Assembly: GCA_944386525.1 (NCBI GenBank)
Contig: CALXBL010000005.1
Coordinates: 1-60,932 of the forward strand
Direction: 5' to 3'
DNA length: 60,932 bases
DNA from: an uncultured Ruminococcus sp.
GTDB taxonomy: Bacteria > Bacillota > Clostridia > Oscillospirales > Ruminococcaceae
The notes under the pieces are model-generated. The model had not been told where the DNA came from. It did not search any database and saw nothing but the letters and a program-made list of their open reading frames with translations. Every line of letters starts with the position of its first letter. Position 1 is the first letter of the stretch. A program made the position numbers and the translations under genes. Shown here in pieces: positions 1 through 60,932 of this stretch.

Positions 1-1167
1 TCTATCCCATCCTCTCTGATCTGGAGCGGTCAGCCTGAGAATTGGAATGAAAAGTATGTTGAGAATTCCGACCTCCATTGTACTATTGTTGGATATGGTA
101 ACGCCGACTTGGGTTGTGTATCTTCTCTTGCAAACACACTTATTTACTATGCAAAGGCTAAGGGTGTGGAAGCTTCTGATATATTTGCCGCTGAGGAGTC
201 TTACAAGACTGCTAAGGGTACAAACAGCGCCACAACTGAATACGGAAAGCAGGCTCTGTACCTTGCCAAGGAGCTTATCGACCGTGAGTGGGATTTGTTC
301 CGTGACGATATTGGTCTGGGCGCAGCAGATAAGAACTCTAACCTGGTTCGTCTCTGGGAGACAAAGCTTGTTCTTCCAAACGACGAGCGTGAAAACGGTC
401 AGGGCAAGGTTCTTGATGCAGCTCGCTACACTGGCGCAATGCCTAACGGCGACGTGATCAAGGACGGCGTAGCATTCGTTGATATCCGTTCTAACTATGA
501 GGAAAGCGAAATGTATCAGGCAGCTAAGGCTGACTACGATGCAACTGGCACAACTGATAACTACTACTTTACTCTCCACAGATTCTGGCATATGGGCGAT
601 GTTCTCATGGCACTTGGCACAATGTATGAGCTGTATCCTGATATGGCAATCGACCCTAAGGAAAGCTTGGAAGTTACAGAGAGCATAACTGTTAATGAAG
701 GCGAAACTGATACGATTGATACAAATAAGGAAGGCTGTACATTTGAATCGGCAGATCCTACAGTTGCTACTGTAGATGAAAATGGTGTTGTAACAGGTGT
801 AAGCGGCGGCGAGACTACAATTACTGTAACTTCACCAGATGGCGATACGGCAACTGTAACAGTCACTGTAATCGCAAAGACAACGACCACCACTACTACC
901 ACCACAACAACTACCACCACCACTACTACAACTACAACAACAGAGCCGTTTGAAGTACTGGTTGGAGATACAAACCTTGATGGGCTCATATCTATGGTAG
1001 ATATTGTGTATCTCAATAAGTATAATGCCGGAACTATCCAGTTTAATGAACGCCAGCTTCTGAATGCTGAGTGTGCGACTAACGGAAGAATTGATGCTAA
1101 CGACTCCATGGCACTTTTGATGTTCTTGGTAAGAAAGGTTGATAATCTTCCTATCAGCACAGTTTGA
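1..1167 (+). CDS. GH48 cellulase, C-terminal part, with Ig-like domain and dockerin (5' truncated)
   Basis: The reading frame is open from base 1, so the N-terminus lies outside the window. The first ~220 residues match the end of a family 48 processive cellulase: an SSLANTL stretch, then MPNGDVIKDG, DIRSNY and a terminal LHRFWHMGDVLMALGTMYE segment, equivalent to the family's HRFWAQADIAMA ending. A ~75-residue bacterial Ig-like (BIG2) domain follows, with its ATVDENGVVTGVSGGETTITV pattern spread over about 770-860. A pure Thr linker and a C-terminal type I dockerin (GDTNLDGLISMVDIVYLNKY, second loop near NGRIDANDS) complete it. GH48 enzymes release cellobiose from cellulose chain ends and are usually the dominant cellulosomal exoglucanase. 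The BIG2 insert between catalytic module and dockerin is less common. The dockerin has the VDIV signature, unlike the LDDA type found in several other proteins here. A GC-rich hairpin follows the stop. Confidence 0.93.
   Translation, partial: SIPSSLIWSGQPENWNEKYVENSDLHCTIVGYGNADLGCVSSLANTLIYYAKAKGVEASDIFAAEESYKTAKGTNSATTEYGKQALYLAKELIDREWDLFRDDIGLGAADKNSNLVRLWETKLVLPNDERENGQGKVLDAARYTGAMPNGDVIKDGVAFVDIRSNYEESEMYQAAKADYDATGTTDNYYFTLHRFWHMGDVLMALGTMYELYPDMAIDPKESLEVTESITVNEGETDTIDTNKEGCTFESADPTVATVDENGVVTGVSGGETTITVTSPDGDTATVTVTVIAKTTTTTTTTTTTTTTTTTTTTTEPFEVLVGDTNLDGLISMVDIVYLNKYNAGTIQFNERQLLNAECATNGRIDANDSMALLMFLVRKVDNLPISTV
886..944 (+). repeat. ACN-codon tract encoding a Thr linker in the GH48 protein
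   Basis: An uninterrupted run of ACA/ACC/ACT/ACG codons encodes about 20 threonines between the Ig-like domain and the dockerin. Such linkers are usually O-glycosylated, flexible spacers in Ruminococcus cellulosome proteins. The varied third bases argue against recent slippage of a single codon. Confidence 0.9.
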
Positions 1168-1190
1168 TGATTATTAACTGAATAAATAAC

Positions 1191-1220
1191 AGCGGGACTG
1201 GAATTTTCTCCAGTCCCGCT
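1191..1220 (+). terminator. Hairpin after the GH48 gene
   Basis: A perfect 12-bp stem (AGCGGGACTGGA with TCCAGTCCCGCT) around a 6-base loop lies 24 bases after the stop. The downstream T tract is weak, so it may stabilise mRNA as well as terminate. It also faces the 3' end of ispF on the other strand. Confidence 0.6.
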
Positions 1221-1253
1221 TTGCCGTATGTTAGTATAGGTTTTATCAGATTA

Positions 1254-1754
1254 TCATTTCGTAAGAGTATGCTGCTCAACAAGGATAGCTACACAATGAG
1301 CGGCAATGCCCTCTCCAGCACCGGTAAAGCCCAGCTTTTCCTCAGTAGTAGCTTTAACGCTGACACAGGATATGTCCGTCTCCAGAGCGTTGGCGATATT
1401 TTCACGTATAGCAGGTATAAAAGGCGCAAGCTTAGGCTTCTGGCAGAGTATGGTAGCGTCCACATTGCCAACGAGCCAGCCCTTCGCTTTTATAAGCTCC
1501 ATTACATGACCGAGAAGCTTGAGGCTGTCTGCGTTCTTGTAACGGGGGTCAGTATCGGGAAAGTGCTTGCCTATATCTCCGAGAGCAAGCGCACCCAGAA
1601 GGGAATCGGATATAGCATGGAGCAGAATGTCGGCGTCTGAGTGACCAAGCAATCCTTTTTCATAGGGGATATCAACCCCGCCCAGAATGAACTTTCTGCC
1701 CTCGCTAAGCCGGTGCACGTCGTATCCGTGCCCTATTCTGAAAGGTATATTCAT
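1254..1754 (-). CDS. ispF: 2-C-methyl-D-erythritol 2,4-cyclodiphosphate synthase
   Basis: A cytosolic enzyme of the non-mevalonate (MEP) isoprenoid pathway that cyclises CDP-methylerythritol 2-phosphate, releasing CMP. The 166-residue length is normal. The N-terminal [11 protein letters not shown] motif supplies the metal-binding Asp and His, [14 protein letters not shown] carries the third metal ligand, and [17 protein letters not shown] is the conserved C-terminal signature. The start overlaps the ispD stop by four bases (ATGA), so the two are translationally coupled, as is usual for ispDF in Firmicutes. Confidence 0.96.
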
Positions 1755-2452
1755 ACTTCGGAAACCTCCTTATTAAGTCTTTTGAGCAGCAGCTCTGCAA
1801 TTTCAATATCCTCAGGTGTAGTAATTTTTATATTTGTGTAGTCGCCGTCAGTTATATAGACCTTACAGCCTATAGCCTCAGCAAGTTGGCAGTCATCGGT
1901 GAAATCAAGCTCGTGATCTACAGCAAACTGAACAGCTTTCATGTAAACTTCTTTCTTGAAAATCTGAGGAGTTTGTGTAATATAAAGGCTGGGCCTGTAT
2001 GGTGTATCGGTAATAATGTTGTCGTTTACAATTTTGATGGTGTCTTTTACAGGAACGCCTAAGGTCGCACCGCCGAATACAGCTGCGTCCCTGATAGTTT
2101 TTTCAATATGCGATGTCCTGACAAGCGGTCTTGCGCCATCGTGAATAGCGACGAGCTTAGTCTCCGGAGAGACCTCTTTAAGACCCTTCATAACGCTTGC
2201 CTGACGGGTATCGCCGCCGGAGGTGATAGTTTTAAGCTTGGTGATGCCGCATTTTTTAGCAGTCTCTCTAAGTGCGTCGTGGTCGCACGGACGAGCCACA
2301 ACGATAATCTCAGCTATACGCTCACACTTTTCAAAGGCAAGCATAGACATACCTGCAACATTTGTATTTCCTAACGGCAGCAAAATCTTATTTTGTCCCT
2401 GCATACGTGAGGCATTGCCGGCGCATACAAGGATAGCTGAAGTATCCTGCAT
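1751..2452 (-). CDS. ispD: 2-C-methyl-D-erythritol 4-phosphate cytidylyltransferase
   Basis: Transfers CMP from CTP to methylerythritol 4-phosphate, the step before the IspE kinase in the MEP pathway. The 233-residue protein opens with [22 protein letters not shown], a variant of the nucleotidyltransferase glycine-rich/Lys loop in which the family's usual AAAGxGxRM appears as [18 protein letters not shown] and the GVPVKDTIK motif are conserved, as is TDDCQLAE near the C-terminus. A T-tailed hairpin sits about 20 bases upstream, between rex and this gene, so expression relies either on read-through from the rex operon or on a promoter inside rex. Confidence 0.95.
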
Positions 2453-2470
2453 GATATTTTCCCTTTCTCT

Positions 2471-2511
2471 AAAAAAAGGGCAGCTGTAGCTTATATGGTG
2501 TACAGCCGCCT
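2471..2511 (-). terminator. Intrinsic terminator between rex and ispD
   Basis: Read on the minus strand, an 11-bp stem with one G-U wobble (AGGCGGCTGTA with TACAGCTGCCC) is followed by a run of seven T. It ends only ~20 bases before the ispD start, so it separates the Rex operon from ispDF or attenuates read-through. Confidence 0.75.
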
Positions 2512-2555
2512 TAATATAAGGTCATCTCTTGACGATAAGGCAGGTTAAATTCGCC

Positions 2556-3191
2556 TTAGTCCTCATCTTTGGGCATTCTGTAGGAGAGCGTCATAAGACT
2601 ATCTCCAAGATGCACATTTTCTACCTGGAACTGACATCTGTCAACGTCAAGGTCACAATGGCTGAAATTCCAGAACCCTTTCACACCCAGTGCAGTGAGT
2701 ATGTCGGCAGTTTCCTGAGCAGCTTCCTGTGGGATGCAGAGCACCGCAATGAGAGGCTCAGTTTCCCTGCAAAATTGCTCCAGTGAGTCCATATGCTGCA
2801 CTGTAAAGCCAGCGATCTCGCTGCCGCAAATGTTGTGGTCGATATCGAAGATACCTGTCAGCCTGAAGCCATATGCGCAAAAGTCAATATTCGCAGCAAT
2901 AACTTTTCCTAAGTTACCAGCACCAACTATAATGGCAGAACGGCTTTTATTCAGACCGATTATAAGCTTAAGCTGCCGGCGCAGAGCTGCTACGTTGTAG
3001 CCGTAGCCCTGCTGTCCGAACTCACCAAAGCAGTTAAGATCCTGGCGTATCTGTGAGGCAGTAAGCCCAAGCTGAATTCCCAGTTCTCTTGAAGATGTAC
3101 GTTCAATTCCCTGGGATTCCAGCTGCGACAGATAGCGGTAATATCTTGGCAGCCTGCGGATGACAGATTCAGAGATAGACGCCTTTTGCAT
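2556..3191 (-). CDS. rex: Redox-sensing transcriptional repressor Rex
   Basis: A 211-residue NADH/NAD+ sensor. The N-terminal winged helix includes SVIRRLPRYYRYL and the SSRELGIQLGLTASQIRQDL recognition region, followed by the FGEFGQQGYGYNV linker typical of Rex. A Rossmann fold with VGAGNLGKVIAANI binds NAD(H), and the C-terminal segment ends ENVHLGDSLMTLSY. High NADH releases Rex from TTGTGAA-type operators to derepress fermentation genes. It lies 27 bases after icd and probably belongs to an acn-traX-icd-rex operon, whose promoter carries a Rex-like box at 7327-7344. This suggests autoregulation. Confidence 0.97.
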   Translation of the reverse strand: MQKASISESVIRRLPRYYRYLSQLESQGIERTSSRELGIQLGLTASQIRQDLNCFGEFGQQGYGYNVAALRRQLKLIIGLNKSRSAIIVGAGNLGKVIAANIDFCAYGFRLTGIFDIDHNICGSEIAGFTVQHMDSLEQFCRETEPLIAVLCIPQEAAQETADILTALGVKGFWNFSHCDLDVDRCQFQVENVHLGDSLMTLSYRMPKDED

Positions 3192-3218
3192 AGGTTTATA
3201 CCTCGCTTACCGAGGTCA

Positions 3219-4436
3219 TTACTGCATCATAGCAGCAAGTCTCTCGTTGATTGCTTCCAGGAATTCCTTGGAGTTGACTTTCTTCTTATTTTCCAGCTTG
3301 GAGATAAGATAGAGGTCACCAGTCATAATGCCGTCCTCGATAGTGCTGAGGGTAGCCTTTTCCAGCTTATCAGCAAAAGCCATCAGCTCAGGCAGGTTAT
3401 CAAGCTCGCCTCTCTTGCGCAGAGCGCCGCTCCATGCGAAGATAGTAGCAACGGAGTTTGTGGAGGTTTCCTCGCCCTTCTGGTACTTATAGTAGTGCCG
3501 CTGAACAGTGCCGTGAGCAGCTTCATACTCATAGATGCCGTCTGGTGATACCAGAACGGATGTCATCATAGCAAGGCTGCCGTAGGCAGTGGAAACCATG
3601 TCGGACATAACGTCGCCATCGTAGTTCTTGCAAGCCCAGATATAGCCGCCGTTTGAACGGATAACACGGGCAACAGCGTCGTCGATAAGTGTGTAGAAGT
3701 ATTCAATGCCTGCAGCCTCGAACTTCTCCTTATACTCAGCGTCGTAGATCTCCTGGAAAATATCCTTGAATGTGTGGTCATACTGTTTGGAGATAGTATC
3801 CTTAGTAGCAAACCATACGTCCTGCTTGAGGTCGAGACCGTAGTTGAAGCAGGCTCTTGCGAAGCCGGCTATAGAATTCTTCTTGTTGTGGAGGCCCTGA
3901 ACGATACCGTCAGTGTCATTGAAGTCGAAGATAAGCTGACGAGTCTCATTGCCCTGAGCGTCGGTCACAACCAGCTCAGCCTTACTGCCCTGAGAAACCT
4001 TCATTTCGGTATTTTTATAAACGTCACCGTAAGCGTGACGAGCAATAGTGATAGGTTTTGTCCATGTGGGAATATAAGGCTCAATGCCTTTAACAAGGAT
4101 AGGCGTACGGAAAACGGTGCCATCGAGAATAGCACGAATAGTACCGTTAGGGCTCTTCCACATCTGGGAGAGGTTGTACTCGGGCATTCTTGCAGCGTTT
4201 GGAGTGATAGTAGCGCACTTTACAGCGACGCCGTACTTCTTGGTAGCCTCTGCGCTGTCGATAGTTACCTGATCTTTAGTCTGTTCACGGTATTCAAGGC
4301 CCAGATCGTAGTATTCAGTTTTCAGGTCAACATAAGGTGTCAGCAGGATGTCCTTTATCCACTGCCACAGGATTCGGGTCATTTCGTCGCCGTCCATTTC
4401 AACGAGCGGTGTTATCATCTGAATTTTGTTTGCCAT
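3219..4436 (-). CDS. icd: NADP-dependent isocitrate dehydrogenase (eukaryote-like type)
   Basis: Oxidises isocitrate to 2-oxoglutarate and CO2, feeding glutamate synthesis in an organism with a partial TCA cycle. The 405-residue length and the motifs [34 protein letters not shown] and [12 protein letters not shown] match the homodimeric, cytosolic-eukaryote-like class rather than the E. coli class. The Asp pair for Mg2+ is in [10 protein letters not shown]. It starts 26 bases after the TraX-like gene and ends 27 bases before rex, consistent with one transcript. Biosynthetic pairing with aconitase in the same operon supports the role. Confidence 0.96.
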
Positions 4437-4462
4437 TGGAAAAATCCTCCTCTAATAAGAAA

Positions 4463-5194
4463 TTATAATACGATCCATCTCAGCACACCGAGAACAGCCA
4501 GGTGTGCCGGATAGAAAATATAAAAGAACCATTTGTGAAAGGAGTGCTTGCTGCCGGGTTTGCCGTTGTAGCAGAACTGTATTAGGAAAGGCACCATAAA
4601 GATGCCGGTCATCCACAGACCGCTCCACCATGGGTCAGACGTAAAATTCATAAGGCAGCAGCCAACCGCCACACAGGAAAATGAGATCCATTTTTGTTTT
4701 GGGCCATCTCTGTATATAAACAGGAACAGACACCACAGGACATCAAATACAGGCCAGTCGCCAAAGAGCGACAATATACACAGACCTATAACGCACAAAA
4801 CTTTTATTGGCGTCGGGAATTTGCCCTTATCCCATATCCATATTGCGATCAGACCCAGCAGCAGAGTATAAAGTACTCCGAAGAACGGCAGGATGATCAC
4901 GCTGCCATTTTCTATTACTACCGGCAGACTGCCAAACTCAAAATACACAAAGGGCACCCACGAGAGCAGGGCAAACAGTCCGAGTCTTAGAGCATACTTT
5001 TTAACATCTTTGGTGTAGTAATAACCTTCAGCTACGAAGTACGCCATGGTAGGACCCGTAAGCCTGCCGATAAAGTGCATTACCTGCCCTAAAACCGATT
5101 CCGTAGGCACAAAAGCCCATGCGATATGGTCGATCAGCATTGCTATTATAACTAAATATTTAAGCTGGTTGCGGTTTAAGGAAAAACGTGTCAT
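4463..5194 (-). CDS. TraX-family integral membrane protein
   Basis: A 243-residue polytopic protein with about eight hydrophobic segments. The N-terminal NQLKYLVIIAMLIDHIAWAF, the GRLTGPTMAYFVAEGYYYT stretch and the C-terminal FYIFYPAHLAVLG match TraX. TraX was named for acetylating F-pilin, but the wider family in Clostridia is of unknown function and probably acylates surface or secreted substrates. There is no pilus locus here. It is embedded between aconitase and isocitrate dehydrogenase genes (107 and 26 bases away), so it is likely co-transcribed, but no functional link is obvious. Confidence 0.88.
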   Translation of the reverse strand: MTRFSLNRNQLKYLVIIAMLIDHIAWAFVPTESVLGQVMHFIGRLTGPTMAYFVAEGYYYTKDVKKYALRLGLFALLSWVPFVYFEFGSLPVVIENGSVIILPFFGVLYTLLLGLIAIWIWDKGKFPTPIKVLCVIGLCILSLFGDWPVFDVLWCLFLFIYRDGPKQKWISFSCVAVGCCLMNFTSDPWWSGLWMTGIFMVPFLIQFCYNGKPGSKHSFHKWFFYIFYPAHLAVLGVLRWIVL

Positions 5195-5300
5195 TGTACA
5201 AATCTCCTAATTCAGCAGCTTTATAACGAGTTCAATAACGAATTCGAATATATCGCCAATAATATCTGAGATGCTGAAGCGTCGTTTTCTTGACATTATT

Positions 5301-7241
5301 TTACTTATTCAAAGAATCACGTGTATAGTCAAGCAGACCGCCGGCAAGGATAATGTCCTTAGCTCTGCCGGTAAGCTCACAGAGAACGGGAATATTTTCG
5401 CCTGTAGTCTTATTGACAAGAGTGAGTGTAGTCTCACCTGCTGCAACCTTGGCACGGATATCGCTGAGCTCCAGAACATCGCCCTGAGAGATCTTGTCGT
5501 AGTCGCTTTCATTTACAAATGTCAGAGGCAGGATACCTGCGTTTACGAGATTAGCACGGTGGATTCTTGCGAAGCTCTTAACGAGAACAGCCTTAACGCC
5601 CAGATATAGTGGAGCAAGTGCAGCGTGCTCACGTGATGAACCCTGACCGTAGTTAGAACCGCCAACGATAATGCTCTTGCCCATTTCCTTGGCACGAGCC
5701 GGGAAATCTGTATCACATACAGTAAAGCAGTGCTGAGAGATAGCCGGGATATTTGATCTCAGTGGCAGGATCTTTGCACCGGCAGGCATAATGTGGTCGG
5801 TAGTGATATTGTCACCAACCTTCAGTGAGCAGCCTGCCTCGATAGTTTCATCAAGAGGAGCAGTTTCCGGGAAAGGCTTGATATTCGGACCACGGAGGAT
5901 CTCAACGCTGTCCATATCAGCTTCATCTACAGGGAGAACAATCATATTGTCGTTTACCTTGAATTTTTCGGGGAGCTGGAACTCAGGCATTTCGCCCAGT
6001 TCTCTTGGGTCGGAAAGGTAGCCTGTTATAGCGGAATACGCAGCCAGTTCAGGAGAAACCAGATAGATCTGACCGTCCTTAGTTCCGGAGCGTCCGAGGA
6101 AGTTTCTGTTGAAAGTTCTCAGGGAAATACCGCCGGAATTAGGAGCCTGACCCATACCGATACAAGGACCGCAGGCGCTTTCGAGAATTCTTGCGCCGGC
6201 GTCGATCATAATGCTCAGCAGACCCATGTCAGCCATCATATTGAGTACCTGCTTTGAGCCAGGAGCTATAGCCAAAGAAACGTCGGGATGAACAGTTTTG
6301 CCCTTGAGGATGTGAGCGACCTTCATCATATCCAGCAGAGAGGAGTTTGTACAAGAACCGATACAAACCTGATCTACCTTCAGCTTGCCTATTTCAGCTA
6401 CGGATTTTACATTATCCGGAGAATGAGGACAGGCAGCCAGCGGAACAAGCTCACTGAGGTTGATCTCAACTATTTCGTCATACACAGCGTCCTCATCAGC
6501 AGCCAGAGGAGTCCATACCTCACCTCTGCCCTGAGCTTCCAGGAACTGCTTTGTAACCTCATCGGAAGGGAAGATAGATGTAGTAGCACCCAGCTCTGCG
6601 CCCATATTGGTGATAGTAGCTCTTTCGGGAACGGAGAGGCTCTTAACTCCCTCGCCGCAGTATTCGATGACCTTGCCAACGCCGCCTTTAACGGACAGTC
6701 TCTTGAGGACTTCAAGGATAACGTCCTTAGCAGCTACCCAGGGAGAAAGCTTACCTGTCAGCTCAACCTTAACTACCTTGGGGCAGGTGATGTAATATGT
6801 ACCGCCGCCCATAGCAACAGCAACGTCCAGACCGCCGGCGCCCATAGCGATCATACCAATACCGCCGCCTGTGGGAGTGTGGCTGTCGGAGCCGATAAGA
6901 GTTTTGCCCGGAACACCAAAGCGCTCAAGGTGTACCTGATGACAAATACCATTGCCGGGACGTGAGAAATAAATACCGTGTTTTTTGGCAACGCTGCCGA
7001 TAAAGCGGTGGTCGTCTGCATTTTCAAAGCCGCTCTGGAGAGTGTTATGGTCGATGTAAGCCACACTGCGCTCGGTCTTTACACGCGGAACACCCATAGC
7101 CTCAAATTCGAGATAAGCCATTGTGCCGGTAGCGTCCTGTGTGAGAGTCTGGTCAATGCGGATTCCTATCTCCTCGCCCTTGATCATTTCGCCCTCTACA
7201 AGGTGTGCGCCGAGGATTTTTTCTGTCAGGGTCATACCCAT
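5301..7241 (-). CDS. acn: Aconitate hydratase
   Basis: Interconverts citrate and isocitrate through a [4Fe-4S] cluster. Cluster ligands are visible in GSCTNSS and ACGPCIGMGQAPNS, the substrate loop in GSDSHTPTGGGIGM, and the swivel domain in NYGQGSSREHAAL. At 646 residues it is the short clostridial class, related to homoaconitase/LeuC and smaller than ~890-residue AcnA. I place the start at the ATG (MGMTLTEK) nine bases after GAAAGGA. The frame stays open upstream, but that part would include the promoter. A TTGACA-N17-TACAAT promoter precedes it and overlaps a Rex-type operator, so it is probably redox-controlled with icd and rex. Confidence 0.94.
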   Translation of the reverse strand: MGMTLTEKILGAHLVEGEMIKGEEIGIRIDQTLTQDATGTMAYLEFEAMGVPRVKTERSVAYIDHNTLQSGFENADDHRFIGSVAKKHGIYFSRPGNGICHQVHLERFGVPGKTLIGSDSHTPTGGGIGMIAMGAGGLDVAVAMGGGTYYITCPKVVKVELTGKLSPWVAAKDVILEVLKRLSVKGGVGKVIEYCGEGVKSLSVPERATITNMGAELGATTSIFPSDEVTKQFLEAQGRGEVWTPLAADEDAVYDEIVEINLSELVPLAACPHSPDNVKSVAEIGKLKVDQVCIGSCTNSSLLDMMKVAHILKGKTVHPDVSLAIAPGSKQVLNMMADMGLLSIMIDAGARILESACGPCIGMGQAPNSGGISLRTFNRNFLGRSGTKDGQIYLVSPELAAYSAITGYLSDPRELGEMPEFQLPEKFKVNDNMIVLPVDEADMDSVEILRGPNIKPFPETAPLDETIEAGCSLKVGDNITTDHIMPAGAKILPLRSNIPAISQHCFTVCDTDFPARAKEMGKSIIVGGSNYGQGSSREHAALAPLYLGVKAVLVKSFARIHRANLVNAGILPLTFVNESDYDKISQGDVLELSDIRAKVAAGETTLTLVNKTTGENIPVLCELTGRAKDIILAGGLLDYTRDSLNK

Positions 7242-7304
7242 GTCCATCATTCCTTTCGAAATTTCTTTTGATATAAATGCAGATACTTTCCGCATATATA
7301 TATT

Positions 7305-7333
7305 ATTGTACCAACTAAGAGGCTGTTTGTCAA
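7305..7333 (-). promoter_or_regulatory. Sigma-A promoter of the acn-traX-icd-rex operon
   Basis: On the minus strand TTGACA (7333-7328) and TACAAT (7310-7305) are 17 bases apart. The -35 box lies inside the Rex-like palindrome, so Rex binding would block RNA polymerase. Confidence 0.8.
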
Positions 7334-7344
7334 GAAATTCACAA
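7327..7344. promoter_or_regulatory. Rex operator (TTGTCAA-GAAA-TTCACAA)
   Basis: An 18-base inverted repeat with 7-4-7 spacing fits the Rex consensus TTGTGAA-N4-TTCACAA with one mismatch between arms. It overlaps the -35 box of the acn promoter, and rex itself is the fourth gene of the downstream operon. Confidence 0.75.
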
Positions 7345-7411
7345 AGATTTATTCCCGAAAACAGAAAAAACAAATTGGAAAAGGTGTGTATAATGAAAGG
7401 AGTGGTTTCCT

Positions 7412-7612
7412 GTGGGGGAGTGTGTACCAGAGAACTTACAGCTGCTTTATTCGCTCAGCCGGATAGAATCTGAGAAGAGCGTGGAAGAGATGTCGTTTAT
7501 TTGCAGACGGATAATGCGAACTCCAAAGGAACAGCAGCTTCAGGATAAGAAACACCGCTGCGCACTTGAGGAAATTTTGGAGAAAAAGCAAAGAATTATA
7601 GATATTGATTGA
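7412..7612 (+). CDS. Small hypothetical protein (66 aa)
   Basis: A GTG start follows AAAGGAG with a 9-base gap, an excellent ribosome site that makes this a credible gene. The product is charged and mostly helical, rich in Glu, Lys and Arg at the C-terminus (EEILEKKQRI), without a signal peptide or membrane segment. I do not recognise a family. Its last codons overlap the -35 box of the downstream GH95 promoter. A TATAAT lies just upstream, but too close to the ribosome site to serve as its promoter. Confidence 0.5.
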   Translation: MGECVPENLQLLYSLSRIESEKSVEEMSFICRRIMRTPKEQQLQDKKHRCALEEILEKKQRIIDID

Positions 7613-7637
7613 TTTTTGAAAAGGAATATGTTATAAT
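7609..7637 (+). promoter_or_regulatory. Sigma-A promoter of the GH95-GH26 pair
   Basis: TTGATT (7609-7614) and TATAAT (7632-7637) are 17 bases apart, about 60 bases upstream of the GH95 start. Confidence 0.75.
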
Positions 7638-7696
7638 TAGAGAGAATGACTGTTAAAGGTTTGGGGAAAATCGACTTATGAGAGGAGAATGTAATT

Positions 7697-10027
7697 ATGG
7701 AAAATAATGTATTCGATCCGCAGACTGTCTTGTGGTATAAGCAGCCGGCTGCCGATTTTAACCACGCATTGCCTGTTGGAAACGGCAGGATAGGCGGAAT
7801 GGTATACGGCGGAACAAGGGAGGAGCGTATAAGCCTAAACGAGGATTCTGTTTGGTCGGGTGGCAAGCGTGAGCGAAACAATCCTGATGCACTTGAAGGG
7901 GTGAAGGAAATACGTCAGCTGCTCCGTGAGGAGCGCATTCCCGAAGCTGAAAAGCTTGCATTTGAGAAGATGCAGGGCGTAACGCCAAACAGCCGTCACT
8001 ATATGCCTTTGGGCAATCTTGCAATAAAGATGGAGTTTGAGGGCAAGGCGAAAGAATACGTGAGAAGCCTCGATCTTAAAACTGCAATAGCGTCAACCCA
8101 GTTTACTGCCAATGAAATAACATACAGACGAGAGGTCTTTGTATCGGAACCTGACCGTGTAATGGCAGTACACATTACAGCAAGCGAGCCTGGAAAGGTG
8201 AACATCCGTGCGAATATCGACGGACGTGACGACTATTATGACGACTGCCGCCCGTGCAGAGAGAACGCCATACTCTACAACGGCGGAACAGGCAGCAAAG
8301 ATGGTATCTTTTTTGCGGCAGTTCTTGCCGGAACTTCTGTTGGAGGCAGAGTGTATACTCTCGGCGGACAGCTTGTGGCTGAAAATGCAGACGAGGTGAC
8401 ACTTGTCATGTCAGTGGGCACAAGCTTTTATCATGGAGACAGCTTTGAGGATTCTGCGCTGCTTGATGCAGAATATGCCTCTGAGTGTTCATATGATGAG
8501 CTTATGTATCGTCATATCAGTGACTATCAGGAACTGTTTGATCGTGTAAAGCTTGAACTGGAGGACAACAGTGATGGGGGAAACGTACTCCCAACAGATG
8601 AACGTCTTGAGCGTCTCCGTGGAGACGAGGGCGACTATAAGGAGTGCAAGCGTTCTATTTTTGACGCTCAACTCACTACGCTTTATTTTAACTACGGACG
8701 CTATCTTATGATATCGGGCAGTCGTATTGGAACACAGCCGCTTAATCTTCAAGGCATATGGAATGAGGATATGTGGCCTGCATGGGGCAGCAGATATACA
8801 ATAAATATAAATATCCAGATGAATTACTGGCCGGCAGAGGTATGCAACCTGTCGGAGTGCCATATGCCGTTGTTTTCTCTTATCGAGAGAATGCGTGAGC
8901 CGGGCAGAAAGACAGCCCGTGAAATGTACGGCTGCCGTGGCTTTACGTGTCACCACAACACCGACATCTGGGGCGATACTGCACCTCAGGATCTGTGGAT
9001 GCCTGCGACAATATGGCCTATGGGAGCAGCGTGGCTTTGTCTGCATATATTCGAGCATTATCTCTTTACAGAGGATAAGGGCTTTCTTGCGGAAAAGTAC
9101 GACACCATGAAGGAGGCAGCCCTGTTTTTTGTTGATTACCTTATGGAGAACGATCAGGGCCAGCTTGTTACAGGACCGTCTGTATCGCCGGAGAACACAT
9201 ATCGAACGGTAAGCGGTACTGAGGGAAGTCTCTGCATTGGACCTACAATGGATACGGAGATAATAACAGTCCTGTTTAATAATGTCATTGAAAGCACGGA
9301 GATATTGGGCGAGGATAAGGAATTTGCAGATAAGCTCCGTGAGATACTTGCAAAGCTCCCGCCGCTTAAAGTTGGCAAGTATGGACAGATACAGGAGTGG
9401 GCTGTGGACTATGATGAGGTTGAAGTGGGACATCGACACATATCACATCTGTTTGCACTTCATCCGGCGAATCTCATATCTCCATCAAAGACGCCATATC
9501 TTGCCAAGGCTGCAAGGGCTACTCTTGTTCGACGTCTTATTCACGGCGGAGGTCACACTGGCTGGAGCAGAGCCTGGATAATGAATATGTGGGCACGTCT
9601 TTGTGACAGGAATATGGCTTATGAAAATATGCGTCAGCTTTTGGCGAATTCCACAAATCCAAATATGCTTGACTCACATCCGCCGTTCCAGATCGACGGC
9701 AACTTCGGCGGCACTGCGGCAGTAGCTGAATGCCTTCTTCACAGCCACAACGGCGAGCTGCATCTTCTTCCGTCACTACCTGAGCCGTGGAAAAACGGCA
9801 GTATAACCGGACTCTGCGGCAGAGGCGGTTTTGAAGTCAGCCTTGAATGGAAGGACGGCAAGCTGGTTGGGGCAGATATACTCTCAAAGAACGGCAATAC
9901 TTGTGTAGTAAGATGCAGTGAGCCTGTAAGCGTAAGCTGTGATGACGGGGTTGCTCAGGCAAAGACCGATGGCAGTGTTATTTCATTTGACACTGAGCCG
10001 GGTCATATTTATTATTTAAAGGTTTAA
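7697..10027 (+). CDS. GH95 family glycoside hydrolase (probable 1,2-alpha-L-fucosidase or alpha-L-galactosidase)
   Basis: A 776-residue protein without a signal peptide, so it probably acts in the cytoplasm on imported oligosaccharides. The N-terminal [20 protein letters not shown] and [18 protein letters not shown] segments, [12 protein letters not shown], the [11 protein letters not shown] acid-residue region and [18 protein letters not shown] are hallmarks of GH95, an inverting (alpha/alpha)6-barrel family that removes terminal fucose or L-galactose, for example from xyloglucan. The length is normal. The start follows AGAGGAG. The GH26-like lipoprotein gene begins 19 bases after the stop, so the two form an operon. 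Confidence 0.94.
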
Positions 10028-10046
10028 TCAGGAGCAGACGGATAAT

Positions 10047-11639
10047 ATGATAATGAGAAAATCGGCGGCGTTTATAATGGCAGTATCCTTAGCTGCCGGA
10101 GTGTGCGGCTGTTCGGAGATAAAGCATACAACATCCTATCTTGAGCGCCAGGCGTTTGAGTATGGAGCATACGAGACAAAGCCGGCAGCTGAAACTGCTG
10201 AGACTTCTGTGACAACGACCGAAACTGTAACGGGACCATCGTTTACTTCGCTGTCGTTGGAAGTGCCTGCTGTATATACTCAGGATACGGAGCTTGTATA
10301 TCAGGCTGAGGACTATGAGCTTACAATGGCGTTTCAGGAGTCCAACACAAAGACTGACTATACCGGCAGCGGCTATATAAGCGGGCTTACAGGGGAGCTT
10401 CAGAATACGTTTGTATTCGGAGTTGAAGTTCCTGCATCGCAGCATTATGATATATCCCTTGTAGTGTGTGCGGATAGTGGTGCGGAGTGTACACTGCTGC
10501 TTGATGACAGGGAGCTTACCGACATAGCGGTAGAGGCGAATGAATATTTTGTGAGCGTAACAGTTCCTGGCGTTTATATGGAGTTGGGCGGGCATAATAT
10601 TTCCGTTTCCCAAAAGGACGGGGAGATGTATCTTGACTGTCTTGTGCTGAAAAATAATACTACGCTTATTCCTGATAGGGAAATAGAGGCTGTACCATGC
10701 AGCAAGAATGCATCGGACGAGACGAAAAGACTTCTTGACTTTATGTGCGAAAACTACGGCAAGGCAATAATTTCCGGTCAGTATGTTTCCGGCGCAGAGG
10801 ATGATGTGATAGAGCGTATTGTAAGGACTACCGGAAAATATCCGGCGATACGCTTTGCGGATATGTATAATTACAGCAGAAACGGCGGTGACCCAGAGAC
10901 AACGGGCTTGACTGAAAGCTGTATCGACTGGTCGGAGCAGGGCGGTATCACCGGACTTATGTGGCATTGGTATGCGCCCGTGGGAGAGCCTGGAGTTCTT
11001 GAAAAGAGCGATGATTTCAGTCAGGCTGACGCAGTTACTGATGAAGATGTGGCAAAGGCGTCGGCAGAGGAGTTGGCTGTAATGGCTAAAGCAGGAGCTG
11101 TTTCAGAGCAGTGTATAGCTATTATAGAGGATATAGACACGATATCAGAAGAACTTAAAAAGCTTTGCGACGCCGATGTGCCTGTTTTATGGAGACCTCT
11201 CCACCAGGCAGGCAGCGGACTTTACTGGTGGGACAGCGAGGGCAGTGAATGCTATAAGTGGCTGTGGGAACTTATGTTTGTGAGGATGACTGAGTATCAT
11301 GGACTTGATAATCTGCTGTGGGTGTGGAGCGGAGTTGATGGTGAGTATATTCCTGATCCATCACAGTTCGACATTGCTGCGGCTGATATCTACATCGAAG
11401 ACGATGCTGAAATGGAAAGCTGTTATCAGTCGTTCTATGCACTGCAGGAAATGGCGCCGGAAAAGCTGATAGCTATGAGCGAATGCGGTATGATTCCTGA
11501 TTGGTCTTTGGAGTTTCGTGACGGCAGCGTGTGGAGTTATTTCGGCATGAGATCGGTTGATGAGGTGGACTCAGAAATGCTGATAGAGCTGTATAATACA
11601 GCTGAGATACTTACTCTTGATGATTATACCGATTATTGA
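10047..11639 (+). CDS. GH26-like lipoprotein with N-terminal CBM35-like domain, acid/base Glu replaced by Gln
   Basis: A 530-residue lipoprotein: a signal ending SLAAGVCGC (lipobox VCGC), a Thr-rich spacer, a CBM35-like beta-sandwich (about residues 85-215), then a GH26 (beta/alpha)8 barrel (about 225-525). GH26 hallmarks include KAIISGQY, GLMWHWYAP and WRPLHQAGSGLYWW. In beta-mannanases this last motif reads RPLHE and supplies the acid/base. Here Gln387 (CAG, 11205-11207) stands in its place. The nucleophile region MSECG keeps Glu479. The protein may therefore be a mannan-binding surface protein, an impaired enzyme, or one with a different proton donor. It is co-transcribed with the GH95 gene. 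Confidence 0.85.
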   Translation: MIMRKSAAFIMAVSLAAGVCGCSEIKHTTSYLERQAFEYGAYETKPAAETAETSVTTTETVTGPSFTSLSLEVPAVYTQDTELVYQAEDYELTMAFQESNTKTDYTGSGYISGLTGELQNTFVFGVEVPASQHYDISLVVCADSGAECTLLLDDRELTDIAVEANEYFVSVTVPGVYMELGGHNISVSQKDGEMYLDCLVLKNNTTLIPDREIEAVPCSKNASDETKRLLDFMCENYGKAIISGQYVSGAEDDVIERIVRTTGKYPAIRFADMYNYSRNGGDPETTGLTESCIDWSEQGGITGLMWHWYAPVGEPGVLEKSDDFSQADAVTDEDVAKASAEELAVMAKAGAVSEQCIAIIEDIDTISEELKKLCDADVPVLWRPLHQAGSGLYWWDSEGSECYKWLWELMFVRMTEYHGLDNLLWVWSGVDGEYIPDPSQFDIAAADIYIEDDAEMESCYQSFYALQEMAPEKLIAMSECGMIPDWSLEFRDGSVWSYFGMRSVDEVDSEMLIELYNTAEILTLDDYTDY

Positions 11640-11704
11640 TGGAAATACACCGTCGGTTCACGTCCGGCAGCTACGGCAGGAACAGAGGATAATTGAAAAC
11701 GGTC

Positions 11705-11733
11705 TTGACAATTTTTTAAAACTGTTGTAAAAT
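11705..11733 (+). promoter_or_regulatory. Sigma-A promoter of rnpB
   Basis: TTGACA (11705-11710) and TAAAAT (11728-11733) with a 17-base spacer place transcription start at about 11739, which coincides with the start of the RNase P RNA P1 stem. Confidence 0.85.
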
Positions 11734-11738
11734 TAGAG

Positions 11739-12080
11739 TGCGAGCAGACTGTGTGGCAGCGTGGAGTAATCCATGAGGAAAGTCCGGGCATCACAGGGCA
11801 GGGTAGCTGCTAACGGCAGCCGAGGGCGACCTTAGAGCAAGTGCAACAGAAATATACCGCTCCTATACGGAGTAAGGGTGGAAAGGTGTGGTAAGAGCGC
11901 ACCAGAGTACAGGAGACTGTACTGCTATGTAAACCTTACCTGATGCAACGCCTATTGGTGCGTATGGTCATAACATCGGCCCGGTGGATCATGCGTAATG
12001 GCGGCTAAAGCCTTGCGGCGACGTAAGGCGCAGATAAATTGTCACACACGACAGAACCCGGCTTACAGGTCTGGTCGTGC
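11739..12080 (+). ncRNA. rnpB: RNase P RNA (bacterial type A)
   Basis: The catalytic RNA that removes 5' leaders from tRNA precursors. Universally conserved cores are readable: GAGGAAAGTCCGGGCA near 11777, ACAGAAATATACCGC near 11847, GTAAGAGCGCACC near 11892 and GACAGAACCCGGCTTACAG near 12050. The two ends pair as stem P1 (GTGCGAGCAGAC with GTCTGGTCGTGC). The length of about 340 nt is typical. A consensus promoter and a strong terminator bracket it, so it is a single-gene transcript. Confidence 0.96.
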
Positions 12081-12083
12081 CAT

Positions 12084-12125
12084 AAAAAACGCTCCTGATC
12101 CGGCTTGGGATCGGGAGCGTTTTTA
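12084..12125. terminator. Bidirectional terminator between rnpB and the DUF4352-like gene
   Basis: A 13-bp stem (ACGCTCCTGATCC with GGATCGGGAGCGT, one wobble) has A6 on its left and T5 on its right, so it can end transcription from both converging genes. Confidence 0.88.
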
Positions 12126-12134
12126 TGTATGTGA

Positions 12135-12782
12135 TCATTCAGCTTCTGTTGATTCCTCAGCAGCTGTAGTACCGGATTCATCCGATGGTCTTGTAAGAGT
12201 CCAGAGGTCTCCGTTGTCGAATGTGTATACAATAGCAGATGACGCATCATAGTTTTCGCCTGTTCCTCCGCCGAGAGGCAGGAAGTAAAGTGTTGCCTCA
12301 GTGAACTGATGAGGAAGCTCAGCTGCAATGATACCGGAGTGAGTTTCGCCCGGCTGTATTGGGTCTTCAAAAAGGTCCACATCTTCGCCGTACTGTTTTT
12401 TGGCGCTGCTTATAGCTTGAAGTGTGGCGGAGTCGTGGAGTTTTCCATCTACTTCAAATTCAAAGCTTGTGAGCATATTGGCATCTATCTCATTTTTTGT
12501 ATTATTTGTTACGGTTACTTCCAGGAAGACTATACAGGTCAGCACTTCGTCCTGAGAGCCGTAATATTCACTGCGATAGAGCTTATCAATAGTGACTTCG
12601 ATGTCCTTCATGGAGGCAGGTTCGCCAATTTTTCCTGTTTGGGTGACTCTTGTAGTGGCAGTAGTTGCGGCAGTATTGCTGGTGTTAGCTTTTACAGAAT
12701 CCTTATTCTTATTGCATCCGGCAGCTGCAGTGCACATCATTACAGCACATATGAGCAGACCGGCAGTTTTTTTAAAATTCAT
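12135..12782 (-). CDS. DUF4352-like lipoprotein
   Basis: A 215-residue predicted lipoprotein. The start MNFKKTAG follows AAAGGAG, the signal peptide ends MMCTAAAGC (lipobox AAGC), and a Ser/Thr/Ala spacer leads to one immunoglobulin-like domain of the DUF4352 type (about residues 55-195). The pattern VFLEVTVTNNTKNEI and the late PGETHSGIIAAEL are typical: these domains recur in surface lipoproteins of Firmicutes, function unknown. The tail is acidic. It is flanked by terminators on both sides, so it is monocistronic. A longer frame upstream lacks a ribosome site. Confidence 0.8.
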   Translation of the reverse strand: MNFKKTAGLLICAVMMCTAAAGCNKNKDSVKANTSNTAATTATTRVTQTGKIGEPASMKDIEVTIDKLYRSEYYGSQDEVLTCIVFLEVTVTNNTKNEIDANMLTSFEFEVDGKLHDSATLQAISSAKKQYGEDVDLFEDPIQPGETHSGIIAAELPHQFTEATLYFLPLGGGTGENYDASSAIVYTFDNGDLWTLTRPSDESGTTAAEESTEAE

Positions 12783-12855
12783 ATTAAACTCCTTTATAGT
12801 AATATCGAAATAGTAATATCGAAACGGCAGATATAAGCCGTAATATACTTTAAAC

Positions 12856-12888
12856 AAAACCGCTTCTCCGTCTTAGAGAAGCGGTTTT
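12856..12888 (-). terminator. Terminator of the ferredoxin gene
   Basis: A 13-bp perfect stem (AAAACCGCTTCTC with GAGAAGCGGTTTT) lies about 20 bases beyond the ferredoxin stop on the minus strand, ending in T4. Confidence 0.8.
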
Positions 12889-12907
12889 ATAAGCTTGCGT
12901 ATGTGTC

Positions 12908-13084
<177 letters not shown>

Positions 13085-13129
13085 TCACCTCCAAAAAACG
13101 ATAGTGCAGAATCATTATCCGCTGATATA

Positions 13130-13158
13130 ATTATAGCAGATTTCATTCTGAAATGCAA
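13130..13158 (-). promoter_or_regulatory. Sigma-A promoter of the ferredoxin gene
   Basis: On the minus strand TTGCAT (13158-13153) and TATAAT (13135-13130) are 17 bases apart, about 50 bases before the start codon. Confidence 0.82.
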
Positions 13159-13263
13159 GAGCTTTTTTTCAAGTGGGAGCAATTTCTTTACGAGGGTTTC
13201 ATGAGGTGAAAATATATCCTGTTTGAGGTAAGAAAAAATTCATAAAATGTGTATGAAAATTGG

Positions 13264-13292
13264 TTTCATACAGGTTTAAAATGTGGTATAAT
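13264..13292 (+). promoter_or_regulatory. Orphan extended -10 promoter pointing into the arsR antisense strand
   Basis: TTTCAT, a 17-base spacer and TGGTATAAT (extended -10) form a good promoter on the plus strand, but the next plus-strand gene begins almost 500 bases away. A transcript would run antisense across the regulator gene at 13323-13661. Confidence 0.5.
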
Positions 13293-13322
13293 CGCAATGT
13301 ATTAGAGAGAACAGTTATTTAG

Positions 13323-13661
13323 TTATTCGGATATATGTTCCATTGCCTGATGGAAAATAGTGCCGATATGGTGATCGGCAAGGGCATAGAAAACAGTTTT
13401 ACCCTCACGTCGTGCAGAGACGAGCCTAGCTTGTTTAAGGATACGGAGCTGGTGAGAGATGGCGGACTGCGTCATGCCCAGTTTTTTTGCTATATCACAA
13501 ACGCACTCCTCCTGATGAAAAAGCAGGAATATGATGCGTATACGAGTGCTGTCGCCGAACACCTTAAAGAGTTCAGCAACTTCATAGAGAGCTTCTTCGT
13601 TGTCGATATTCTTTTTGAGAATGGGATGCAGAGCTTCCTCTGCGAGATGGTTGTGTTCCAT
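13323..13661 (-). CDS. SmtB/CzrA-type ArsR-family metal-responsive repressor
   Basis: A 112-residue winged-helix dimer. The recognition region is CVCDIAKKLGMTQSAISHQL followed by RLVSARREGKTVFYAL. The last helix, DHHIGTIFHQAMEHISE, carries the Asp/His and His/Glu pattern of the alpha-5 zinc or cobalt site of SmtB, CzrA and ZiaR. The N-terminal HNH and the CVC at helix alpha-3 could add an alpha-3N site. These proteins release DNA when metal binds and usually control an efflux pump next door. None is present here, so the target is elsewhere. Start after AAGGAGG; promoter at 13691-13719. Confidence 0.9.
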   Translation of the reverse strand: MEHNHLAEEALHPILKKNIDNEEALYEVAELFKVFGDSTRIRIIFLLFHQEECVCDIAKKLGMTQSAISHQLRILKQARLVSARREGKTVFYALADHHIGTIFHQAMEHISE

Positions 13662-13690
13662 TGCTATTCCTCCTTGATGTACATATAAAT

Positions 13691-13719
13691 ATAATACGAC
13701 ATTTTGAGGGAATTGTCAA
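13691..13719 (-). promoter_or_regulatory. Sigma-A promoter of the SmtB-like regulator
   Basis: On the minus strand TTGACA (13719-13714), a 17-base spacer and TATTAT (13696-13691). AT-rich inverted sequence, including ATGTACAT at 13678-13685, lies just downstream and might serve as an autoregulatory operator. Confidence 0.7.
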
Positions 13720-13768
13720 TAATTATGTATGAGAAAACAATGTTATTGAACGATTCGGGGATGATAAT

Positions 13769-14929
13769 ATGAAAAAAATAGACTTTGTAAAATTACCTCC
13801 GGACAAAGAAATTGCAGACGCTGCAACGTCGCCGGTACATACTGATGAATATAATCGGCAATACAAAGAATGGAGATGCCGTGAGGGGAACAGATTTGCC
13901 TTCAGCGGAAAGCGTGAATCAACAAGGCATACATATGTAGACGGAATGGGAGTGCAGGACAATTCACCTGCCGCCAGAGAGCGTTCAGCGCTTCAGAATA
14001 TTTGCAGACTGATAGCTTTGTTGGTGTTTGTTTATGAGATATCTGATAATATTCTGGGATTTTTGCTGATACTGATATTCAAGATGTTTGGAGTGGAAAT
14101 AAGCTATAGTTTCCACGACAGCATAGCCTATGGCAATCAGTATGCAGTTATGTCGTATATACTGATCGATGGCGCTTTTAAGCTTTTGGTGCCCACATAT
14201 CTGGTTGGCAAGATACTGAAGATACCGCCGAGGATAGCGGCGCCGGTATCGATAAAGAGTCCGTGGCATGTGGCAGCATCAATGTCGGCTGCGTCAATAA
14301 GCTTTGCACTGCTTGGAGCACTGAGGCTTGTTATACCGTTTGGAATGATTGAGACGGAAAATATTGGCATGACATATGGCGTATTGTCGTATATGAACGG
14401 CGTGTGTTCTGTGGTATATATTTTGTTTGATATGTTGCTTTTGCCGATATTGTTTGAACTGTTATTCCACGGGGCGCTGTTTCAGGCGCTTAGGCAGTTT
14501 GGGATAATATTTACCATAATATTCACGGCGCTTCTGAATACGGTAGTTATGCACGACCCATATTCATTTACGATAATATTCTTTTCGTCGGTAATTGCGG
14601 GTATTGGTATATGGAAGAGTGGTTCAATACTTACTGGTATGATTGTAAGCTGCCAGACTCGTGTTCTTAGTTTTCTGTATTATTACTGTGAGGAAATGCC
14701 GGAACTTTGGGGCATACCGGCGATATGGGTATGTGTTTTCCTTATGTTTATATCAGGCCTGCTGGGACTCCTGGCGTTGTCGGTAACTGCAAATGGCAAT
14801 ATGGGTATTAAAGATTATACCACATTTATAACTTACAAGGAAAAAATAAAGATATGTACAGTGGAAAGCTCAATGCTGGCGGTTTGGATATTATGTTTCA
14901 CACTTATGGTTATAGAGATTGTATTGTAG
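13769..14929 (+). CDS. CPBP-like polytopic membrane protein, degenerate protease motifs
   Basis: A 386-residue protein with a ~80-residue soluble N-terminus and eight or more membrane segments. The region around FELLFHGALFQAL and NTVVMHDPYSF lines up with the CPBP (CAAX protease/bacteriocin-processing) core motifs EExxxR and FxxxH, but the usual Glu-Glu is Phe-Glu and the Arg is His, so catalysis is doubtful. The intact relative at 52147 keeps TEELLYRG. Function is unknown; intact family members cleave in the membrane or confer bacteriocin immunity. The tadA ribosome site overlaps the stop codon, so the two genes are coupled. Confidence 0.72.
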   Translation: MKKIDFVKLPPDKEIADAATSPVHTDEYNRQYKEWRCREGNRFAFSGKRESTRHTYVDGMGVQDNSPAARERSALQNICRLIALLVFVYEISDNILGFLLILIFKMFGVEISYSFHDSIAYGNQYAVMSYILIDGAFKLLVPTYLVGKILKIPPRIAAPVSIKSPWHVAASMSAASISFALLGALRLVIPFGMIETENIGMTYGVLSYMNGVCSVVYILFDMLLLPILFELLFHGALFQALRQFGIIFTIIFTALLNTVVMHDPYSFTIIFFSSVIAGIGIWKSGSILTGMIVSCQTRVLSFLYYYCEEMPELWGIPAIWVCVFLMFISGLLGLLALSVTANGNMGIKDYTTFITYKEKIKICTVESSMLAVWILCFTLMVIEIVL

Positions 14930-14938
14930 GTGATTGAT

Positions 14939-15484
14939 TTGCTGGATGAAAAGTGTTATGTTCCTGAGCGGAAATTCATGGAGCGAGCTATAGAGCTTGC
15001 TGAGTATGCAGCCTCCTTGGGTGAAGTACCTGTGGGGGCTGTTATTCTGCACAAGCCTACCGGAGTAATAATAGGAGAAGGCTGGAATCTTCGTGAGACA
15101 AAGCGTTCGGCGCTTGCACACGCGGAGATGATGGCTATAGATGCTGCAAGTAAAAGAATTGGCGGTTGGCGGGTGGTAGACAGCGTCATGTATGTGACGC
15201 TGGAGCCGTGTCCTATGTGTGCAGGAGGTATACTTCATTCAAGACTCGACAACATAGTGTTCGGGGCTTATGATGAGAAATCAGGTTCGCTGTGCTCAGT
15301 ACAGAAAATGTTTTCATATCCATATAACCACCATCCTGAGATAGTCGGTGGTTTTATGGAAGAGGAGTGCAGAACCCTGCTGAAGAGCTTTTTTTCAGAG
15401 CTTCGCAGAAGAAAGAAGGCTGAAGGTGTAAAATGGCGCAGGGAGATGTCTAAAGCAGAGGAAAATATATTGGAAAAAGAATAA
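14939..15484 (+). CDS. tadA: tRNA-specific adenosine-34 deaminase
   Basis: Converts the wobble adenosine of tRNA-Arg(ACG) to inosine. The zinc site HAEM and PCPMCAGGI, with the catalytic Glu in HAE, define the TadA branch of the cytidine deaminase superfamily. The C-terminal ECRTLLKSFFSELRRRKK helix is typical. The TTG start at 14939 is six bases after AGGTG, which overlaps the stop of the previous gene. A GTG at 14930 is a less likely start, with no ribosome site. The length is about 181 residues. A strong terminator follows at 15651. Confidence 0.93.
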   Translation: MLDEKCYVPERKFMERAIELAEYAASLGEVPVGAVILHKPTGVIIGEGWNLRETKRSALAHAEMMAIDAASKRIGGWRVVDSVMYVTLEPCPMCAGGILHSRLDNIVFGAYDEKSGSLCSVQKMFSYPYNHHPEIVGGFMEEECRTLLKSFFSELRRRKKAEGVKWRREMSKAEENILEKE

Positions 15485-15650
15485 ATTTTTTTCGTGGTTT
15501 TAATGGAAAAATATGTATTGAATTGTCTGAAAATATCCGGATCTGCCGGAAAGGATAAGATGAAGACGTGATAGAGTCAAGTTGAACAATTGTGCTATGT
15601 GTTGAACAGGTGATCGTCAATCAACCGAAAATTCGGAAAAATCATAACAT

Positions 15651-15699
15651 AAAAATACGGTTCTCAAAAAGCTGATTTTTGCAGAAACCGTATTTTTTT
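15651..15699 (+). terminator. Terminator after tadA
   Basis: A stem of at least 12 bp (AAAAATACGGTT with AACCGTATTTTT) closes a ~23-base loop and is followed by T. The rest of 15485-15781 shows no gene: only a small CCGAAAATTCGG hairpin at 15625 and two GTTGAACA copies (about 15581 and 15601). Confidence 0.78.
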
Positions 15700-15781
15700 G
15701 CCCTTAAACAAGACAATATTGCTCTTTTAACAGTGCACCTTCAACAAAAAGAAAAAACCATTGGATTTTTGTTTGCACATC

Positions 15782-15810
15782 TTGACAAGAATGAGTGAAA
15801 TTGTTATAAT
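15782..15810 (+). promoter_or_regulatory. Sigma-A promoter of the eight-gene transport cluster
   Basis: TTGACA (15782-15787), a 17-base spacer and TATAAT (15805-15810) are consensus. The ORF frame that begins at 15810 is therefore in the leader; the true start is the GTG at 15879. Confidence 0.88.
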
Positions 15811-15878
15811 TGAACTATAGAATGAGGTACAAAGGCTATTTGCATATGGCCTCAGTACAAAGGAAAGGTGGAAAGAAT

Positions 15879-18860
15879 GTGACAAACAAAAAATGGCGAA
15901 GTAGACTTGCTGCCTTGCTTGCAGTGTGTGCCATTGTTGGCACTATGGCACCGCTTAGTGCGTTTGCCGATACGGCAGATGCTGATACTACAGCGGCGGC
16001 TGAGGACATTGCTAATGTGTCAGACGATACGGATGCACTATATTATGAGCAGCAAATGTCTTACAGTGATTACTACCAGAAGTATGGCTCCGAGAAGCGA
16101 CCCGATGCTTCCATTCAGGTTGCTGGCAGCAGTTTTATTGAAACTGACTGCGAAACATATGATGTAGGCGCATACACAGGAGAGGAAGATGGAAGCTCCC
16201 GCAGCGACGCACTTATATGGAACAGTGCCGAGGGCAGCTTTACATACGAGATAGAGGTGCCGGAAACAGGCATCTACTGTGTAGAGGCATCATACTGTCC
16301 TATTGCGTCAAATACTGCTACTATAGAATTTTCTATTGCAATTGATGGTGAAATTCCTTATGATGCAGCCTCACGAATCACACTCAACAAGATTTTCAAA
16401 AATGAAAAGGATATTGAAAAGGACTCATCAGGAGATGAGGTGCGTCCGGCACAGATGCAGGTGGAAATGTGGCAGACAACCAATCTGAAGGATCCCGATG
16501 GTCTGTTTAACGAGCCGATTGTATTTTATCTTGAAAAGGGCAGACATACTGTGACTATTGATGCTACAAAGGGTTGGTTTGCTCTGGAATATTTGAAGTT
16601 CTACAATCCCGACAGCTATGCTTCATACGACGAATATGTTTCATCTGTAGATGCGGCTGTATCTGTTGAGTCAACGCCATCTGCTACAGTGAGGATTGAG
16701 GGTGAATCAGCTATATATAAGTCCGACTCAGTTCTCTATCCTACATATGACAATTCAAACTGTGCAGTTTCGCCGTCCGACCCGAAGCACCTTGTCTATA
16801 ACACAATAGGTCAGGGCAACTGGGACAAGGCTCAGCAGACCATCACATGGAAGACTACTGTTCCCAACGACGGATGGTATAAAATCGGCATAAAGGCACG
16901 TCAGGAGGAAATGAGAGGTTTCTTCTCAAACCGACGTATTTATATCGACGGACAGGTTCTCTGTGAGGATATGGATCAGGTTCGTTTCTACTACAACACC
17001 GACTTCCAGATAACTGAGGTTGAGACTTCTGACGGTGATGACCTGTATGTATACCTCACAGCAGGAGAGGAACACTCTATTATGATGGAGGCTGTTCCGG
17101 GCGCTATCGGTGAATATATGCAGCAGCTTGATGATATAGTGCTTGAGCTCAACAACTACTATCGTAAGATAGTAATGATAACAGGTCCTGAGCCGGATAC
17201 ATATACCGACTACTATGTACATGAGAAGATACCGGAGATCGTTGATACATTCGACCGTATCGGCAAGGAACTGCGTGCTATCCAGGGTGAGATTGAGTCG
17301 CTTGCAAATTCCGAGGGTTCGGAAGCAGCGTCACTGGAGAGTATGGCTATCATACTTGAAAAGTGCGTGGAGGATCCGCTTAAGATCCCAAGCTATTTGT
17401 CACAGATAAAGGACTATATTACATCAATTTCATCATGGATGCGTGACTACCGTGACCAGCCGCTTGAGATCGACTATATCGAACTTACAACAGCCGACAA
17501 TGAATTCGGCGAATCAGAGCCGGGATTTTTTGCAAATCTTTCCTATAGTTTCCAGAGATTCATTGCGTCATTCAATGAGGATTACTCCTCACTGACCGAT
17601 ACGACAGGTGAGGATACAATAGATGTATGGGTATCTCTTGGACGTGATCAGGCGCAGGTAGTAAAGTCGCTTGTGGAGTCTGAATTTATTCCTGAGTATG
17701 ATATCCCGATATCAATAAACCTTGTAGTAGGCGGCGTTGTTGAAGCGACGCTTGCGGATAAGGGTCCTGATGTAGCGCTGTTTCTGGGCGGCGAATTCCC
17801 TGTAAATCTTGCTTGCCGTGGATTGCTGGCAGATGTTTCTCAGATGGAGGGCTACGATGAAATGACACAGCTCTATCAGGAAGAGGCTATGGTTCCTTAT
17901 CAGTATGAGGGCGGCACATATGGTATGCCCCTTACAAGAAGCTGGGCAATGATGTTCTATCGTAAGGACGTTCTAAGCGAGATTGGATTCACTGCGCCTC
18001 CCGAAACATGGACAGATCTTATTGATATGCTTCCTGCACTTCAGAGAAGTTATATGTCGGCAGGTCTTGTGCTTCCGTCGGTTGCAGCCGATTCCAATAT
18101 GGCGCAGATATCTCCTGCGACAGAGAGCGGACACACATTCGCAACTCTTCTGCTCCAGAGCGGAACCAATTATTATAATGATACTTTCACAGAGACAATG
18201 TTCAACACCAACGAGGCTATCGACGCTTTTGAGATGTGGACATCATTCTATACGAAGTATGACTTCGATCAGCAGTACGATGGCTTCAGCCGATTCCGTA
18301 CAGGTGAGTATCCTATTGTAATTGCAGATTATACATTCTATAACCAGCTTCAGGTTGCGGCTCCTGAAATAAAGGGCCTTTGGGACTTCACGGTGATTCC
18401 TGGTACAGTTCAGGAGGACGGCACAGTTTCACATGCTGTAAACTCTACCAACACCGGTGCGGTAATCTTCAACAAGGTTGCTGAAAAGGAGAATGGTATT
18501 GAGAATGCATGGGAATTCCTCAAGTGGTTCTGCTCCACAGAAACACAGGTGAACTATGCTACCCAGATCGAAGGACTTATGGGACAGATGGGACGCTATG
18601 CTCCTGCAAACAAGGAGGTTCTTGAACAGCTTGCATGGTCCCCCGACGAGGTAGAGTCGCTTGAAACAGCAATGGATGAACTTAAAGAAGTACCGATTAT
18701 ACCGGCATCCTATGCTGTAACAAGAAATGTAATGAACGCATTTCGTGAGGTTGTAAACAATGGTGAAAATCCACGAGATACTCTCATGTGGTACAATCGT
18801 GACATCAATGAGGAAATTACCAGAAAACGTGAAAATCTGGGTCTTGACACAGCAGGATGA
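15879..18860 (+). CDS. Giant extracellular solute-binding protein with two CBM-like N-terminal domains
   Basis: A 993-residue secreted protein. The GTG start follows AAAGGTGG, and the signal peptide ends LSAFADTAD with no lipobox cysteine, unusual for a Gram-positive binding protein. Two CBM6/35-like beta-sandwich domains (about residues 45-190 and 225-385) precede a helical segment (about 400-500). A family 1 ABC solute-binding fold follows (about 530-990), recognisable from GPDVALFLGGEFPVNLACRG, YGMPLTRSWAMMFYRKDVL and WEFLKWFCSTETQ. Ordinary binding proteins have 400-550 residues, so the extra domains suggest capture of a polymer or large oligosaccharide. It is first in an operon with two permease pairs and three uncharacterised surface proteins. 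The substrate is unknown. Confidence 0.85.
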   Translation: MTNKKWRSRLAALLAVCAIVGTMAPLSAFADTADADTTAAAEDIANVSDDTDALYYEQQMSYSDYYQKYGSEKRPDASIQVAGSSFIETDCETYDVGAYTGEEDGSSRSDALIWNSAEGSFTYEIEVPETGIYCVEASYCPIASNTATIEFSIAIDGEIPYDAASRITLNKIFKNEKDIEKDSSGDEVRPAQMQVEMWQTTNLKDPDGLFNEPIVFYLEKGRHTVTIDATKGWFALEYLKFYNPDSYASYDEYVSSVDAAVSVESTPSATVRIEGESAIYKSDSVLYPTYDNSNCAVSPSDPKHLVYNTIGQGNWDKAQQTITWKTTVPNDGWYKIGIKARQEEMRGFFSNRRIYIDGQVLCEDMDQVRFYYNTDFQITEVETSDGDDLYVYLTAGEEHSIMMEAVPGAIGEYMQQLDDIVLELNNYYRKIVMITGPEPDTYTDYYVHEKIPEIVDTFDRIGKELRAIQGEIESLANSEGSEAASLESMAIILEKCVEDPLKIPSYLSQIKDYITSISSWMRDYRDQPLEIDYIELTTADNEFGESEPGFFANLSYSFQRFIASFNEDYSSLTDTTGEDTIDVWVSLGRDQAQVVKSLVESEFIPEYDIPISINLVVGGVVEATLADKGPDVALFLGGEFPVNLACRGLLADVSQMEGYDEMTQLYQEEAMVPYQYEGGTYGMPLTRSWAMMFYRKDVLSEIGFTAPPETWTDLIDMLPALQRSYMSAGLVLPSVAADSNMAQISPATESGHTFATLLLQSGTNYYNDTFTETMFNTNEAIDAFEMWTSFYTKYDFDQQYDGFSRFRTGEYPIVIADYTFYNQLQVAAPEIKGLWDFTVIPGTVQEDGTVSHAVNSTNTGAVIFNKVAEKENGIENAWEFLKWFCSTETQVNYATQIEGLMGQMGRYAPANKEVLEQLAWSPDEVESLETAMDELKEVPIIPASYAVTRNVMNAFREVVNNGENPRDTLMWYNRDINEEITRKRENLGLDTAG

Positions 18861-18894
18861 TCTCTGTGTGAATAAGTAATGAGGAGGGTTTAAA

Positions 18895-19827
18895 TTGGAT
18901 ACTGCCGCTATAGGTAGAAGAACCAAAAAAGAACAGCGGCGTCTGACGCTTATATCCATGAAACAGAACAAGGCTGCTTACGTTATGATGCTGCCGTTTA
19001 TGCTGTTCTTCATAGTATTTACTATTGTGCCGGTTGTAATGTCCCTGCCGATGGGTTTCACCGACTTCAACATGGTACAGTTTCCGAAGTATATCGGACT
19101 TTCAAACTTTACAACGCTTTTCCTTGCGGATAAAATTTTTATTGAGTCTATCCGTGTAACGCTGGTCTTTGCGATATTCACAGGACCTATCAGCTACATA
19201 CTCTGCTTCCTTCTTGCGTGGCTCATCAACGAGCTTCATCCGAAGCTGAGAACAATATTCACACTGATTTTCTATGCACCGTCCATGGCTAACGTATACA
19301 CCGTATGGAAGCTTATCTTCAGCGGTGACTCACACGGCTACCTGAACTCTTTTCTGTTGGATCTGGGTCTTATAACATCACCGATTCAGTGGCTGACCGA
19401 CGGTTCATACGTTCTTGGTGTAACTATTGTAGTACAAATGTGGATAAGCCTTGGTGCAGGTTTCCTTGCGCTTCGTGCAGGTTTCCAGAACATTGACCGT
19501 TCTCAGTACGAGGCAGGTGCTATCGAGGGTATCAAGAACCGCTGGCAGGAGCTTATCTACATTACAATTCCCTCTATGGGTCCGCAGCTCATGTTTGCAG
19601 CTGTAATGCAGATCGTAAGCTCATTTACAGCAGGTACTGTTTCGCAGAACCTTGTAGGTTTTCCGAGTACGGATTACAAGGCGCACACTATTATGAGCCA
19701 TGCCTATGACTACGGCTGGGTAAGGTACGAGATGGGTTATGCGTCGGCTATCTGTATGATACTATTTATAGCAATGTACTTTATGAATAAGCTTATCAGC
19801 AAGCTTTTGAGCAAGTATATGGACTAA
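18895..19827 (+). CDS. ABC sugar transporter permease, MalF/UgpA type (pair 1)
   Basis: A 310-residue inner-membrane permease with six helices. The EAA loop that docks the ATPase is YEAGAIEGIKNRWQELIYIT followed by IPSMGPQ. The TTG start lies seven bases after GAGGAGG. The N-terminal cytoplasmic stretch is basic. It lies 34 bases after the binding protein and pairs with the next gene. No ATPase is encoded in the cluster, so a shared MsmX/MsmK-type ATPase is probably used. Confidence 0.93.
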   Translation: MDTAAIGRRTKKEQRRLTLISMKQNKAAYVMMLPFMLFFIVFTIVPVVMSLPMGFTDFNMVQFPKYIGLSNFTTLFLADKIFIESIRVTLVFAIFTGPISYILCFLLAWLINELHPKLRTIFTLIFYAPSMANVYTVWKLIFSGDSHGYLNSFLLDLGLITSPIQWLTDGSYVLGVTIVVQMWISLGAGFLALRAGFQNIDRSQYEAGAIEGIKNRWQELIYITIPSMGPQLMFAAVMQIVSSFTAGTVSQNLVGFPSTDYKAHTIMSHAYDYGWVRYEMGYASAICMILFIAMYFMNKLISKLLSKYMD

Positions 19828-19839
19828 GGAGGTAATGTC

Positions 19840-20727
19840 ATGGCAACAAAAGAAAAAGTATATGGCAAGCACCTCAAGGTGTCCACAAAGCGTGCCGGTT
19901 ATAAGATTCGCGGTACAGTGGGTATATTTATTTTCCTGGTGCTGCTTGGACTGTTTATGGTACTGCCCATCTATCTTGCGGTAGTAATGTCTATCAAGCC
20001 GGTACAGGAGCTGTTTGTATTTCCACCAAAGCTCTATGTAATTGAGCCGACCCTTTCAAACTACACGTCGATGTTCCGTATATGCAGCGACCTGTGGGTA
20101 CCGTTTTCCAGATATGTATTTAACAGCGTATTCGTAACAGTTACAGTTACCGTGTGCCAGGTAGTATTCTCAGCAATGGCGGCATTCTGTCTTGCGAAGA
20201 TAAAGTTCCCAGGCGCAAAGGTTATGAACAGTATTATTGTTATATCGCTTCTGTATCAGGCCAACGTTATCTACATCATGCAGTATATGGTACTTGCAAA
20301 GCTGGGAATGGTTGATACATGGATGGCACTTGTATTTCCGTCTATTGCGTCGCCGATGTGTTTGTTCCTTATGCGTCAGTCTGTAAGCCAGATACCTGAT
20401 GCTATGATCGAGGCAGCAAAGGTTGATGGTGCAGGACTGTTCAGAACCTGTTGGCAGATAGTAATGCCAAACCAGAAGCCTGCAATGATGACAGTAATCA
20501 TCTTTGCGTTCCAGGCAGCCTGGAACATTCAGGGAGGTACACTGGTATTCAACGAATCATTAAAGACACTGCCTACAGTAGTACAGCAGGCAGCTTCAGC
20601 AGGTCTTGCAAGAGCGGGCGTCGCTATGGCAGCAGCGGTATTCATGCTTGTGCCGCCGATTATCATATTCATGCTGGCACAGCGTCAGGTCATTGAAACA
20701 ATGGCTCATTCGGGCATTAAGGATTAA
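19840..20727 (+). CDS. ABC sugar transporter permease, MalG/UgpE type (pair 1)
   Basis: A 295-residue, six-helix permease. The ATPase-docking EAA loop is IEAAKVDGAGLFRTCWQIVM, ending PNQKP. It follows the first permease by 12 bases with a GGAGG ribosome site. It forms the second half of a heterodimeric transmembrane channel for carbohydrate uptake; the substrate is not evident from the sequence. Confidence 0.93.
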   Translation: MATKEKVYGKHLKVSTKRAGYKIRGTVGIFIFLVLLGLFMVLPIYLAVVMSIKPVQELFVFPPKLYVIEPTLSNYTSMFRICSDLWVPFSRYVFNSVFVTVTVTVCQVVFSAMAAFCLAKIKFPGAKVMNSIIVISLLYQANVIYIMQYMVLAKLGMVDTWMALVFPSIASPMCLFLMRQSVSQIPDAMIEAAKVDGAGLFRTCWQIVMPNQKPAMMTVIIFAFQAAWNIQGGTLVFNESLKTLPTVVQQAASAGLARAGVAMAAAVFMLVPPIIIFMLAQRQVIETMAHSGIKD

Positions 20728-20743
20728 GGAAGAGGTGAGGAGC

Positions 20744-22261
20744 ATGCAGAAAAAGATAAAAGTATTAGCATCTGTAATATGTTCCTGTGCTCTTCTGGCA
20801 ACAGGAATGGTACTTCCGGTTGTATCTGCAGATGAGCATTATAATGTATACAACTACGACCGATGGAATGAGGCTACTCCATCACAGGCAGGATATGAGG
20901 CAACACGTGCCGTAAGCGGCACTGACCTTGGCTGCGGTGAGATGGATGTTATACATGATATCTTCCGTGACAGCCAAAATCAGTTCTACGTAGTAGATAG
21001 CGGAAATGAGCGCATTGTAGTTGTAAACGAGGAATTTACAGAGGCTGTAAGAGAATACAGCGAATTTAAGGACAGCGAAGGAAATATCCTTACACTGTCA
21101 GCACCTGAGGGAGTATTTGTCTCCGAGGATACAGGATATATGTACATAGCAGATACCGGCAACTCCAGAATGCTGGTAACTGATATGGATGGCAACGTTG
21201 TGATGAATATTACACGACCTGATTCTACCCTCTATGAGAACGAGACATTCAAGCCTCAGAAGATAGTAGTTGATAAGGCAGGCAATATCTACGCCGTACT
21301 TAACAACATCACAAACGGTGCGGCTTTCTTCAACAGCAGCGGCGAGTTTCAGGGTTACTACGGTGCAAATGCCGTTGAGGCTACTGCTGAGGTAGTTGCA
21401 GGTTACTTCTGGAATCTTATCGCAACTGATGAGATGAGAGCAAATTCATCCCGTAACGTAGCAGCCGGCATTACCAATTTTGATATTGATGATGAGGGCT
21501 TTGTATTCACAGTAACACAGTCCTCCAGTTCAGAGTCTGACCGTGTTAAGAAGGTAAATCCATCAGGTGTAAATCTGTTTACAGGACTTGATGTAACATT
21601 TGGCGATTTGGCTTCCATGTACGACGAGACTACAAACCAGACCTTCTCAACAAAGCTCATTGATATCGACATCGACGATATCGGCAGACTCAACTGTCTG
21701 GACATGGAGACCGGAAGAGTTTTCCAGTACGACGAGGACGGCAACCTGCTTTTCATCATGGGTACACGTTCTGATCAGCTTGGAGGCTTTTCACTTCAGC
21801 CTACAGCTATTGAGACAATGGGCAGCAACATCTATGTAACGGATGGACTGAAGAATACAATAACGATTTTTGAAGAAACCGACTTCGGCGAGATCGTTCA
21901 TGAGGCAGTAGATCTTTACAACGATGGCTACTACGAAGAGGCACTTGCTCCATGGTATGAGGTGCTGAAGCGTGACGGCAACTATCGTGCAGCATATGTA
22001 GGTATATCTTCAGCATTGCTGAATCAGGGCGATTATGAGGGTGCAATGAAGTATGCTGAGCTGGCTGAATCCTCACTTCAGTACAACAAGGCTTTTGAGG
22101 GATATCGGTCAGAGTGGCTGGATGAAAACTTTACTATTGTTGTGATTGTTATAATTGTGCTGATAGTGCTTTATGTAGTATATCGTCATCACAAGAAGAA
22201 AAAGATGAAGAATCAGCCGAAGAATCTTGTGGAAATGCTCCACGAGGGAGAGGAGGAGTGA
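20744..22261 (+). CDS. NHL-repeat surface protein with TPR-like region and C-terminal membrane anchor
   Basis: A 505-residue protein: signal peptide (to about 29, VVSADE), a beta-propeller of NHL-type repeats (about residues 60-400, with NQFYVVDSGNERIVVVNEEF and YMYIADTGNSRMLV as clear copies), a short TPR-like pair (YYEEALAPWYEVLKRDGNY and YEGAMKYAELAES), then one membrane helix (IVVIVIIVLIVLYVVY) and a Lys-rich tail inside the cell. The propeller thus faces outward. The start ATG follows GGTGAGGAG. Families of this build next to Yip1 and DUF5696-like genes occur in Firmicutes sugar-import loci; their role is unknown. Confidence 0.82.
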   Translation: MQKKIKVLASVICSCALLATGMVLPVVSADEHYNVYNYDRWNEATPSQAGYEATRAVSGTDLGCGEMDVIHDIFRDSQNQFYVVDSGNERIVVVNEEFTEAVREYSEFKDSEGNILTLSAPEGVFVSEDTGYMYIADTGNSRMLVTDMDGNVVMNITRPDSTLYENETFKPQKIVVDKAGNIYAVLNNITNGAAFFNSSGEFQGYYGANAVEATAEVVAGYFWNLIATDEMRANSSRNVAAGITNFDIDDEGFVFTVTQSSSSESDRVKKVNPSGVNLFTGLDVTFGDLASMYDETTNQTFSTKLIDIDIDDIGRLNCLDMETGRVFQYDEDGNLLFIMGTRSDQLGGFSLQPTAIETMGSNIYVTDGLKNTITIFEETDFGEIVHEAVDLYNDGYYEEALAPWYEVLKRDGNYRAAYVGISSALLNQGDYEGAMKYAELAESSLQYNKAFEGYRSEWLDENFTIVVIVIIVLIVLYVVYRHHKKKKMKNQPKNLVEMLHEGEEE

Positions 22262-22268
22262 TGCGGCT

Positions 22269-22898
22269 ATGATGGATCTGACACAAAAGCAGTGGGTAAA
22301 GCATACGGTATTTCATCCGTTTGAAGGCTTTGAGGATCTGCGCTGGAAGAAATCAGGTTCTGTGCTCTATGCGTCAATAGTAGTGCTTCTCTGGTTTATA
22401 GCTGAAATTCTGTACGAGAATTTCTATGGTCAGCAGTTCATGATGTCCTCCACGAGACTGTTCAGCATTGTTCCCCATATCGTACAGACTATAGTTCTGT
22501 TCCTCACATGGGTAGTAGGCAACTGGTCAATATGTACGCTCCTTGAGGGTGAGGGTACAATGAAGAAAATCTACATCTACAGTGCATATGCGCTTATACC
22601 ATATGTAGTTCAGCTTTATATCCAGGTTATATTGTCGCACTTTCTTACAAGAGATGAGGCCATCTTTATTACTACCATTTCTGTAATAGGAACAATATGG
22701 TCGGTAACACTGATGTTCATGGCAATAAAGGCCGTGCATCAGTACACAGTATCGAAGACAATATTTGCCATTGTGCTGACAGTAGTAGCAATGCTGCTGA
22801 TATTGGTGCTTTTGGTACTTTTAGTAGCGCTGTTCCAGCAGGTATATGTATTCATAACATCAATATACACTGAGATATCATATCGTATGAAAGTTTAA
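22269..22898 (+). CDS. Yip1-family integral membrane protein
   Basis: A 209-residue protein with five predicted membrane segments. HPFEGFEDLRWKKSGS at the N-terminus and the VVGNWSICTLLEGEGTMKKIY stretch followed by AYALIPY are the marks of bacterial Yip1 family members. The start is the first of two adjacent ATGs, about ten bases after AGGAGGAG, and lies seven bases past the NHL stop. The bacterial Yip1 proteins have no established function. The tight spacing with the NHL and DUF5696-like genes suggests a membrane complex with the permeases. Confidence 0.82.
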   Translation: MMDLTQKQWVKHTVFHPFEGFEDLRWKKSGSVLYASIVVLLWFIAEILYENFYGQQFMMSSTRLFSIVPHIVQTIVLFLTWVVGNWSICTLLEGEGTMKKIYIYSAYALIPYVVQLYIQVILSHFLTRDEAIFITTISVIGTIWSVTLMFMAIKAVHQYTVSKTIFAIVLTVVAMLLILVLLVLLVALFQQVYVFITSIYTEISYRMKV

Positions 22899-22916
22899 GA
22901 AAGGCGGTGAAGTGAA

Positions 22917-25694
22917 TTGTATAATAACTGGAAAAGGATAGCAGCAGGTCTGCTGGCAGTGACTATGATGATTCCTCTTGCCGCTGCTGAGGCATACGCT
23001 GATACTGCTGACGAAGGTACGGCAGCAGAAACTGCAGCCGAAGAAACAACTACAGAGGAAGGTGCAGATGAAGAAAAGCGCCGCACCGAGCCTACTGAAG
23101 AGATTGAGATAACTGCTGAGCAGGTCGAAAAGCATATGATAAAGCTCAATTCCTGCGAGGGCATAACATTCTATCTCAGACCGGAAGAATATAAGGACGA
23201 GATAGCAGATGAGGATGTAGTTGATCTGCTGAAAAATATTGAGCTTGCAGGTATCGATGACAAGACAGGCAAGGTGGTCTGCACACTTGAGGAAGAGGAC
23301 GATACTGATGATTTCATCATATTCCTCAGCGAAGAGGGCAGATGGCTTGTGTATACAGATCCGGAGTACAAGAAAGTGACTATGGTAAGAAAGATAGTTT
23401 CTCTGCTTGACAACGAATATCTGTTTCTGTCGATGGATAACAAGACTCTTGAGCAGTATAACGACGACTATGATGAAGTAGTACGCTCACTGAAGCAGGA
23501 CGGCGCAGCAAAGGACGGCGAGATACACTACATTGATGACGAGGGTGTTTGGGACTATGTGCTCAGTGATGATTTTGCCCATGTAAAGAGTGCCTGCCGC
23601 TTTGTAACTGAAAACGATAACCTTGCACTTTACGTAAACGATGACAATGCGACTATTGCAGTCAAGGATAAGAAAACAGGCTATATGTGGTGGTCATCAC
23701 CAGTAGGCTGCGGTCAGGATCCTGTTGCGACGGGAACTATCGTATCTGATCTTCAGTCCTCACTTAACATGGTATACGGCGAACCGGCTAAGCGTTCTAC
23801 AACAAATATGCGTTCTGCCAGCGATGCTGAGGTAACGGTAAAAGATTCAGGTGACGGAGTAAAGGTAACATACGACTTTAAGAGTGCAGGTATAAGTATT
23901 CCTGTAGAGTATACTCTTGAGGACGACTACCTTTCTGCAAGGATTGAAACAGCCGATATTGAGGAGGAGGACACCTCCAACGAGACGGGCAAGATTCTTA
24001 CAAGTCTTACCGTTATGAACAACTTCGGTGCAGCCGATTCCGATGATGAGGGTTACTTTGTTATACCGGACGGTTCAGGTGCGCTCATCAATTTCAACAA
24101 CGGCAAGACAGATGCAAAGGCATACACCCAGTATGTATACGGCTCAGACCTCACAGCAGTTCCGCTCCAGGAGCCTGATGTAACTGAACAGGTCTACTTC
24201 CCGATGTATGGAATAGTAAATGGTGACAATGCAATGATGGTGGTATGCTCCGAGGGCGATGCAAACGCAAAGCTGAAGGCGGCTACAAATGCCCAGTCCA
24301 AGAGCAGCTACAATATATGCAGCTTCGAGTTTAACCTCAGAAGCACCGACAGCTACTATATGTCAGGTGACAACACCACGACTCTCACAGTGTTTGAGGA
24401 CGGTGACATAAAGACTGAGACTATTGAGCTGCGTTACTATCCGCTGGAGGATACTTCCGAGGAGGGCATGGACTACATCGACGTGGCAAATGCTTACCGT
24501 GATTACCTGACTGATGAGATGAATGTCCAGAAATCTGATGCAGCAGGTCTGCCGGAGCTTTACGTTGATATTTACGGCGGCGTTGAAAAGTCACGCTCCA
24601 TTCTGGGTATACCTGTTACCCTTAAAACATCTCTGACGACCTGCGAGCAGGCTGAAAAGATCATGCAGTCGCTCCTTGATTCAGGTGCATCGAATATGGT
24701 AGTAAGCTACAATAAGTGGACGAACGACGGAATCAAGAATAAGATCGACGCCGACGCCAAGGCATCCGGCACTATCGGAGGCAGCGGTGACTTTGAAGAT
24801 CTGCTTTCATATGCAGAAAATCAGGGTGTAGCGCTCTATCCAACAGTTGCAAACATGGGCTTTAAATCCGGTAACGGCTACTACACATTTATGGATACAA
24901 CTATTAGAGTATCCGGTTCATATGCAAGACAGTATACATATAACCTTGCTTATGGCACACAGCAGACAAGCAAAAAGCCTCTGTCTCTTATAACACCTAC
25001 AGCATATACAGAAATATTCTCTGACCTTGCAGAAAACTGCGCAGATGAGGATATAAAGAATATCGGTCTTACAGAGCTTACCTCTGCACTTTACGGCGAC
25101 TACGGCAAGAATGCTGCCGGCAGAGAGCAGGCTAAGGATATGCTTATTGAGTCTTACCAGATTCTTGAAGACTCCATGACAAGTATTCTTGGCAACACAG
25201 CAAACGCCTATGCACTGCCTTATGTTGACCGGATAAGCAATGTTCCGCTGCAGTCAAGCGGATATGATATCTTTGATAAGGATATCCCATTCTATCAGAT
25301 AGTGCTCCATGGAATTAAGTCCTACTCCGGCACGGCAGTAAACGGCAGCGCTGATACAAGCGAGGCTGTACTCCGGGCAGTTGCAGCAGGCAGCAGCCTC
25401 AGATACGATATGATAGGCGAGGAGACAAGCATACTTAAGGATACAGAACTTGACAATCTCTACTATGCATATTATGCAGATTGGACTGATGAAGCAGCTC
25501 AGAACTGGCAGTTTGCAAGAGATGTACTATCCGGTGTATCAGATAAGCTTATCATCGGTTATGAGACTGAAGGCAATGTTATCACAACCACCTATGAAGA
25601 CGGCACAGTGATAGAAGTAGATCTGGAGGCTGAGTCTGCAACAGTAAACGGAACGGAATATTTGCTTTCAGATTATTTAAAGGAAGGAGCGTGA
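22917..25694 (+). CDS. DUF5696-like large secreted protein
   Basis: A 925-residue protein with a cleavable signal (ends AEAYADTAD, no lipobox), an acidic Glu/Thr-rich segment to about residue 65, and a long beta-rich and (beta/alpha)-like body. Passages such as YFVIPDGSGALINFNNGKT and LYVDIYGGVEKSRSILGIP, and GDYGKNAAGREQAKDMLIES, resemble DUF5696 proteins, some of which look like distant glycosidase barrels. I cannot name catalytic residues. TTG start after AGGCGGTGA. It is 18 bases downstream of the Yip1 gene and seven before the next permease, so it is firmly in the operon. It could be a surface glycosidase or docking factor. Confidence 0.75.
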   Translation: MYNNWKRIAAGLLAVTMMIPLAAAEAYADTADEGTAAETAAEETTTEEGADEEKRRTEPTEEIEITAEQVEKHMIKLNSCEGITFYLRPEEYKDEIADEDVVDLLKNIELAGIDDKTGKVVCTLEEEDDTDDFIIFLSEEGRWLVYTDPEYKKVTMVRKIVSLLDNEYLFLSMDNKTLEQYNDDYDEVVRSLKQDGAAKDGEIHYIDDEGVWDYVLSDDFAHVKSACRFVTENDNLALYVNDDNATIAVKDKKTGYMWWSSPVGCGQDPVATGTIVSDLQSSLNMVYGEPAKRSTTNMRSASDAEVTVKDSGDGVKVTYDFKSAGISIPVEYTLEDDYLSARIETADIEEEDTSNETGKILTSLTVMNNFGAADSDDEGYFVIPDGSGALINFNNGKTDAKAYTQYVYGSDLTAVPLQEPDVTEQVYFPMYGIVNGDNAMMVVCSEGDANAKLKAATNAQSKSSYNICSFEFNLRSTDSYYMSGDNTTTLTVFEDGDIKTETIELRYYPLEDTSEEGMDYIDVANAYRDYLTDEMNVQKSDAAGLPELYVDIYGGVEKSRSILGIPVTLKTSLTTCEQAEKIMQSLLDSGASNMVVSYNKWTNDGIKNKIDADAKASGTIGGSGDFEDLLSYAENQGVALYPTVANMGFKSGNGYYTFMDTTIRVSGSYARQYTYNLAYGTQQTSKKPLSLITPTAYTEIFSDLAENCADEDIKNIGLTELTSALYGDYGKNAAGREQAKDMLIESYQILEDSMTSILGNTANAYALPYVDRISNVPLQSSGYDIFDKDIPFYQIVLHGIKSYSGTAVNGSADTSEAVLRAVAAGSSLRYDMIGEETSILKDTELDNLYYAYYADWTDEAAQNWQFARDVLSGVSDKLIIGYETEGNVITTTYEDGTVIEVDLEAESATVNGTEYLLSDYLKEGA

Positions 25695-25701
25695 GTATCG
25701 C

Positions 25702-26595
25702 ATGAAGATGGGTTATGAAAAAAGAAAGAGTATGTATGGCTACGGATTCATAGCATTGTGGTTTGTGGGTGCTCTCGTATTCTTTATGATACCTTTGGTA
25801 CAGTCATTCCTGTACTCATTCCAAGACATACGTCCTGATACAGGCGGAATGGTTGGCGAATGGGTGGGACTTGATAAGTATAACTACGCATTCAATGTTG
25901 ACCCTAACTACCGTCAGTATCTGGTAACAGTTCTACAGACAACACTTTGGAAAACGCCTCTAATTCTGGTATTTTCACTATTTGTTGCGGTTATCCTGAA
26001 TCAGAAGTTCAAGGGAAGAACATTTGCAAGAGCAGTATTCTTTCTGCCGGTAATTATCGCAACAGGTCCCGTATTCAACATCATCAACGGCAACATGGCA
26101 AGCACAGGAAACAGTGATGCGAGCCAGTTCTCAACCATGTTCTCAACCGACCTGCTGGGCGAGCTGATGGAATTCCTTGGTATCTACGGAATTTCAGAGG
26201 GCGTACAGACAACGATCGATACGATTGCTGACAACATCTTCGGCATCGTATGGAATGCGGGTATTCAGATTCTGATGTTCCTGTCGGCACTTCAGAATAT
26301 TCCTGTCTCCGCCAAGGAGGCAGCACAGATCGAGGGTGCAACAGCATGGGAATATTTTTGGAAGATAACTCTTCCCAACGTAAGTCCCATGATCCTTACC
26401 TGCTTTATCTTCACGATCATCGACTCATTTACAGACCCAAACAACGTTGTAATGGGTAGAATAAGCGATCTTCAGATGGACTGGAAATACGGTGAGGCAT
26501 CAGCAATGGCGTGGATCTATTTCTCGATCGTACTTGTGGCTATCGGTATAGTTACACTGATTCTCAATAAGTTCATTTACTATGAAGTAGACTAA
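25702..26595 (+). CDS. ABC sugar transporter permease, MalF type (pair 2)
   Basis: A 297-residue six-helix permease. The EAA loop is AKEAAQIEGATAWEYFWKIT followed by LPNVSPM. The ribosome site GGAGCGTGAG precedes ATG at 25702, and a second in-frame ATG lies at 25708. A large periplasm-facing loop (about residues 115-165) distinguishes it from the pair 1 protein, so this is a second, non-redundant channel half in the same operon. Confidence 0.92.
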   Translation: MKMGYEKRKSMYGYGFIALWFVGALVFFMIPLVQSFLYSFQDIRPDTGGMVGEWVGLDKYNYAFNVDPNYRQYLVTVLQTTLWKTPLILVFSLFVAVILNQKFKGRTFARAVFFLPVIIATGPVFNIINGNMASTGNSDASQFSTMFSTDLLGELMEFLGIYGISEGVQTTIDTIADNIFGIVWNAGIQILMFLSALQNIPVSAKEAAQIEGATAWEYFWKITLPNVSPMILTCFIFTIIDSFTDPNNVVMGRISDLQMDWKYGEASAMAWIYFSIVLVAIGIVTLILNKFIYYEVD

Positions 26596-26609
26596 GGAAG
26601 GAGGCAGTC

Positions 26610-27626
26610 ATGGAAAAAGTTCTTAAAACTCCGCTGGCATCGCCAAAGCCCGACGAAGAGGTGGGTAATGGTATGTCCAAGCGTGAAGCGCAGAAGATCC
26701 GAATGCAGAATATGAACAAAGCTGAGATTGCCTATATGCGCCGTTCAAGGCTGTTTGCAGTTGTATGGCCCATATTCCGTTTCTTGATTCTGTTAGGACT
26801 CTGTTTCATAATTGTATATCCGCTTATATATATGCTCAGTTGTGCATTTCGTGCGCCTGAGGATATGAGCGACCCAACAGTAATGTGGATACCCAGACAC
26901 TTCACACTCAGCGTAATAAAGGATACAATGAGCGTAATGAATTTCTGGGACACACTGGGTACAACAATATTCCTGAATGTAGGCTGTTCACTTGTACAGG
27001 TTTTATCATGCGCAGTTGCAGGCTATGGCTTTGCAAGATTCAAGTTCAAGGGCAGAGGTTTGCTGTTTGGAATAGTTATCCTCATGATACTTGTACCGAC
27101 GCAGGTCATCTCCATACCACAGTATATGCTGTTCAGATACTTCGGACCGTTTAATCTTATCAACAATCCGCTTTGTATGTATCTGCCGGCAGCAATGGGC
27201 TGCGGACTTAAATCGGGACTTATGATATTTATATTCCGTCAGTTCTTCAAGGGACTTCCCAAGGAGCTTGAGGATGCTGCATATCTCGATGGCTGCGGAC
27301 CTTTTAAGACATTTGTCAAGGTAATGGTACCCAATGCAAAGTCTTCGTTCCTTACTGTATTCCTTTTCTCTATCGTATGGTACTGGAATGATTTCTATGT
27401 AAGCTCCACATTCTTCACAAAGAACCAGACTATTGCACTTATGCTGAAGAATCTGAGCACACTTCTTTCACAGGCGCTGTTTAACAACGCCGATGTAAGC
27501 CCCAGAGAGCAGATCGTATGGATGGAGGCAGGCTGTCTCCTGGCGATTGCACCGATACTCATCATGTATATCTTCCTGCAGAAGCACTTTACTGAAGGTA
27601 TTGAGCGTTCTGGTCTTGTTGGCTAA
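26610..27626 (+). CDS. ABC sugar transporter permease, MalG type (pair 2)
   Basis: A 338-residue permease with an extended cytoplasmic N-terminus (about 50 residues, basic) before six helices. The EAA loop is LEDAAYLDGCGPFKTFVKVM, ending VPNAKS. It is the last gene of the cluster, 14 bases after its partner, and is followed by a terminator. Two complete permease pairs sharing one operon with a single binding protein is unusual. Confidence 0.92.
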   Translation: MEKVLKTPLASPKPDEEVGNGMSKREAQKIRMQNMNKAEIAYMRRSRLFAVVWPIFRFLILLGLCFIIVYPLIYMLSCAFRAPEDMSDPTVMWIPRHFTLSVIKDTMSVMNFWDTLGTTIFLNVGCSLVQVLSCAVAGYGFARFKFKGRGLLFGIVILMILVPTQVISIPQYMLFRYFGPFNLINNPLCMYLPAAMGCGLKSGLMIFIFRQFFKGLPKELEDAAYLDGCGPFKTFVKVMVPNAKSSFLTVFLFSIVWYWNDFYVSSTFFTKNQTIALMLKNLSTLLSQALFNNADVSPREQIVWMEAGCLLAIAPILIMYIFLQKHFTEGIERSGLVG

Positions 27627-27639
27627 CAGAATACAGACG

Positions 27640-27674
27640 AGCTGCTGCAAGTGCGAAGTTGCGGCAGCTTTTTT
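27640..27674 (+). terminator. Terminator of the transport cluster
   Basis: A 10-bp stem (GCTGCTGCAA with TTGCGGCAGC, one wobble) is followed by six T. Confidence 0.85.
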
Positions 27675-27686
27675 GTCTGTCTGTCG

Positions 27687-27706
27687 AATTTGTCAATTGA
27701 CAAATT
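27687..27706. promoter_or_regulatory. Perfect 20-bp palindrome upstream of the aquaporin gene
   Basis: AATTTGTCAATTGACAAATT is a perfect dyad between the cluster terminator and the aquaporin promoter, about 50 bases upstream of the -35 box. It looks like a dimeric repressor or activator site. Its half-sites resemble Rex half-sites but lack the 4-base spacer. Confidence 0.5.
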
Positions 27707-27753
27707 ATACAAAATTGCGTCTGAGATTTTTACATTGCATCAGCCAATTTTCA

Positions 27754-27782
27754 TTGACAAATGAGATGTGAGATGGTATAAT
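27754..27782 (+). promoter_or_regulatory. Sigma-A promoter of the aquaporin gene
   Basis: TTGACA (27754-27759), a 17-base spacer and TATAAT (27777-27782) with a TGG extended -10. Confidence 0.88.
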
Positions 27783-27821
27783 ATGTACATAGGGAAAAGT
27801 TAAAAGGAAAGGAATCAAATA

Positions 27822-28538
27822 ATGACAAATTCAATTCGTAAGTATATAGCTGAGTTCATCGGAACGGCAGTGCTTGTAATCTTTGGCTGCGGAAGCGCAG
27901 TAGCGGTCACAACTATTATGTCAAATCAGGTTGTAGGTTCACCGCTTTCGTTTTCCACACTGACAATAGCTTTTGCATTTGGTCTTGCAGTTGTAGCAAT
28001 GGCTTACTCGATCGGCAATATATCCGGCTGCCACATAAATCCGGCAGTGTCTTTGGGTATGCTTATCGCCGGCAGAATGTCTGTAACTGATTTCATAGGA
28101 TATATCATCTCTCAGTTTTTGGGCGGCATTGCAGGCGCAGCACTCCTTATGGGTATCCTTGGCGGCAATGAATACGGGCTTGGCGCAAATGGTTTCGGTG
28201 ACGAGGCAAGCGCAATGATGATATCAATGACTCAGGCATTTGCAATTGAGATAGTTCTTACATTTGTGTTTGTGCTCACTGTACTTGGAGTTACAGCAAA
28301 GACTCAGAACAGTTCAGTTTCAGGACTTGTAATAGGTCTTGCTCTTACGCTTGTACATATTTTTGGAGTTCCTTTTACAGGAACATCGGTAAATCCTGCA
28401 AGAAGCTTAGGACCTGCACTTTTCACAGGCGGAGAAGCTCTCTCTCAGGTTTGGGTGTTTATCGTAGCGCCCCTCTTTGGTGCAGCTATTGCAGCAGTTG
28501 TATTTAAGCTGCTTCAGCCTGAAGAGAATAAAAAATAA
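27822..28538 (+). CDS. MIP-family water or glycerol channel
   Basis: A 238-residue six-helix channel. Both NPA boxes are present: HINPAVSLG and SVNPARSLGPA. The IAEFIGTAVLVIFGCGSAVAV N-terminus and the Phe/His-type filter in the shorter AqpZ-like layout, without the insertions of GlpF, favour a water channel, though glycerol or small-solute transport is possible. It is monocistronic, with a strong promoter and terminator. Confidence 0.92.
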   Translation: MTNSIRKYIAEFIGTAVLVIFGCGSAVAVTTIMSNQVVGSPLSFSTLTIAFAFGLAVVAMAYSIGNISGCHINPAVSLGMLIAGRMSVTDFIGYIISQFLGGIAGAALLMGILGGNEYGLGANGFGDEASAMMISMTQAFAIEIVLTFVFVLTVLGVTAKTQNSSVSGLVIGLALTLVHIFGVPFTGTSVNPARSLGPALFTGGEALSQVWVFIVAPLFGAAIAAVVFKLLQPEENKK

Positions 28539-28586
28539 TTTTGAAGTCCAGAGCATTTATCTCTTTTTTCTCATTGTTTTTCCCAG

Positions 28587-28623
28587 AACAGCCGCTACTG
28601 CAATGCAGAGCGGCTGTTTTGGG
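28587..28623 (+). terminator. Terminator of the aquaporin gene
   Basis: A 10-bp perfect stem (AACAGCCGCT with AGCGGCTGTT) followed by a T-rich stretch. Confidence 0.85.
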
Positions 28624-28654
28624 TTTATAGATTCTTGACAAATTTTACCAATGC

Positions 28655-28683
28655 TTGACACTTACATATAAAATGTGTATAAT
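28655..28683 (+). promoter_or_regulatory. Sigma-A promoter of the SGNH-dockerin gene
   Basis: TTGACA (28655-28660), 17 bases, TATAAT (28678-28683). A second TTGACA at 28635 lies one turn further upstream. Confidence 0.85.
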
Positions 28684-28736
28684 GAAAATAATCAGCTGGT
28701 TTTGATATAGGTATTATAATACGAAAGGAGTATATT

Positions 28737-29972
28737 ATGAAAAAAATACACATCGGACGTGCGGCGGCTATGCTTACAGCCCTCACACTTGCAGCAGGCT
28801 CAGCTTCCATTACAGCAGAGGCTGAAGACGGAATGAAGGTGGTTGCACTTGGTGACAGCATTACAACAGGTTATTCTTCAGACGGTACACTTATCGCATC
28901 GTATGCAGAGATAGTCAGCAGTTACTACGGAGCAGAGCTTGTTAATTATGCGCAGGATGGCTTCACATCGACAGATCTTGTGAATCAGCTTTCGGATGAT
29001 GCTGTGCAGGCTGATATCGCCAGTGCTGATGTTGTGCTTGTAACCATAGGCGGCAATGATATACTTCATCTGGTGCTCAATAATGAATACCTCGATGCAA
29101 CACAGTATAGTACAATGTATGAGCTTATAGCCGCAATGAAAACTGAAAGCGGAGCTCCTGACTGGACAGTCTTGCTGCCGCTGCAACAGTATCTCAACAA
29201 TGCCATGCCGGCGGCAATATCTCAGTACCGGTCGAATGTCGCTCTTATTGCCGAGCAGCTTAAATCATTGACTGATGGCAGAATTGTGTTTCAAACCGTA
29301 TATAATCCGATGGACTGTGATGCTGATGATACACCGCTTGCCTCAAGTGGCTCAATGGAGATTCTGACTACGAATGTTACGGGTTATCTTGAGGGTAAGC
29401 AAGACAATACAGTGTTTCCGCTGGGTCAGTGCGTAAATGGAGCAATCCGTGATCTGCAGGATGTTATTGTAGTCGATACATACCAGACATTTTTAGATCA
29501 TGGCGTATATTATACGAATATAAATGATGTGGACGTTCATCCTAATAACAGAGGGCATCTTGTAATTGCAGAGTCTGTTATACAGGCGCTTGATATTGCT
29601 GAAACAGGCAGCGAAAATGGAGCACTGATGAGAAAGGTTTATACAAGCACTGATGCTGAGAGTACTCTTTCTTCTGTTGCGGCGGAACTGAATGACAGCA
29701 TTATGGTAAGAGCGATGAAGAATGCCTATGGTGATGTAAATGCTGACACCAAGGTGGATCTTGATGATGCGTCTGGTACGCTTTCAATCTATGCAGCAGT
29801 CGGTGCAGGTGCAGAGTCTCCCATAACCGGACTGAATGCACAGGCAGCCGATGGAAATCAGAATGGCACAGTAGGTCTTGATGATGCAACTCTTATGCTC
29901 AGCTACTATGCGGAATTCAGCTCAATGCTGTTCAGCGGTACTTTTATGGAGTATGCAGCGCAAGTCAAATAA
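28737..29972 (+). CDS. Cellulosomal SGNH/GDSL hydrolase with dockerin
   Basis: A 411-residue secreted enzyme. The signal peptide ends at about residue 30 (ITAEAED). The SGNH catalytic blocks are GDSITTGY (nucleophile Ser, block I), the GGND motif (block III) and DVHPNNRGH (Asp-His, block V), pointing to an esterase, probably deacetylating hemicellulose or another plant-wall polymer. The C-terminal dockerin has loops GDVNADTKVDLDDASGTLSI and DGNQNGTVGLDDATLMLSYY, of the LDDA/Tyr-Tyr type shared with the proteins at 33050, 54113 and 55461. It is monocistronic, with a consensus promoter. Confidence 0.9.
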   Translation: MKKIHIGRAAAMLTALTLAAGSASITAEAEDGMKVVALGDSITTGYSSDGTLIASYAEIVSSYYGAELVNYAQDGFTSTDLVNQLSDDAVQADIASADVVLVTIGGNDILHLVLNNEYLDATQYSTMYELIAAMKTESGAPDWTVLLPLQQYLNNAMPAAISQYRSNVALIAEQLKSLTDGRIVFQTVYNPMDCDADDTPLASSGSMEILTTNVTGYLEGKQDNTVFPLGQCVNGAIRDLQDVIVVDTYQTFLDHGVYYTNINDVDVHPNNRGHLVIAESVIQALDIAETGSENGALMRKVYTSTDAESTLSSVAAELNDSIMVRAMKNAYGDVNADTKVDLDDASGTLSIYAAVGAGAESPITGLNAQAADGNQNGTVGLDDATLMLSYYAEFSSMLFSGTFMEYAAQVK

Positions 29973-29987
29973 TAAAATATACAACCA

Positions 29988-30016
29988 AAAGGCAGCCTTC
30001 CACAAGGGCTGCCTTT
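29988..30016 (+). terminator. Terminator of the SGNH-dockerin gene
   Basis: AAAGGCAGCC pairs with GGGCTGCCTTT around a short loop. It sits about 16 bases after the stop codon. Confidence 0.75.
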
Positions 30017-30182
30017 ATGTATATGTGCAGGATATACCGTGAAATATGGTGCTTTTTGGTTTAACGATGTTTTCTGTATGCTATCATATTTTTATCACAT
30101 AAAAAAGTATAATAATAATTACAGAAAGGGCAGAAAGGAAGCTGCTGAACATCAACTGAACCATATTGAAAGGAAGATCATC

Positions 30183-31754
30183 ATGAACGATTATGAGAAC
30201 AATAATAATGTAAATAATACATCAGACGTTTCGGATGGCTCCGGTAACTACAGCAGCGGTGCCGAAAACAACACGAGCACCGGTAATTCCTATACAGATT
30301 ACAGAAGCGGCTATTACCGCAATACAAATCCGCACCAGGATGAACCGATCGGTCAGAGAAACAGCTATTCAGGAAACTACACGGGATATACCAATAAGAC
30401 CGGAAGCGAAAATGGCTATAATTATGTGAATTACTATAACACAACTCCGGCAGTTGAGCCTGAGAAGAAGAAAAAAGGCAAGAAAAAATTATTGAAGATC
30501 ACAGCCTGTGTTACAGCAATTGCACTTGTTATTGGAGCCTCATTTGCAGGTGGCTACTTTATGGGTGGAGATGATCCCGACTCACCGGAAAAGGTTCCTG
30601 TGGCTGGCAGCAGCGAAACAGGCGAGGAATCGTCAGATGAAAGCGCCGAGACACAGCAGGCTGTAGATACAACGGTCGAGTCACAGCCAAGTCTTATCGA
30701 CCTTGCTTCACGTGAAGATGCGATCACAGTCCCGGAGATCGTTGAAAAGATTAGTCCTTCAGTTGTGGGCATTCAGGCAACATATGTAGTCCAGACAGAG
30801 TCCAGTTCTCCTTCCGACTTCGGCTTCGGATTCGGATATTATGGCTGGGGCAACAACAACGATACTCAGTCTCAGGAGGCTGTTGCTACCGGTACAGGTG
30901 TGATAATGTCGGAGGACGGATATATTATTACAAATGCACACGTTGTGTATGATACCACATCAGGATATGGGCTTGCTAAGTCTGTGGAAATCCAGATGGC
31001 AGACGGCGAAACGATATATCCGGCTGAAATAGTGGCATATGATGTGGAAACTGATCTTGCAGTGCTGAAGGTTGACCAGACAGGACTTACTCCTGCTGAA
31101 TTTGGCAATAGCGATGAATGCCAGGTGGGTGAGCTTGTAGTTGCTATCGGTAATCCGCTGGGACTTGAACTTCAAAATACAGTTACCTGCGGTATCATCT
31201 CAGCACTCAACCGTGAAGTTACCATCAACGACAAGGAAATGACCCTTATCCAGACTGATACAGCTATCAACAGCGGTAACTCAGGCGGTCCCCTTATAAA
31301 TAGTGCAGGACAGGTTATTGGAATAAACTCCGCTAAAATGTCCTCCAGCTATTCATCAAACTCAGCAACTATCGAGGGAATAGGCTTTGCTATCCCGATA
31401 ACAGAGGCAAAGGAAATAATCGATGACCTTATCACTTATGGATATGTGACCGGCAGACCTCAGCTTGGCATAACTTGTCAGGATGTATCTGAGACTGTAT
31501 CACAGGCTTACAACATTCCCGTAGGTTCATATATAATAAGTGTGACCGAAGGCGGTGCTGCTGACAAGGCGGGACTCCAGATACAGGACGTTATCATCGC
31601 CATAGATGGCAATACCATCACAACTACAGAAGAGCTTAACGATTACAAAAATGAACACGCCGCAGGCGAACAGGTAGTTCTTACAGTAGTGCGTTCCGGA
31701 CAGACTCTTGATATACCGATAACACTTGAAGAAGCTGTGGCATCTGCCGATTAA
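30183..31754 (+). CDS. htrA: HtrA/DegP-like membrane-anchored serine protease with PDZ domain
   Basis: A 523-residue surface quality-control protease. The Asn/Tyr-rich cytoplasmic N-terminus (about 90 residues) is followed by one membrane helix (ITACVTAIALVIGASFAGGYF), a chymotrypsin-fold domain with the triad His253 (NAHVV), Asp291 (ETDLAV) and Ser367 (NSGNSGGPL), and a C-terminal PDZ domain (RPQLGITCQDV to TLEEA). The ATG at 30183 follows AAGGAAGA. The frame is open further upstream, but that part has no ribosome site and overlaps a TATAAT at 30108. A terminator follows. Confidence 0.94.
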   Translation: MNDYENNNNVNNTSDVSDGSGNYSSGAENNTSTGNSYTDYRSGYYRNTNPHQDEPIGQRNSYSGNYTGYTNKTGSENGYNYVNYYNTTPAVEPEKKKKGKKKLLKITACVTAIALVIGASFAGGYFMGGDDPDSPEKVPVAGSSETGEESSDESAETQQAVDTTVESQPSLIDLASREDAITVPEIVEKISPSVVGIQATYVVQTESSSPSDFGFGFGYYGWGNNNDTQSQEAVATGTGVIMSEDGYIITNAHVVYDTTSGYGLAKSVEIQMADGETIYPAEIVAYDVETDLAVLKVDQTGLTPAEFGNSDECQVGELVVAIGNPLGLELQNTVTCGIISALNREVTINDKEMTLIQTDTAINSGNSGGPLINSAGQVIGINSAKMSSSYSSNSATIEGIGFAIPITEAKEIIDDLITYGYVTGRPQLGITCQDVSETVSQAYNIPVGSYIISVTEGGAADKAGLQIQDVIIAIDGNTITTTEELNDYKNEHAAGEQVVLTVVRSGQTLDIPITLEEAVASAD

Positions 31755-31811
31755 GCTCTAACACTAACCAAGCAGACAACTTATCTTCATACATTCTCCT
31801 TATTATTTCCG

Positions 31812-31860
31812 TAAGAGGAGCTGGTGCAGTAAAAACTGTATCAGCTCCTCTGCGGTTTTT
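31812..31860 (+). terminator. Terminator of htrA
   Basis: A long imperfect stem (AGAGGAGCTGGTGCAGT with ACTGTATCAGCTCCTCT) around AAAA, followed by a T run after GCGG. Confidence 0.8.
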
Positions 31861-31898
31861 GGGTATTACTATTATATAATAGTAATATGATCCGGTGC

Positions 31899-31926
31899 AC
31901 CAAGGGACGTGATTTTTCATAGAATG
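31899..31926 (+). promoter_or_regulatory. Possible sigma-K-type promoter of dpaA
   Basis: AC at 31899-31900 and CATAGAATG at 31918-31926 sit at the spacing of the Bacillus sigma-K consensus (mACm, 16-17 bases, CATANNNTA), with one mismatch at the last position. In B. subtilis the dipicolinate synthase operon is read by sigma-K in the mother cell. Assignment by pattern only. Confidence 0.35.
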
Positions 31927-31969
31927 GAAAGAGACCGGAAGGATCATTATACAGAACGGAGCTGGTATT

Positions 31970-32722
31970 ATGGGAAGAAAGGATCTGCTTATAGCGGGCG
32001 GCGACAAGCGAATGAAGTATGCCGGAGAGAAATTGGCGGATAAATATAATGTGAGCTATCTGGTGGAGACAGATGGAATGTATGATGTGATACTGCTGCC
32101 GCCTGTGTCAGTTGACAGCAGCGGCAGGCTCAATGCAGGTAACAGTAAGCTCAGTCTCTATGAACTTACAGACAGATTGAAGAAAGACGGAGCAGTGCTG
32201 TCAGGAGTAGATAAAGGACTCGTTAAAGACGAATGCAGAAAAAAAGGTATCAGATATGTTAACTATATGGAACTTCCGGAGCTTGCCCTTGCAAATGCAG
32301 TGCCAACAGCAGAGGCGGCAATAAAGATAGCCATAGAGGAGACAGAGCGTACAATCTGGCAGAGCCGTATCTTTGTTGCAGGATACGGAAAGGTAGGTTC
32401 AGTTCTCACAGAAAGGCTGCTTGCCTTGGGCGCAGAAGTCACAGCAGGAGCAAGGAAAGAATACGACAGAACAAAGATAAGAGTGGCAGGTGCACATCCG
32501 GCGGAATTGCCGCCGGATGCAGAAAGCCTGTTTGGAACAGATATAATATTCAATACAGTACCGGTGGAGATCTTCAGCACAGAACAGCTCAGGAAAACTG
32601 GCGGCAAGAGTGTGTATATAGAACTTGCATCAGCGCCCGGCGGAATAAGCGAGAAGGCTGCGCTTGAAGCAGGTTGCAGGTATGTGAGGGCACCGGGACT
32701 TCCGCCGCAAGTTATGGGTTGA
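31970..32722 (+). CDS. dpaA: Dipicolinate synthase subunit A, 5' part, interrupted by an inserted element
   Basis: DpaA (SpoVFA) with DpaB makes dipicolinic acid in the mother cell for spore heat resistance. This part has 250 residues, including the DpaA N-terminal domain and the Rossmann signature FVAGYGKVGSVLTERLLALG. Native sequence runs through YVRAPGLP (Pro245); the last five residues (PQVMG) and the TGA are encoded by the inserted element. The missing 30 C-terminal codons lie at 37422-37515, in phase. Joining 32703 to 37422 gives GLPGKVAPRTAGEII and a 275-residue protein of normal length. In the integrated state the product is truncated and probably inactive. Confidence 0.9.
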   Translation: MGRKDLLIAGGDKRMKYAGEKLADKYNVSYLVETDGMYDVILLPPVSVDSSGRLNAGNSKLSLYELTDRLKKDGAVLSGVDKGLVKDECRKKGIRYVNYMELPELALANAVPTAEAAIKIAIEETERTIWQSRIFVAGYGKVGSVLTERLLALGAEVTAGARKEYDRTKIRVAGAHPAELPPDAESLFGTDIIFNTVPVEIFSTEQLRKTGGKSVYIELASAPGGISEKAALEAGCRYVRAPGLPPQVMG

Positions 32723-32728
32723 CACATC
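32690..32728. other. attL of the dpaA element
   Basis: Bacterial half (GGGACT in dpaA), TCC core at 32701-32703, and element half ending in GTTGACACATC (32718-32728). The arm following the core is 25 bases long, matching the 24-base arm at the other end. Confidence 0.82.
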
Positions 32729-32854
32729 GGAAATAGAGGGAAAATATCATAAAAAATAAGATAAAAGCTGTAAAAATCAGATGCAGTTGTCAAAAAGCAC
32801 TAAAAAATAATGAAATATCACATCAGAAATTTAAAAAAAAATCATCCGTATCAC

Positions 32855-32883
32855 TTGACAATTGGACTGTAATATGTTAAAAT
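32855..32883 (+). promoter_or_regulatory. Sigma-A promoter for the element's cellulosome genes
   Basis: TTGACA (32855-32860), 17 bases, TAAAAT (32878-32883), with a ~160-base leader before the first gene. The stretch 32729-32854 is A-rich with no gene visible. This housekeeping-type promoter implies vegetative expression of the cargo. Confidence 0.85.
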
Positions 32884-33049
32884 ACTGTTGTAAATCGTTA
32901 ATTGGGCACATGCACCGTGTCCTGAAACAGATTTATCTGGTGTTCAGACATTGGCAGACGAGTCTGCTTGACATGAAGCAGAATAAAGCAATCACGTGTG
33001 CAAAGCGAATGGACGCAGAAAAATTTATAACGAAGAGAGGTAATTGGAA

Positions 33050-35065
33050 ATGAAGAAGGTTTTCAACAGAGTACTGGCTGCTGCGCTTGCTGTTCCTATG
33101 GTGTTCACTCAGGGCGTTATGGGCATCTCCGCAGAAGATACCGGCGCAAAGTCTCTTGGTATTAATTCATTTACATGGGTTGATCCTAAGGGCGGCGATC
33201 AGGCTGAGGCTGATTGGAACTCCAAGGTTCTTGCTATGACAATGAACATGGAGGGTACAAATAAGGAGATTTCTACAGCCGATGTTCTTGCTCTGATCCC
33301 ACAGACTAATTCATACGGCGTAATGCTTTATGAATTCCTGCAAGGTGCTCCTAATCCGGTTATGACAGTAAATGGCGGTGTTGTTACTATCACTGGTACT
33401 GCTGACATGACAAATTATGCAAACGACAAGATTTATTCCAAGGTCAACGAAGCTGCTGGCATGGAACTCACAATGACTGCATTCAATAAGACAATTGAAT
33501 ATAGTTTAACAGTTGACACAAGCGTGCTTGCAAGTGGTAAGACTCTGGATATTGTTCCCGTTGTAACAATTGACGGCACAACGATCGACCAGACAAATGC
33601 ATCAGACTACATCCAGAGCCTGGCTGATGAACTGGCTGCTGAGATTGCTTCTCAGGTAACAGTTGACGCTGATATTGAAGAGGCTATGACTGTTGAGATT
33701 ATCACAAAGCTTGAGCGTGCTGAATACTGGGCAGGCCGAGCAGAAGTTTTCGCTCGTACATGCTCTTACGACACAGCTGATGAAATGATGTCTGCTATCT
33801 CCAAGTTTGTTGATAGAAGAACAAATGTTTACAATTTCCCTGCATCTGTTGATGAGGCTGTTGCAAGACACGGTAAAGGCTTCAATGCAACAATCAACCT
33901 TGTGAACAGCATAGCAACAACAAGCGGCTATGTAATCGACATCACAGCTGATGACGTTGCTGATCTGGCTAAGTCCGGCTCCAACTTTGAAGTTGTAATT
34001 GCTGATGGCGTATACAACGTAACATTCACTATCCCGGATGCTGAGGCTGCTCAGGTTGAGGCTGAAGTGAACGCAAATCCTATTGTTGATGAGAATGGCA
34101 CTACATGGGTATATGGTTCTTCTGATAAGACTGTTGAATTTGAATTCACAACTGATGGTACTGTATACTACAACGTAACAAGAAATATCAATTACGTTGA
34201 TTCCGAGACAACAACAACTACTACTACAACTACTTCTGATACAACAACAACCACCACAACAACATCAGATTCAGGTACAACTACAACAACTACTACTGTA
34301 ACTGGCTCTGAAACAACAACAACTTCTGACTCAACAACTACAGGTTCAGAGACAACAACAACAACTTCTGATTCAACAACTACAGGTTCAGATACAACAA
34401 CAACTTCCGATACAACAACTACAACCACAACTTCAACAGCTGTTCCTGCTGATTTCGTTCTTGAAACAGTAGAAGTTGCTGCTAACAGTGGTTACTACTT
34501 CTCAGATGATGAGAATGCATTTGATCTTACATCTCTGATTGCTGATCTGACACTTGTTGGCAATATTGATGGCACAGTGCAGAACATCAAGATTTCTCCT
34601 CAGGATTATGCTGCATACCTGACACCTGAATATGCAACACCTGCTGAGTTCTTCAACGCTGTTGAAGGCACAACATACATTGCAGACACACTGGGCCTCA
34701 CATTTACAGCTCCTGCTGAGATGACTATAGCTGATGATGCTTCTACAGAAGTAACAGACCTGCCTATGATTTACATTGGTGTAAAGGGCGACGCTAATCT
34801 GGATGGTACAGTTGGCTTGGATGATGCAAGTGCAGTTCTGGCTTACTATGTAAACGCAGCAGTAGGCACAACACCTTCATTTACAACTGATGCTGATCTT
34901 GAGATTCTGGCATACTTCATAGCTGATATTGATACTGAGTCTTTAGCTGGTACTAACACAGAAACAGAAGTTATCTCAATTGATGATGCTGCATTCATTC
35001 TCAGTTACTATGCACAGTCTGCAGCAAGCATAGATCCTGATTGGGATACAATCATTGGCGCATAA
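33050..35065 (+). CDS. Secreted X-module/dockerin protein, CttA-like by architecture and context
   Basis: A 671-residue secreted protein. ATG at 33050 after GAGAGG; signal peptide to about residue 29 (GISAEDTG). Residues 30-380 form an unrecognised, probably beta-rich region, perhaps two binding modules. A Thr/Ser-rich linker follows (386-464), then a ~115-residue X-like module (FVLETVEVAANSGYYFSDD to MIYIGVKG) directly abutting a dockerin from Asp581 (GDANLDGTVGLDDASAVLAY, second loop ISIDDAAFILSYYAQ). In R. flavefaciens, CttA is a cellulose-binding protein with an X-dockerin that docks on the cell-wall cohesin ScaE, encoded next door. Here too a single-cohesin wall protein gene follows by 90 bases. 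Function is inferred. Codon use suggests high expression. Confidence 0.75.
   Translation: MKKVFNRVLAAALAVPMVFTQGVMGISAEDTGAKSLGINSFTWVDPKGGDQAEADWNSKVLAMTMNMEGTNKEISTADVLALIPQTNSYGVMLYEFLQGAPNPVMTVNGGVVTITGTADMTNYANDKIYSKVNEAAGMELTMTAFNKTIEYSLTVDTSVLASGKTLDIVPVVTIDGTTIDQTNASDYIQSLADELAAEIASQVTVDADIEEAMTVEIITKLERAEYWAGRAEVFARTCSYDTADEMMSAISKFVDRRTNVYNFPASVDEAVARHGKGFNATINLVNSIATTSGYVIDITADDVADLAKSGSNFEVVIADGVYNVTFTIPDAEAAQVEAEVNANPIVDENGTTWVYGSSDKTVEFEFTTDGTVYYNVTRNINYVDSETTTTTTTTTSDTTTTTTTTSDSGTTTTTTTVTGSETTTTSDSTTTGSETTTTTSDSTTTGSDTTTTSDTTTTTTTSTAVPADFVLETVEVAANSGYYFSDDENAFDLTSLIADLTLVGNIDGTVQNIKISPQDYAAYLTPEYATPAEFFNAVEGTTYIADTLGLTFTAPAEMTIADDASTEVTDLPMIYIGVKGDANLDGTVGLDDASAVLAYYVNAAVGTTPSFTTDADLEILAYFIADIDTESLAGTNTETEVISIDDAAFILSYYAQSAASIDPDWDTIIGA
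34206..34440 (+). repeat. Thr/Ser linker repeat (ACA-ACA-ACT and GGTTCAGA units)
   Basis: Low-complexity coding repeats with recurrent TTTTSDSTTTGSE-like units, two of them nearly identical (around 34320 and 34365). A likely O-glycosylated spacer between the N-terminal region and the X-dockerin. Confidence 0.88.
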
Positions 35066-35091
35066 TTGCATTTAGCAAAAGGTACGTGTAT

Positions 35092-35116
35092 TACCGGGTG
35101 TTATATACATCCGGTA
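35092..35116 (+). other. Intercistronic hairpin between the dockerin and cohesin genes
   Basis: TACCGGGTG and CATCCGGTA form a 9-bp stem with one wobble in the 90-base gap. There is no T tract, so it probably adjusts mRNA stability or the ratio of the two products rather than terminating. Confidence 0.5.
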
Positions 35117-35155
35117 GTATAAAATAAAATTTATATTTGAAAGGAAATATTTAAA

Positions 35156-36025
35156 ATGAAAACTACATTTAAGAAGAGCATGGCTGCACTTTCTGCAGCT
35201 GCTGTAGTAGCTGCTTCTGCAGCTGTATTCGCTGTTCCAGCTGACGCTGCTGCTGGTACAATCACAACTGGTACTGTAACAGTTACTCTCGACGAGCTGG
35301 CTGCTTCTGACTACATCGTAAGAGTTCCTATAACTCTTTCTGGTGCAGATCCTTTCTACTCTGTTGGTTTCGGTGTAAAGTATGACATGGCTCTTACATT
35401 CAAGGCTGGTACTAAGGGCGACATCTTCGGCGGTGTTCCGCTGAACGCTGATGGTTCAGTTCTGAATGAATTTGGTTCTCTGGAAGTAGCTGTTGGTGCA
35501 GCTAATAATGCTGATCTTGGTCTTTACTGGGTAGGCGCAGCTATCAGCCCGATCGGCGCTGACACTGCTCACGCTCCTGGCGATGGCACACTGTGGACAC
35601 TCGTATTTGAAGTTCCTGCTGATGCTCAGGCTGGCGACAGATACGACATCACAACTCTGCTCGAGTCCAACGGTACACCTGTTGAAATCAACAACGGTAC
35701 TGGTAAGGAAACTCCTGCTGTAGTAGATGGCGCTATCATCATCGAGGGTGCTGTAACAACAACTACAACAACTTCAACAACAACAACTACAACAACAACA
35801 ACTGAGGCTACAACAACAACAGCTGAGGCTACAACAACAACAGCTGAGGTTACAACAACAACAGCTAAGGTTACAACAACAGCTGAGGCTACAACAACAA
35901 CTACAACTGCTACATCTGGTAAGACTGAGTCTCCTAAGACAAGCGATGTACTGCCTGTAGCTGGCGCAGCTGCTGCTCTGGTAGTTATCGGTGGTGTAGC
36001 TCTGGTTGCTAAGAAGAGAAAGTAA
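35156..36025 (+). CDS. Cell-wall-anchored single-cohesin protein, ScaE-like
   Basis: A 289-residue surface protein: signal peptide to about residue 32 (VPADAAAG), one cohesin module (about 35-198; TGTVTVTLDELAASDY start, VGFGVKYDM and WTLVFEVP strands, VVDGAIIIEG end), a Thr/Ala linker (200-254), then a sortase-like motif SPKTSD (259-264), a hydrophobic helix and KKRK tail. In R. flavefaciens, ScaE is the single-cohesin anchor that attaches the cellulosome and CttA to the wall. The sorting motif departs from LPxTG (Ser for Leu). Its cohesin is similar to that in the LRR protein at 55461. Strong codon bias suggests high expression. It lies inside the dpaA element. Confidence 0.88.
   Translation: MKTTFKKSMAALSAAAVVAASAAVFAVPADAAAGTITTGTVTVTLDELAASDYIVRVPITLSGADPFYSVGFGVKYDMALTFKAGTKGDIFGGVPLNADGSVLNEFGSLEVAVGAANNADLGLYWVGAAISPIGADTAHAPGDGTLWTLVFEVPADAQAGDRYDITTLLESNGTPVEINNGTGKETPAVVDGAIIIEGAVTTTTTTSTTTTTTTTTEATTTTAEATTTTAEVTTTTAKVTTTAEATTTTTTATSGKTESPKTSDVLPVAGAAAALVVIGGVALVAKKRK
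35755..35912 (+). repeat. Thr/Ala linker repeat (GAGGCTACAACAACAACAGCT units)
   Basis: Tandem copies of an ~21-bp unit encoding EATTTTA or close variants (about 35812, 35830, 35848 and onward) link the cohesin to the wall anchor. Copy number could vary by slippage. Confidence 0.88.
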
Positions 36026-36069
36026 TTTCTCCTAAGAGTAATTAAAGCTCATACAGATTAACGTCTGAC

Positions 36070-36104
36070 AAGGCACCTCCCTTTTGGGAGGTGCTTTTTT
36101 TTTT
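36070..36104 (+). terminator. Terminator after the cohesin gene
   Basis: AGGCACCTCCC pairs with GGGAGGTGC(T) around TTTT and is followed by ten T. It separates the strongly expressed cargo from the recombinase gene 33 bases downstream. Confidence 0.9.
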
Positions 36105-36136
36105 CGTTTCAGCATAAAATCCACTGAGGTGGTAAT

Positions 36137-37396
36137 ATGTATGGCATTTATGCAAGACAGTCGGTAGAACGTCAGGACTCAATTTCCATCGAAATGCAGA
36201 TAGAACTTTGCAAAAAACGTCTGCCCACCGGTGAGGAGTGTGAGGTCTATACGGATCGTGGCTGTACCGGCACAAATACACGCCGACATGAATACAGACG
36301 CATGGTAGGTGATATACGTACCGGCAGGCTCAGTGGTATAATCGTCTATAAGCTTGATAGAATATCAAGGTCACTGTTGGATTTTGCACGTCTTTCCGAG
36401 GAGCTAAGTAAGCACCATGTAAAGCTGTGTTCCTGCAGCGAGGAACTGGATTCAAGCTCACCTATGGGGCAGATGATAATCCGACTTCTGATAATGTTTG
36501 CAGAGATGGAGCAGCAGATGATATCACAACGCATAAGGGATAACTACAGAGCACGTGCCGAAAAATGTCTTCCTCTGGGAGGAGTTCCGCCATACGGCTA
36601 CAACAGGGACTGGACTGTAAATGCAAAGGAAGCTGAAAATGTGGAGCTGATATATCGTCTTCTGCTTAGAGGAATGAGCCTTGATTCCATAGCAAGGAAA
36701 ATGAACAGTAAAGGAATAGAGTCACCCTCTGGAGGCAAATGGAGCGGTGTTCAGATAAGTCGGCAGCTTAAAAATATTGCCTATGCAAAGCCCGATGAAA
36801 GCTTGCTCTCGTGGCTCAAAACTGCTGGCTATCAAATTCTTGGCAGTGAGACAGACTATATAGCGCAAGGCGGCTGCATAAAGGTTGACAGGCAAGGCAG
36901 CAAATACGCCGCAAAATCAGCTCATGAACCGATAATCACAAGTGAAAAATGGCTTGCCGCACAGGATATACTGCTTAGCCGTAAACCCTCTGCGAACGGC
37001 GGAAGCGGCAGTACATCATGGCTGCAAGGGTTTACATTGTGCGGAAAGTGTGGCAGTTCCTGCTATGTGCGCAGTAATGGGAAGGGATATCCATATATAT
37101 ATATGGTGTGCCGTGGGAGGAGGTCTGGCATTTGCAGCGGACTGAAAGCGCTGCGAACTGAGCAAATCGAAAAAGCAGCTGGTAAAGCTCTGGAAAAGGA
37201 GATAAAACGCCTTTTAAGACCCTGCACACAAACCATCGACCGGGAACTTGCGGCTTTGTCTCAAAAACCGCACAGATCAGGTCAATTGGAAACTAACTTC
37301 GACAGAATGACGCTTGATCAGAAAAAGACTGCTGCAAGTCTTCTTATAAAAAATGTGGTAGTTACAGAGTCGGAAACAGTCATAATTTTCAGGTGA
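36137..37396 (+). CDS. Large serine recombinase of the dpaA element (SpoIVCA/CisA type)
   Basis: A 419-residue site-specific recombinase. The N-terminal catalytic domain has Ser9 in IYARQSVERQ, and YKLDRISRSLLDFA and EMEQQMISQRIRDNY follow. A recombinase domain (about 150-270: GVPPYGYNRDW, HEPIITSEKWLAAQDIL) and a zinc ribbon (LCGKCGSS to RRSGICSG) precede a short C-terminal helix. It is the same broad family as the B. subtilis skin recombinase, about 500 residues, and is somewhat shorter. GAGGTGG lies four bases before the ATG. It ends 22 bases before the right core site, as usual for integrases next to their attachment site. It is insulated from the cargo by a terminator, so its own promoter is likely; a CATAAAAT at 36113 is too close to the start to be convincing. 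Confidence 0.94.
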   Translation: MYGIYARQSVERQDSISIEMQIELCKKRLPTGEECEVYTDRGCTGTNTRRHEYRRMVGDIRTGRLSGIIVYKLDRISRSLLDFARLSEELSKHHVKLCSCSEELDSSSPMGQMIIRLLIMFAEMEQQMISQRIRDNYRARAEKCLPLGGVPPYGYNRDWTVNAKEAENVELIYRLLLRGMSLDSIARKMNSKGIESPSGGKWSGVQISRQLKNIAYAKPDESLLSWLKTAGYQILGSETDYIAQGGCIKVDRQGSKYAAKSAHEPIITSEKWLAAQDILLSRKPSANGGSGSTSWLQGFTLCGKCGSSCYVRSNGKGYPYIYMVCRGRRSGICSGLKALRTEQIEKAAGKALEKEIKRLLRPCTQTIDRELAALSQKPHRSGQLETNFDRMTLDQKKTAASLLIKNVVVTESETVIIFR

Positions 37397-37432
37397 TGTG
37401 TCAACACGACTCATACGCTCCAGGCAAGGTTG
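37395..37432. other. attR of the dpaA element
   Basis: Element half starting GATGTGTCAAC (37395-37405), 13 more bases, TCC core at 37419-37421, then dpaA sequence AGGCAAGGTTG. Confidence 0.82.
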
Positions 37433-37515
37433 CCCCCAGAACTGCCGGTGAGATCATAGCCGATGCCGTATGCCGGATTTTGGAGGATGACACACATGAA
37501 AACGCTTACAGGTAA
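37419..37515 (+). pseudogene. dpaA: dpaA 3' part, separated from the rest by the element
   Basis: Reads PGKVAPRTAGEIIADAVC and on to a TAA at 37513-37515, the conserved C-terminus of dipicolinate synthase A. It has no start of its own. It is intact in sequence and in the same phase as the 5' part, so the gene would be repaired by precise excision rather than being decayed. It overlaps the dpaB start by 20 bases, as expected for an original dpaAB operon. Confidence 0.88.
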
Positions 37516-38086
37516 GAGGATCGGCTTTGCAGTTACAGGATCCTTTTGTACCTTTAAAAAGGCATTTGCTCAGGCAGAGGCTCTTGTTCATCAGGGCGCA
37601 GAGCTGACACCTATTTTCTCAGCAAATGCAGCCGGAACCGATACACGTTTCGGCAAGGCGGCTGATCATATCCGCCGCATGGAGGAGATTGCTGGCAGGC
37701 AGGCGCTGCTTACGATATCCGACACAGAACCCCTCGGACCCAGGGATATGCTCGATGCAATAGTAGTTGCTCCATGTACGTCGAATACTCTGGCAAAGCT
37801 TGCACTCGGCATAGTAGATACCTCAGTGACAATGGCTGTAAAGTCCATGCTCAGAGGCGGCAAGCCAGTAATCCTTGCCGTTGCAACCAACGATGCCCTA
37901 AGATGCTCGGCAAAGAATCTGGGGTTACTCCTGAATGCAAAGAATTATTACTTTGTCCCCATAGGTCAGGATGCACCGGATGTGAAGCCATCTTCAATGG
38001 TCGCAGACTTCACTATGCTTCCGGAAACTGTCAGCTGCGCTCTGGAGGGAAGGCAAATTCAGCCTTTGATAACACATAAAGGTTGA
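37496..38086 (+). CDS. dpaB: Dipicolinate synthase subunit B
   Basis: A 196-residue flavoprotein-like subunit (SpoVFB) that works with DpaA to oxidise dihydrodipicolinate to dipicolinic acid during sporulation. KRIGFAVTGSFCTFKKAF is the flavin-binding-like opening, and VVAPCTSNTLAKLALGIVD and AVATNDALR are conserved. ATG at 37496 follows GGAGG with a nine-base gap and lies within the end of dpaA, so translation would normally be coupled. In the integrated state, transcription from the dpaA promoter must cross the whole element and its internal terminator. Confidence 0.94.
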   Translation: MKTLTGKRIGFAVTGSFCTFKKAFAQAEALVHQGAELTPIFSANAAGTDTRFGKAADHIRRMEEIAGRQALLTISDTEPLGPRDMLDAIVVAPCTSNTLAKLALGIVDTSVTMAVKSMLRGGKPVILAVATNDALRCSAKNLGLLLNAKNYYFVPIGQDAPDVKPSSMVADFTMLPETVSCALEGRQIQPLITHKG

Positions 38087-38122
38087 ATCCTTAAAAATAT
38101 TTTGGGAAAATATGAATGAATA

Positions 38123-38149
38123 ACCGCCTGACTCAAAGGGTCAGGCGGT
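38123..38149 (+). other. 10-bp hairpin just before the AEC gene ribosome site
   Basis: ACCGCCTGAC and GTCAGGCGGT form a perfect stem around TCAAAGG, ending four bases before AGGAGG of the next gene. No T tract follows, so it is not a standard terminator. Confidence 0.55.
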
Positions 38150-38164
38150 ATCAGGAGGTTTTAT

Positions 38165-39097
38165 ATGGCACAGATCATTGCAAATCAGGCGTTTATAATG
38201 CTGCTGCTCAATCTGGTGGGAGTGCTTGTTTATCGACTGAACATAGTAACCAGAGACGGAGGACGTCAGCTGTCATCATTGGTGCTGGAGATCGTCACAC
38301 CGGTGCTTGTTGTTCACGCTTACATGGACGTGGAATTCAGCAAGCAGATGGCGGCAAATCTTATGTGGACATTCGGACTTGCTGCCGTATCGTACATTCT
38401 GACTATCATCGATTCTAAAATTTTCATCAGGGACAAGGGGAACAGACTTGTAGCGATCGAGCGTTTTTCCGCAATATACAGTAACTGCGGATTTATGGGT
38501 ATACCACTTGCGAATGCGCTTTACGGATCGACTGGGGTGCTGTATGTAACGGCATTTCTGACGGTTTTCTTTTTCTTTTCATGGACTCATGGTATAATGA
38601 TGCTTTCCGGAAAGCGTGATATAAAGGCAGTGCTCAAAGTATTGCGTTCTCCAACGGTAATTGCAATAGCTATAGGTCTTATAATGTATTTCACGCAGTT
38701 CAAGCTGCCGTCGGTGATATCAGAAACTATGAACTATGTGGCATCGCTAAACACGCCGCTCGCTATGATAGCATCAGGCATAAGCGTTGCACAGGCTAAT
38801 ATAATAGGGGCGCTGAGGAGTCCACGGGTATACTGGATATCTGCCTGCAGGTTAATCATACTGCCTATGCTTACGATGGTATTGTGTCTTTTATGTCCGT
38901 TTATATCGGAAGATGTGCGGATAGTAACGCTGCTTCTTTCAGCAGCGCCGTCTGCAGCAATGTGCACACTGCAATGTCAGAAAATGGGACTCAACGATGT
39001 GTATGCATCTCAAATATTTGCAATGACAACCGTAGCTTCAATGGCAACACTGCCTGCTCTTGTTAAAATTTTTACAATGTTATTGGATATTTTGTAA
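38165..39097 (+). CDS. AEC-family (auxin efflux carrier type) transporter
   Basis: A 310-residue membrane protein with about ten helices in two inverted halves. The N-terminal LLLNLVGVLVYRLNIVTRDG, central YSNCGFMGIPLANALYG (with the conserved Asn, Gly and Pro of the crossover) and late LLLSAAPSAAMCTLQCQKMG mark the AEC family. Bacterial members export malate, lactate or other carboxylates. The substrate is not identifiable. AGGAGG lies six bases before the ATG. It follows dpaB by 79 bases, and the hairpin between may separate them. Confidence 0.9.
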   Translation: MAQIIANQAFIMLLLNLVGVLVYRLNIVTRDGGRQLSSLVLEIVTPVLVVHAYMDVEFSKQMAANLMWTFGLAAVSYILTIIDSKIFIRDKGNRLVAIERFSAIYSNCGFMGIPLANALYGSTGVLYVTAFLTVFFFFSWTHGIMMLSGKRDIKAVLKVLRSPTVIAIAIGLIMYFTQFKLPSVISETMNYVASLNTPLAMIASGISVAQANIIGALRSPRVYWISACRLIILPMLTMVLCLLCPFISEDVRIVTLLLSAAPSAAMCTLQCQKMGLNDVYASQIFAMTTVASMATLPALVKIFTMLLDIL

Positions 39098-39176
39098 TAG
39101 ACATATTGACTTGACAGTTTTTTATAGAAATCTTGTGTGTATACTGTAAATTTAAGGCATATTGTATTAAATGTGG

Positions 39177-39205
39177 TTGCATTTGATTCATAAATGTGAT
39201 ATAAT
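39177..39205 (+). promoter_or_regulatory. Sigma-A promoter of the ROK regulator
   Basis: TTGCAT (39177-39182), 17 bases, TATAAT (39200-39205). Confidence 0.82.
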
Positions 39206-39250
39206 ATTATCGGGTAATTTTTTCCAATATTCATAGCGGGGCAAATACAA

Positions 39251-40495
39251 ATGAACGAGTACGGAATAAGCAAGGCTGAGCTTAAAAAACACAATAGAAT
39301 ATGTATTCTTCGTTCCATATGGGAATCCGGACCTACATCACGAGTTGATATTTCCCGTCAGCTTCATATCACAAGAGGAGCTATAACAATACTCACTAAT
39401 GAAATGATAGAACAGAATATCATAAAAGAGGTGGGAGATGGATTTGATACGTCTGGTCGGGAGGCACAAAAGGGAAGACGTAAGATAATGCTCGATATTG
39501 ATTACACGAACTTTTTTGTAATGGGTGTGTGCGTTGATGCGCAGGGCGTATCTATAGGTCTTACTACGTTGGACGGCGGAGTACTTGAAAAAGTAAATAT
39601 AGATTTTGAGGAGCCGTATACAGCTGACGAAATAGCTGCATTAGTACGGAAGAATGCTGGCGTAATACTTAGCCACAGCTGCCTTGATGTAAGCGATATA
39701 ATAGGACTGGGAATAAGTATAATGCCGGGCGCTCAAGGATTCGATGCTATCTGCAGCACGGGCGAGCCAGAGGATTACAGGAAAGTGGAGGAGATTTTTG
39801 GCAATTACTTCACTATACCTGTTTATGCAGACAATGGCATAACTATGTTGTCGCTTGAATATTTCAGCAGCGCCGAGAGAAGTAAGTCCGATTCAAATCG
39901 TGTGTTTATATTTTCCGAGGACGACAGCTTCCATATGTCGGTAGTCAGCGGCAGTGAGCTTCGCAATAAGGGAATGCAGATAAGTGAAGATGCTGTAAAT
40001 AATATATGCGTAAAGCCCGGCGGCGCTGTCAGGAAGGGATATTGCAACGGTTCTGCGGCGGCTGAGCTTACTCCATGTGCAATAGGCGGCAAGGTATCCA
40101 GAATATATGGCAGTGAAACTACGCCGGATCTTTACCAGAGGACAGGAGGCAGCTGCAGCAGAGTGACTATGGGTCAGCTATTTGAGTCGTTCAGAATGGG
40201 CGATAGTAAGCTAAGAACGCTGTGCAGTGAGATAATCGAGATGCTTTGCCTGATGCTCAATAATATACTGGAGCTTTATTGTGCGGATATTATAAGTCTG
40301 TGTGGTTTCGGACTTGATCAAGAGCAACTGAGGTCTATATGCCGTCATGCGGAATACTTAGGAAATCCGTCTCTTGCTGACAAAATAAAGCTTTGCCATG
40401 TGGAACGGCAGCACCGGTTTAAGCCAGCTTGTAAGAGTGCGGCGATCAATGGCTTTTTCAAGGTCGGCGGTTATGTAAAACATAATATGAAATAA
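39251..40495 (+). CDS. ROK-family transcriptional regulator
   Basis: A 414-residue protein with an N-terminal winged helix (LKKHNRICILRSIWESGPTS, then VDISRQLHITRGAITILT), as in NagC/XylR/Mlc repressors, and a C-terminal sugar-kinase-like ROK domain. The ROK signatures are weak: PVYADNGITMLSLEYF stands where NDxNxxALGE is usual, and the Cys-rich zinc loop is not clear. It may therefore sense a ligand without kinase activity, or have changed its ligand. No sugar genes are directly adjacent, and its own promoter and terminator isolate it. Confidence 0.87.
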   Translation: MNEYGISKAELKKHNRICILRSIWESGPTSRVDISRQLHITRGAITILTNEMIEQNIIKEVGDGFDTSGREAQKGRRKIMLDIDYTNFFVMGVCVDAQGVSIGLTTLDGGVLEKVNIDFEEPYTADEIAALVRKNAGVILSHSCLDVSDIIGLGISIMPGAQGFDAICSTGEPEDYRKVEEIFGNYFTIPVYADNGITMLSLEYFSSAERSKSDSNRVFIFSEDDSFHMSVVSGSELRNKGMQISEDAVNNICVKPGGAVRKGYCNGSAAAELTPCAIGGKVSRIYGSETTPDLYQRTGGSCSRVTMGQLFESFRMGDSKLRTLCSEIIEMLCLMLNNILELYCADIISLCGFGLDQEQLRSICRHAEYLGNPSLADKIKLCHVERQHRFKPACKSAAINGFFKVGGYVKHNMK

Positions 40496-40525
40496 AAAAC
40501 GAGCTTGGTAAAGGCTCGTTTTTTT
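40495..40525 (+). terminator. Terminator of the ROK gene
   Basis: AAAAAACGAGC with GCTCGTTTTTTT around a short loop, starting at the stop codon. Confidence 0.85.
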
Positions 40526-40564
40526 GTAAGATGATAAATTTTTATGTATTTTATGGGAGAACAC

Positions 40565-40593
40565 TTGCACTCCGGTGGAAGATATGATATAAT
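40565..40593 (+). promoter_or_regulatory. Sigma-A promoter of the aminotransferase gene
   Basis: TTGCAC (40565-40570), 17 bases, TATAAT (40588-40593). Confidence 0.82.
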
Positions 40594-40642
40594 AAATCAG
40601 TAAAATGTCATTTGGAAAAATGAGATAAATTTGAAAGGAGTA

Positions 40643-40661
40643 GGATTCCCTCAGGGAGTCC
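40643..40661 (+). promoter_or_regulatory. Leader hairpin covering the proximal ribosome site of the aminotransferase gene
   Basis: GGATTCCC and GGGAGTCC form an 8-bp stem with one wobble and a 3-base loop. The GGGAG that would serve the GTG start lies inside it, whereas another site (AAAGGAG, 40634-40640) lies just upstream. Confidence 0.45.
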
Positions 40662-40664
40662 GAT

Positions 40665-41948
40665 GTGGTTGAGATGAAGTTATCAGAGATGAACAAGGAA
40701 GATCTTTCACAGTTTCTGGAAAAGTGTAAGGCTGAGTATGCTGGCTATCAGGAAGAGAATCTGAAGCTTGATATGTCAAGGGGAAAGCCCTCTCCGCAGC
40801 AGCTTGATCTGAGCATGGATCTTATGGATTGTCTGAAGCGTGAGGATTATAAGGACGCAAACGGTCTTGACTGCCGTAACTACGGTATGTTGGACGGATT
40901 TCAGGAATCAAAGGAATTCTTCGCACAGATGCTTGGCGTAAAGCCGTCTGAGACCATCATTTTCGGTAACTCAAGTCTTAATGCTATGTACTGGTCAATG
41001 TCCGTTGCAATGACAAACGGTGTAATGGGCGGCAAGCCTTGGAGTCAGCTGGAAAAGGTAAAGTTCCTCTGCCCTGTTCCCGGATACGACCGTCACTTTG
41101 CGATCAGCGAATTTTTCGGCATGGAGATGATCAACATTCCTATGGACGAAAACGGTCCTGATATGGATATGATCGAAAAGCTTGTGGCTGAGGACGACAG
41201 CATCAAGGGCGTATGGTGTGTACCCATGTACTCCAATCCCGGCGGTGTAGTATACAGCGACGAAGTTGTAAAGCGTTTTGCAGCACTCAAGCCAAAGGCT
41301 GCCGACTTCCGTATTTTTTGGGATAATGCTTACTGTATGCACCACCTTACCGACAATCCTCCGGTACAGGCAAACCTTATGGACGAGGCAAAGAAGGTTG
41401 GCAACGAGGATATCTGTTATATGTTCGCATCCACATCTAAGATCACATTCCCGGGCGCAGGCGTGTCTGTTATGGCTGCAAGTGAGAATAACATGAAGTA
41501 TCTGAAAAAGGCATTAGGTTTTGCCACTATCAGCTACGATAAGATGAATCAGCTCAGACATCTCCGTTTCTTCAAAGGCAAGTTTGAAAACATGGTTGAG
41601 CATATGAAGAAGCATAAGGAGCTTATCGCTCCCAAGTTTGCGATAGTTGAAAACACTCTGGAGAGAGAGCTTTCTGATCTGGGTATTGCTAACTGGTCGA
41701 ATCCGCTGGGCGGCTACTTTATCTCCTTTAACCAGACTGGCTGTGCAAACAGGATAGTAGCTCTGTGCAAGGAAGCAGGAGTAGTCCTGACAGGTGCAGG
41801 AGCATCTTTCCCGTATGGCAAGGATCCTAAGGACGAGAACATCCGTCTGTCTCCCACGTTCCCGACAGAGGAAGAACTCCAGAAGGCAATGAATGTATTC
41901 GTATGCAGTGCAAAGCTTGCAGCTGCTGAAAAGGCTCTTGCTGAATAA
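40665..41948 (+). CDS. Aspartate aminotransferase, class Ic
   Basis: A 427-residue PLP enzyme of the rarer aspartate aminotransferase subgroup first defined in actinobacteria, exchanging the amino group between aspartate and 2-oxoglutarate. LDMSRGKPSPQQLDLSMDL, YGMLDGFQESKEFF, PVPGYDRHFAISE, MYSNPGGVVYS and the PLP Lys259 in STSKITFPGAG are visible, as is RLSPTFP with the carboxylate-binding Arg. Start: GTG at 40665 seven bases after GGGAG; an in-frame ATG at 40674 lies too far from either ribosome site. Confidence 0.92.
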   Translation: MVEMKLSEMNKEDLSQFLEKCKAEYAGYQEENLKLDMSRGKPSPQQLDLSMDLMDCLKREDYKDANGLDCRNYGMLDGFQESKEFFAQMLGVKPSETIIFGNSSLNAMYWSMSVAMTNGVMGGKPWSQLEKVKFLCPVPGYDRHFAISEFFGMEMINIPMDENGPDMDMIEKLVAEDDSIKGVWCVPMYSNPGGVVYSDEVVKRFAALKPKAADFRIFWDNAYCMHHLTDNPPVQANLMDEAKKVGNEDICYMFASTSKITFPGAGVSVMAASENNMKYLKKALGFATISYDKMNQLRHLRFFKGKFENMVEHMKKHKELIAPKFAIVENTLERELSDLGIANWSNPLGGYFISFNQTGCANRIVALCKEAGVVLTGAGASFPYGKDPKDENIRLSPTFPTEEELQKAMNVFVCSAKLAAAEKALAE

Positions 41949-41959
41949 GTAATGTAAAT

Positions 41960-41993
41960 AAGCCGCCTTTGACGTTTGTCAGGGCGGCTTTAT
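41960..41993 (+). terminator. Terminator of the aminotransferase gene
   Basis: AAGCCGCC(TTTGAC) pairs with (GTCAGG)GGCGGCTT around a short loop, followed by T-rich sequence. Confidence 0.75.
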
Positions 41994-42001
41994 CATATGG
42001 C

Positions 42002-42042
42002 AAAAAAACAGCCTGAGAAGTTTTTTCTTCTCAGGCTGTTTT
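42002..42042 (-). terminator. Terminator of the C39 peptidase gene
   Basis: A 14-bp perfect stem (AACAGCCTGAGAAG with CTTCTCAGGCTGTT) ending in seven T on the minus strand, a few bases beyond the stop. Confidence 0.88.
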
Positions 42043-42047
42043 GTTTC

Positions 42048-43910
42048 TCAGGCGATAGGAGCTATCGGAACAGCACAGTTATCCGAAATGTGCTGTATTA
42101 TAACTGTGGTATCAACAGTGTTGAGTGTTCCATCGCTGTAGCAGTCGGAGTTAGCTGATGCGGTTCTGTTGAGCGTAATAGCACCGGTAAGTGCTTTGTG
42201 GAGAAGAACTATATCAGCAATAGTAACTTCGCTGTCCAGATTTGTGTCTCCGTAGAGAACAGCATAATCCGGATTAACGCTTGCAATAGAACCAGCGCTC
42301 TGGTCTGCCTCGATTATCACCTTTGTGAGATACTCAGACTTGCAATAGCCAACGATACCGTTCCAGGAGACATTGGACCATTCGCCGTCGGAGGAGATTA
42401 CAAACAATTCGCTGCCGTTGGGGATTTGTGCGAGGATCTCGGCATCAAGTTCGTCAGCAGCTCTCAGGTTTAGACGTGAGCCATCTGTCTTGACTTTATA
42501 AGCTCCGGTGCAGTCGTTTGCAGGTTCAGATGATGTTGTAGTCTGCAATGTGACTGTAGTAGTATTTTTAGTAGAGGTTGTCTCGGTTGTGGTTGTATTT
42601 GCTGATGCTTCCTGGGAATCAGCAGTTGTTGTCCGTGTTGTAGTGACAGCAGCAGTCGTTGTTGTATCAGCCGCATTGTTAGCCTTTACAAGGTAGTCCA
42701 TGCTGCAATAGCCTGATTTGCCGTCCCATGTAACAGCAGCCCATTTTTCGTCAGCAGAAGTTACAGTAACGGCTGAACCATCGGGTATCTGGGCGACAAT
42801 GTCATAGGAAGTACCACAACCCTTGCGCATATTAAGGTAAGAGCCGCCGGCAGAAACAACGTATTCGCCTGCATATTCCTCGGAGAGGGAGTCAGTTACA
42901 GTGGCGGAGGTTTTTGTTGTAGTAGTAGTTGTTGTTGCAGCAGTTGTAGATGAAGATGGAGTAGTTTCAACTTCATCTGCCGGTACAAGGTAGTCCATGC
43001 TGCAATAACCGCTTATTCCGTCATAGGTTACGCTTGCCCATGAGCCGTTTGATTCAATCACCTGAACTTCAGAGCCGTCTGGAATTCTTGTGAGAACAGC
43101 ACTGGAGGTGGTAGGCTGACTTCTCATATTAAGGCGTGTACCGTCGGTATCAACAATATAAGTGCCAGCGGCATCGGAAGTTCCGTCAAACTCTGTAGTT
43201 ACAGTAGTTGAAACAGAACCCGACGATGAACCAGTACCTGTAGCGAAGTAGAATGTAAGATATCCTCTCAGCTTCAGGTAGGAAGTACCAGCGTCTGACC
43301 AATAGTTTAGTTCGTCGTATGTTTTCCAGTCGCCTGACTTGGTGGTCTGGCGTTTGGAACTTGCGCCCGGATCGTAAACCAGGACTCTGTTAGTAGCGCT
43401 GTCGTAATCAACTATGGAGATGAAGTGGTTGTGCACAAGGCCGACAGCAGTTTCACCTGCTGAGAGCTTTGAAACGAGCATATCCCACGCAGCGTCGTAG
43501 GCAGCCTCAGAACCGGGGTAGCAGTTGCCGACATAGCTGCTGTAGCCGTAGTGGGTATCAAGCTGGAAACCATACTGGCTGCCGAATTTTGCAGCAGCGT
43601 TGGGAGCGATAGAAAAGCTTGAGCCAACGCCCCAGATGTATTCATTTGCCGATGCCCAGTCAGCAAGTGCATAGATATCCATGGTATTGCCTGTCAGGTA
43701 ACGTACGGAATTGACGATAGCCATAGCACCGCAGCCGCTGTTGCCGATGTTACCATCGCCATAGGGATAGCTGCTCCACTCATTGCCGTATTGCTGGAGT
43801 ACAACGTCCTCAGCCTCAGCCACGGTGGTGCGGGTTGTAATAAATCCAGTAGTCATAAGCAGCATTGAAGCTGTAATGACGGACACGATTTTGCATACTT
43901 TTGATTTCAT
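42048..43910 (-). CDS. Cellulosomal C39-like cysteine peptidase with three SH3 domains and a dockerin
   Basis: A 620-residue secreted protein. The ATG is nine bases after GAAAGGA, and the signal peptide runs to about residue 34. A peptidase_C39-like domain (35-215) shows the oxyanion Gln at 39/40, Cys60 (GNSGCGAMA), His162 (NHFISIVDYD) and a following Asp (VLVYDPG). Three bacterial SH3 domains (each ending WxxVxWDGxxGYCxxxYL or close) are separated by Thr-rich linkers. A dockerin ends the protein (GDTNLDSEVTIADIVLLHKA, second loop SDGTLNTVDTTVII), with the same VDIV/ADIV signature as the GH48. A peptidase delivered to the cellulosome could process extensin-like wall proteins or competitors' proteins; the substrate is unknown. 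Confidence 0.88.
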   Translation of the reverse strand: MKSKVCKIVSVITASMLLMTTGFITTRTTVAEAEDVVLQQYGNEWSSYPYGDGNIGNSGCGAMAIVNSVRYLTGNTMDIYALADWASANEYIWGVGSSFSIAPNAAAKFGSQYGFQLDTHYGYSSYVGNCYPGSEAAYDAAWDMLVSKLSAGETAVGLVHNHFISIVDYDSATNRVLVYDPGASSKRQTTKSGDWKTYDELNYWSDAGTSYLKLRGYLTFYFATGTGSSSGSVSTTVTTEFDGTSDAAGTYIVDTDGTRLNMRSQPTTSSAVLTRIPDGSEVQVIESNGSWASVTYDGISGYCSMDYLVPADEVETTPSSSTTAATTTTTTTKTSATVTDSLSEEYAGEYVVSAGGSYLNMRKGCGTSYDIVAQIPDGSAVTVTSADEKWAAVTWDGKSGYCSMDYLVKANNAADTTTTAAVTTTRTTTADSQEASANTTTTETTSTKNTTTVTLQTTTSSEPANDCTGAYKVKTDGSRLNLRAADELDAEILAQIPNGSELFVISSDGEWSNVSWNGIVGYCKSEYLTKVIIEADQSAGSIASVNPDYAVLYGDTNLDSEVTIADIVLLHKALTGAITLNRTASANSDCYSDGTLNTVDTTVIIQHISDNCAVPIAPIA

Positions 43911-44305
43911 AGAAAAATATCCTTTCATAGGTTTGCCGCAATTTACTTTACATTATAATTGACATTATAATTGATTTCAGCTGCGGATGTATCGCACTCC
44001 TTTTGTAAGAATAAATGTTTTGTTGTCGTACCGGTCTGAAACCTTTTGTAATTAATTTGTAATCTATTTGATATTATAACACGCTTAAGTGAAAAATGGA
44101 AGTGCTTTTTCAAAAATTTATCAGTTGTTTACATTAGATTCAATAACCGTGGATGTATTTTATATACAATTGCACACTTCAGAGCCGCTGGAGAATGAAT
44201 TTTAAAGGTTGTGGAGAATTTTGCTCCTGATTTGTGTAAAACAGTCGGTTTTAAAAGAATAATCTGTTGTAAATGCACAAAAAATTCGGGAGTCGAGAAA
44301 CTTGC
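43911..44305. other. Intergenic region with duplicated -10 boxes
   Basis: No gene is visible. At 43950-43973 ACATTATAATTG occurs twice in tandem, giving two TATAAT boxes 12 bases apart on the minus strand, upstream of the C39 gene; no good -35 box accompanies either. The rest is AT-rich. Confidence 0.5.
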
Positions 44306-44334
44306 TTGCAAAATAACTGGTTATGTGTTATAAT
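44306..44334 (+). promoter_or_regulatory. Sigma-A promoter of the lactate/malate dehydrogenase gene
   Basis: TTGCAA (44306-44311), 17 bases, TATAAT (44329-44334). Confidence 0.85.
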
Positions 44335-44434
44335 GTAAGTGATACATTGTAACCGAATGCCAATGGCAGGTGCAGTGTTTGGATATGGCTCTAAATAAAA
44401 TATTATAGTATAAGGTATTAGGAGGAACATTAAA

Positions 44435-45394
44435 GTGAGCGAAGTAAAAAAAGGTAAAAAGGTAACGATTCTGGGTGCGGGAAATGTAGGTGCGTCTATT
44501 GCGTTTGCAATGGCTATCAAGGGCATCTGCTCAGAGATGTTGATTATTGATATCAATAAGCCAAAGGCAAAGGGTGAGGCTATGGATATCATGCAGGGCA
44601 ATTCTTTCTATCCAGCGTGTGACGTCAGAGATGGAGATTATCCAGACGCAGTAGATTCTGATCTGGTTATCATCACTGTAGGTATCGCAAGAAAACCAGG
44701 TCAGACACGTCTTGACCTGTGCAAGATCAATGCAAAGATCATCGCTTCAGTAATGCCAGAGATCACAAAGTATGCTCCCAATGCTTCTTATATTATCGTA
44801 AGCAACCCGGTAGATGTTCTCACATACGAGGCTCTCAAGGTTTCTAACCTTAATCCAAGTCAGGTAATCGGTTCTGGTACAGTTCTCGACTCCTCACGTC
44901 TCCGTGCGTGCCTGGCAGACCATGCTAATGTAAATGCTAAGAATGTACACGCTTATGTATTTGGCGAGCACGGTGATTCTTCCATGGTTCCATGGAAGCT
45001 TGCATCTGTATGCGGTATGCCTTTTGATGATTACTGCCAGTGTGTAAAGGATCTTGGCGAAAAGGATGCTATCGTAAAGGAAGTAAGAGAGGCAGGCGCA
45101 GAGGTCATCAAGTGCAAGGGTGCAACATATTATGCTATCGCACTTTCAGTAGCGCAGATCGCTGAAGCGATTCTCCGTGATACAAAGACTGTGCTCACAG
45201 TATCTACATTACAGGATGGCAGCCGTTACGAGGGTGTTACAGATGTATGCCTGAGTCTTCCCTGCGTAGTAGGTGCAGGCGGAGTTGAGCGTTTCATAAC
45301 ACCTCCTCTGACAGCTGAGGAGCTCGAAGCACTCCAGAATAGCGCAAAGGCACTGCGCAGCGTTATCGACGCTATGCAGGAAGACGCTGAATAA
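44435..45394 (+). CDS. Lactate/malate dehydrogenase family protein, probably malate-specific
   Basis: A 319-residue NAD-dependent 2-hydroxyacid dehydrogenase. The Rossmann loop is ILGAGNVGASIA, the catalytic His is in GEHGDSS, and the active-site Arg/Asp are in the NPVDVLTYEALK region and following helix. The overall fold signature (GATYYAIALSVAQI) is LDH-like. At the substrate-specificity position, LDH has Gln (QKPGETR), but here it is Arg (GIARKPGQTR), as in malate dehydrogenases. This predicts reduction of oxaloacetate, fitting succinate formation in R. flavefaciens-like bacteria. Automatic annotation would call it L-lactate dehydrogenase. GTG start seven bases after AGGAGGAA. Confidence 0.88.
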   Translation: MSEVKKGKKVTILGAGNVGASIAFAMAIKGICSEMLIIDINKPKAKGEAMDIMQGNSFYPACDVRDGDYPDAVDSDLVIITVGIARKPGQTRLDLCKINAKIIASVMPEITKYAPNASYIIVSNPVDVLTYEALKVSNLNPSQVIGSGTVLDSSRLRACLADHANVNAKNVHAYVFGEHGDSSMVPWKLASVCGMPFDDYCQCVKDLGEKDAIVKEVREAGAEVIKCKGATYYAIALSVAQIAEAILRDTKTVLTVSTLQDGSRYEGVTDVCLSLPCVVGAGGVERFITPPLTAEELEALQNSAKALRSVIDAMQEDAE

Positions 45395-45405
45395 GCTGAG
45401 TTCAA

Positions 45406-45443
45406 ATGCAGTGACTGTGTAAACGCAGTCGCTGCGTTTTTTT
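45406..45443 (+). terminator. Terminator of the LDH/MDH gene
   Basis: GCAGTGACTG pairs with CAGTCGCTGC (one wobble), followed by GTTTTTTT. Confidence 0.85.
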
Positions 45444-45467
45444 ACTCTGTTTCGGGACGTGATGCTA

Positions 45468-46241
45468 ATGAGTGTTAAGGTGAAGATCATTGCACTGATA
45501 TGCCTTGTGCTTGCAGGCGCAGTGGCTGTTATTCTCATGCTCACCAAAGAGACGAGGGAAATTTCGACACAGCAAACAGCTATCGTAGTTTATATGGAAA
45601 CTACTGTCACCACCGGAACATCTGTTGTATCTGCGGAGAGCTCGCAGATTTACACAGCTGTATCAGACTATTCATATACAGATGCTGCGGAGAAAGGAAC
45701 TTCGTCAGCCGTAGCTGTACAGACTGATAAAGAGGTGGTGTTCCCCATCAATATAAATACGGCAGGTATAGAGGAACTCATGGCACTTCCTGGTATTGGC
45801 GAGACTATAGCCAACAGGATATTGGCGTATCGAGAGGCGTGCGGCGGCTTTACAAGTATAGAGCAGCTTTCAGAAGTGGAGGGCATAGGCGAAAAGCGTC
45901 TTGAGAGCATAAGCGGATTCATTTATATAGAAGGATATATCTCAACCAATGCGCCAGTTGCTGAGGAAGATACATTTGCTGAGACGGAGACAACTACTGA
46001 AGAATCTGTTCCGGCAGTAATAGATGTGAACGATGCAACGGCTGAGGATTTCGACAAGCTGCCTGGGGTGGATCTGGAACTTGGTGAAAATATCGTAGAA
46101 CTGCGCACCAGGATAAAAGGCTTTTCAAATATAAGGGAGCTGCTTTATGCAGAGGGAATGACACGTGAAATATTCATAGGAATAATGGATTTTCTTGAAT
46201 GTGATGTGCAAAATCACTTGGATGACAGTCGAAATGACTGA
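45468..46241 (+). CDS. ComEA-like helix-hairpin-helix protein, membrane-anchored
   Basis: About 257 residues: an N-terminal membrane helix (IIALICLVLAGAVAVILML), a Ser/Thr-rich spacer, a ComEA-type DNA-binding domain (ININTAGIEELMALPGIGET to ISGFIYIEGY), an acidic linker, and a second, more divergent helix-hairpin-helix repeat (IDVNDATAEDFDKLPGVDLE). ComEA binds incoming DNA at the surface in natural transformation. No comEC/comEB lies beside it, and the second repeat is unusual. The start is uncertain: ATG 45468, ATG 45462 and GTG 45459 all have weak ribosome sites. Confidence 0.8.
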   Translation: MSVKVKIIALICLVLAGAVAVILMLTKETREISTQQTAIVVYMETTVTTGTSVVSAESSQIYTAVSDYSYTDAAEKGTSSAVAVQTDKEVVFPININTAGIEELMALPGIGETIANRILAYREACGGFTSIEQLSEVEGIGEKRLESISGFIYIEGYISTNAPVAEEDTFAETETTTEESVPAVIDVNDATAEDFDKLPGVDLELGENIVELRTRIKGFSNIRELLYAEGMTREIFIGIMDFLECDVQNHLDDSRND

Positions 46242-46363
46242 AAAGAATTTAACCGTTTTGTAACCTTTGCCTGAAAATGGGTTCATTCATCGTCGAAGTG
46301 CACAAAAAAAGTTGAAAAAAGACAGCGTAAAAACTGAAAATAATGAATGAATGGTATACCTTA

Positions 46364-46392
46364 TTGACATTATCTAAGAATTGGTGTATATT
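46364..46392 (+). promoter_or_regulatory. Sigma-A promoter of the second sugar ABC operon
   Basis: TTGACA (46364-46369), 17 bases, TATATT (46387-46392), with a ~100-base AT-rich leader before the ATG. Confidence 0.82.
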
Positions 46393-46500
46393 AAGCATAT
46401 CAAAGGAATACTTGGATAATGCTGCAAAGGCATATCCGGTATAAAGCCAATTATATTATTTTTACATAATATAATATATAATTTAAGGAGGAAATTTCCA

Positions 46501-48003
46501 ATGAACAATCTGAAGAAGACACTGGCTCTCATGGCTGCTCTGGCTATGACAGCTACAGCATTCGTTGGCTGCGGTGACGACGATACTTCATCATCTACAA
46601 CTGAGGCTACAACAACAGCTGCTGAAGAGACTACTGAAGGCGATGTAGCTGAAGAGACTACTGAAGGTGATGTAGCTGAAGAGACTACTGAAGCTGGTGA
46701 AGCTGCTGAGGTTCCTGCACTGGGCACACCTGACGGTACACTGGGTGAGGGCGGCGACGCTCTGACAATCCTCTGCTGGACAGAAGATGACCTGACTCAC
46801 ATGTACGACGTTGTTGCTAACCAGAGCGGCATGGACAAGTCTATGATGGTTTACAAGAACGTAGGTGCAAACGGTACAGAAGCTAACGAAAAGTATACAC
46901 AGATGTTTGCTTCTGACGAAGACGTTGACCTGTATTTCTGCGACGCTGACTGGAACATGGCTTATCAGAACAACGATGAGTATTCTGCTCCTCTGTCTGC
47001 TGTAGGTATCACAGAAGATATGTATGCAAATGCATATGAGTATACAGTAGCAATGGGTAAGGATAGCAACGGCGTTCTGAAGGGTGCTTCTTGGCAGGCA
47101 GCAGCAGGCGGCTATGTATACAGAGCAGACCTGGCAGAGCAGTATCTTGGTATCACAACTCCTGAAGATATGCAGGCTATGATCAGCGACTGGGATGCTT
47201 TCTGGGCAACAGCTGCTGAAGTATACACAGCTTCCGGCGAAGTAACAGCTATGACTGACTCTCTGGGCGGTGTATGGAGAGCATATTCTAACGGTAACAG
47301 AGCAACAGCATGGGTACAGGATGGCACAATCACAGAAGACAATGCAACAGCTTGTCTGGGTGACTTCATCTCCATGGCTAAGACAAACTATGACGCTGGC
47401 TATATCAGCACAGCTACTCAGTGGACAGATGACTGGCTGCCACAGGGTATGAGCGCTGGTGCTCAGGCTAACAAGACATTCGGCTTCTTCTTCCCGACAT
47501 GGGCAATTGGTGCGAACTCATCTCTGGAACAGGCTCAGGGTAAAGAGGGTACAGAAGGTTCTACATACGGTATGTACAACATCTGTGAAGGTCCTACAAG
47601 CTGGTTCTGGGGCGGTTCTTGGATCTGCGTATCTCCTAAGACAGATAACGCAACTGAGGCTGGTCAGTTCATCTATGCTATGACTGTAGATGCTACATCT
47701 ATGAAGGCATATGTTGAGTCTAAGGGCGACTTCGTAAACAACAAGCCTGTTATGGCTGAAGTTGTTGCAGACGGCACAAACAGCAACCCGCTGCTTGGCG
47801 GTCAGGATCAGTTCGCTGTACTGGCTGACTCCGCTGCTAACATCGATATGAGCATTGCTACTCAGTATGATGCTACAATCAACTCAGAACTGCAGAATGC
47901 AGTACAGGCTTACTGCGAAGGCACAATCGCTTCTGAAGAAGATTGTGTTGACGAGTTCCTGAACAAGCTGTCTGAAGCTCTGACAGACGTTACAGTTGAA
48001 TAA
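46501..48003 (+). CDS. Sugar ABC transporter solute-binding lipoprotein
   Basis: A 500-residue family 1 binding lipoprotein. Signal with lipobox FVGC, then a Thr/Glu-rich spacer containing two identical EETTEGDVA repeats, then the binding domain (about 75-500; GGYVYRADLAEQYLGI, FFFPTWAIG, WFWGGSWICVS). Many aromatic residues suggest oligosaccharide binding. Strong codon bias and an AGGAGG ribosome site imply high expression. It is followed by a hairpin with T tract and then two permeases, the usual arrangement for producing more binding protein than channel. No ATPase gene is present. Substrate unknown; cello- or hemicellulose oligosaccharides would fit the organism. Confidence 0.93.
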   Translation: MNNLKKTLALMAALAMTATAFVGCGDDDTSSSTTEATTTAAEETTEGDVAEETTEGDVAEETTEAGEAAEVPALGTPDGTLGEGGDALTILCWTEDDLTHMYDVVANQSGMDKSMMVYKNVGANGTEANEKYTQMFASDEDVDLYFCDADWNMAYQNNDEYSAPLSAVGITEDMYANAYEYTVAMGKDSNGVLKGASWQAAAGGYVYRADLAEQYLGITTPEDMQAMISDWDAFWATAAEVYTASGEVTAMTDSLGGVWRAYSNGNRATAWVQDGTITEDNATACLGDFISMAKTNYDAGYISTATQWTDDWLPQGMSAGAQANKTFGFFFPTWAIGANSSLEQAQGKEGTEGSTYGMYNICEGPTSWFWGGSWICVSPKTDNATEAGQFIYAMTVDATSMKAYVESKGDFVNNKPVMAEVVADGTNSNPLLGGQDQFAVLADSAANIDMSIATQYDATINSELQNAVQAYCEGTIASEEDCVDEFLNKLSEALTDVTVE

Positions 48004-48045
48004 TTGTAAGGGAATATCATTTTAATTCACTTTAAACATTATATA

Positions 48046-48087
48046 CCCTGCATGGTGTATGCCATGCAGGTGTATATTTGTTTTTTT
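48046..48087 (+). terminator. Partial terminator between binding protein and permease genes
   Basis: CCTGCATGG pairs with CCATGCAGG around TGTATG, then a T-rich stretch (T7 at 48080-48087). Likely attenuates read-through to the permeases. Confidence 0.7.
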
Positions 48088-48129
48088 ATCACTTCTACTA
48101 TTTTACTAAATTTTTGAGAGGGTGTGTTT

Positions 48130-49164
48130 ATGATGGCATCGACTGCACAGAGTCGTATTAAGTCCATTAGCTATGCTAAGTATGGCTATATGTTTATCGC
48201 ACCATTTTTTATTGTCTATGCTTTTTTCCAGATCTGGCCGTTGATTAATACATTCATACTGAGTTTCTACGGCAATGGTGATGCTGCAAGTGAATTTGTA
48301 GGACTGGAAAACTACCAGACACTTTTATTTGGCGGCGATAATCGTAGATCAAGAGCTTTGAATGATACATTCATTCAGTCATTTATTAACACAGTAATAT
48401 TGTGGGTAGGTAACTTTATTCCCCAGATTTTCCTGTCACTGTTGCTTGCAGTATGGTTTACAGATTCCAAGCTGCATATTCCTGGTAAGGGATTTTTCAA
48501 GGTAGTAATGTATCTTCCTAACATTATAACAGCTGTATCTGTTGCAGCTCTGTTCATGAGATTTATCTCAAACAGCCAGACAAGTGCTGTAAATATTATT
48601 CTTGCTCAAATGGGTAATGAACCTATTAAATTCGAAAACGATCCAACATGGAGCCGCGGTATTGTAATGTTTATTCAAACCTGGATGTGGTTTGGTAATA
48701 CCATGATCATGATGATGTCTGGTATTTTGGGCATCAATCCATCTCTGTTTGAGGCTGCAAACATCGACGGTGCGTCCAGCGGTCAGACGCTGAGAAAGAT
48801 CACTCTTCCTCTGCTCAAACCAATGGTTGTATACACGCTGATCACATCTATGATCGGTGGTCTGCAGATGTTTGATATTCCGTTCCTGTATCATACAGCA
48901 GCCGGAGATATCAAGGATCATCTGCGTACAGTAGCTGTATTTATTTACGAACAGTTCCGTGCTGGTAATAACGTACACAATCCGCAGTATGGTGTAGCTG
49001 GTGCGGCATCTATCATGCTGTTTATTGTAACAGCTATTCTGGGTATTTTTGTATTCCGTATGAATCGTGACCAGGATGAGGTCCGTAAGAAGAAGGAACG
49101 CAAAGAACTCGTTAAGGAATACAAGAGACAGCAGAAGCTTGCAAAGAATGGAGGTCTTGACTAA
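48130..49164 (+). CDS. ABC sugar permease, MalF type
   Basis: A 344-residue six-helix permease. The EAA loop is FEAANIDGASSGQTLRKIT followed by LPLLKPM. ATG at 48130 after GAGAGGG. The C-terminal cytoplasmic tail is long and very basic (KKKERKELVKEYKRQQKL), longer than usual. It shares one base with the start of its partner gene. Confidence 0.93.
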   Translation: MMASTAQSRIKSISYAKYGYMFIAPFFIVYAFFQIWPLINTFILSFYGNGDAASEFVGLENYQTLLFGGDNRRSRALNDTFIQSFINTVILWVGNFIPQIFLSLLLAVWFTDSKLHIPGKGFFKVVMYLPNIITAVSVAALFMRFISNSQTSAVNIILAQMGNEPIKFENDPTWSRGIVMFIQTWMWFGNTMIMMMSGILGINPSLFEAANIDGASSGQTLRKITLPLLKPMVVYTLITSMIGGLQMFDIPFLYHTAAGDIKDHLRTVAVFIYEQFRAGNNVHNPQYGVAGAASIMLFIVTAILGIFVFRMNRDQDEVRKKKERKELVKEYKRQQKLAKNGGLD

Positions 49165-50051
49165 TGGAACATGTCGGCGTAAAGGATAACTATATGCTGA
49201 TTCAGAGAATCAAGTCCATCGGCTGCTTTATTGTATGTCTGTTACTTGCTGCTATATGCCTGGTACCGTTGTGGGTAATGATTTGTAATGCTACATGGGA
49301 TCGTTTCCATCTTAGCACTACTCCAATCAACTTTATTCCTGGCGGAGATTTTGCCGAGAATTTCTATAATATCTCTAAGGGTGAAATGGCGCAGTTCCCG
49401 GACTTTAATGTTTTTACTGGTTACAGAAACAGTTTGATTATTGCAGGCTGTTCTACAATTCTGACTGTATTTTTCTCTGCAATGACGGCTTATGGTCTGA
49501 CTGTTTACAACTTTAAGATTCGTGATGGTGCATATACACTTATTCTTGCAGTTATGATGATTCCTGTACAGGTAACATCTACAGGTTTCGTACAGTTCAT
49601 GGTAGGTACACTGGGACTTGCCAACTCCTACATACCGCTGATTCTGCCGGCGATTGCGGCTCCGGCTGTCGTATTCTATATGCGTCAGTATATGAAGTCC
49701 TCATTCCCGCTGGATATAGTTGAAGCGGCACGTATTGATGGCTGCGGAGAATTCCGTACATTCATTTCAATTGCAATACCGATGTGTAAGCCGGCTATTG
49801 CAGTGCAGGCAATCTTTGCATTTGTTGCAAACTGGAACAACTACTATACACAGAACATGATCATCCTGAGTGATACTGATCGATACACAATGCCGATCAT
49901 GATTCAGAACGTACTTGGTCAGGATAAGCATCCTGATGCAGGTGCTCAGTATGCAGCAGTTGCTCTTTCGATCATTCCTATCGTTGTTATTTATCTCTGC
50001 CTTTCTAAGTTTATCGTAGGCGGCGTAGCACTTGGCGGCGTAAAGGAATAA
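49164..50051 (+). CDS. ABC sugar permease, MalG type
   Basis: A 295-residue six-helix permease with EAA loop VEAARIDGCGEFRTFISIA followed by IPMCKP. Its ATG overlaps the TAA of the previous gene (TAATG), so the two halves are translationally coupled. It is the last gene of the operon. Confidence 0.93.
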   Translation: MEHVGVKDNYMLIQRIKSIGCFIVCLLLAAICLVPLWVMICNATWDRFHLSTTPINFIPGGDFAENFYNISKGEMAQFPDFNVFTGYRNSLIIAGCSTILTVFFSAMTAYGLTVYNFKIRDGAYTLILAVMMIPVQVTSTGFVQFMVGTLGLANSYIPLILPAIAAPAVVFYMRQYMKSSFPLDIVEAARIDGCGEFRTFISIAIPMCKPAIAVQAIFAFVANWNNYYTQNMIILSDTDRYTMPIMIQNVLGQDKHPDAGAQYAAVALSIIPIVVIYLCLSKFIVGGVALGGVKE

Positions 50052-50065
50052 TTTCTTTAAAATTA

Positions 50066-50098
50066 AAAGAGTCACGGCGTTTGTCGTGGCTCTTTTTT
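50066..50098 (+). terminator. Terminator of the second ABC operon
   Basis: AGAGTCACG pairs with CGTGGCTCT, followed by six T. Confidence 0.85.
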
Positions 50099-50107
50099 AT
50101 ATGATAT

Positions 50108-50143
50108 AAAAAGATGCTGCCCGATCATATCGGACAGCATTTT
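50108..50143 (-). terminator. Terminator of the NUDIX gene
   Basis: On the minus strand, AATGCTGTCCGA pairs with TCGGGCAGCAT, followed by T5. Confidence 0.8.
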
Positions 50144-50548
50144 TCATGCTATAGCAGCTTTAGCCTTGTTTACAATATTCTTATCGTTTTCGTATGAAAG
50201 AATATTCGAGGCGTAGCCTATGTCGACCCATCGGATCTCGGCGATCTCCTCAGCCTGAGGAGTGAAGTCATAATTTCTGGCACGGGCAATAAAGTAGACT
50301 ACAGTTTTAAGGGTATCACGCTTAGGGTAGTATGATACAGTCTCACGGAATGTGGGGTCGATGAGAACATCGAGGGAAGTTTCCTCCTTGATCTCTCTAA
50401 GAGCAGTTTCCACTTCAGTTTCATTGCCCTCCATATGGCCCTTTGGGAAAGACCAGTGCCCACTGTTGATATGTTTTATCAGCAATATCTCAGTATTTCC
50501 GTGAAACTTTCTGTAGACAATGGCACCGCATGATTTCTCATGGTACAT
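50144..50548 (-). CDS. NUDIX hydrolase, Ap4A-pyrophosphatase-like
   Basis: A 134-residue protein whose Nudix box (GHMEGNETEVETALREIKEE, then T) has all metal-binding Glu residues, though the usual Gly after the EE pair is Thr-Ser. The SGHWSFPKGHMEGNET context and short length match the diadenosine tetraphosphatase branch, which removes toxic dinucleotides. ATG after AAAGGAG. Monocistronic. Confidence 0.9.
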   Translation of the reverse strand: MYHEKSCGAIVYRKFHGNTEILLIKHINSGHWSFPKGHMEGNETEVETALREIKEETSLDVLIDPTFRETVSYYPKRDTLKTVVYFIARARNYDFTPQAEEIAEIRWVDIGYASNILSYENDKNIVNKAKAAIA

Positions 50549-50668
50549 AAAGGCGGCTCCTTTCGTAAAAATGTTATGTTGTATTTAGTATAGCACATTT
50601 TTCCGGTTTTGTCTATAGTAAAGATTGGAGATATATGAAACTCGTATGAAAATTTCACAACAGCAGCT

Positions 50669-51967
50669 TTATTCATCGAGGGAGCGGTTTAGAATTATTT
50701 CGGTCTGGGAGTCATCGAGCTGTTCAATGTCTCTGAGAGTTTTGGTGATAGTGCGTGTGCGGACGCCAACTAACTTATCGAGTTCGGCATCGAGCTGGCG
50801 AATTCGATTCTGAGCAGAGGCGAGGACTGTTTCAAACTTTTCAAATTCGGTCTTAACAGCACCCAGCACCTGCCAGACCTCATTACTTCTTTTCTGTATC
50901 TGGAGGGTACGGAATCCCATTTGCAGTGAGTTGAGCATAGCTGCCATTGTAGACGGACCTGCTATATTTACATGGAAGTCGTGCTGCAGCTCAGTTACCA
51001 TGCCCATATTGACAACCTCGGCGTAGAGGCCCTCAAAGGGCAGGAACATAATGGCAAAATTTGTTGTGTATGGCGGTTCGATATATTTAGTGCAGATATC
51101 CTTGGCGCATTTTCTTATAACAGTCTGGAGCTGCTTGCGGCACGCTTTCACAGCCTCTCGGTCGCCGGAAGAATATGCGTCCTGTAGGGCTGCATAAGTA
51201 TCGCCCGGGAACTTGCTGTCGATTGGAAGGTAGATATGACCGCCTTTATCAGCAGCAGGCATTTTTACGGCGAACTCAACGTGTTCGCTGCTGCCCGGGA
51301 TAGTGGGGATTTCTCTGTCATACTGTTCGGGAGCGAGTATTTCTGTAAGGATGGCGTCAAGCTGAATTTCGCCTAAAATTCCGCGGGTTTTTACGTTTGA
51401 AAGGACCTTTTTCAGGTCGCCTACGCCGATTGCAAGGTTTTGCATCTCGCCGAGTCCCTTATAGACCTCCTCCAGACGCTTGCTGACGAGCTGAAAAGAG
51501 CGTGACATTTTTTCATCAAGAGTTTTCTGAAGCTTTTCGTCGACAGTGTTCCTGATATGCTCCAGTTGACGGGAGTTATCGTTTTGTATCTGGGTGAGCT
51601 GGTGTGAGATCGTAAGGCGCATATCCTCAAGTTTCTGCTGATTGGTCATTTCCAGAGTTTTGAGTCTTTCCTCAAACTGTCGGAGCTGAGCGGTTACAGA
51701 ATTAGTTAATATTCTTATGTTTTCCTGCTGCAGCTGGGATGACTCAGCACTGCTCCTTGCAAGCATATTGCCCATAGACTCAACGGAACGGGCAGTTGAC
51801 ACGTCAATTTCCTGTTTCATTCTGCTCATAGAATCGAGGAGGCTGTTCTGCAGCTGCGTCAAGTAGTTTTCGTTGCCTGCGTCTTTATTCTTCCTGAGTA
51901 TCACAGTAAGAATGGCAGTCAGCATAACTATGGTGATGAACAGTAAAATGAGAATAATAATTTGCAT
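50669..51967 (-). CDS. rmuC: DNA recombination protein RmuC
   Basis: A 432-residue protein with an N-terminal membrane helix (IIILILLFITIVMLTAILTVIL), a long coiled coil (about 35-190) and a nuclease-like RmuC domain (KTRGILGEIQLDAILTEIL, PIDSKFPGDTY, FLPFEGLYAEV and VNIAGPSTMAAMLNSLQMGF). RmuC limits inversions at short repeats. Standalone gene with AAAGGA before the ATG. Confidence 0.95.
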   Translation of the reverse strand: MQIIILILLFITIVMLTAILTVILRKNKDAGNENYLTQLQNSLLDSMSRMKQEIDVSTARSVESMGNMLARSSAESSQLQQENIRILTNSVTAQLRQFEERLKTLEMTNQQKLEDMRLTISHQLTQIQNDNSRQLEHIRNTVDEKLQKTLDEKMSRSFQLVSKRLEEVYKGLGEMQNLAIGVGDLKKVLSNVKTRGILGEIQLDAILTEILAPEQYDREIPTIPGSSEHVEFAVKMPAADKGGHIYLPIDSKFPGDTYAALQDAYSSGDREAVKACRKQLQTVIRKCAKDICTKYIEPPYTTNFAIMFLPFEGLYAEVVNMGMVTELQHDFHVNIAGPSTMAAMLNSLQMGFRTLQIQKRSNEVWQVLGAVKTEFEKFETVLASAQNRIRQLDAELDKLVGVRTRTITKTLRDIEQLDDSQTEIILNRSLDE

Positions 51968-52081
51968 AAAAAGTACATCCTTTCATAAGTACTGGTGTAT
52001 TTTATTATATCACAATACAAGAGATATTTCAAATATAATTGCTGTCAGGGAAAATATATGAAATATTTTTCGGAAAAACAG

Positions 52082-52110
52082 TTTACGAAATTAAAAAAGT
52101 ATGATATAAT
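52082..52110 (+). promoter_or_regulatory. Sigma-A promoter of the CPBP gene
   Basis: TTTACG (52082-52087), 17 bases, TATAAT (52105-52110) with TGA extended -10. Confidence 0.78.
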
Positions 52111-52146
52111 GTTAGAAAAGACTTTATAGGAGTGTATTGAATTATT

Positions 52147-53265
52147 ATGAATGATATAAAAGACAGAAGGCTTAATCCATATGATCCCTTTGACAATCCT
52201 ACTGAGAACTGTGCATATCGTCTTGATTATAGGGATGTAGTAGCTGATGTGGATAAATGTGGATACACTCTGCCGCTGGAGCCGGAGAAAGCAGAGCGAA
52301 AGCAGATACGGCGATATTTTAATATGACTGGACTTGCATTGTTTATTGGTGTAACGGGACTTTATGTGGTATTTGTTCTTTTAACTATGATCCTGGAATT
52401 CTGCATGACAGGAAGCGGCTCGTTCGAGGAACTGCTGGCAGCAGAGGAATATATGAATTATGGTTCATCTATACTTATAGCAATGAATGGACTGTTGTTT
52501 ATGGCTGCAAATATACTTGTCTCAGTAGTGGGCAGCCATGCTGCTGGTATAAGGGTGAGGTCATATTTTCGTCCGTTTAAGGAGAAAAAGAGCACGATCG
52601 TACGCTATGTGCTGATAGGTATTTTTATACAGGCTCTTACCGGAGTGATATATGCAATTGTAAACTGGTTTCTGGAGAGCCTCGGAGTTCAGGACTACAC
52701 TGCAGATATCGATACCTACGTTAGCGCTAAGACTATCATAGCAACAGGACTATATAGCTGCATAGTTGCACCTGTAACGGAGGAACTGCTGTATCGTGGA
52801 TTTGTTCTGAAAAATCTTTCGAGGGTAAGTCAGCATTTTGGAATAATCGTGAGTGCTGCTCTTTTTGGACTTGCCCACGAGAATATAGCCCAGTTTATCC
52901 TTGCAATGCCTGTGGGAATATTCATGGCAAGGCTCACCATAAAGTATAATTCCATACTGCCGTCCATAGCGGTGCATATTGGAGTAAATACACTTGCTTT
53001 TCTGATAAACTGGATATATACAGTTGTTCCCATGGAGGGAATGGGCTATGTGGCTATAGTAGCAGTTGATGTTATATATTATCTGATAGCGGTGATAGGT
53101 CTTATATTCTGGATAAAAGAGGTAAGAAAGTCAAGGCTCCCGGCAAATACAATAAAGCAGAGCTACCGTGGTGTAAGAATACTGCTCACATCTCCATGGC
53201 TGCTTGCTGCAGCAGTGTTTCACTTTGCAATGGCACTTATAAATATATCCATACAGAACGCATAA
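52147..53265 (+). CDS. CPBP-family intramembrane glutamic protease (intact motifs)
   Basis: A 372-residue protein with a ~60-residue cytoplasmic N-terminus and eight or more helices. The catalytic motifs are complete: TEELLYRGFVLKNL (EExxxR), FGLAHENIAQF (FxxxH) and HIGVNTLAFLINW (HxxxN). Such proteases cleave membrane substrates or protect against bacteriocins. The N-terminal layout (YRxDYRD, then K-rich linker) is like that of the degenerate relative at 13769. Monocistronic. Confidence 0.9.
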   Translation: MNDIKDRRLNPYDPFDNPTENCAYRLDYRDVVADVDKCGYTLPLEPEKAERKQIRRYFNMTGLALFIGVTGLYVVFVLLTMILEFCMTGSGSFEELLAAEEYMNYGSSILIAMNGLLFMAANILVSVVGSHAAGIRVRSYFRPFKEKKSTIVRYVLIGIFIQALTGVIYAIVNWFLESLGVQDYTADIDTYVSAKTIIATGLYSCIVAPVTEELLYRGFVLKNLSRVSQHFGIIVSAALFGLAHENIAQFILAMPVGIFMARLTIKYNSILPSIAVHIGVNTLAFLINWIYTVVPMEGMGYVAIVAVDVIYYLIAVIGLIFWIKEVRKSRLPANTIKQSYRGVRILLTSPWLLAAAVFHFAMALINISIQNA

Positions 53266-53287
53266 GGGGAATATTTTAAAAGACCTA

Positions 53288-53316
53288 TTGACGTATCGGA
53301 AATAAAGTAGTAAAAT
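53288..53316 (+). promoter_or_regulatory. Sigma-A promoter of pduL
   Basis: TTGACG (53288-53293), 17 bases, TAAAAT (53311-53316). Confidence 0.8.
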
Positions 53317-53350
53317 AGTACTGGAAATAAATATTATGGAGGTAATTCCA

Positions 53351-53932
53351 ATGTCCAAGAAATTCATCGTAGAAACGTCAGCAAGACACGTACACCTTAC
53401 AGCAGAGGATTTTGCAACCCTGTTTGGTGAAGGCAAGGAGCTGACAGTAAAGAAGATGCTGTCTCAGCCGGGACAGTTTGCGTCTGAGGAGAGAATCACA
53501 GTAGTAGGTCCTAAGAAGGAACTTACAGGGGTACTTATATTGGGTCCATTTCGTCCGGCAACACAGGTGGAGCTTTCTGCTACCGATGCACGTACTATCG
53601 GTGTAACAGCACCTATCCGTGAATCCGGCGATGTTGCAGGCACAGGTTCATGTAAGCTTGTAGGTCCATGCGGCGAGATCGAGATAAGCGAGGGCGTTAT
53701 CATAGCAAAGCGTCACATTCATCTTACACCTGAGGACGCAGCAGAAATGGGTGTTAAGGACAAGGATGTTGTATGGGTAAAGTTAGATACAAACGGCAGA
53801 AAGGCTATTCTGGGCGATGTTGTATGTCGTGTATCAGAAAAGTATGCAGCAGCAATGCATATTGATACAGATGAGTCAAATGCTATCAGCGCAACTCCAG
53901 ACCTGATGGGCGAGATCGTAACTGTAGACTGA
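53351..53932 (+). CDS. pduL: Phosphate acyltransferase PduL type
   Basis: A 193-residue zinc enzyme exchanging CoA for phosphate on acetyl- or propionyl-CoA. The two repeats each carry metal-binding His residues: TSARHVHLTAEDF and AKRHIHLTPEDA; GPFRPATQVELSATDAR is conserved. No microcompartment targeting extension or shell genes are present, so this is the free form that can replace Pta in making acetyl phosphate for acetate and ATP. ATG after GGAGG. Monocistronic, with promoter and terminator. Confidence 0.93.
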   Translation: MSKKFIVETSARHVHLTAEDFATLFGEGKELTVKKMLSQPGQFASEERITVVGPKKELTGVLILGPFRPATQVELSATDARTIGVTAPIRESGDVAGTGSCKLVGPCGEIEISEGVIIAKRHIHLTPEDAAEMGVKDKDVVWVKLDTNGRKAILGDVVCRVSEKYAAAMHIDTDESNAISATPDLMGEIVTVD

Positions 53933-53956
53933 TAATTAAATAAACAGCTTTATTAT

Positions 53957-53991
53957 AAGGGCGTTTCTCTTTGCGGGATTCGCCCTTTTTC
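53957..53991 (+). terminator. Terminator of pduL
   Basis: AAGGGCG pairs with CGCCCTT around a 17-base loop, followed by T5. Confidence 0.7.
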
Positions 53992-54112
53992 TTTGTTTTC
54001 ATTGACTTTTAGGTTTGATTGTGGTAACATATAAAAAGAAGGATGTTTGGTTGAAAGTGCTGAATATATATGTCTTTTCAAGAGAATCTCATATGGAAAG
54101 GAGGCATTGCTT

Positions 54113-55429
54113 TTGCATATGAATTATAATCTGCTAAAAAAAATACTTATATATATATTAACAGGCGTTCTTATTTTTATGCTGACGATGAACGCAGGAG
54201 TCGTGGCGGATGATACGGAAGAATATCTTTACAATGGAAATATATACTATCAGATAAACGAATATGGGAATGTAGTTATAACTCGTTCACGAGCCTCGGT
54301 GACTGAAGCAGATATACCATCAGAGATTGACGGCAGGATAGTTACTGAAATAAAAGGCAGTGCCTTTCGTGACAGAACACGTCTTATAAAAGTCATAATA
54401 CCCGATACAATAAAAACGATCGGAGATTATGCCTTTCACCAGTGCATAAGACTTGAAACAGTTGAGATACCTGATTCAGTTGAATACATAGGGTGGAATA
54501 TTCTTGAGAGTACGCCATGGCTTGAAAGTCAGCCGGAGGGCTGCGTTATAGCGGGAGACAATATCCTGATAGCATATACGGGCAGTGAAACTAATGTGGT
54601 GATACCATATGGAGTAAAGATAATAGCCGGATGCGCTTTTGAAGGGTGTACTTCTATGATGTCCGTTGAGATACCTGAAACAGTGAGGGAGATAGGAGGG
54701 CTTGCATTCTCCGGCTGCACACAACTGACGGAATGCAATATACCTTATGGCACCGAGACAATAGGATCGTATGCATTTCACTGGTGCGCCGCACTACAGA
54801 AGGTGGATATAGCCGATAGTGTGACTACTATAGGAAACCATGCATTTGCCGGATGTTCAAGCCTTATTTCCATAAAGCTGCCAATGGGACTTCAGCGAAT
54901 CGAAACGGCAGCCTTTTATGAATGCTCCAGTCTGACTACGATAAATATACCTGGATCTGTTTCGGAGATATCAAGTCAGGCATTTTATAGGTGTGTTTCT
55001 CTAAGCGAGGTCACTTTGAATTCGACTGTAACTTCGGTGGGGACAGATGCATTTTCCGGCTGTTCGGGTATGCAGAGGATAGTTTTCTTTAACAGTGATT
55101 GTTTTATAGCAGATTCCGGTGCAACAGTTGATCCCAACGCAGTTATATACGGACTGCGTGAATCAACAGCCCAGAGATATGCTCAGAGTTATTCACGTCA
55201 GTTTGTACTTGCCGTGCCTATGGCAGGAGATCTGAATGAAGATGGTACAATAGATCTTGACGATGCGGTGATAATACTCGGTATATATGCAAATTCCGCA
55301 TCAAATGTGGCTTATGAAATAAGTGATTTTGAGCTGATTGCCGGCGATTTAGACGTCAATGGCAGTATCGGGATAGATGATGCCACAGAGGTTTTGAGGA
55401 TATATTCGCAGAGTGCAGTAAATCAGTAA
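54113..55429 (+). CDS. BspA-type leucine-rich-repeat protein with dockerin
   Basis: A 438-residue secreted protein. TTG at 54113, eight bases after AAAGGAGG, is the favoured start; the ATG at 54119 is the alternative. Signal helix ILIYILTGVLIFMLTM, then about 11 BspA/LRR_5 repeats (about residues 60-345; consensus IxxIGxxAFxxCxxLxxVxIPxSV), then a dockerin (GDLNEDGTIDLDDAVIILGI and GDLDVNGSIGIDDATEVLRI). LRR_5 proteins often bind host or microbial surface molecules. The gene is 31 bases upstream of a larger paralogue with an extra cohesin, and they are probably co-transcribed. Confidence 0.88.
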   Translation: MHMNYNLLKKILIYILTGVLIFMLTMNAGVVADDTEEYLYNGNIYYQINEYGNVVITRSRASVTEADIPSEIDGRIVTEIKGSAFRDRTRLIKVIIPDTIKTIGDYAFHQCIRLETVEIPDSVEYIGWNILESTPWLESQPEGCVIAGDNILIAYTGSETNVVIPYGVKIIAGCAFEGCTSMMSVEIPETVREIGGLAFSGCTQLTECNIPYGTETIGSYAFHWCAALQKVDIADSVTTIGNHAFAGCSSLISIKLPMGLQRIETAAFYECSSLTTINIPGSVSEISSQAFYRCVSLSEVTLNSTVTSVGTDAFSGCSGMQRIVFFNSDCFIADSGATVDPNAVIYGLRESTAQRYAQSYSRQFVLAVPMAGDLNEDGTIDLDDAVIILGIYANSASNVAYEISDFELIAGDLDVNGSIGIDDATEVLRIYSQSAVNQ

Positions 55430-55460
55430 TGCAATGAGTTGAAGTGAATGGAGTGTTTTT

Positions 55461-58457
55461 ATGAAAATAATACAGAAAGGAAAGCGAATGCTTGCAATTG
55501 CAGTAAGCGTGTGTCTTATGTGGATGACAGCAGCCGTTCAGTATGACAGCTTGCTTCATGCAGCAGCAGATGGGAGTAATGGCATAGTGTCTGACGGCGT
55601 TCTGAACTACCGTCGGACGGAGGGTATGAGTACGGTCAGTGTAGTGTGTGCAGATACGGAAATAGCAGGCAGTCTTGTGATACCGTCTGAGTATGATGGC
55701 ATGAAGGTAGTTGAGATCGAAATCGGAGCTTTTGCCGGTCAATCAGGTATAACTGATGCGGTAATTCCGGACACTGTACAGAAAATAGGCGCAGAAGCAT
55801 TTAAGGGCTGCAGCAGTCTGGAGACAGTGAGCCTTGAAAATACGCTTCAGTCAGTAGGTGCAGATGCGTTTGCTGAAACAGCGTGGAGTGCAGCACATTC
55901 AGAAGATCAGATGATGATAATGGACGAGATACTGCTTGTATCAGTTTCAGATTCCGCAATGAACATCGTGCTGCCGGATACGGTGCGTGTAGTCGCAGAC
56001 GAGGCGTGTATGGGGAATACGTCTTTGATGTCGGCTGAGCTTGCAGAGAACACGGGATATGTAGGCAAAAAGAGCTTTTTCGGCTGCAGTGCTCTGACAA
56101 GTGTGATAATTCCAAGTAATGTGAAGAATATTGATGATTATGCATTCGGAGAAAGTGCACTTGCCACAGTAGTGATCCCATCTACAGTTTTATCTATAGG
56201 CAAGGGAGCGTTTATAAGGTGTACGCAGCTTCAGCAGGTAACTATCCGTGAGGGACTTTTAAAGATCGGAAGCAGTGCGTTTTCCGAATGCACATCACTC
56301 AGGGAGATAACTGTTCCCGACAGCACAATAGTGATCGGAACAGCAGCGTTTAGTAAGTGTACGGGTATGCAGTATGCAGCTATCTTGGGAGGAATGACCG
56401 AACTGCCTGATGATCTGTTCAAGGACTGCACCAGCCTTTATAATGTTGTGCTGGACGGAGATATAGTTAGGATAGGCTCAGGTGCATTCAATAAGTGCAC
56501 CGCATTGCAGAGCGTCACACTCCCGGATACAGTGAAGTATATAGGCTCCGAGGCGTTTCAGTCATGCATGAGTCTGAGAAATGTAAATATACCTGAGAGT
56601 GTTATAGATATAGGCGTAAATGCATTTTTCGATACGACATTCTACAACAGTCTGCGTGCTTCCGACAGTGACAGTAGTTTCGTTATTTATGACGGCAGAG
56701 TTCTGCTTGGATATTATGGTGAGGATCAGTATCTACAGATACCCGATGGCATACAGGTAATAGGCGGAGCGGTATTTGCGGCAAATGAAACTATAAGTGT
56801 AATATGCCTGCCGGATACAGTCACTAGCATAAGCTCATATGCTTTCGATAATCTGTGGACTCTGGAGCAGGTGGTTAGCACAGGCAGTATAGAATACATT
56901 GGAGCCTATGCCTTCTGGGATTGCATATCACTCAGGGAAATGACTTTTCCTGAGGGAGTTGTTGAAATACAGGAGGGAACGATGTTCGGCTGCGAAAGCC
57001 TTGGCAGTGTGTTGGTAAGCAGTACGGTGGAGACTATATGTCAGTTTGCATTCAGCTATTCGGGGCTTGAAAGTATAGTTCTGCCTGAAACTGTATCAGG
57101 TGTAGAGAGCGGAGCGTTTGAGGGCTGCGGTCGGCTGGCAAAGATCAGGATAGAGAATCCTGAGTGCGCACTTGCGGCAGGCTGTATACCGGCAGAAACG
57201 GAGATATGGGGCTATGGAAATTCGACTGCGTATTATTATGCCAAGGAGCATGGAAATCCTTTTGTTGATATATCTAACTCCTACTCTTCAACAAGTACGG
57301 GTTCCGCCACAGCTACAACCAGTATGTCGGTTTTGTCAACAACGTCAAGCTCGTCGTCAATGACAACGACCACTGTAGCGACCTCAACGAGTGTAAGCAC
57401 ATCCAGCAATACTGTAAGCACAACTGTAACTACGGGTAGTGAAACATCTGCTGAGATAGGAACTCTTGTGGCAGGTACAGTGGAGATAAGCATTTCGGAG
57501 CTGGAGAATTCGGATTACAGTGTGGTAATTCCGGTGTCGGCAGAGGATACAGGAGGCTGGTATGCGTTGTGTTATGGTTTCTCCTATGACCCTGCAGTGC
57601 TTACAGCCGAAAGGGTGTATGTAAGTCCTGAAGCAGCCGAGGAGGTGGCAGCAGCCGAGGGTGAACTTAAAAATTTTCCTGTAATAAATGCGGAGAAGGG
57701 TATAGTATGGGATTCAGTGCTGCCAAGCGTATATGCGGGTGTAAGCTGTCCAGACGGCGTGTTTGCATATATTGAGTTTACGGTAGACCGCTGTGCAAAA
57801 CCAGGAGATGTCTTTGAAATAAAGCTTCTTGTGAACCACAACGACAACTATCAGGAGATCGAAACTGAACAAGGAGCTGGAATATGCACTCTTGTTGACG
57901 GAGCAATAATAATATCCGGCGGCTCGAATATTACCACAACTTCTACTTCGGCAACAACGACAACAACGACTGCGACAATGACAACAAATGAATCTACACG
58001 GACAACAACAATGACAACGACCACTACCACAACTGCACCTACATGGACGACGACAACAACGATGACAACAACTGCAACAACACCTACATGGTTAACAACG
58101 ACCACGACAACAATGACAACAAAGGAATCTACATGGACAACCACAACAATAATGATAACGACTACAACAACACCTACATGGACAACTATGACAACAACTG
58201 CCACAACAACGGAAAATGTTCCGGGTGATGTCAACGGAGACGGCAGTATAGGACTGAATGATTCATCATATATATTGAGCACATATGCTTTTATAGCTGC
58301 AAATATTTATGTGACGGATGAACAGGCAGAGTCAGCAGATGTGGATATGAATAGTGTTGTAGATCTTGATGATGCACAGATGCTGCTGAGGTACTACGCA
58401 GGCGTTGGAGCAGGACTTATAGACCAAAGCTTCGAAAAATGGCGTGATGCGCAGTAA
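55461..58457 (+). CDS. BspA-type LRR protein with cohesin and dockerin, a putative adaptor scaffoldin
   Basis: A 998-residue secreted protein. Signal peptide to about 33; about 20 BspA/LRR_5 repeats (70-605); a Ser/Thr linker (610-665); a cohesin (about 668-820: VAGTVEISISELENSDYSVV, LCYGFSYDPAVL, AYIEFTVD, TLVDGAIIISGG); a second, Thr-rich linker with ACATGG-containing repeats (823-918); and a dockerin (from 921: GDVNGDGSIGLNDSSYILST and SVVDLDDAQMLLRYYA). The cohesin is clearly like that of the wall anchor at 35156 (DYxVxxPVS, xxGFxYDxA, VDGAIII). With both module types, the protein can be docked and can itself recruit another dockerin protein. Confidence 0.9.
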   Translation: MKIIQKGKRMLAIAVSVCLMWMTAAVQYDSLLHAAADGSNGIVSDGVLNYRRTEGMSTVSVVCADTEIAGSLVIPSEYDGMKVVEIEIGAFAGQSGITDAVIPDTVQKIGAEAFKGCSSLETVSLENTLQSVGADAFAETAWSAAHSEDQMMIMDEILLVSVSDSAMNIVLPDTVRVVADEACMGNTSLMSAELAENTGYVGKKSFFGCSALTSVIIPSNVKNIDDYAFGESALATVVIPSTVLSIGKGAFIRCTQLQQVTIREGLLKIGSSAFSECTSLREITVPDSTIVIGTAAFSKCTGMQYAAILGGMTELPDDLFKDCTSLYNVVLDGDIVRIGSGAFNKCTALQSVTLPDTVKYIGSEAFQSCMSLRNVNIPESVIDIGVNAFFDTTFYNSLRASDSDSSFVIYDGRVLLGYYGEDQYLQIPDGIQVIGGAVFAANETISVICLPDTVTSISSYAFDNLWTLEQVVSTGSIEYIGAYAFWDCISLREMTFPEGVVEIQEGTMFGCESLGSVLVSSTVETICQFAFSYSGLESIVLPETVSGVESGAFEGCGRLAKIRIENPECALAAGCIPAETEIWGYGNSTAYYYAKEHGNPFVDISNSYSSTSTGSATATTSMSVLSTTSSSSSMTTTTVATSTSVSTSSNTVSTTVTTGSETSAEIGTLVAGTVEISISELENSDYSVVIPVSAEDTGGWYALCYGFSYDPAVLTAERVYVSPEAAEEVAAAEGELKNFPVINAEKGIVWDSVLPSVYAGVSCPDGVFAYIEFTVDRCAKPGDVFEIKLLVNHNDNYQEIETEQGAGICTLVDGAIIISGGSNITTTSTSATTTTTTATMTTNESTRTTTMTTTTTTTAPTWTTTTTMTTTATTPTWLTTTTTTMTTKESTWTTTTIMITTTTTPTWTTMTTTATTTENVPGDVNGDGSIGLNDSSYILSTYAFIAANIYVTDEQAESADVDMNSVVDLDDAQMLLRYYAGVGAGLIDQSFEKWRDAQ
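57943..58213 (+). repeat. Thr-linker minisatellite in the LRR-cohesin-dockerin gene
   Basis: Degenerate repeats of an ACA-CCT-ACA-TGG-ACN core embedded in ACN codons, with at least five TW or STW units. The spaced Trp in a Thr tract is unlike the other linkers here. Confidence 0.85.
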
Positions 58458-58511
58458 ACCGGCGGTAAAATGAGTGTTTTTTGGCAAAAAGATAAAATTA
58501 TAAAAAAGTGC

Positions 58512-58540
58512 TTGACAAAGGAATAATATAGGTATATAAT
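58512..58540 (+). promoter_or_regulatory. Sigma-A promoter of the rpsL-rpsG-fusA operon
   Basis: TTGACA (58512-58517), 17 bases, TATAAT (58535-58540). Confidence 0.9.
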
Positions 58541-58542
58541 GA

Positions 58543-58585
58543 GATGGTATGCGGAACAATACGCATACCATCTTTTATATTTTTT
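58543..58585 (+). terminator. Terminator-like hairpin at the start of the rpsL leader
   Basis: GATGGTATGCG and CGCATACCATC form an 11-bp perfect stem around GAACAATA, followed by TTTTATATTTTTT. It starts just after the -10 box, so it would be the first structure made in the operon transcript. It may be an attenuator, or the terminator of the upstream gene with the promoter embedded. Confidence 0.6.
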
Positions 58586-58601
58586 GAAAAGGAGGAAGAT
58601 T

Positions 58602-59024
58602 ATGCCTACGTTTAATCAGTTGGTACGTAAGGGAAGAAAGCAGCTTGAGGATAAGTCAACTGCTCCGGCACTTCAGAAGGGCTACAATTCTAAGAAGAAG
58701 GTAACCACTAACCAGAGTTCACCGCAGAAGAGAGGCGTGTGCACAGCTGTTCGTACAGCTACACCTAAGAAGCCTAACTCCGCTATGAGAAAGATCGCCA
58801 GAGTAAAGCTTACAAATGGCTACGAAGTAACATCTTATATTCCAGGTATTGGTCACAATCTGCAGGAGCACAGCGTTGTTCTGATCAGAGGCGGCCGTGT
58901 TAAGGATCTGCCTGGTGTACGTTACCACATCATTAGAGGCGCACTGGATGCACAGGGTGTTGCAAACAGAATGCAGGCTCGCTCTAAGTACGGCGCAAAG
59001 CGTCCGAAGGCTGGCAAGAAGTAA
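58602..59024 (+). CDS. rpsL: 30S ribosomal protein S12
   Basis: A 140-residue decoding-centre protein. [34 protein letters not shown] (including the Lys whose change gives streptomycin resistance), [20 protein letters not shown] and [12 protein letters not shown] are conserved. The ~15-residue insertion after residue 20 ([17 protein letters not shown]) is the longer form found in many clostridia. ATG after AAAGGAGGAAG. Confidence 0.98.
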
Positions 59025-59210
59025 TAACAGCCAAACAACGTAAGAACAGGACAATAACAACCACAGGAAACATGTGGAGATCATATAGATTGCTGCAAAA
59101 TGCAGCGCTGCGATCCTCTGCCTGGCTCCTGACGGTCGGCGGTAAAATCAAAAAGGCCGCCTGAACGAGTACCTGTGAATTCATGAATTATGTGAAGGAG
59201 GGAAGCGAAA
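59025..59210 (+). other. rpsL-rpsG intercistronic region
   Basis: A 186-base gap, longer than in many bacteria. It contains a GGCGG(T) to (G)CCGCC pairing around an A-rich loop at about 59140-59162 and a CATGTGGAGATCAT stretch. In E. coli the equivalent gap binds S7 for translational feedback; a similar role is possible here. Confidence 0.4.
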
Positions 59211-59681
59211 ATGCCAAGAAGAGGTAAAATCGCAAAGCGTGACGTGCTTGAAGATCCGATCTACAAATCCAAGCTCGTTACACGTCTGATCAACAATGTA
59301 ATGATCGACGGTAAGAAGGGTGTCGCTCAGAAAATCGTATACGGTGCATTTGAAATCGTAGCTGAGAAGACAGGCAATGACGCACTGGAAATGTTCCAGC
59401 AGGCAATGGACAATGTAATGCCGCAGCTGGAAGTTAAGGCTCGCCGTATGGGTGGTGCAACATATCAGGTTCCGATGGAAGTAAGACCTGATCGTCGTCA
59501 GACACTGGGTCTGCGCTGGATCACAAAGTATTCCAGACTGCGTAACGAAAAGACAATGAAGGAAAGACTTGCCGGTGAGATTCTTGACGCACTGAACAAT
59601 GTTGGCGGTGCTTGCAAGAAGCGTGACGATACACACAAGATGGCAGAAGCAAACAAGGCATTTGCACATTACCGTTGGTAA
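59211..59681 (+). CDS. rpsG: 30S ribosomal protein S7
   Basis: A 156-residue primary 16S rRNA-binding protein. [57 protein letters not shown] and the C-terminal [18 protein letters not shown] are conserved. ATG after GAAGGAGG. Part of the str operon. Confidence 0.98.
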
Positions 59682-59716
59682 TTGTAACCGCCCCGTGAAA
59701 ATATAGGAGGATAAAT

Positions 59717-60932
59717 ATGGGCAGAGATTGTTCACTTGAAAATACCAGAAATATTGGTATCATGGCTCATATCGACGCTGGTAAGACAACCACAACAGAG
59801 CGTATTCTGTTCTACACCGGCGTAAACCATAAGATCGGTGAAACTCACGAAGGCGCTGCTACAATGGACTGGATGGAACAGGAGCAGGAGAGAGGTATCA
59901 CAATTACTTCTGCTGCTACAACTGCTTACTGGGCAGGCCACAGAATCAATGTTATCGATACTCCCGGACACGTTGATTTTACCGTTGAGGTAGAGCGTTC
60001 GCTCCGTGTACTGGACGGTTCTGTAACAGTTCTTTGTGCAAAGGGCGGCGTTGAGCCACAGTCTGAAACAGTATGGCGTCAGGCTGATAAGTACCAGGTT
60101 CCGAGAATGGCTTATATCAATAAGATGGATATCATGGGCGCAGATTTCTACCGTGTTGTAGAGATGATGCGAGACAGACTTAAGTGTAATGCTGTTCCGA
60201 TCCAGCTCCCTATCGGTGCTGAGGACGAGTTTAAGGGCATTATCGACCTGGTAGAGATGAAGGCTTATGTTTACTACGATGACCTTGGCAAGGATATCCG
60301 TGTTGAGGACATTCCGGAAGACATGGTTGAAAAGGCTGAGCAGTACCATGAAGAGCTCATGGAACACGTCGCTGAGCAGGATGACGATCTGATGGAAAAG
60401 TATTTCGCAGGTGAAGAGATCACTATTGATGAGATCAAGGCTTGCATCAGAAAGTCAACTATAGCAAACACAATGGTACCGGTAGTATGCGGTACTTCAT
60501 ATAGAAACAAGGGTGTACAGAAGCTCCTTGATGCAATCGTTGACTTCATGCCGTCACCTCTTGACGTTCCTGCAATCAAGGGTGTAGATCCTGACACAGG
60601 CGAGGAAGTAGTTCGTCATTCATCTGATGATGAGCCGTTCTCAGCTCTGGCATTCAAGATCGCAACTGACCCGTTCGTAGGTAAGCTTTGCTTCTTTAGA
60701 GTATATTCCGGTGTTATAGAAGCTGGTTCAAGCGTTCTGAATGCTACAAAGGGCAACAAGGAACGTCTGGGTAGAATCCTGCAGATGCACGCTAACCACA
60801 GAAAGGATATCGACATCATCTACTCTGGTGATATCGCAGCGGCTGTTGGTCTTAAGAATACAACTACAGGTGACACACTTTGTGATGAAAAGCACCCGGT
60901 TATCCTGGAATCCATGGAGCTCCCGGAGCCTG
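59717..60932 (+). CDS. fusA: Elongation factor G, N-terminal part (3' truncated by window end)
   Basis: Open to the last base, about 405 residues visible. GTPase motifs are complete: G1 [14 protein letters not shown], switch [16 protein letters not shown]3 [13 protein letters not shown]4 INKMD and G5 [10 protein letters not shown]. Drives translocation on the ribosome. ATG follows AGGAGG, 35 bases after rpsG. The opening [20 protein letters not shown] is clostridial in style. Confidence 0.97.

Follow-up and report, generated by a model that had tools for sequence, protein, structure and literature searches.

A three-gene serine-recombinase element splits dpaA in Ruminococcus and is predicted to be excised during sporulation

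Can a spore gene that has been cut in two by a recombinase-bearing element still serve the spore? In the window analysed here, a stretch of 60,932 nucleotides from an uncultured Ruminococcus sp., the dipicolinate synthase gene dpaA is interrupted at its LPGK codons by an element of 4,718 bp with three genes inside (Table 1), and the 4.7-kb serine-recombinase element proposed by the first-pass annotation is indeed present, with a large serine recombinase at its right end. The hosts belong to the Ruminococcus callidus group of gut bacteria, in which excision would permit the synthesis of dipicolinic acid, a spore chemical. Our main reading, to which we give a probability of about 0.8, is that the serine recombinase of the three-gene element would cut the element out in the mother cell during sporulation, rejoining dpaA seamlessly and allowing dipicolinic acid to be made.

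Elements of this general kind are known, and vfbin is the one that lies in spoVFB (dpaB). According to the cited sections, the vfbin recombinase is expressed at sporulation, and gin, in gerE of B. cereus ATCC 10987, illustrates that a non-phage element can serve as an intervening element (PMC5595907); an element interrupts the dipicolinate synthase operon of B. weihenstephanensis (PMC6957869); and skin, in sigK of B. subtilis and C. difficile, is an element with a serine recombinase that interrupts a mother-cell gene, the frame of which is restored by att recombination (PMC5025042). The dpaA element resembles skin in that it also splits its gene into in-phase halves and carries a serine recombinase, with excision here predicted from sequence. 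Skin elements, however, are prophage-like and target a sigma factor gene, whereas the dpaA element has three genes, none of them phage-like, a biosynthetic target and near-fixation in its genus. Vfbin strikes the same operon, but in dpaB, and the window element, being inserted in dpaA, is not vfbin; gin is 28.6 kb long with three recombinases and a 42-aa factor, GirX, whereas the window element has one recombinase and no candidate factor. Skin, vfbin and gin represent the known kind; the dpaA site, the near-fixation in the genus and the cargo of growth genes are new as far as the literature searched extends, the relevant portions of which describe sporulation intervening elements as prophages, prophage relics or an island.

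Table 1. Positions of the dpaA locus features in the window
Feature	Position	Strand	Evidence
Sigma-E/K-like -10 box CATAGAATG (predicted), 5' of dpaA	31918..31926	+	CATANNAT in 7/14 upstream regions
dpaA 5' part, 244 codons + first two bases of Pro codon 245	31970..32703	+	DpaA_N PF16924 E 4.5e-10
Left core dinucleotide CC, first two bases of LPGK Pro codon	32702..32703	+	same codon in 13/13 genus loci
Left attP arm GTTGACACATC	32718..32728	+	gapless alignment in 13/13 loci
CttA-like secreted protein, X-module-dockerin-like C-terminus	33050..35065	+	profile A3 vs PDB
ScaE-like cohesin, cell-wall-anchor-like C-terminus	35156..36025	+	profile A2 vs PDB
Sigma-E/K-like -10 box CATAAAAT (predicted), -24 from recombinase start	36113..36120	+	CATANNNT in genus loci
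Large serine recombinase, 419 aa, shortened coiled-coil segment	36137..37396	+	Pfam + alignment A1
Right attP arm GATGTGTCAAC	37395..37405	+	window sequence + genus-locus alignment
Right core dinucleotide CC	37420..37421	+	comparison of genus loci
dpaA 3' part: last base of Pro codon, 30 residues, stop	37422..37515	+	pN/pS 0.34
dpaB, dipicolinate synthase subunit B	37496..38086	+	TIGR02852 241.9 bits, cut-off 229 exceeded

Read without excision, the dpaA frame ends as had been described, running through LP into a foreign five-residue tail, PQVMG, and a stop at 32720-32722; its 5' part also matches PRK08306 DpsA with E 8.7e-49, under that model's cut-off. Joining the frame across the core gives a DpaA of the predicted 275 residues, terminating at TAA 37513-37515. 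The missing C-terminus is intact where the first-pass annotation placed it, although it does not lie directly before dpaB but overlaps the dpaB start codon (37496), and dpaB itself is intact. Upstream of dpaA, CATANNAT stands at a comparable spot in the window, L062, L064, L066, L073, L074 and L075 (14 loci scanned), is missing at that place in six callidus-clade loci and reads AATAGAAT in L068; this box may be active as a promoter. An Rfam search of 31500-38500 gave no match over gathering scores.

TCC is present at both junctions of the window (32701-32703 and 37419-37421) in the same codon phase, as had been claimed, though the core common to the 13 loci readable at both ends is only the CC of TCC. 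The proposed 52-bp attP, with an 11-bp perfect inverted repeat centred on CC, is recovered exactly (11+14+2+14+11, each arm 14 bases from the central CC), and such a repeat at a symmetric offset has a chance probability of about 5e-6 with 20 offsets allowed for. The arms are symmetric and align without gaps across all 13 loci. Although about 5 kb apart they co-vary: the arm match is 15.1 of 25 within species vs 12.2 between species, a value reached in none of 100,000 permutations, and slid arms score 32-66 vs 134 for the true ones. With shuffling confined within the two clades the co-variation has p 9e-4, and in the window's clade taken by itself the test is weak (p 0.10). The locus has, as do sporulation gene-intervening elements, attL and attR sites with a common core and inverted-repeat arms, and two gene parts that are intact and in phase.

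This arrangement is not peculiar to the window. Of 16 genomes in the genus, 15 have dpaA split at this same codon, among them that of the gut isolate R. callidus ATCC 27760; in G003 and G012 the split is seen in broken contigs. Wherever both ends are readable (13/13 loci, G010 and G013 each on two contigs) the split, the att sites and a seamless rejoined frame are found, that frame being open and DpaA-like in every case, with the usual stop missing in L063. Over 25 codons in 12 species (L063 excluded), the detached 3' part of dpaA has a pN/pS of 0.34 in its own frame vs 1.14 and 1.5 in the other two, and is under purifying selection. Distances between the recombinases parallel those between the DpaB proteins (Mantel r 0.88, p 2.5e-4, 12 species), and this agreement, together with the selection on the 3' end and the co-variation of the arms, makes the arrangement look old and selected.

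The recombinase matches PF00239 (E 1.4e-29), PF07508 (E 4e-17) and PF13408 (E 4.4e-8), and Resolvase, Recombinase and zinc-ribbon domains are all found in it. The coiled-coil segment of the zinc domain is shortened in the window and in G006 and longer in most rows of alignment A1, over the 13 rows of which the catalytic Ser9 shows no variation. The stop of the recombinase gene (37394-37396) falls 22 bases ahead of the right TCC, the spacing originally reported. At -24 to -26 of the recombinase start, CATANNNT is conserved in 11 of 14 genus loci, three being without the box, compared with 3 of 47 control recombinases within -45..-17. Among the 12 scoreable dpa-type recombinases outside the genus (L091, L106 and L113 having dropped out), the box occurs in one, L095, whose insertion site is unknown. 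No -35 element was recognised 5' of the recombinase, and the box lies so near the start codon that a transcript would begin at about the ribosome-binding site. The upstream regions of spoIVA (CATANNNT in 0/10 loci) and of spoIIID (10 loci, boxes at no fixed position) were of no help as promoter controls. Given its sigma-E/K-like -10 box, the recombinase is likely silent in growing cells. A search of the element for a small conserved reading frame that might act as a directionality factor yielded no convincing candidate, the matches overlapping the three element genes or the left leader.

These observations bear on whether the insertion is simply dead. A vertically inherited insertion that is no longer regulated, leaving dpaA inactive and dipicolinic acid either absent or made by another enzyme able to do so, such as EtfA, would accord with an excision that is here a prediction, with the lack of a candidate directionality factor in the element and with G007, which shows that the arrangement can decay. 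We consider this unlikely, as it must contend with purifying selection on the detached 3' part in its own frame, the co-varying arms, the intact dpaB of the window and recombinases that keep an open frame and the catalytic Ser in 13 of the 14 dpaA-linked cases seen in the genus. The decayed halves in sister strains that the first-pass annotation named as grounds for abandoning excision are confined, as far as these recombinases go, to the fourteenth, G007, whose recombinase is dead, with frameshifts and Leu in place of the catalytic Ser. Programmed excision is favoured over a decayed insertion by the 3'-end selection, the arm co-variation, the co-divergence of recombinase and DpaB and the conserved -10 box, which together with the recurrence in 13/13 loci support the skin-like reading first suggested; the element is best read as a skin-like, vertically inherited intervening element that would be excised in the mother cell.

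Spore genes are widespread in the 16 genomes of the genus (SpoIVA in 14, SpoIIID in 12, SpoVAC/AEB in 15). In G007, at a genome completeness of 99%, a SpoVAC match was not found and the SpoIVA frame is short; the genus's single dead dpaA-linked recombinase falls in a species with no detected SpoVAC.

Programmed excision would proceed as follows. In a growing cell the recombinase would be silent, the CttA-like and ScaE-like genes would remain in place and DpaA would end at residue 250, its last 30 residues missing. The recombinase would act in the mother cell, joining attL to attR at the CC core to give an intact dpaA beside dpaB and a released circle carrying attP, and the adhesion genes would be lost from that cell; the forespore would retain the element, which would so be inherited by the offspring.

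What the mother cell would lose was identified from PDB profiles, Pfam alone giving no name. The profile of the first gene matches CttA XDoc chains (4iu2_B, E 3.2e-15; 4wkz_A, E 4e-15), with a weak CttA_N match in 8 of 9 members, and that of the second matches ScaE (2zf9, E 2e-10) and a ScaE-type cohesin (4iu2_A, E 4.4e-8), no Pfam cohesin being among the matches listed for the latter protein. The CttA-ScaE adhesion complex of R. flavefaciens has been described (PMC4266597, in the part cited), and the window cargo resembles it in matching its solved XDoc and cohesin; here, however, the pair, predicted from sequence, lies within an excisable-looking element. A CttA-like gene, a ScaE-like gene and the recombinase are present wherever the element is readable in the genus. 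With three genes only and no phage-like or transfer gene among them, the window element does not fit a prophage-like intervening element. In G002 a ScaE-like gene is located outside an intact dpaA, an observation we counted against the excision reading.

Joined forms of dpaA exist elsewhere. A seamless dpaA occurs in several lineages, sister lineages among them. The intact P0006 and P0121 are nested within the split clade of the DpaA tree, which has 7 label changes (the chimeric-looking P0159 being kept as an intact row). These two might be excised copies, but with no split protein more than 70% identical to P0006 among the matches (E <= 1e-60) they may equally be element-free lineages. A near-identical joined DpaA was absent for the window species among 120 matches listed of 2,099, and for R. 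callidus among 120 listed of 213, the search being of clusters at 90% identity, which could conceal a joined form. The R. callidus cluster P0125, with 1,125 member sequences, is represented by a split sequence, and the matches listed include no joined cluster apart from it.

Random phase variation, in which the element would leave and re-enter during growth to toggle the adhesion genes, with dpaA a mere landing site, would suit a cargo resembling surface adhesion proteins and the precise joined forms of sister lineages; set against a spore gene as target, a recombinase box that resembles a sporulation promoter and the state of P0125, it seems to us very improbable. A mobile integrative element, acquired repeatedly at the same dpaA site through horizontal transfer and excising for transfer rather than sporulation, would explain the several lineages with seamless dpaA, the 7 label changes and the elements of some other genera, which use the same dpaA codon with an ABC importer as cargo. 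Within the genus, however, recombinase distances track those of DpaB and every readable element has the same kind of cargo, the window element has no transfer or phage-type gene among its three, and among 18 recombinase relatives on viral contigs (the top-ranked at 36% identity) neither dpaA nor dpaB was found in the examined flanks, nor was the attP-junction pattern found in viral contigs; we regard repeated entry as quite improbable.

The element opens two questions to experiment: do these Ruminococcus form spores while dpaA is split, and does the mother cell, as a bacterial soma, shed growth genes through programmed DNA loss? The dpaA element looks domesticated, being a minimal three-gene element, near-fixed in the genus, with co-varying attP arms and a cargo of surface genes. 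Tentatively, the whole genus may house a cellulose-adhesion gene pair within a spore gene as a switch between growth and spore that is domesticated and vertically inherited, in which a single recombination without a separate directionality factor would enable dipicolinic acid synthesis in the mother cell and permanently strip that cell of the adhesion genes while the spore retains both, sister genera housing an ABC importer at the same dpaA codon. In one lineage, a dpaB element appears to be present in the related locus L109, and perhaps also in L110.

The features that the first-pass annotation had described, namely a dpaA gene interrupted after LP, an intact 3' part next to dpaB, a 52-bp attP assembled from both element ends and centred on CC, and a rejoined DpaA of 275 residues, are all present where it had placed them, the last being confirmed by reading the frame through the core. 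The 3' part overlaps the start of dpaB, and the attP is made up of 11-bp arms, 14-bp spacers and the central CC. Core to core, the element measures 4,718 bp, and the chance probability of an inverted repeat at such a symmetric offset is ~5e-6. It carries three genes (see table), for two of which, the CttA-like and ScaE-like proteins, Pfam alone gave a weak signal. CttA and ScaE are described as partners that attach the R. flavefaciens cell to cellulose (PMC4266597); the element's pair, likened to them by profile match, is a putative counterpart.

Features of the window and of the related loci discussed in the text
Feature	Position	Size	Remark
dpaA, 5' part	from 31970		interrupted after LP
Leader	32723-33049	~330 bp	separates left core from CttA-like gene
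CttA-like protein	in element		profile matches solved CttA X-module-dockerin 4iu2_B, E 3.2e-15
ScaE-like cohesin	in element		cell-wall-anchor-like tail; 2zf9 ScaE E 2e-10, 4iu2_A E 4.4e-8
Large serine recombinase	36137-37393	419 aa	gene end falls inside right arm
dpaA, 3' part	37422-37515		overlaps dpaB start
Two further proteins	54047-58457	460 and 998 aa	dockerin-bearing look by eye
ScaE-like profile match	57444-58085		in the 998-aa protein
Second ScaE-like cohesin	G000:C10:34067-34660 (L178)	253 aa	adjoins 365-aa surface-type protein
Intact dpaA locus	G002:C49, oriented 1-1360 (L075)		no recombinase
R. callidus recombinase	L060 4762-6237		strand opposite to other genus elements read
G006 recombinase	L062 4055-5320		shortened coiled coil
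L109 element	2462-10731		appears to sit in dpaB
L110 element	around 8001-9840		perhaps in dpaB

In 10 of the 11 single-contig elements, 327-395 bp separate the core from the start of the CttA-like frame. The genus genome G000 encodes a second ScaE-like cohesin in addition to the element's copy.

The genus was surveyed in 16 genomes, the window's included, and the loci were then fetched for inspection. Recombinase and dpaA share a contig in 11 genomes, the window's among them, and the split was found in 15, including Ruminococcus callidus ATCC 27760 (G004). Both split ends are readable at 13 loci, two of which (G010 and G013) are each spread over two contigs, and in all 13 the CC core occupies positions 1 and 2 of the proline codon in LPGK; G012 has both dpaA parts on separate contigs, and G003 the 5' part only, where the contig ends. 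The CttA-like and ScaE-like queries both matched in all ten other single-contig elements, some over part of their length, and in the G010 and G013 elements; G012 matched at the end of the ScaE-like gene only, and the G003 cargo is not readable. In the sixteenth genome (G002), dpaA is uninterrupted and a recombinase search at E <= 1e-20 gave no match. A ScaE-like gene ends 221 bp before this dpaA begins, which ties the cargo to the dpa locus even without the split. Intervening elements have been published for sigK, spsM, spoVFB, spoVR, gerE and yabG (PMC5025042, PMC5595907, PMC6957869, PMC10747680, PMC4191935); a search of titles and abstract openings outside preprints, with few subscription papers among them, returned none that reports such an element in dpaA or within a spore gene of Ruminococcus.

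Over the 25 codons that start at the core, pN/pS is 0.34 (12 species, locus L063 left out), and the alternative reading frames give 1.14 and 1.5; for the 25 codons that precede the core it is 0.57 (L063 again left out). Recombinase distances correlate with DpaB distances (Mantel r 0.88, p 2.5e-4, 12 species) and with DpaA distances (r 0.91). The attP arms match each other at 15.1 of 25 positions within species, a value that none of 100,000 permutations reached, and at 12.2 of 25 between species; with shuffling confined to within the two clades p is 9e-4, and for the window's clade alone 0.10. A shift of the arms by 1 to 6 bases lowers the matches from 134 to 32-66, and the outermost columns (24-30) hold no excess (p 0.72). 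At a distance of ~5 kb, the arms would hardly be expected to co-vary in this way unless one symmetric protein reads both together.

Programmed excision is the reading that fits best. The data show the split, its anatomy and conservation, the selection and a promoter-like box described below; excision itself, its timing and its cell type are inferred. The mother cell would make the recombinase, which would join attL and attR across the CC and so rebuild dpaA next to dpaB, the excised circle, carrying the adhesion genes, would perish with the mother cell, and the forespore DNA would stay unaltered and retain the element. Nine of the 14 genus loci have a CATANNNT box at -24 relative to the recombinase start, two others have it at -25 or -26, and three lack it. 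The box is similar to the consensus -10 element of sigma-E and sigma-K promoters. As a control, 3 of 47 related recombinases whose flanks lack dpa genes have the box within -45 to -17; dpa-type recombinases outside the genus have it in one of 12 (L095, which has no site label), a count that leaves out L091, L106 and L113 as not scorable. A similar box precedes dpaA in seven of the 14 regions compared, chiefly in the window's clade. Against a sporulation promoter, no -35 was recognised upstream of the recombinase box, which is close enough to the start codon to leave a leader of ~10 bases, and as promoter controls the spoIVA and spoIIID upstream regions gave no counterpart, spoIVA having no box and spoIIID boxes at no fixed place. 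Despite its reversed strand, the R. callidus recombinase retains a CATACCCT box, at -25. The element yielded no candidate for a directionality factor. Relative to most rows of the recombinase alignment (A1), the coiled-coil segment is shortened in the window's and G006 recombinases, which, given the role of the coiled coil in such recombinases, might make such a factor less necessary.

SpoIVA was detected in 14, SpoIIID in 12 and SpoVAC/AEB in 15 of the 16 genus genomes. The genome in which the SpoVAC/AEB search gave no match (G007, 99% complete) is also the only one whose recombinase is dead, the gene being frameshifted and the catalytic Ser replaced by Leu, a single case in the direction that the excision hypothesis predicts; its SpoIVA frame has 305 codons, against 494-511 in the others.

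A DpaA tree was built from 51 5' parts (the 13 loci, G002 and 37 proteins picked from the matches listed). The window's clade holds 23 split rows and two intact ones, P0006 and P0121 (290 aa), which have the precise joined form and are nested in starred split clades; the callidus clade also has joined forms (P0134, P0136 with LPAK, P0160 and P0170). Joined forms amid split clades indicate that precise loss has occurred, or that these are excised copies. No split protein more than 70% identical to P0006 was found. The split R. callidus cluster comprises 1,125 sequences, and the matches listed (best 120 of 213) include no R. callidus cluster of the joined form; joined forms could be concealed within clusters. 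The protein P0159, with an N-half identical to P0152, a C-half from another lineage and the dpaA end joined, is likely an assembly chimera.

Beyond the genus, a scan of genome contigs with the recombinase alignment gave 177 relatives, of which 80 loci were kept, 24 with dpaA or dpaB in their flanks. At five (L106, L113, L128, L132 and L149) both dpaA parts flank the element, split at the same codon as in the genus, and the cargo is of another kind, with an ABC importer (the substrate is probably sugar), a LacI-type regulator and a LytR-CpsA-Psr protein, named by Pfam for L106 and L149 and by eye for the others. The L109 element, beside an intact dpaA, appears to sit near the start of dpaB, like vfbin, a placement that rests on an 11-residue match (E 0.16). 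In a quick tree of the window's and 75 of the 80 recombinases, one starred set of 28 rows comprises all 23 labelled dpaA-site, 2 dpaB-near and 3 without a site label, and within it the site labels still require several changes. Across the family, dpaA matched in 299 of 396 genomes; seven of the 150 matches listed stop by residue 270 of the query, whose split codon is 267, so the split is uncommon outside the genus. Five of these seven have the recombinase on the same contig, and G303, a family genome beyond the 150 listed matches, is a further split case.
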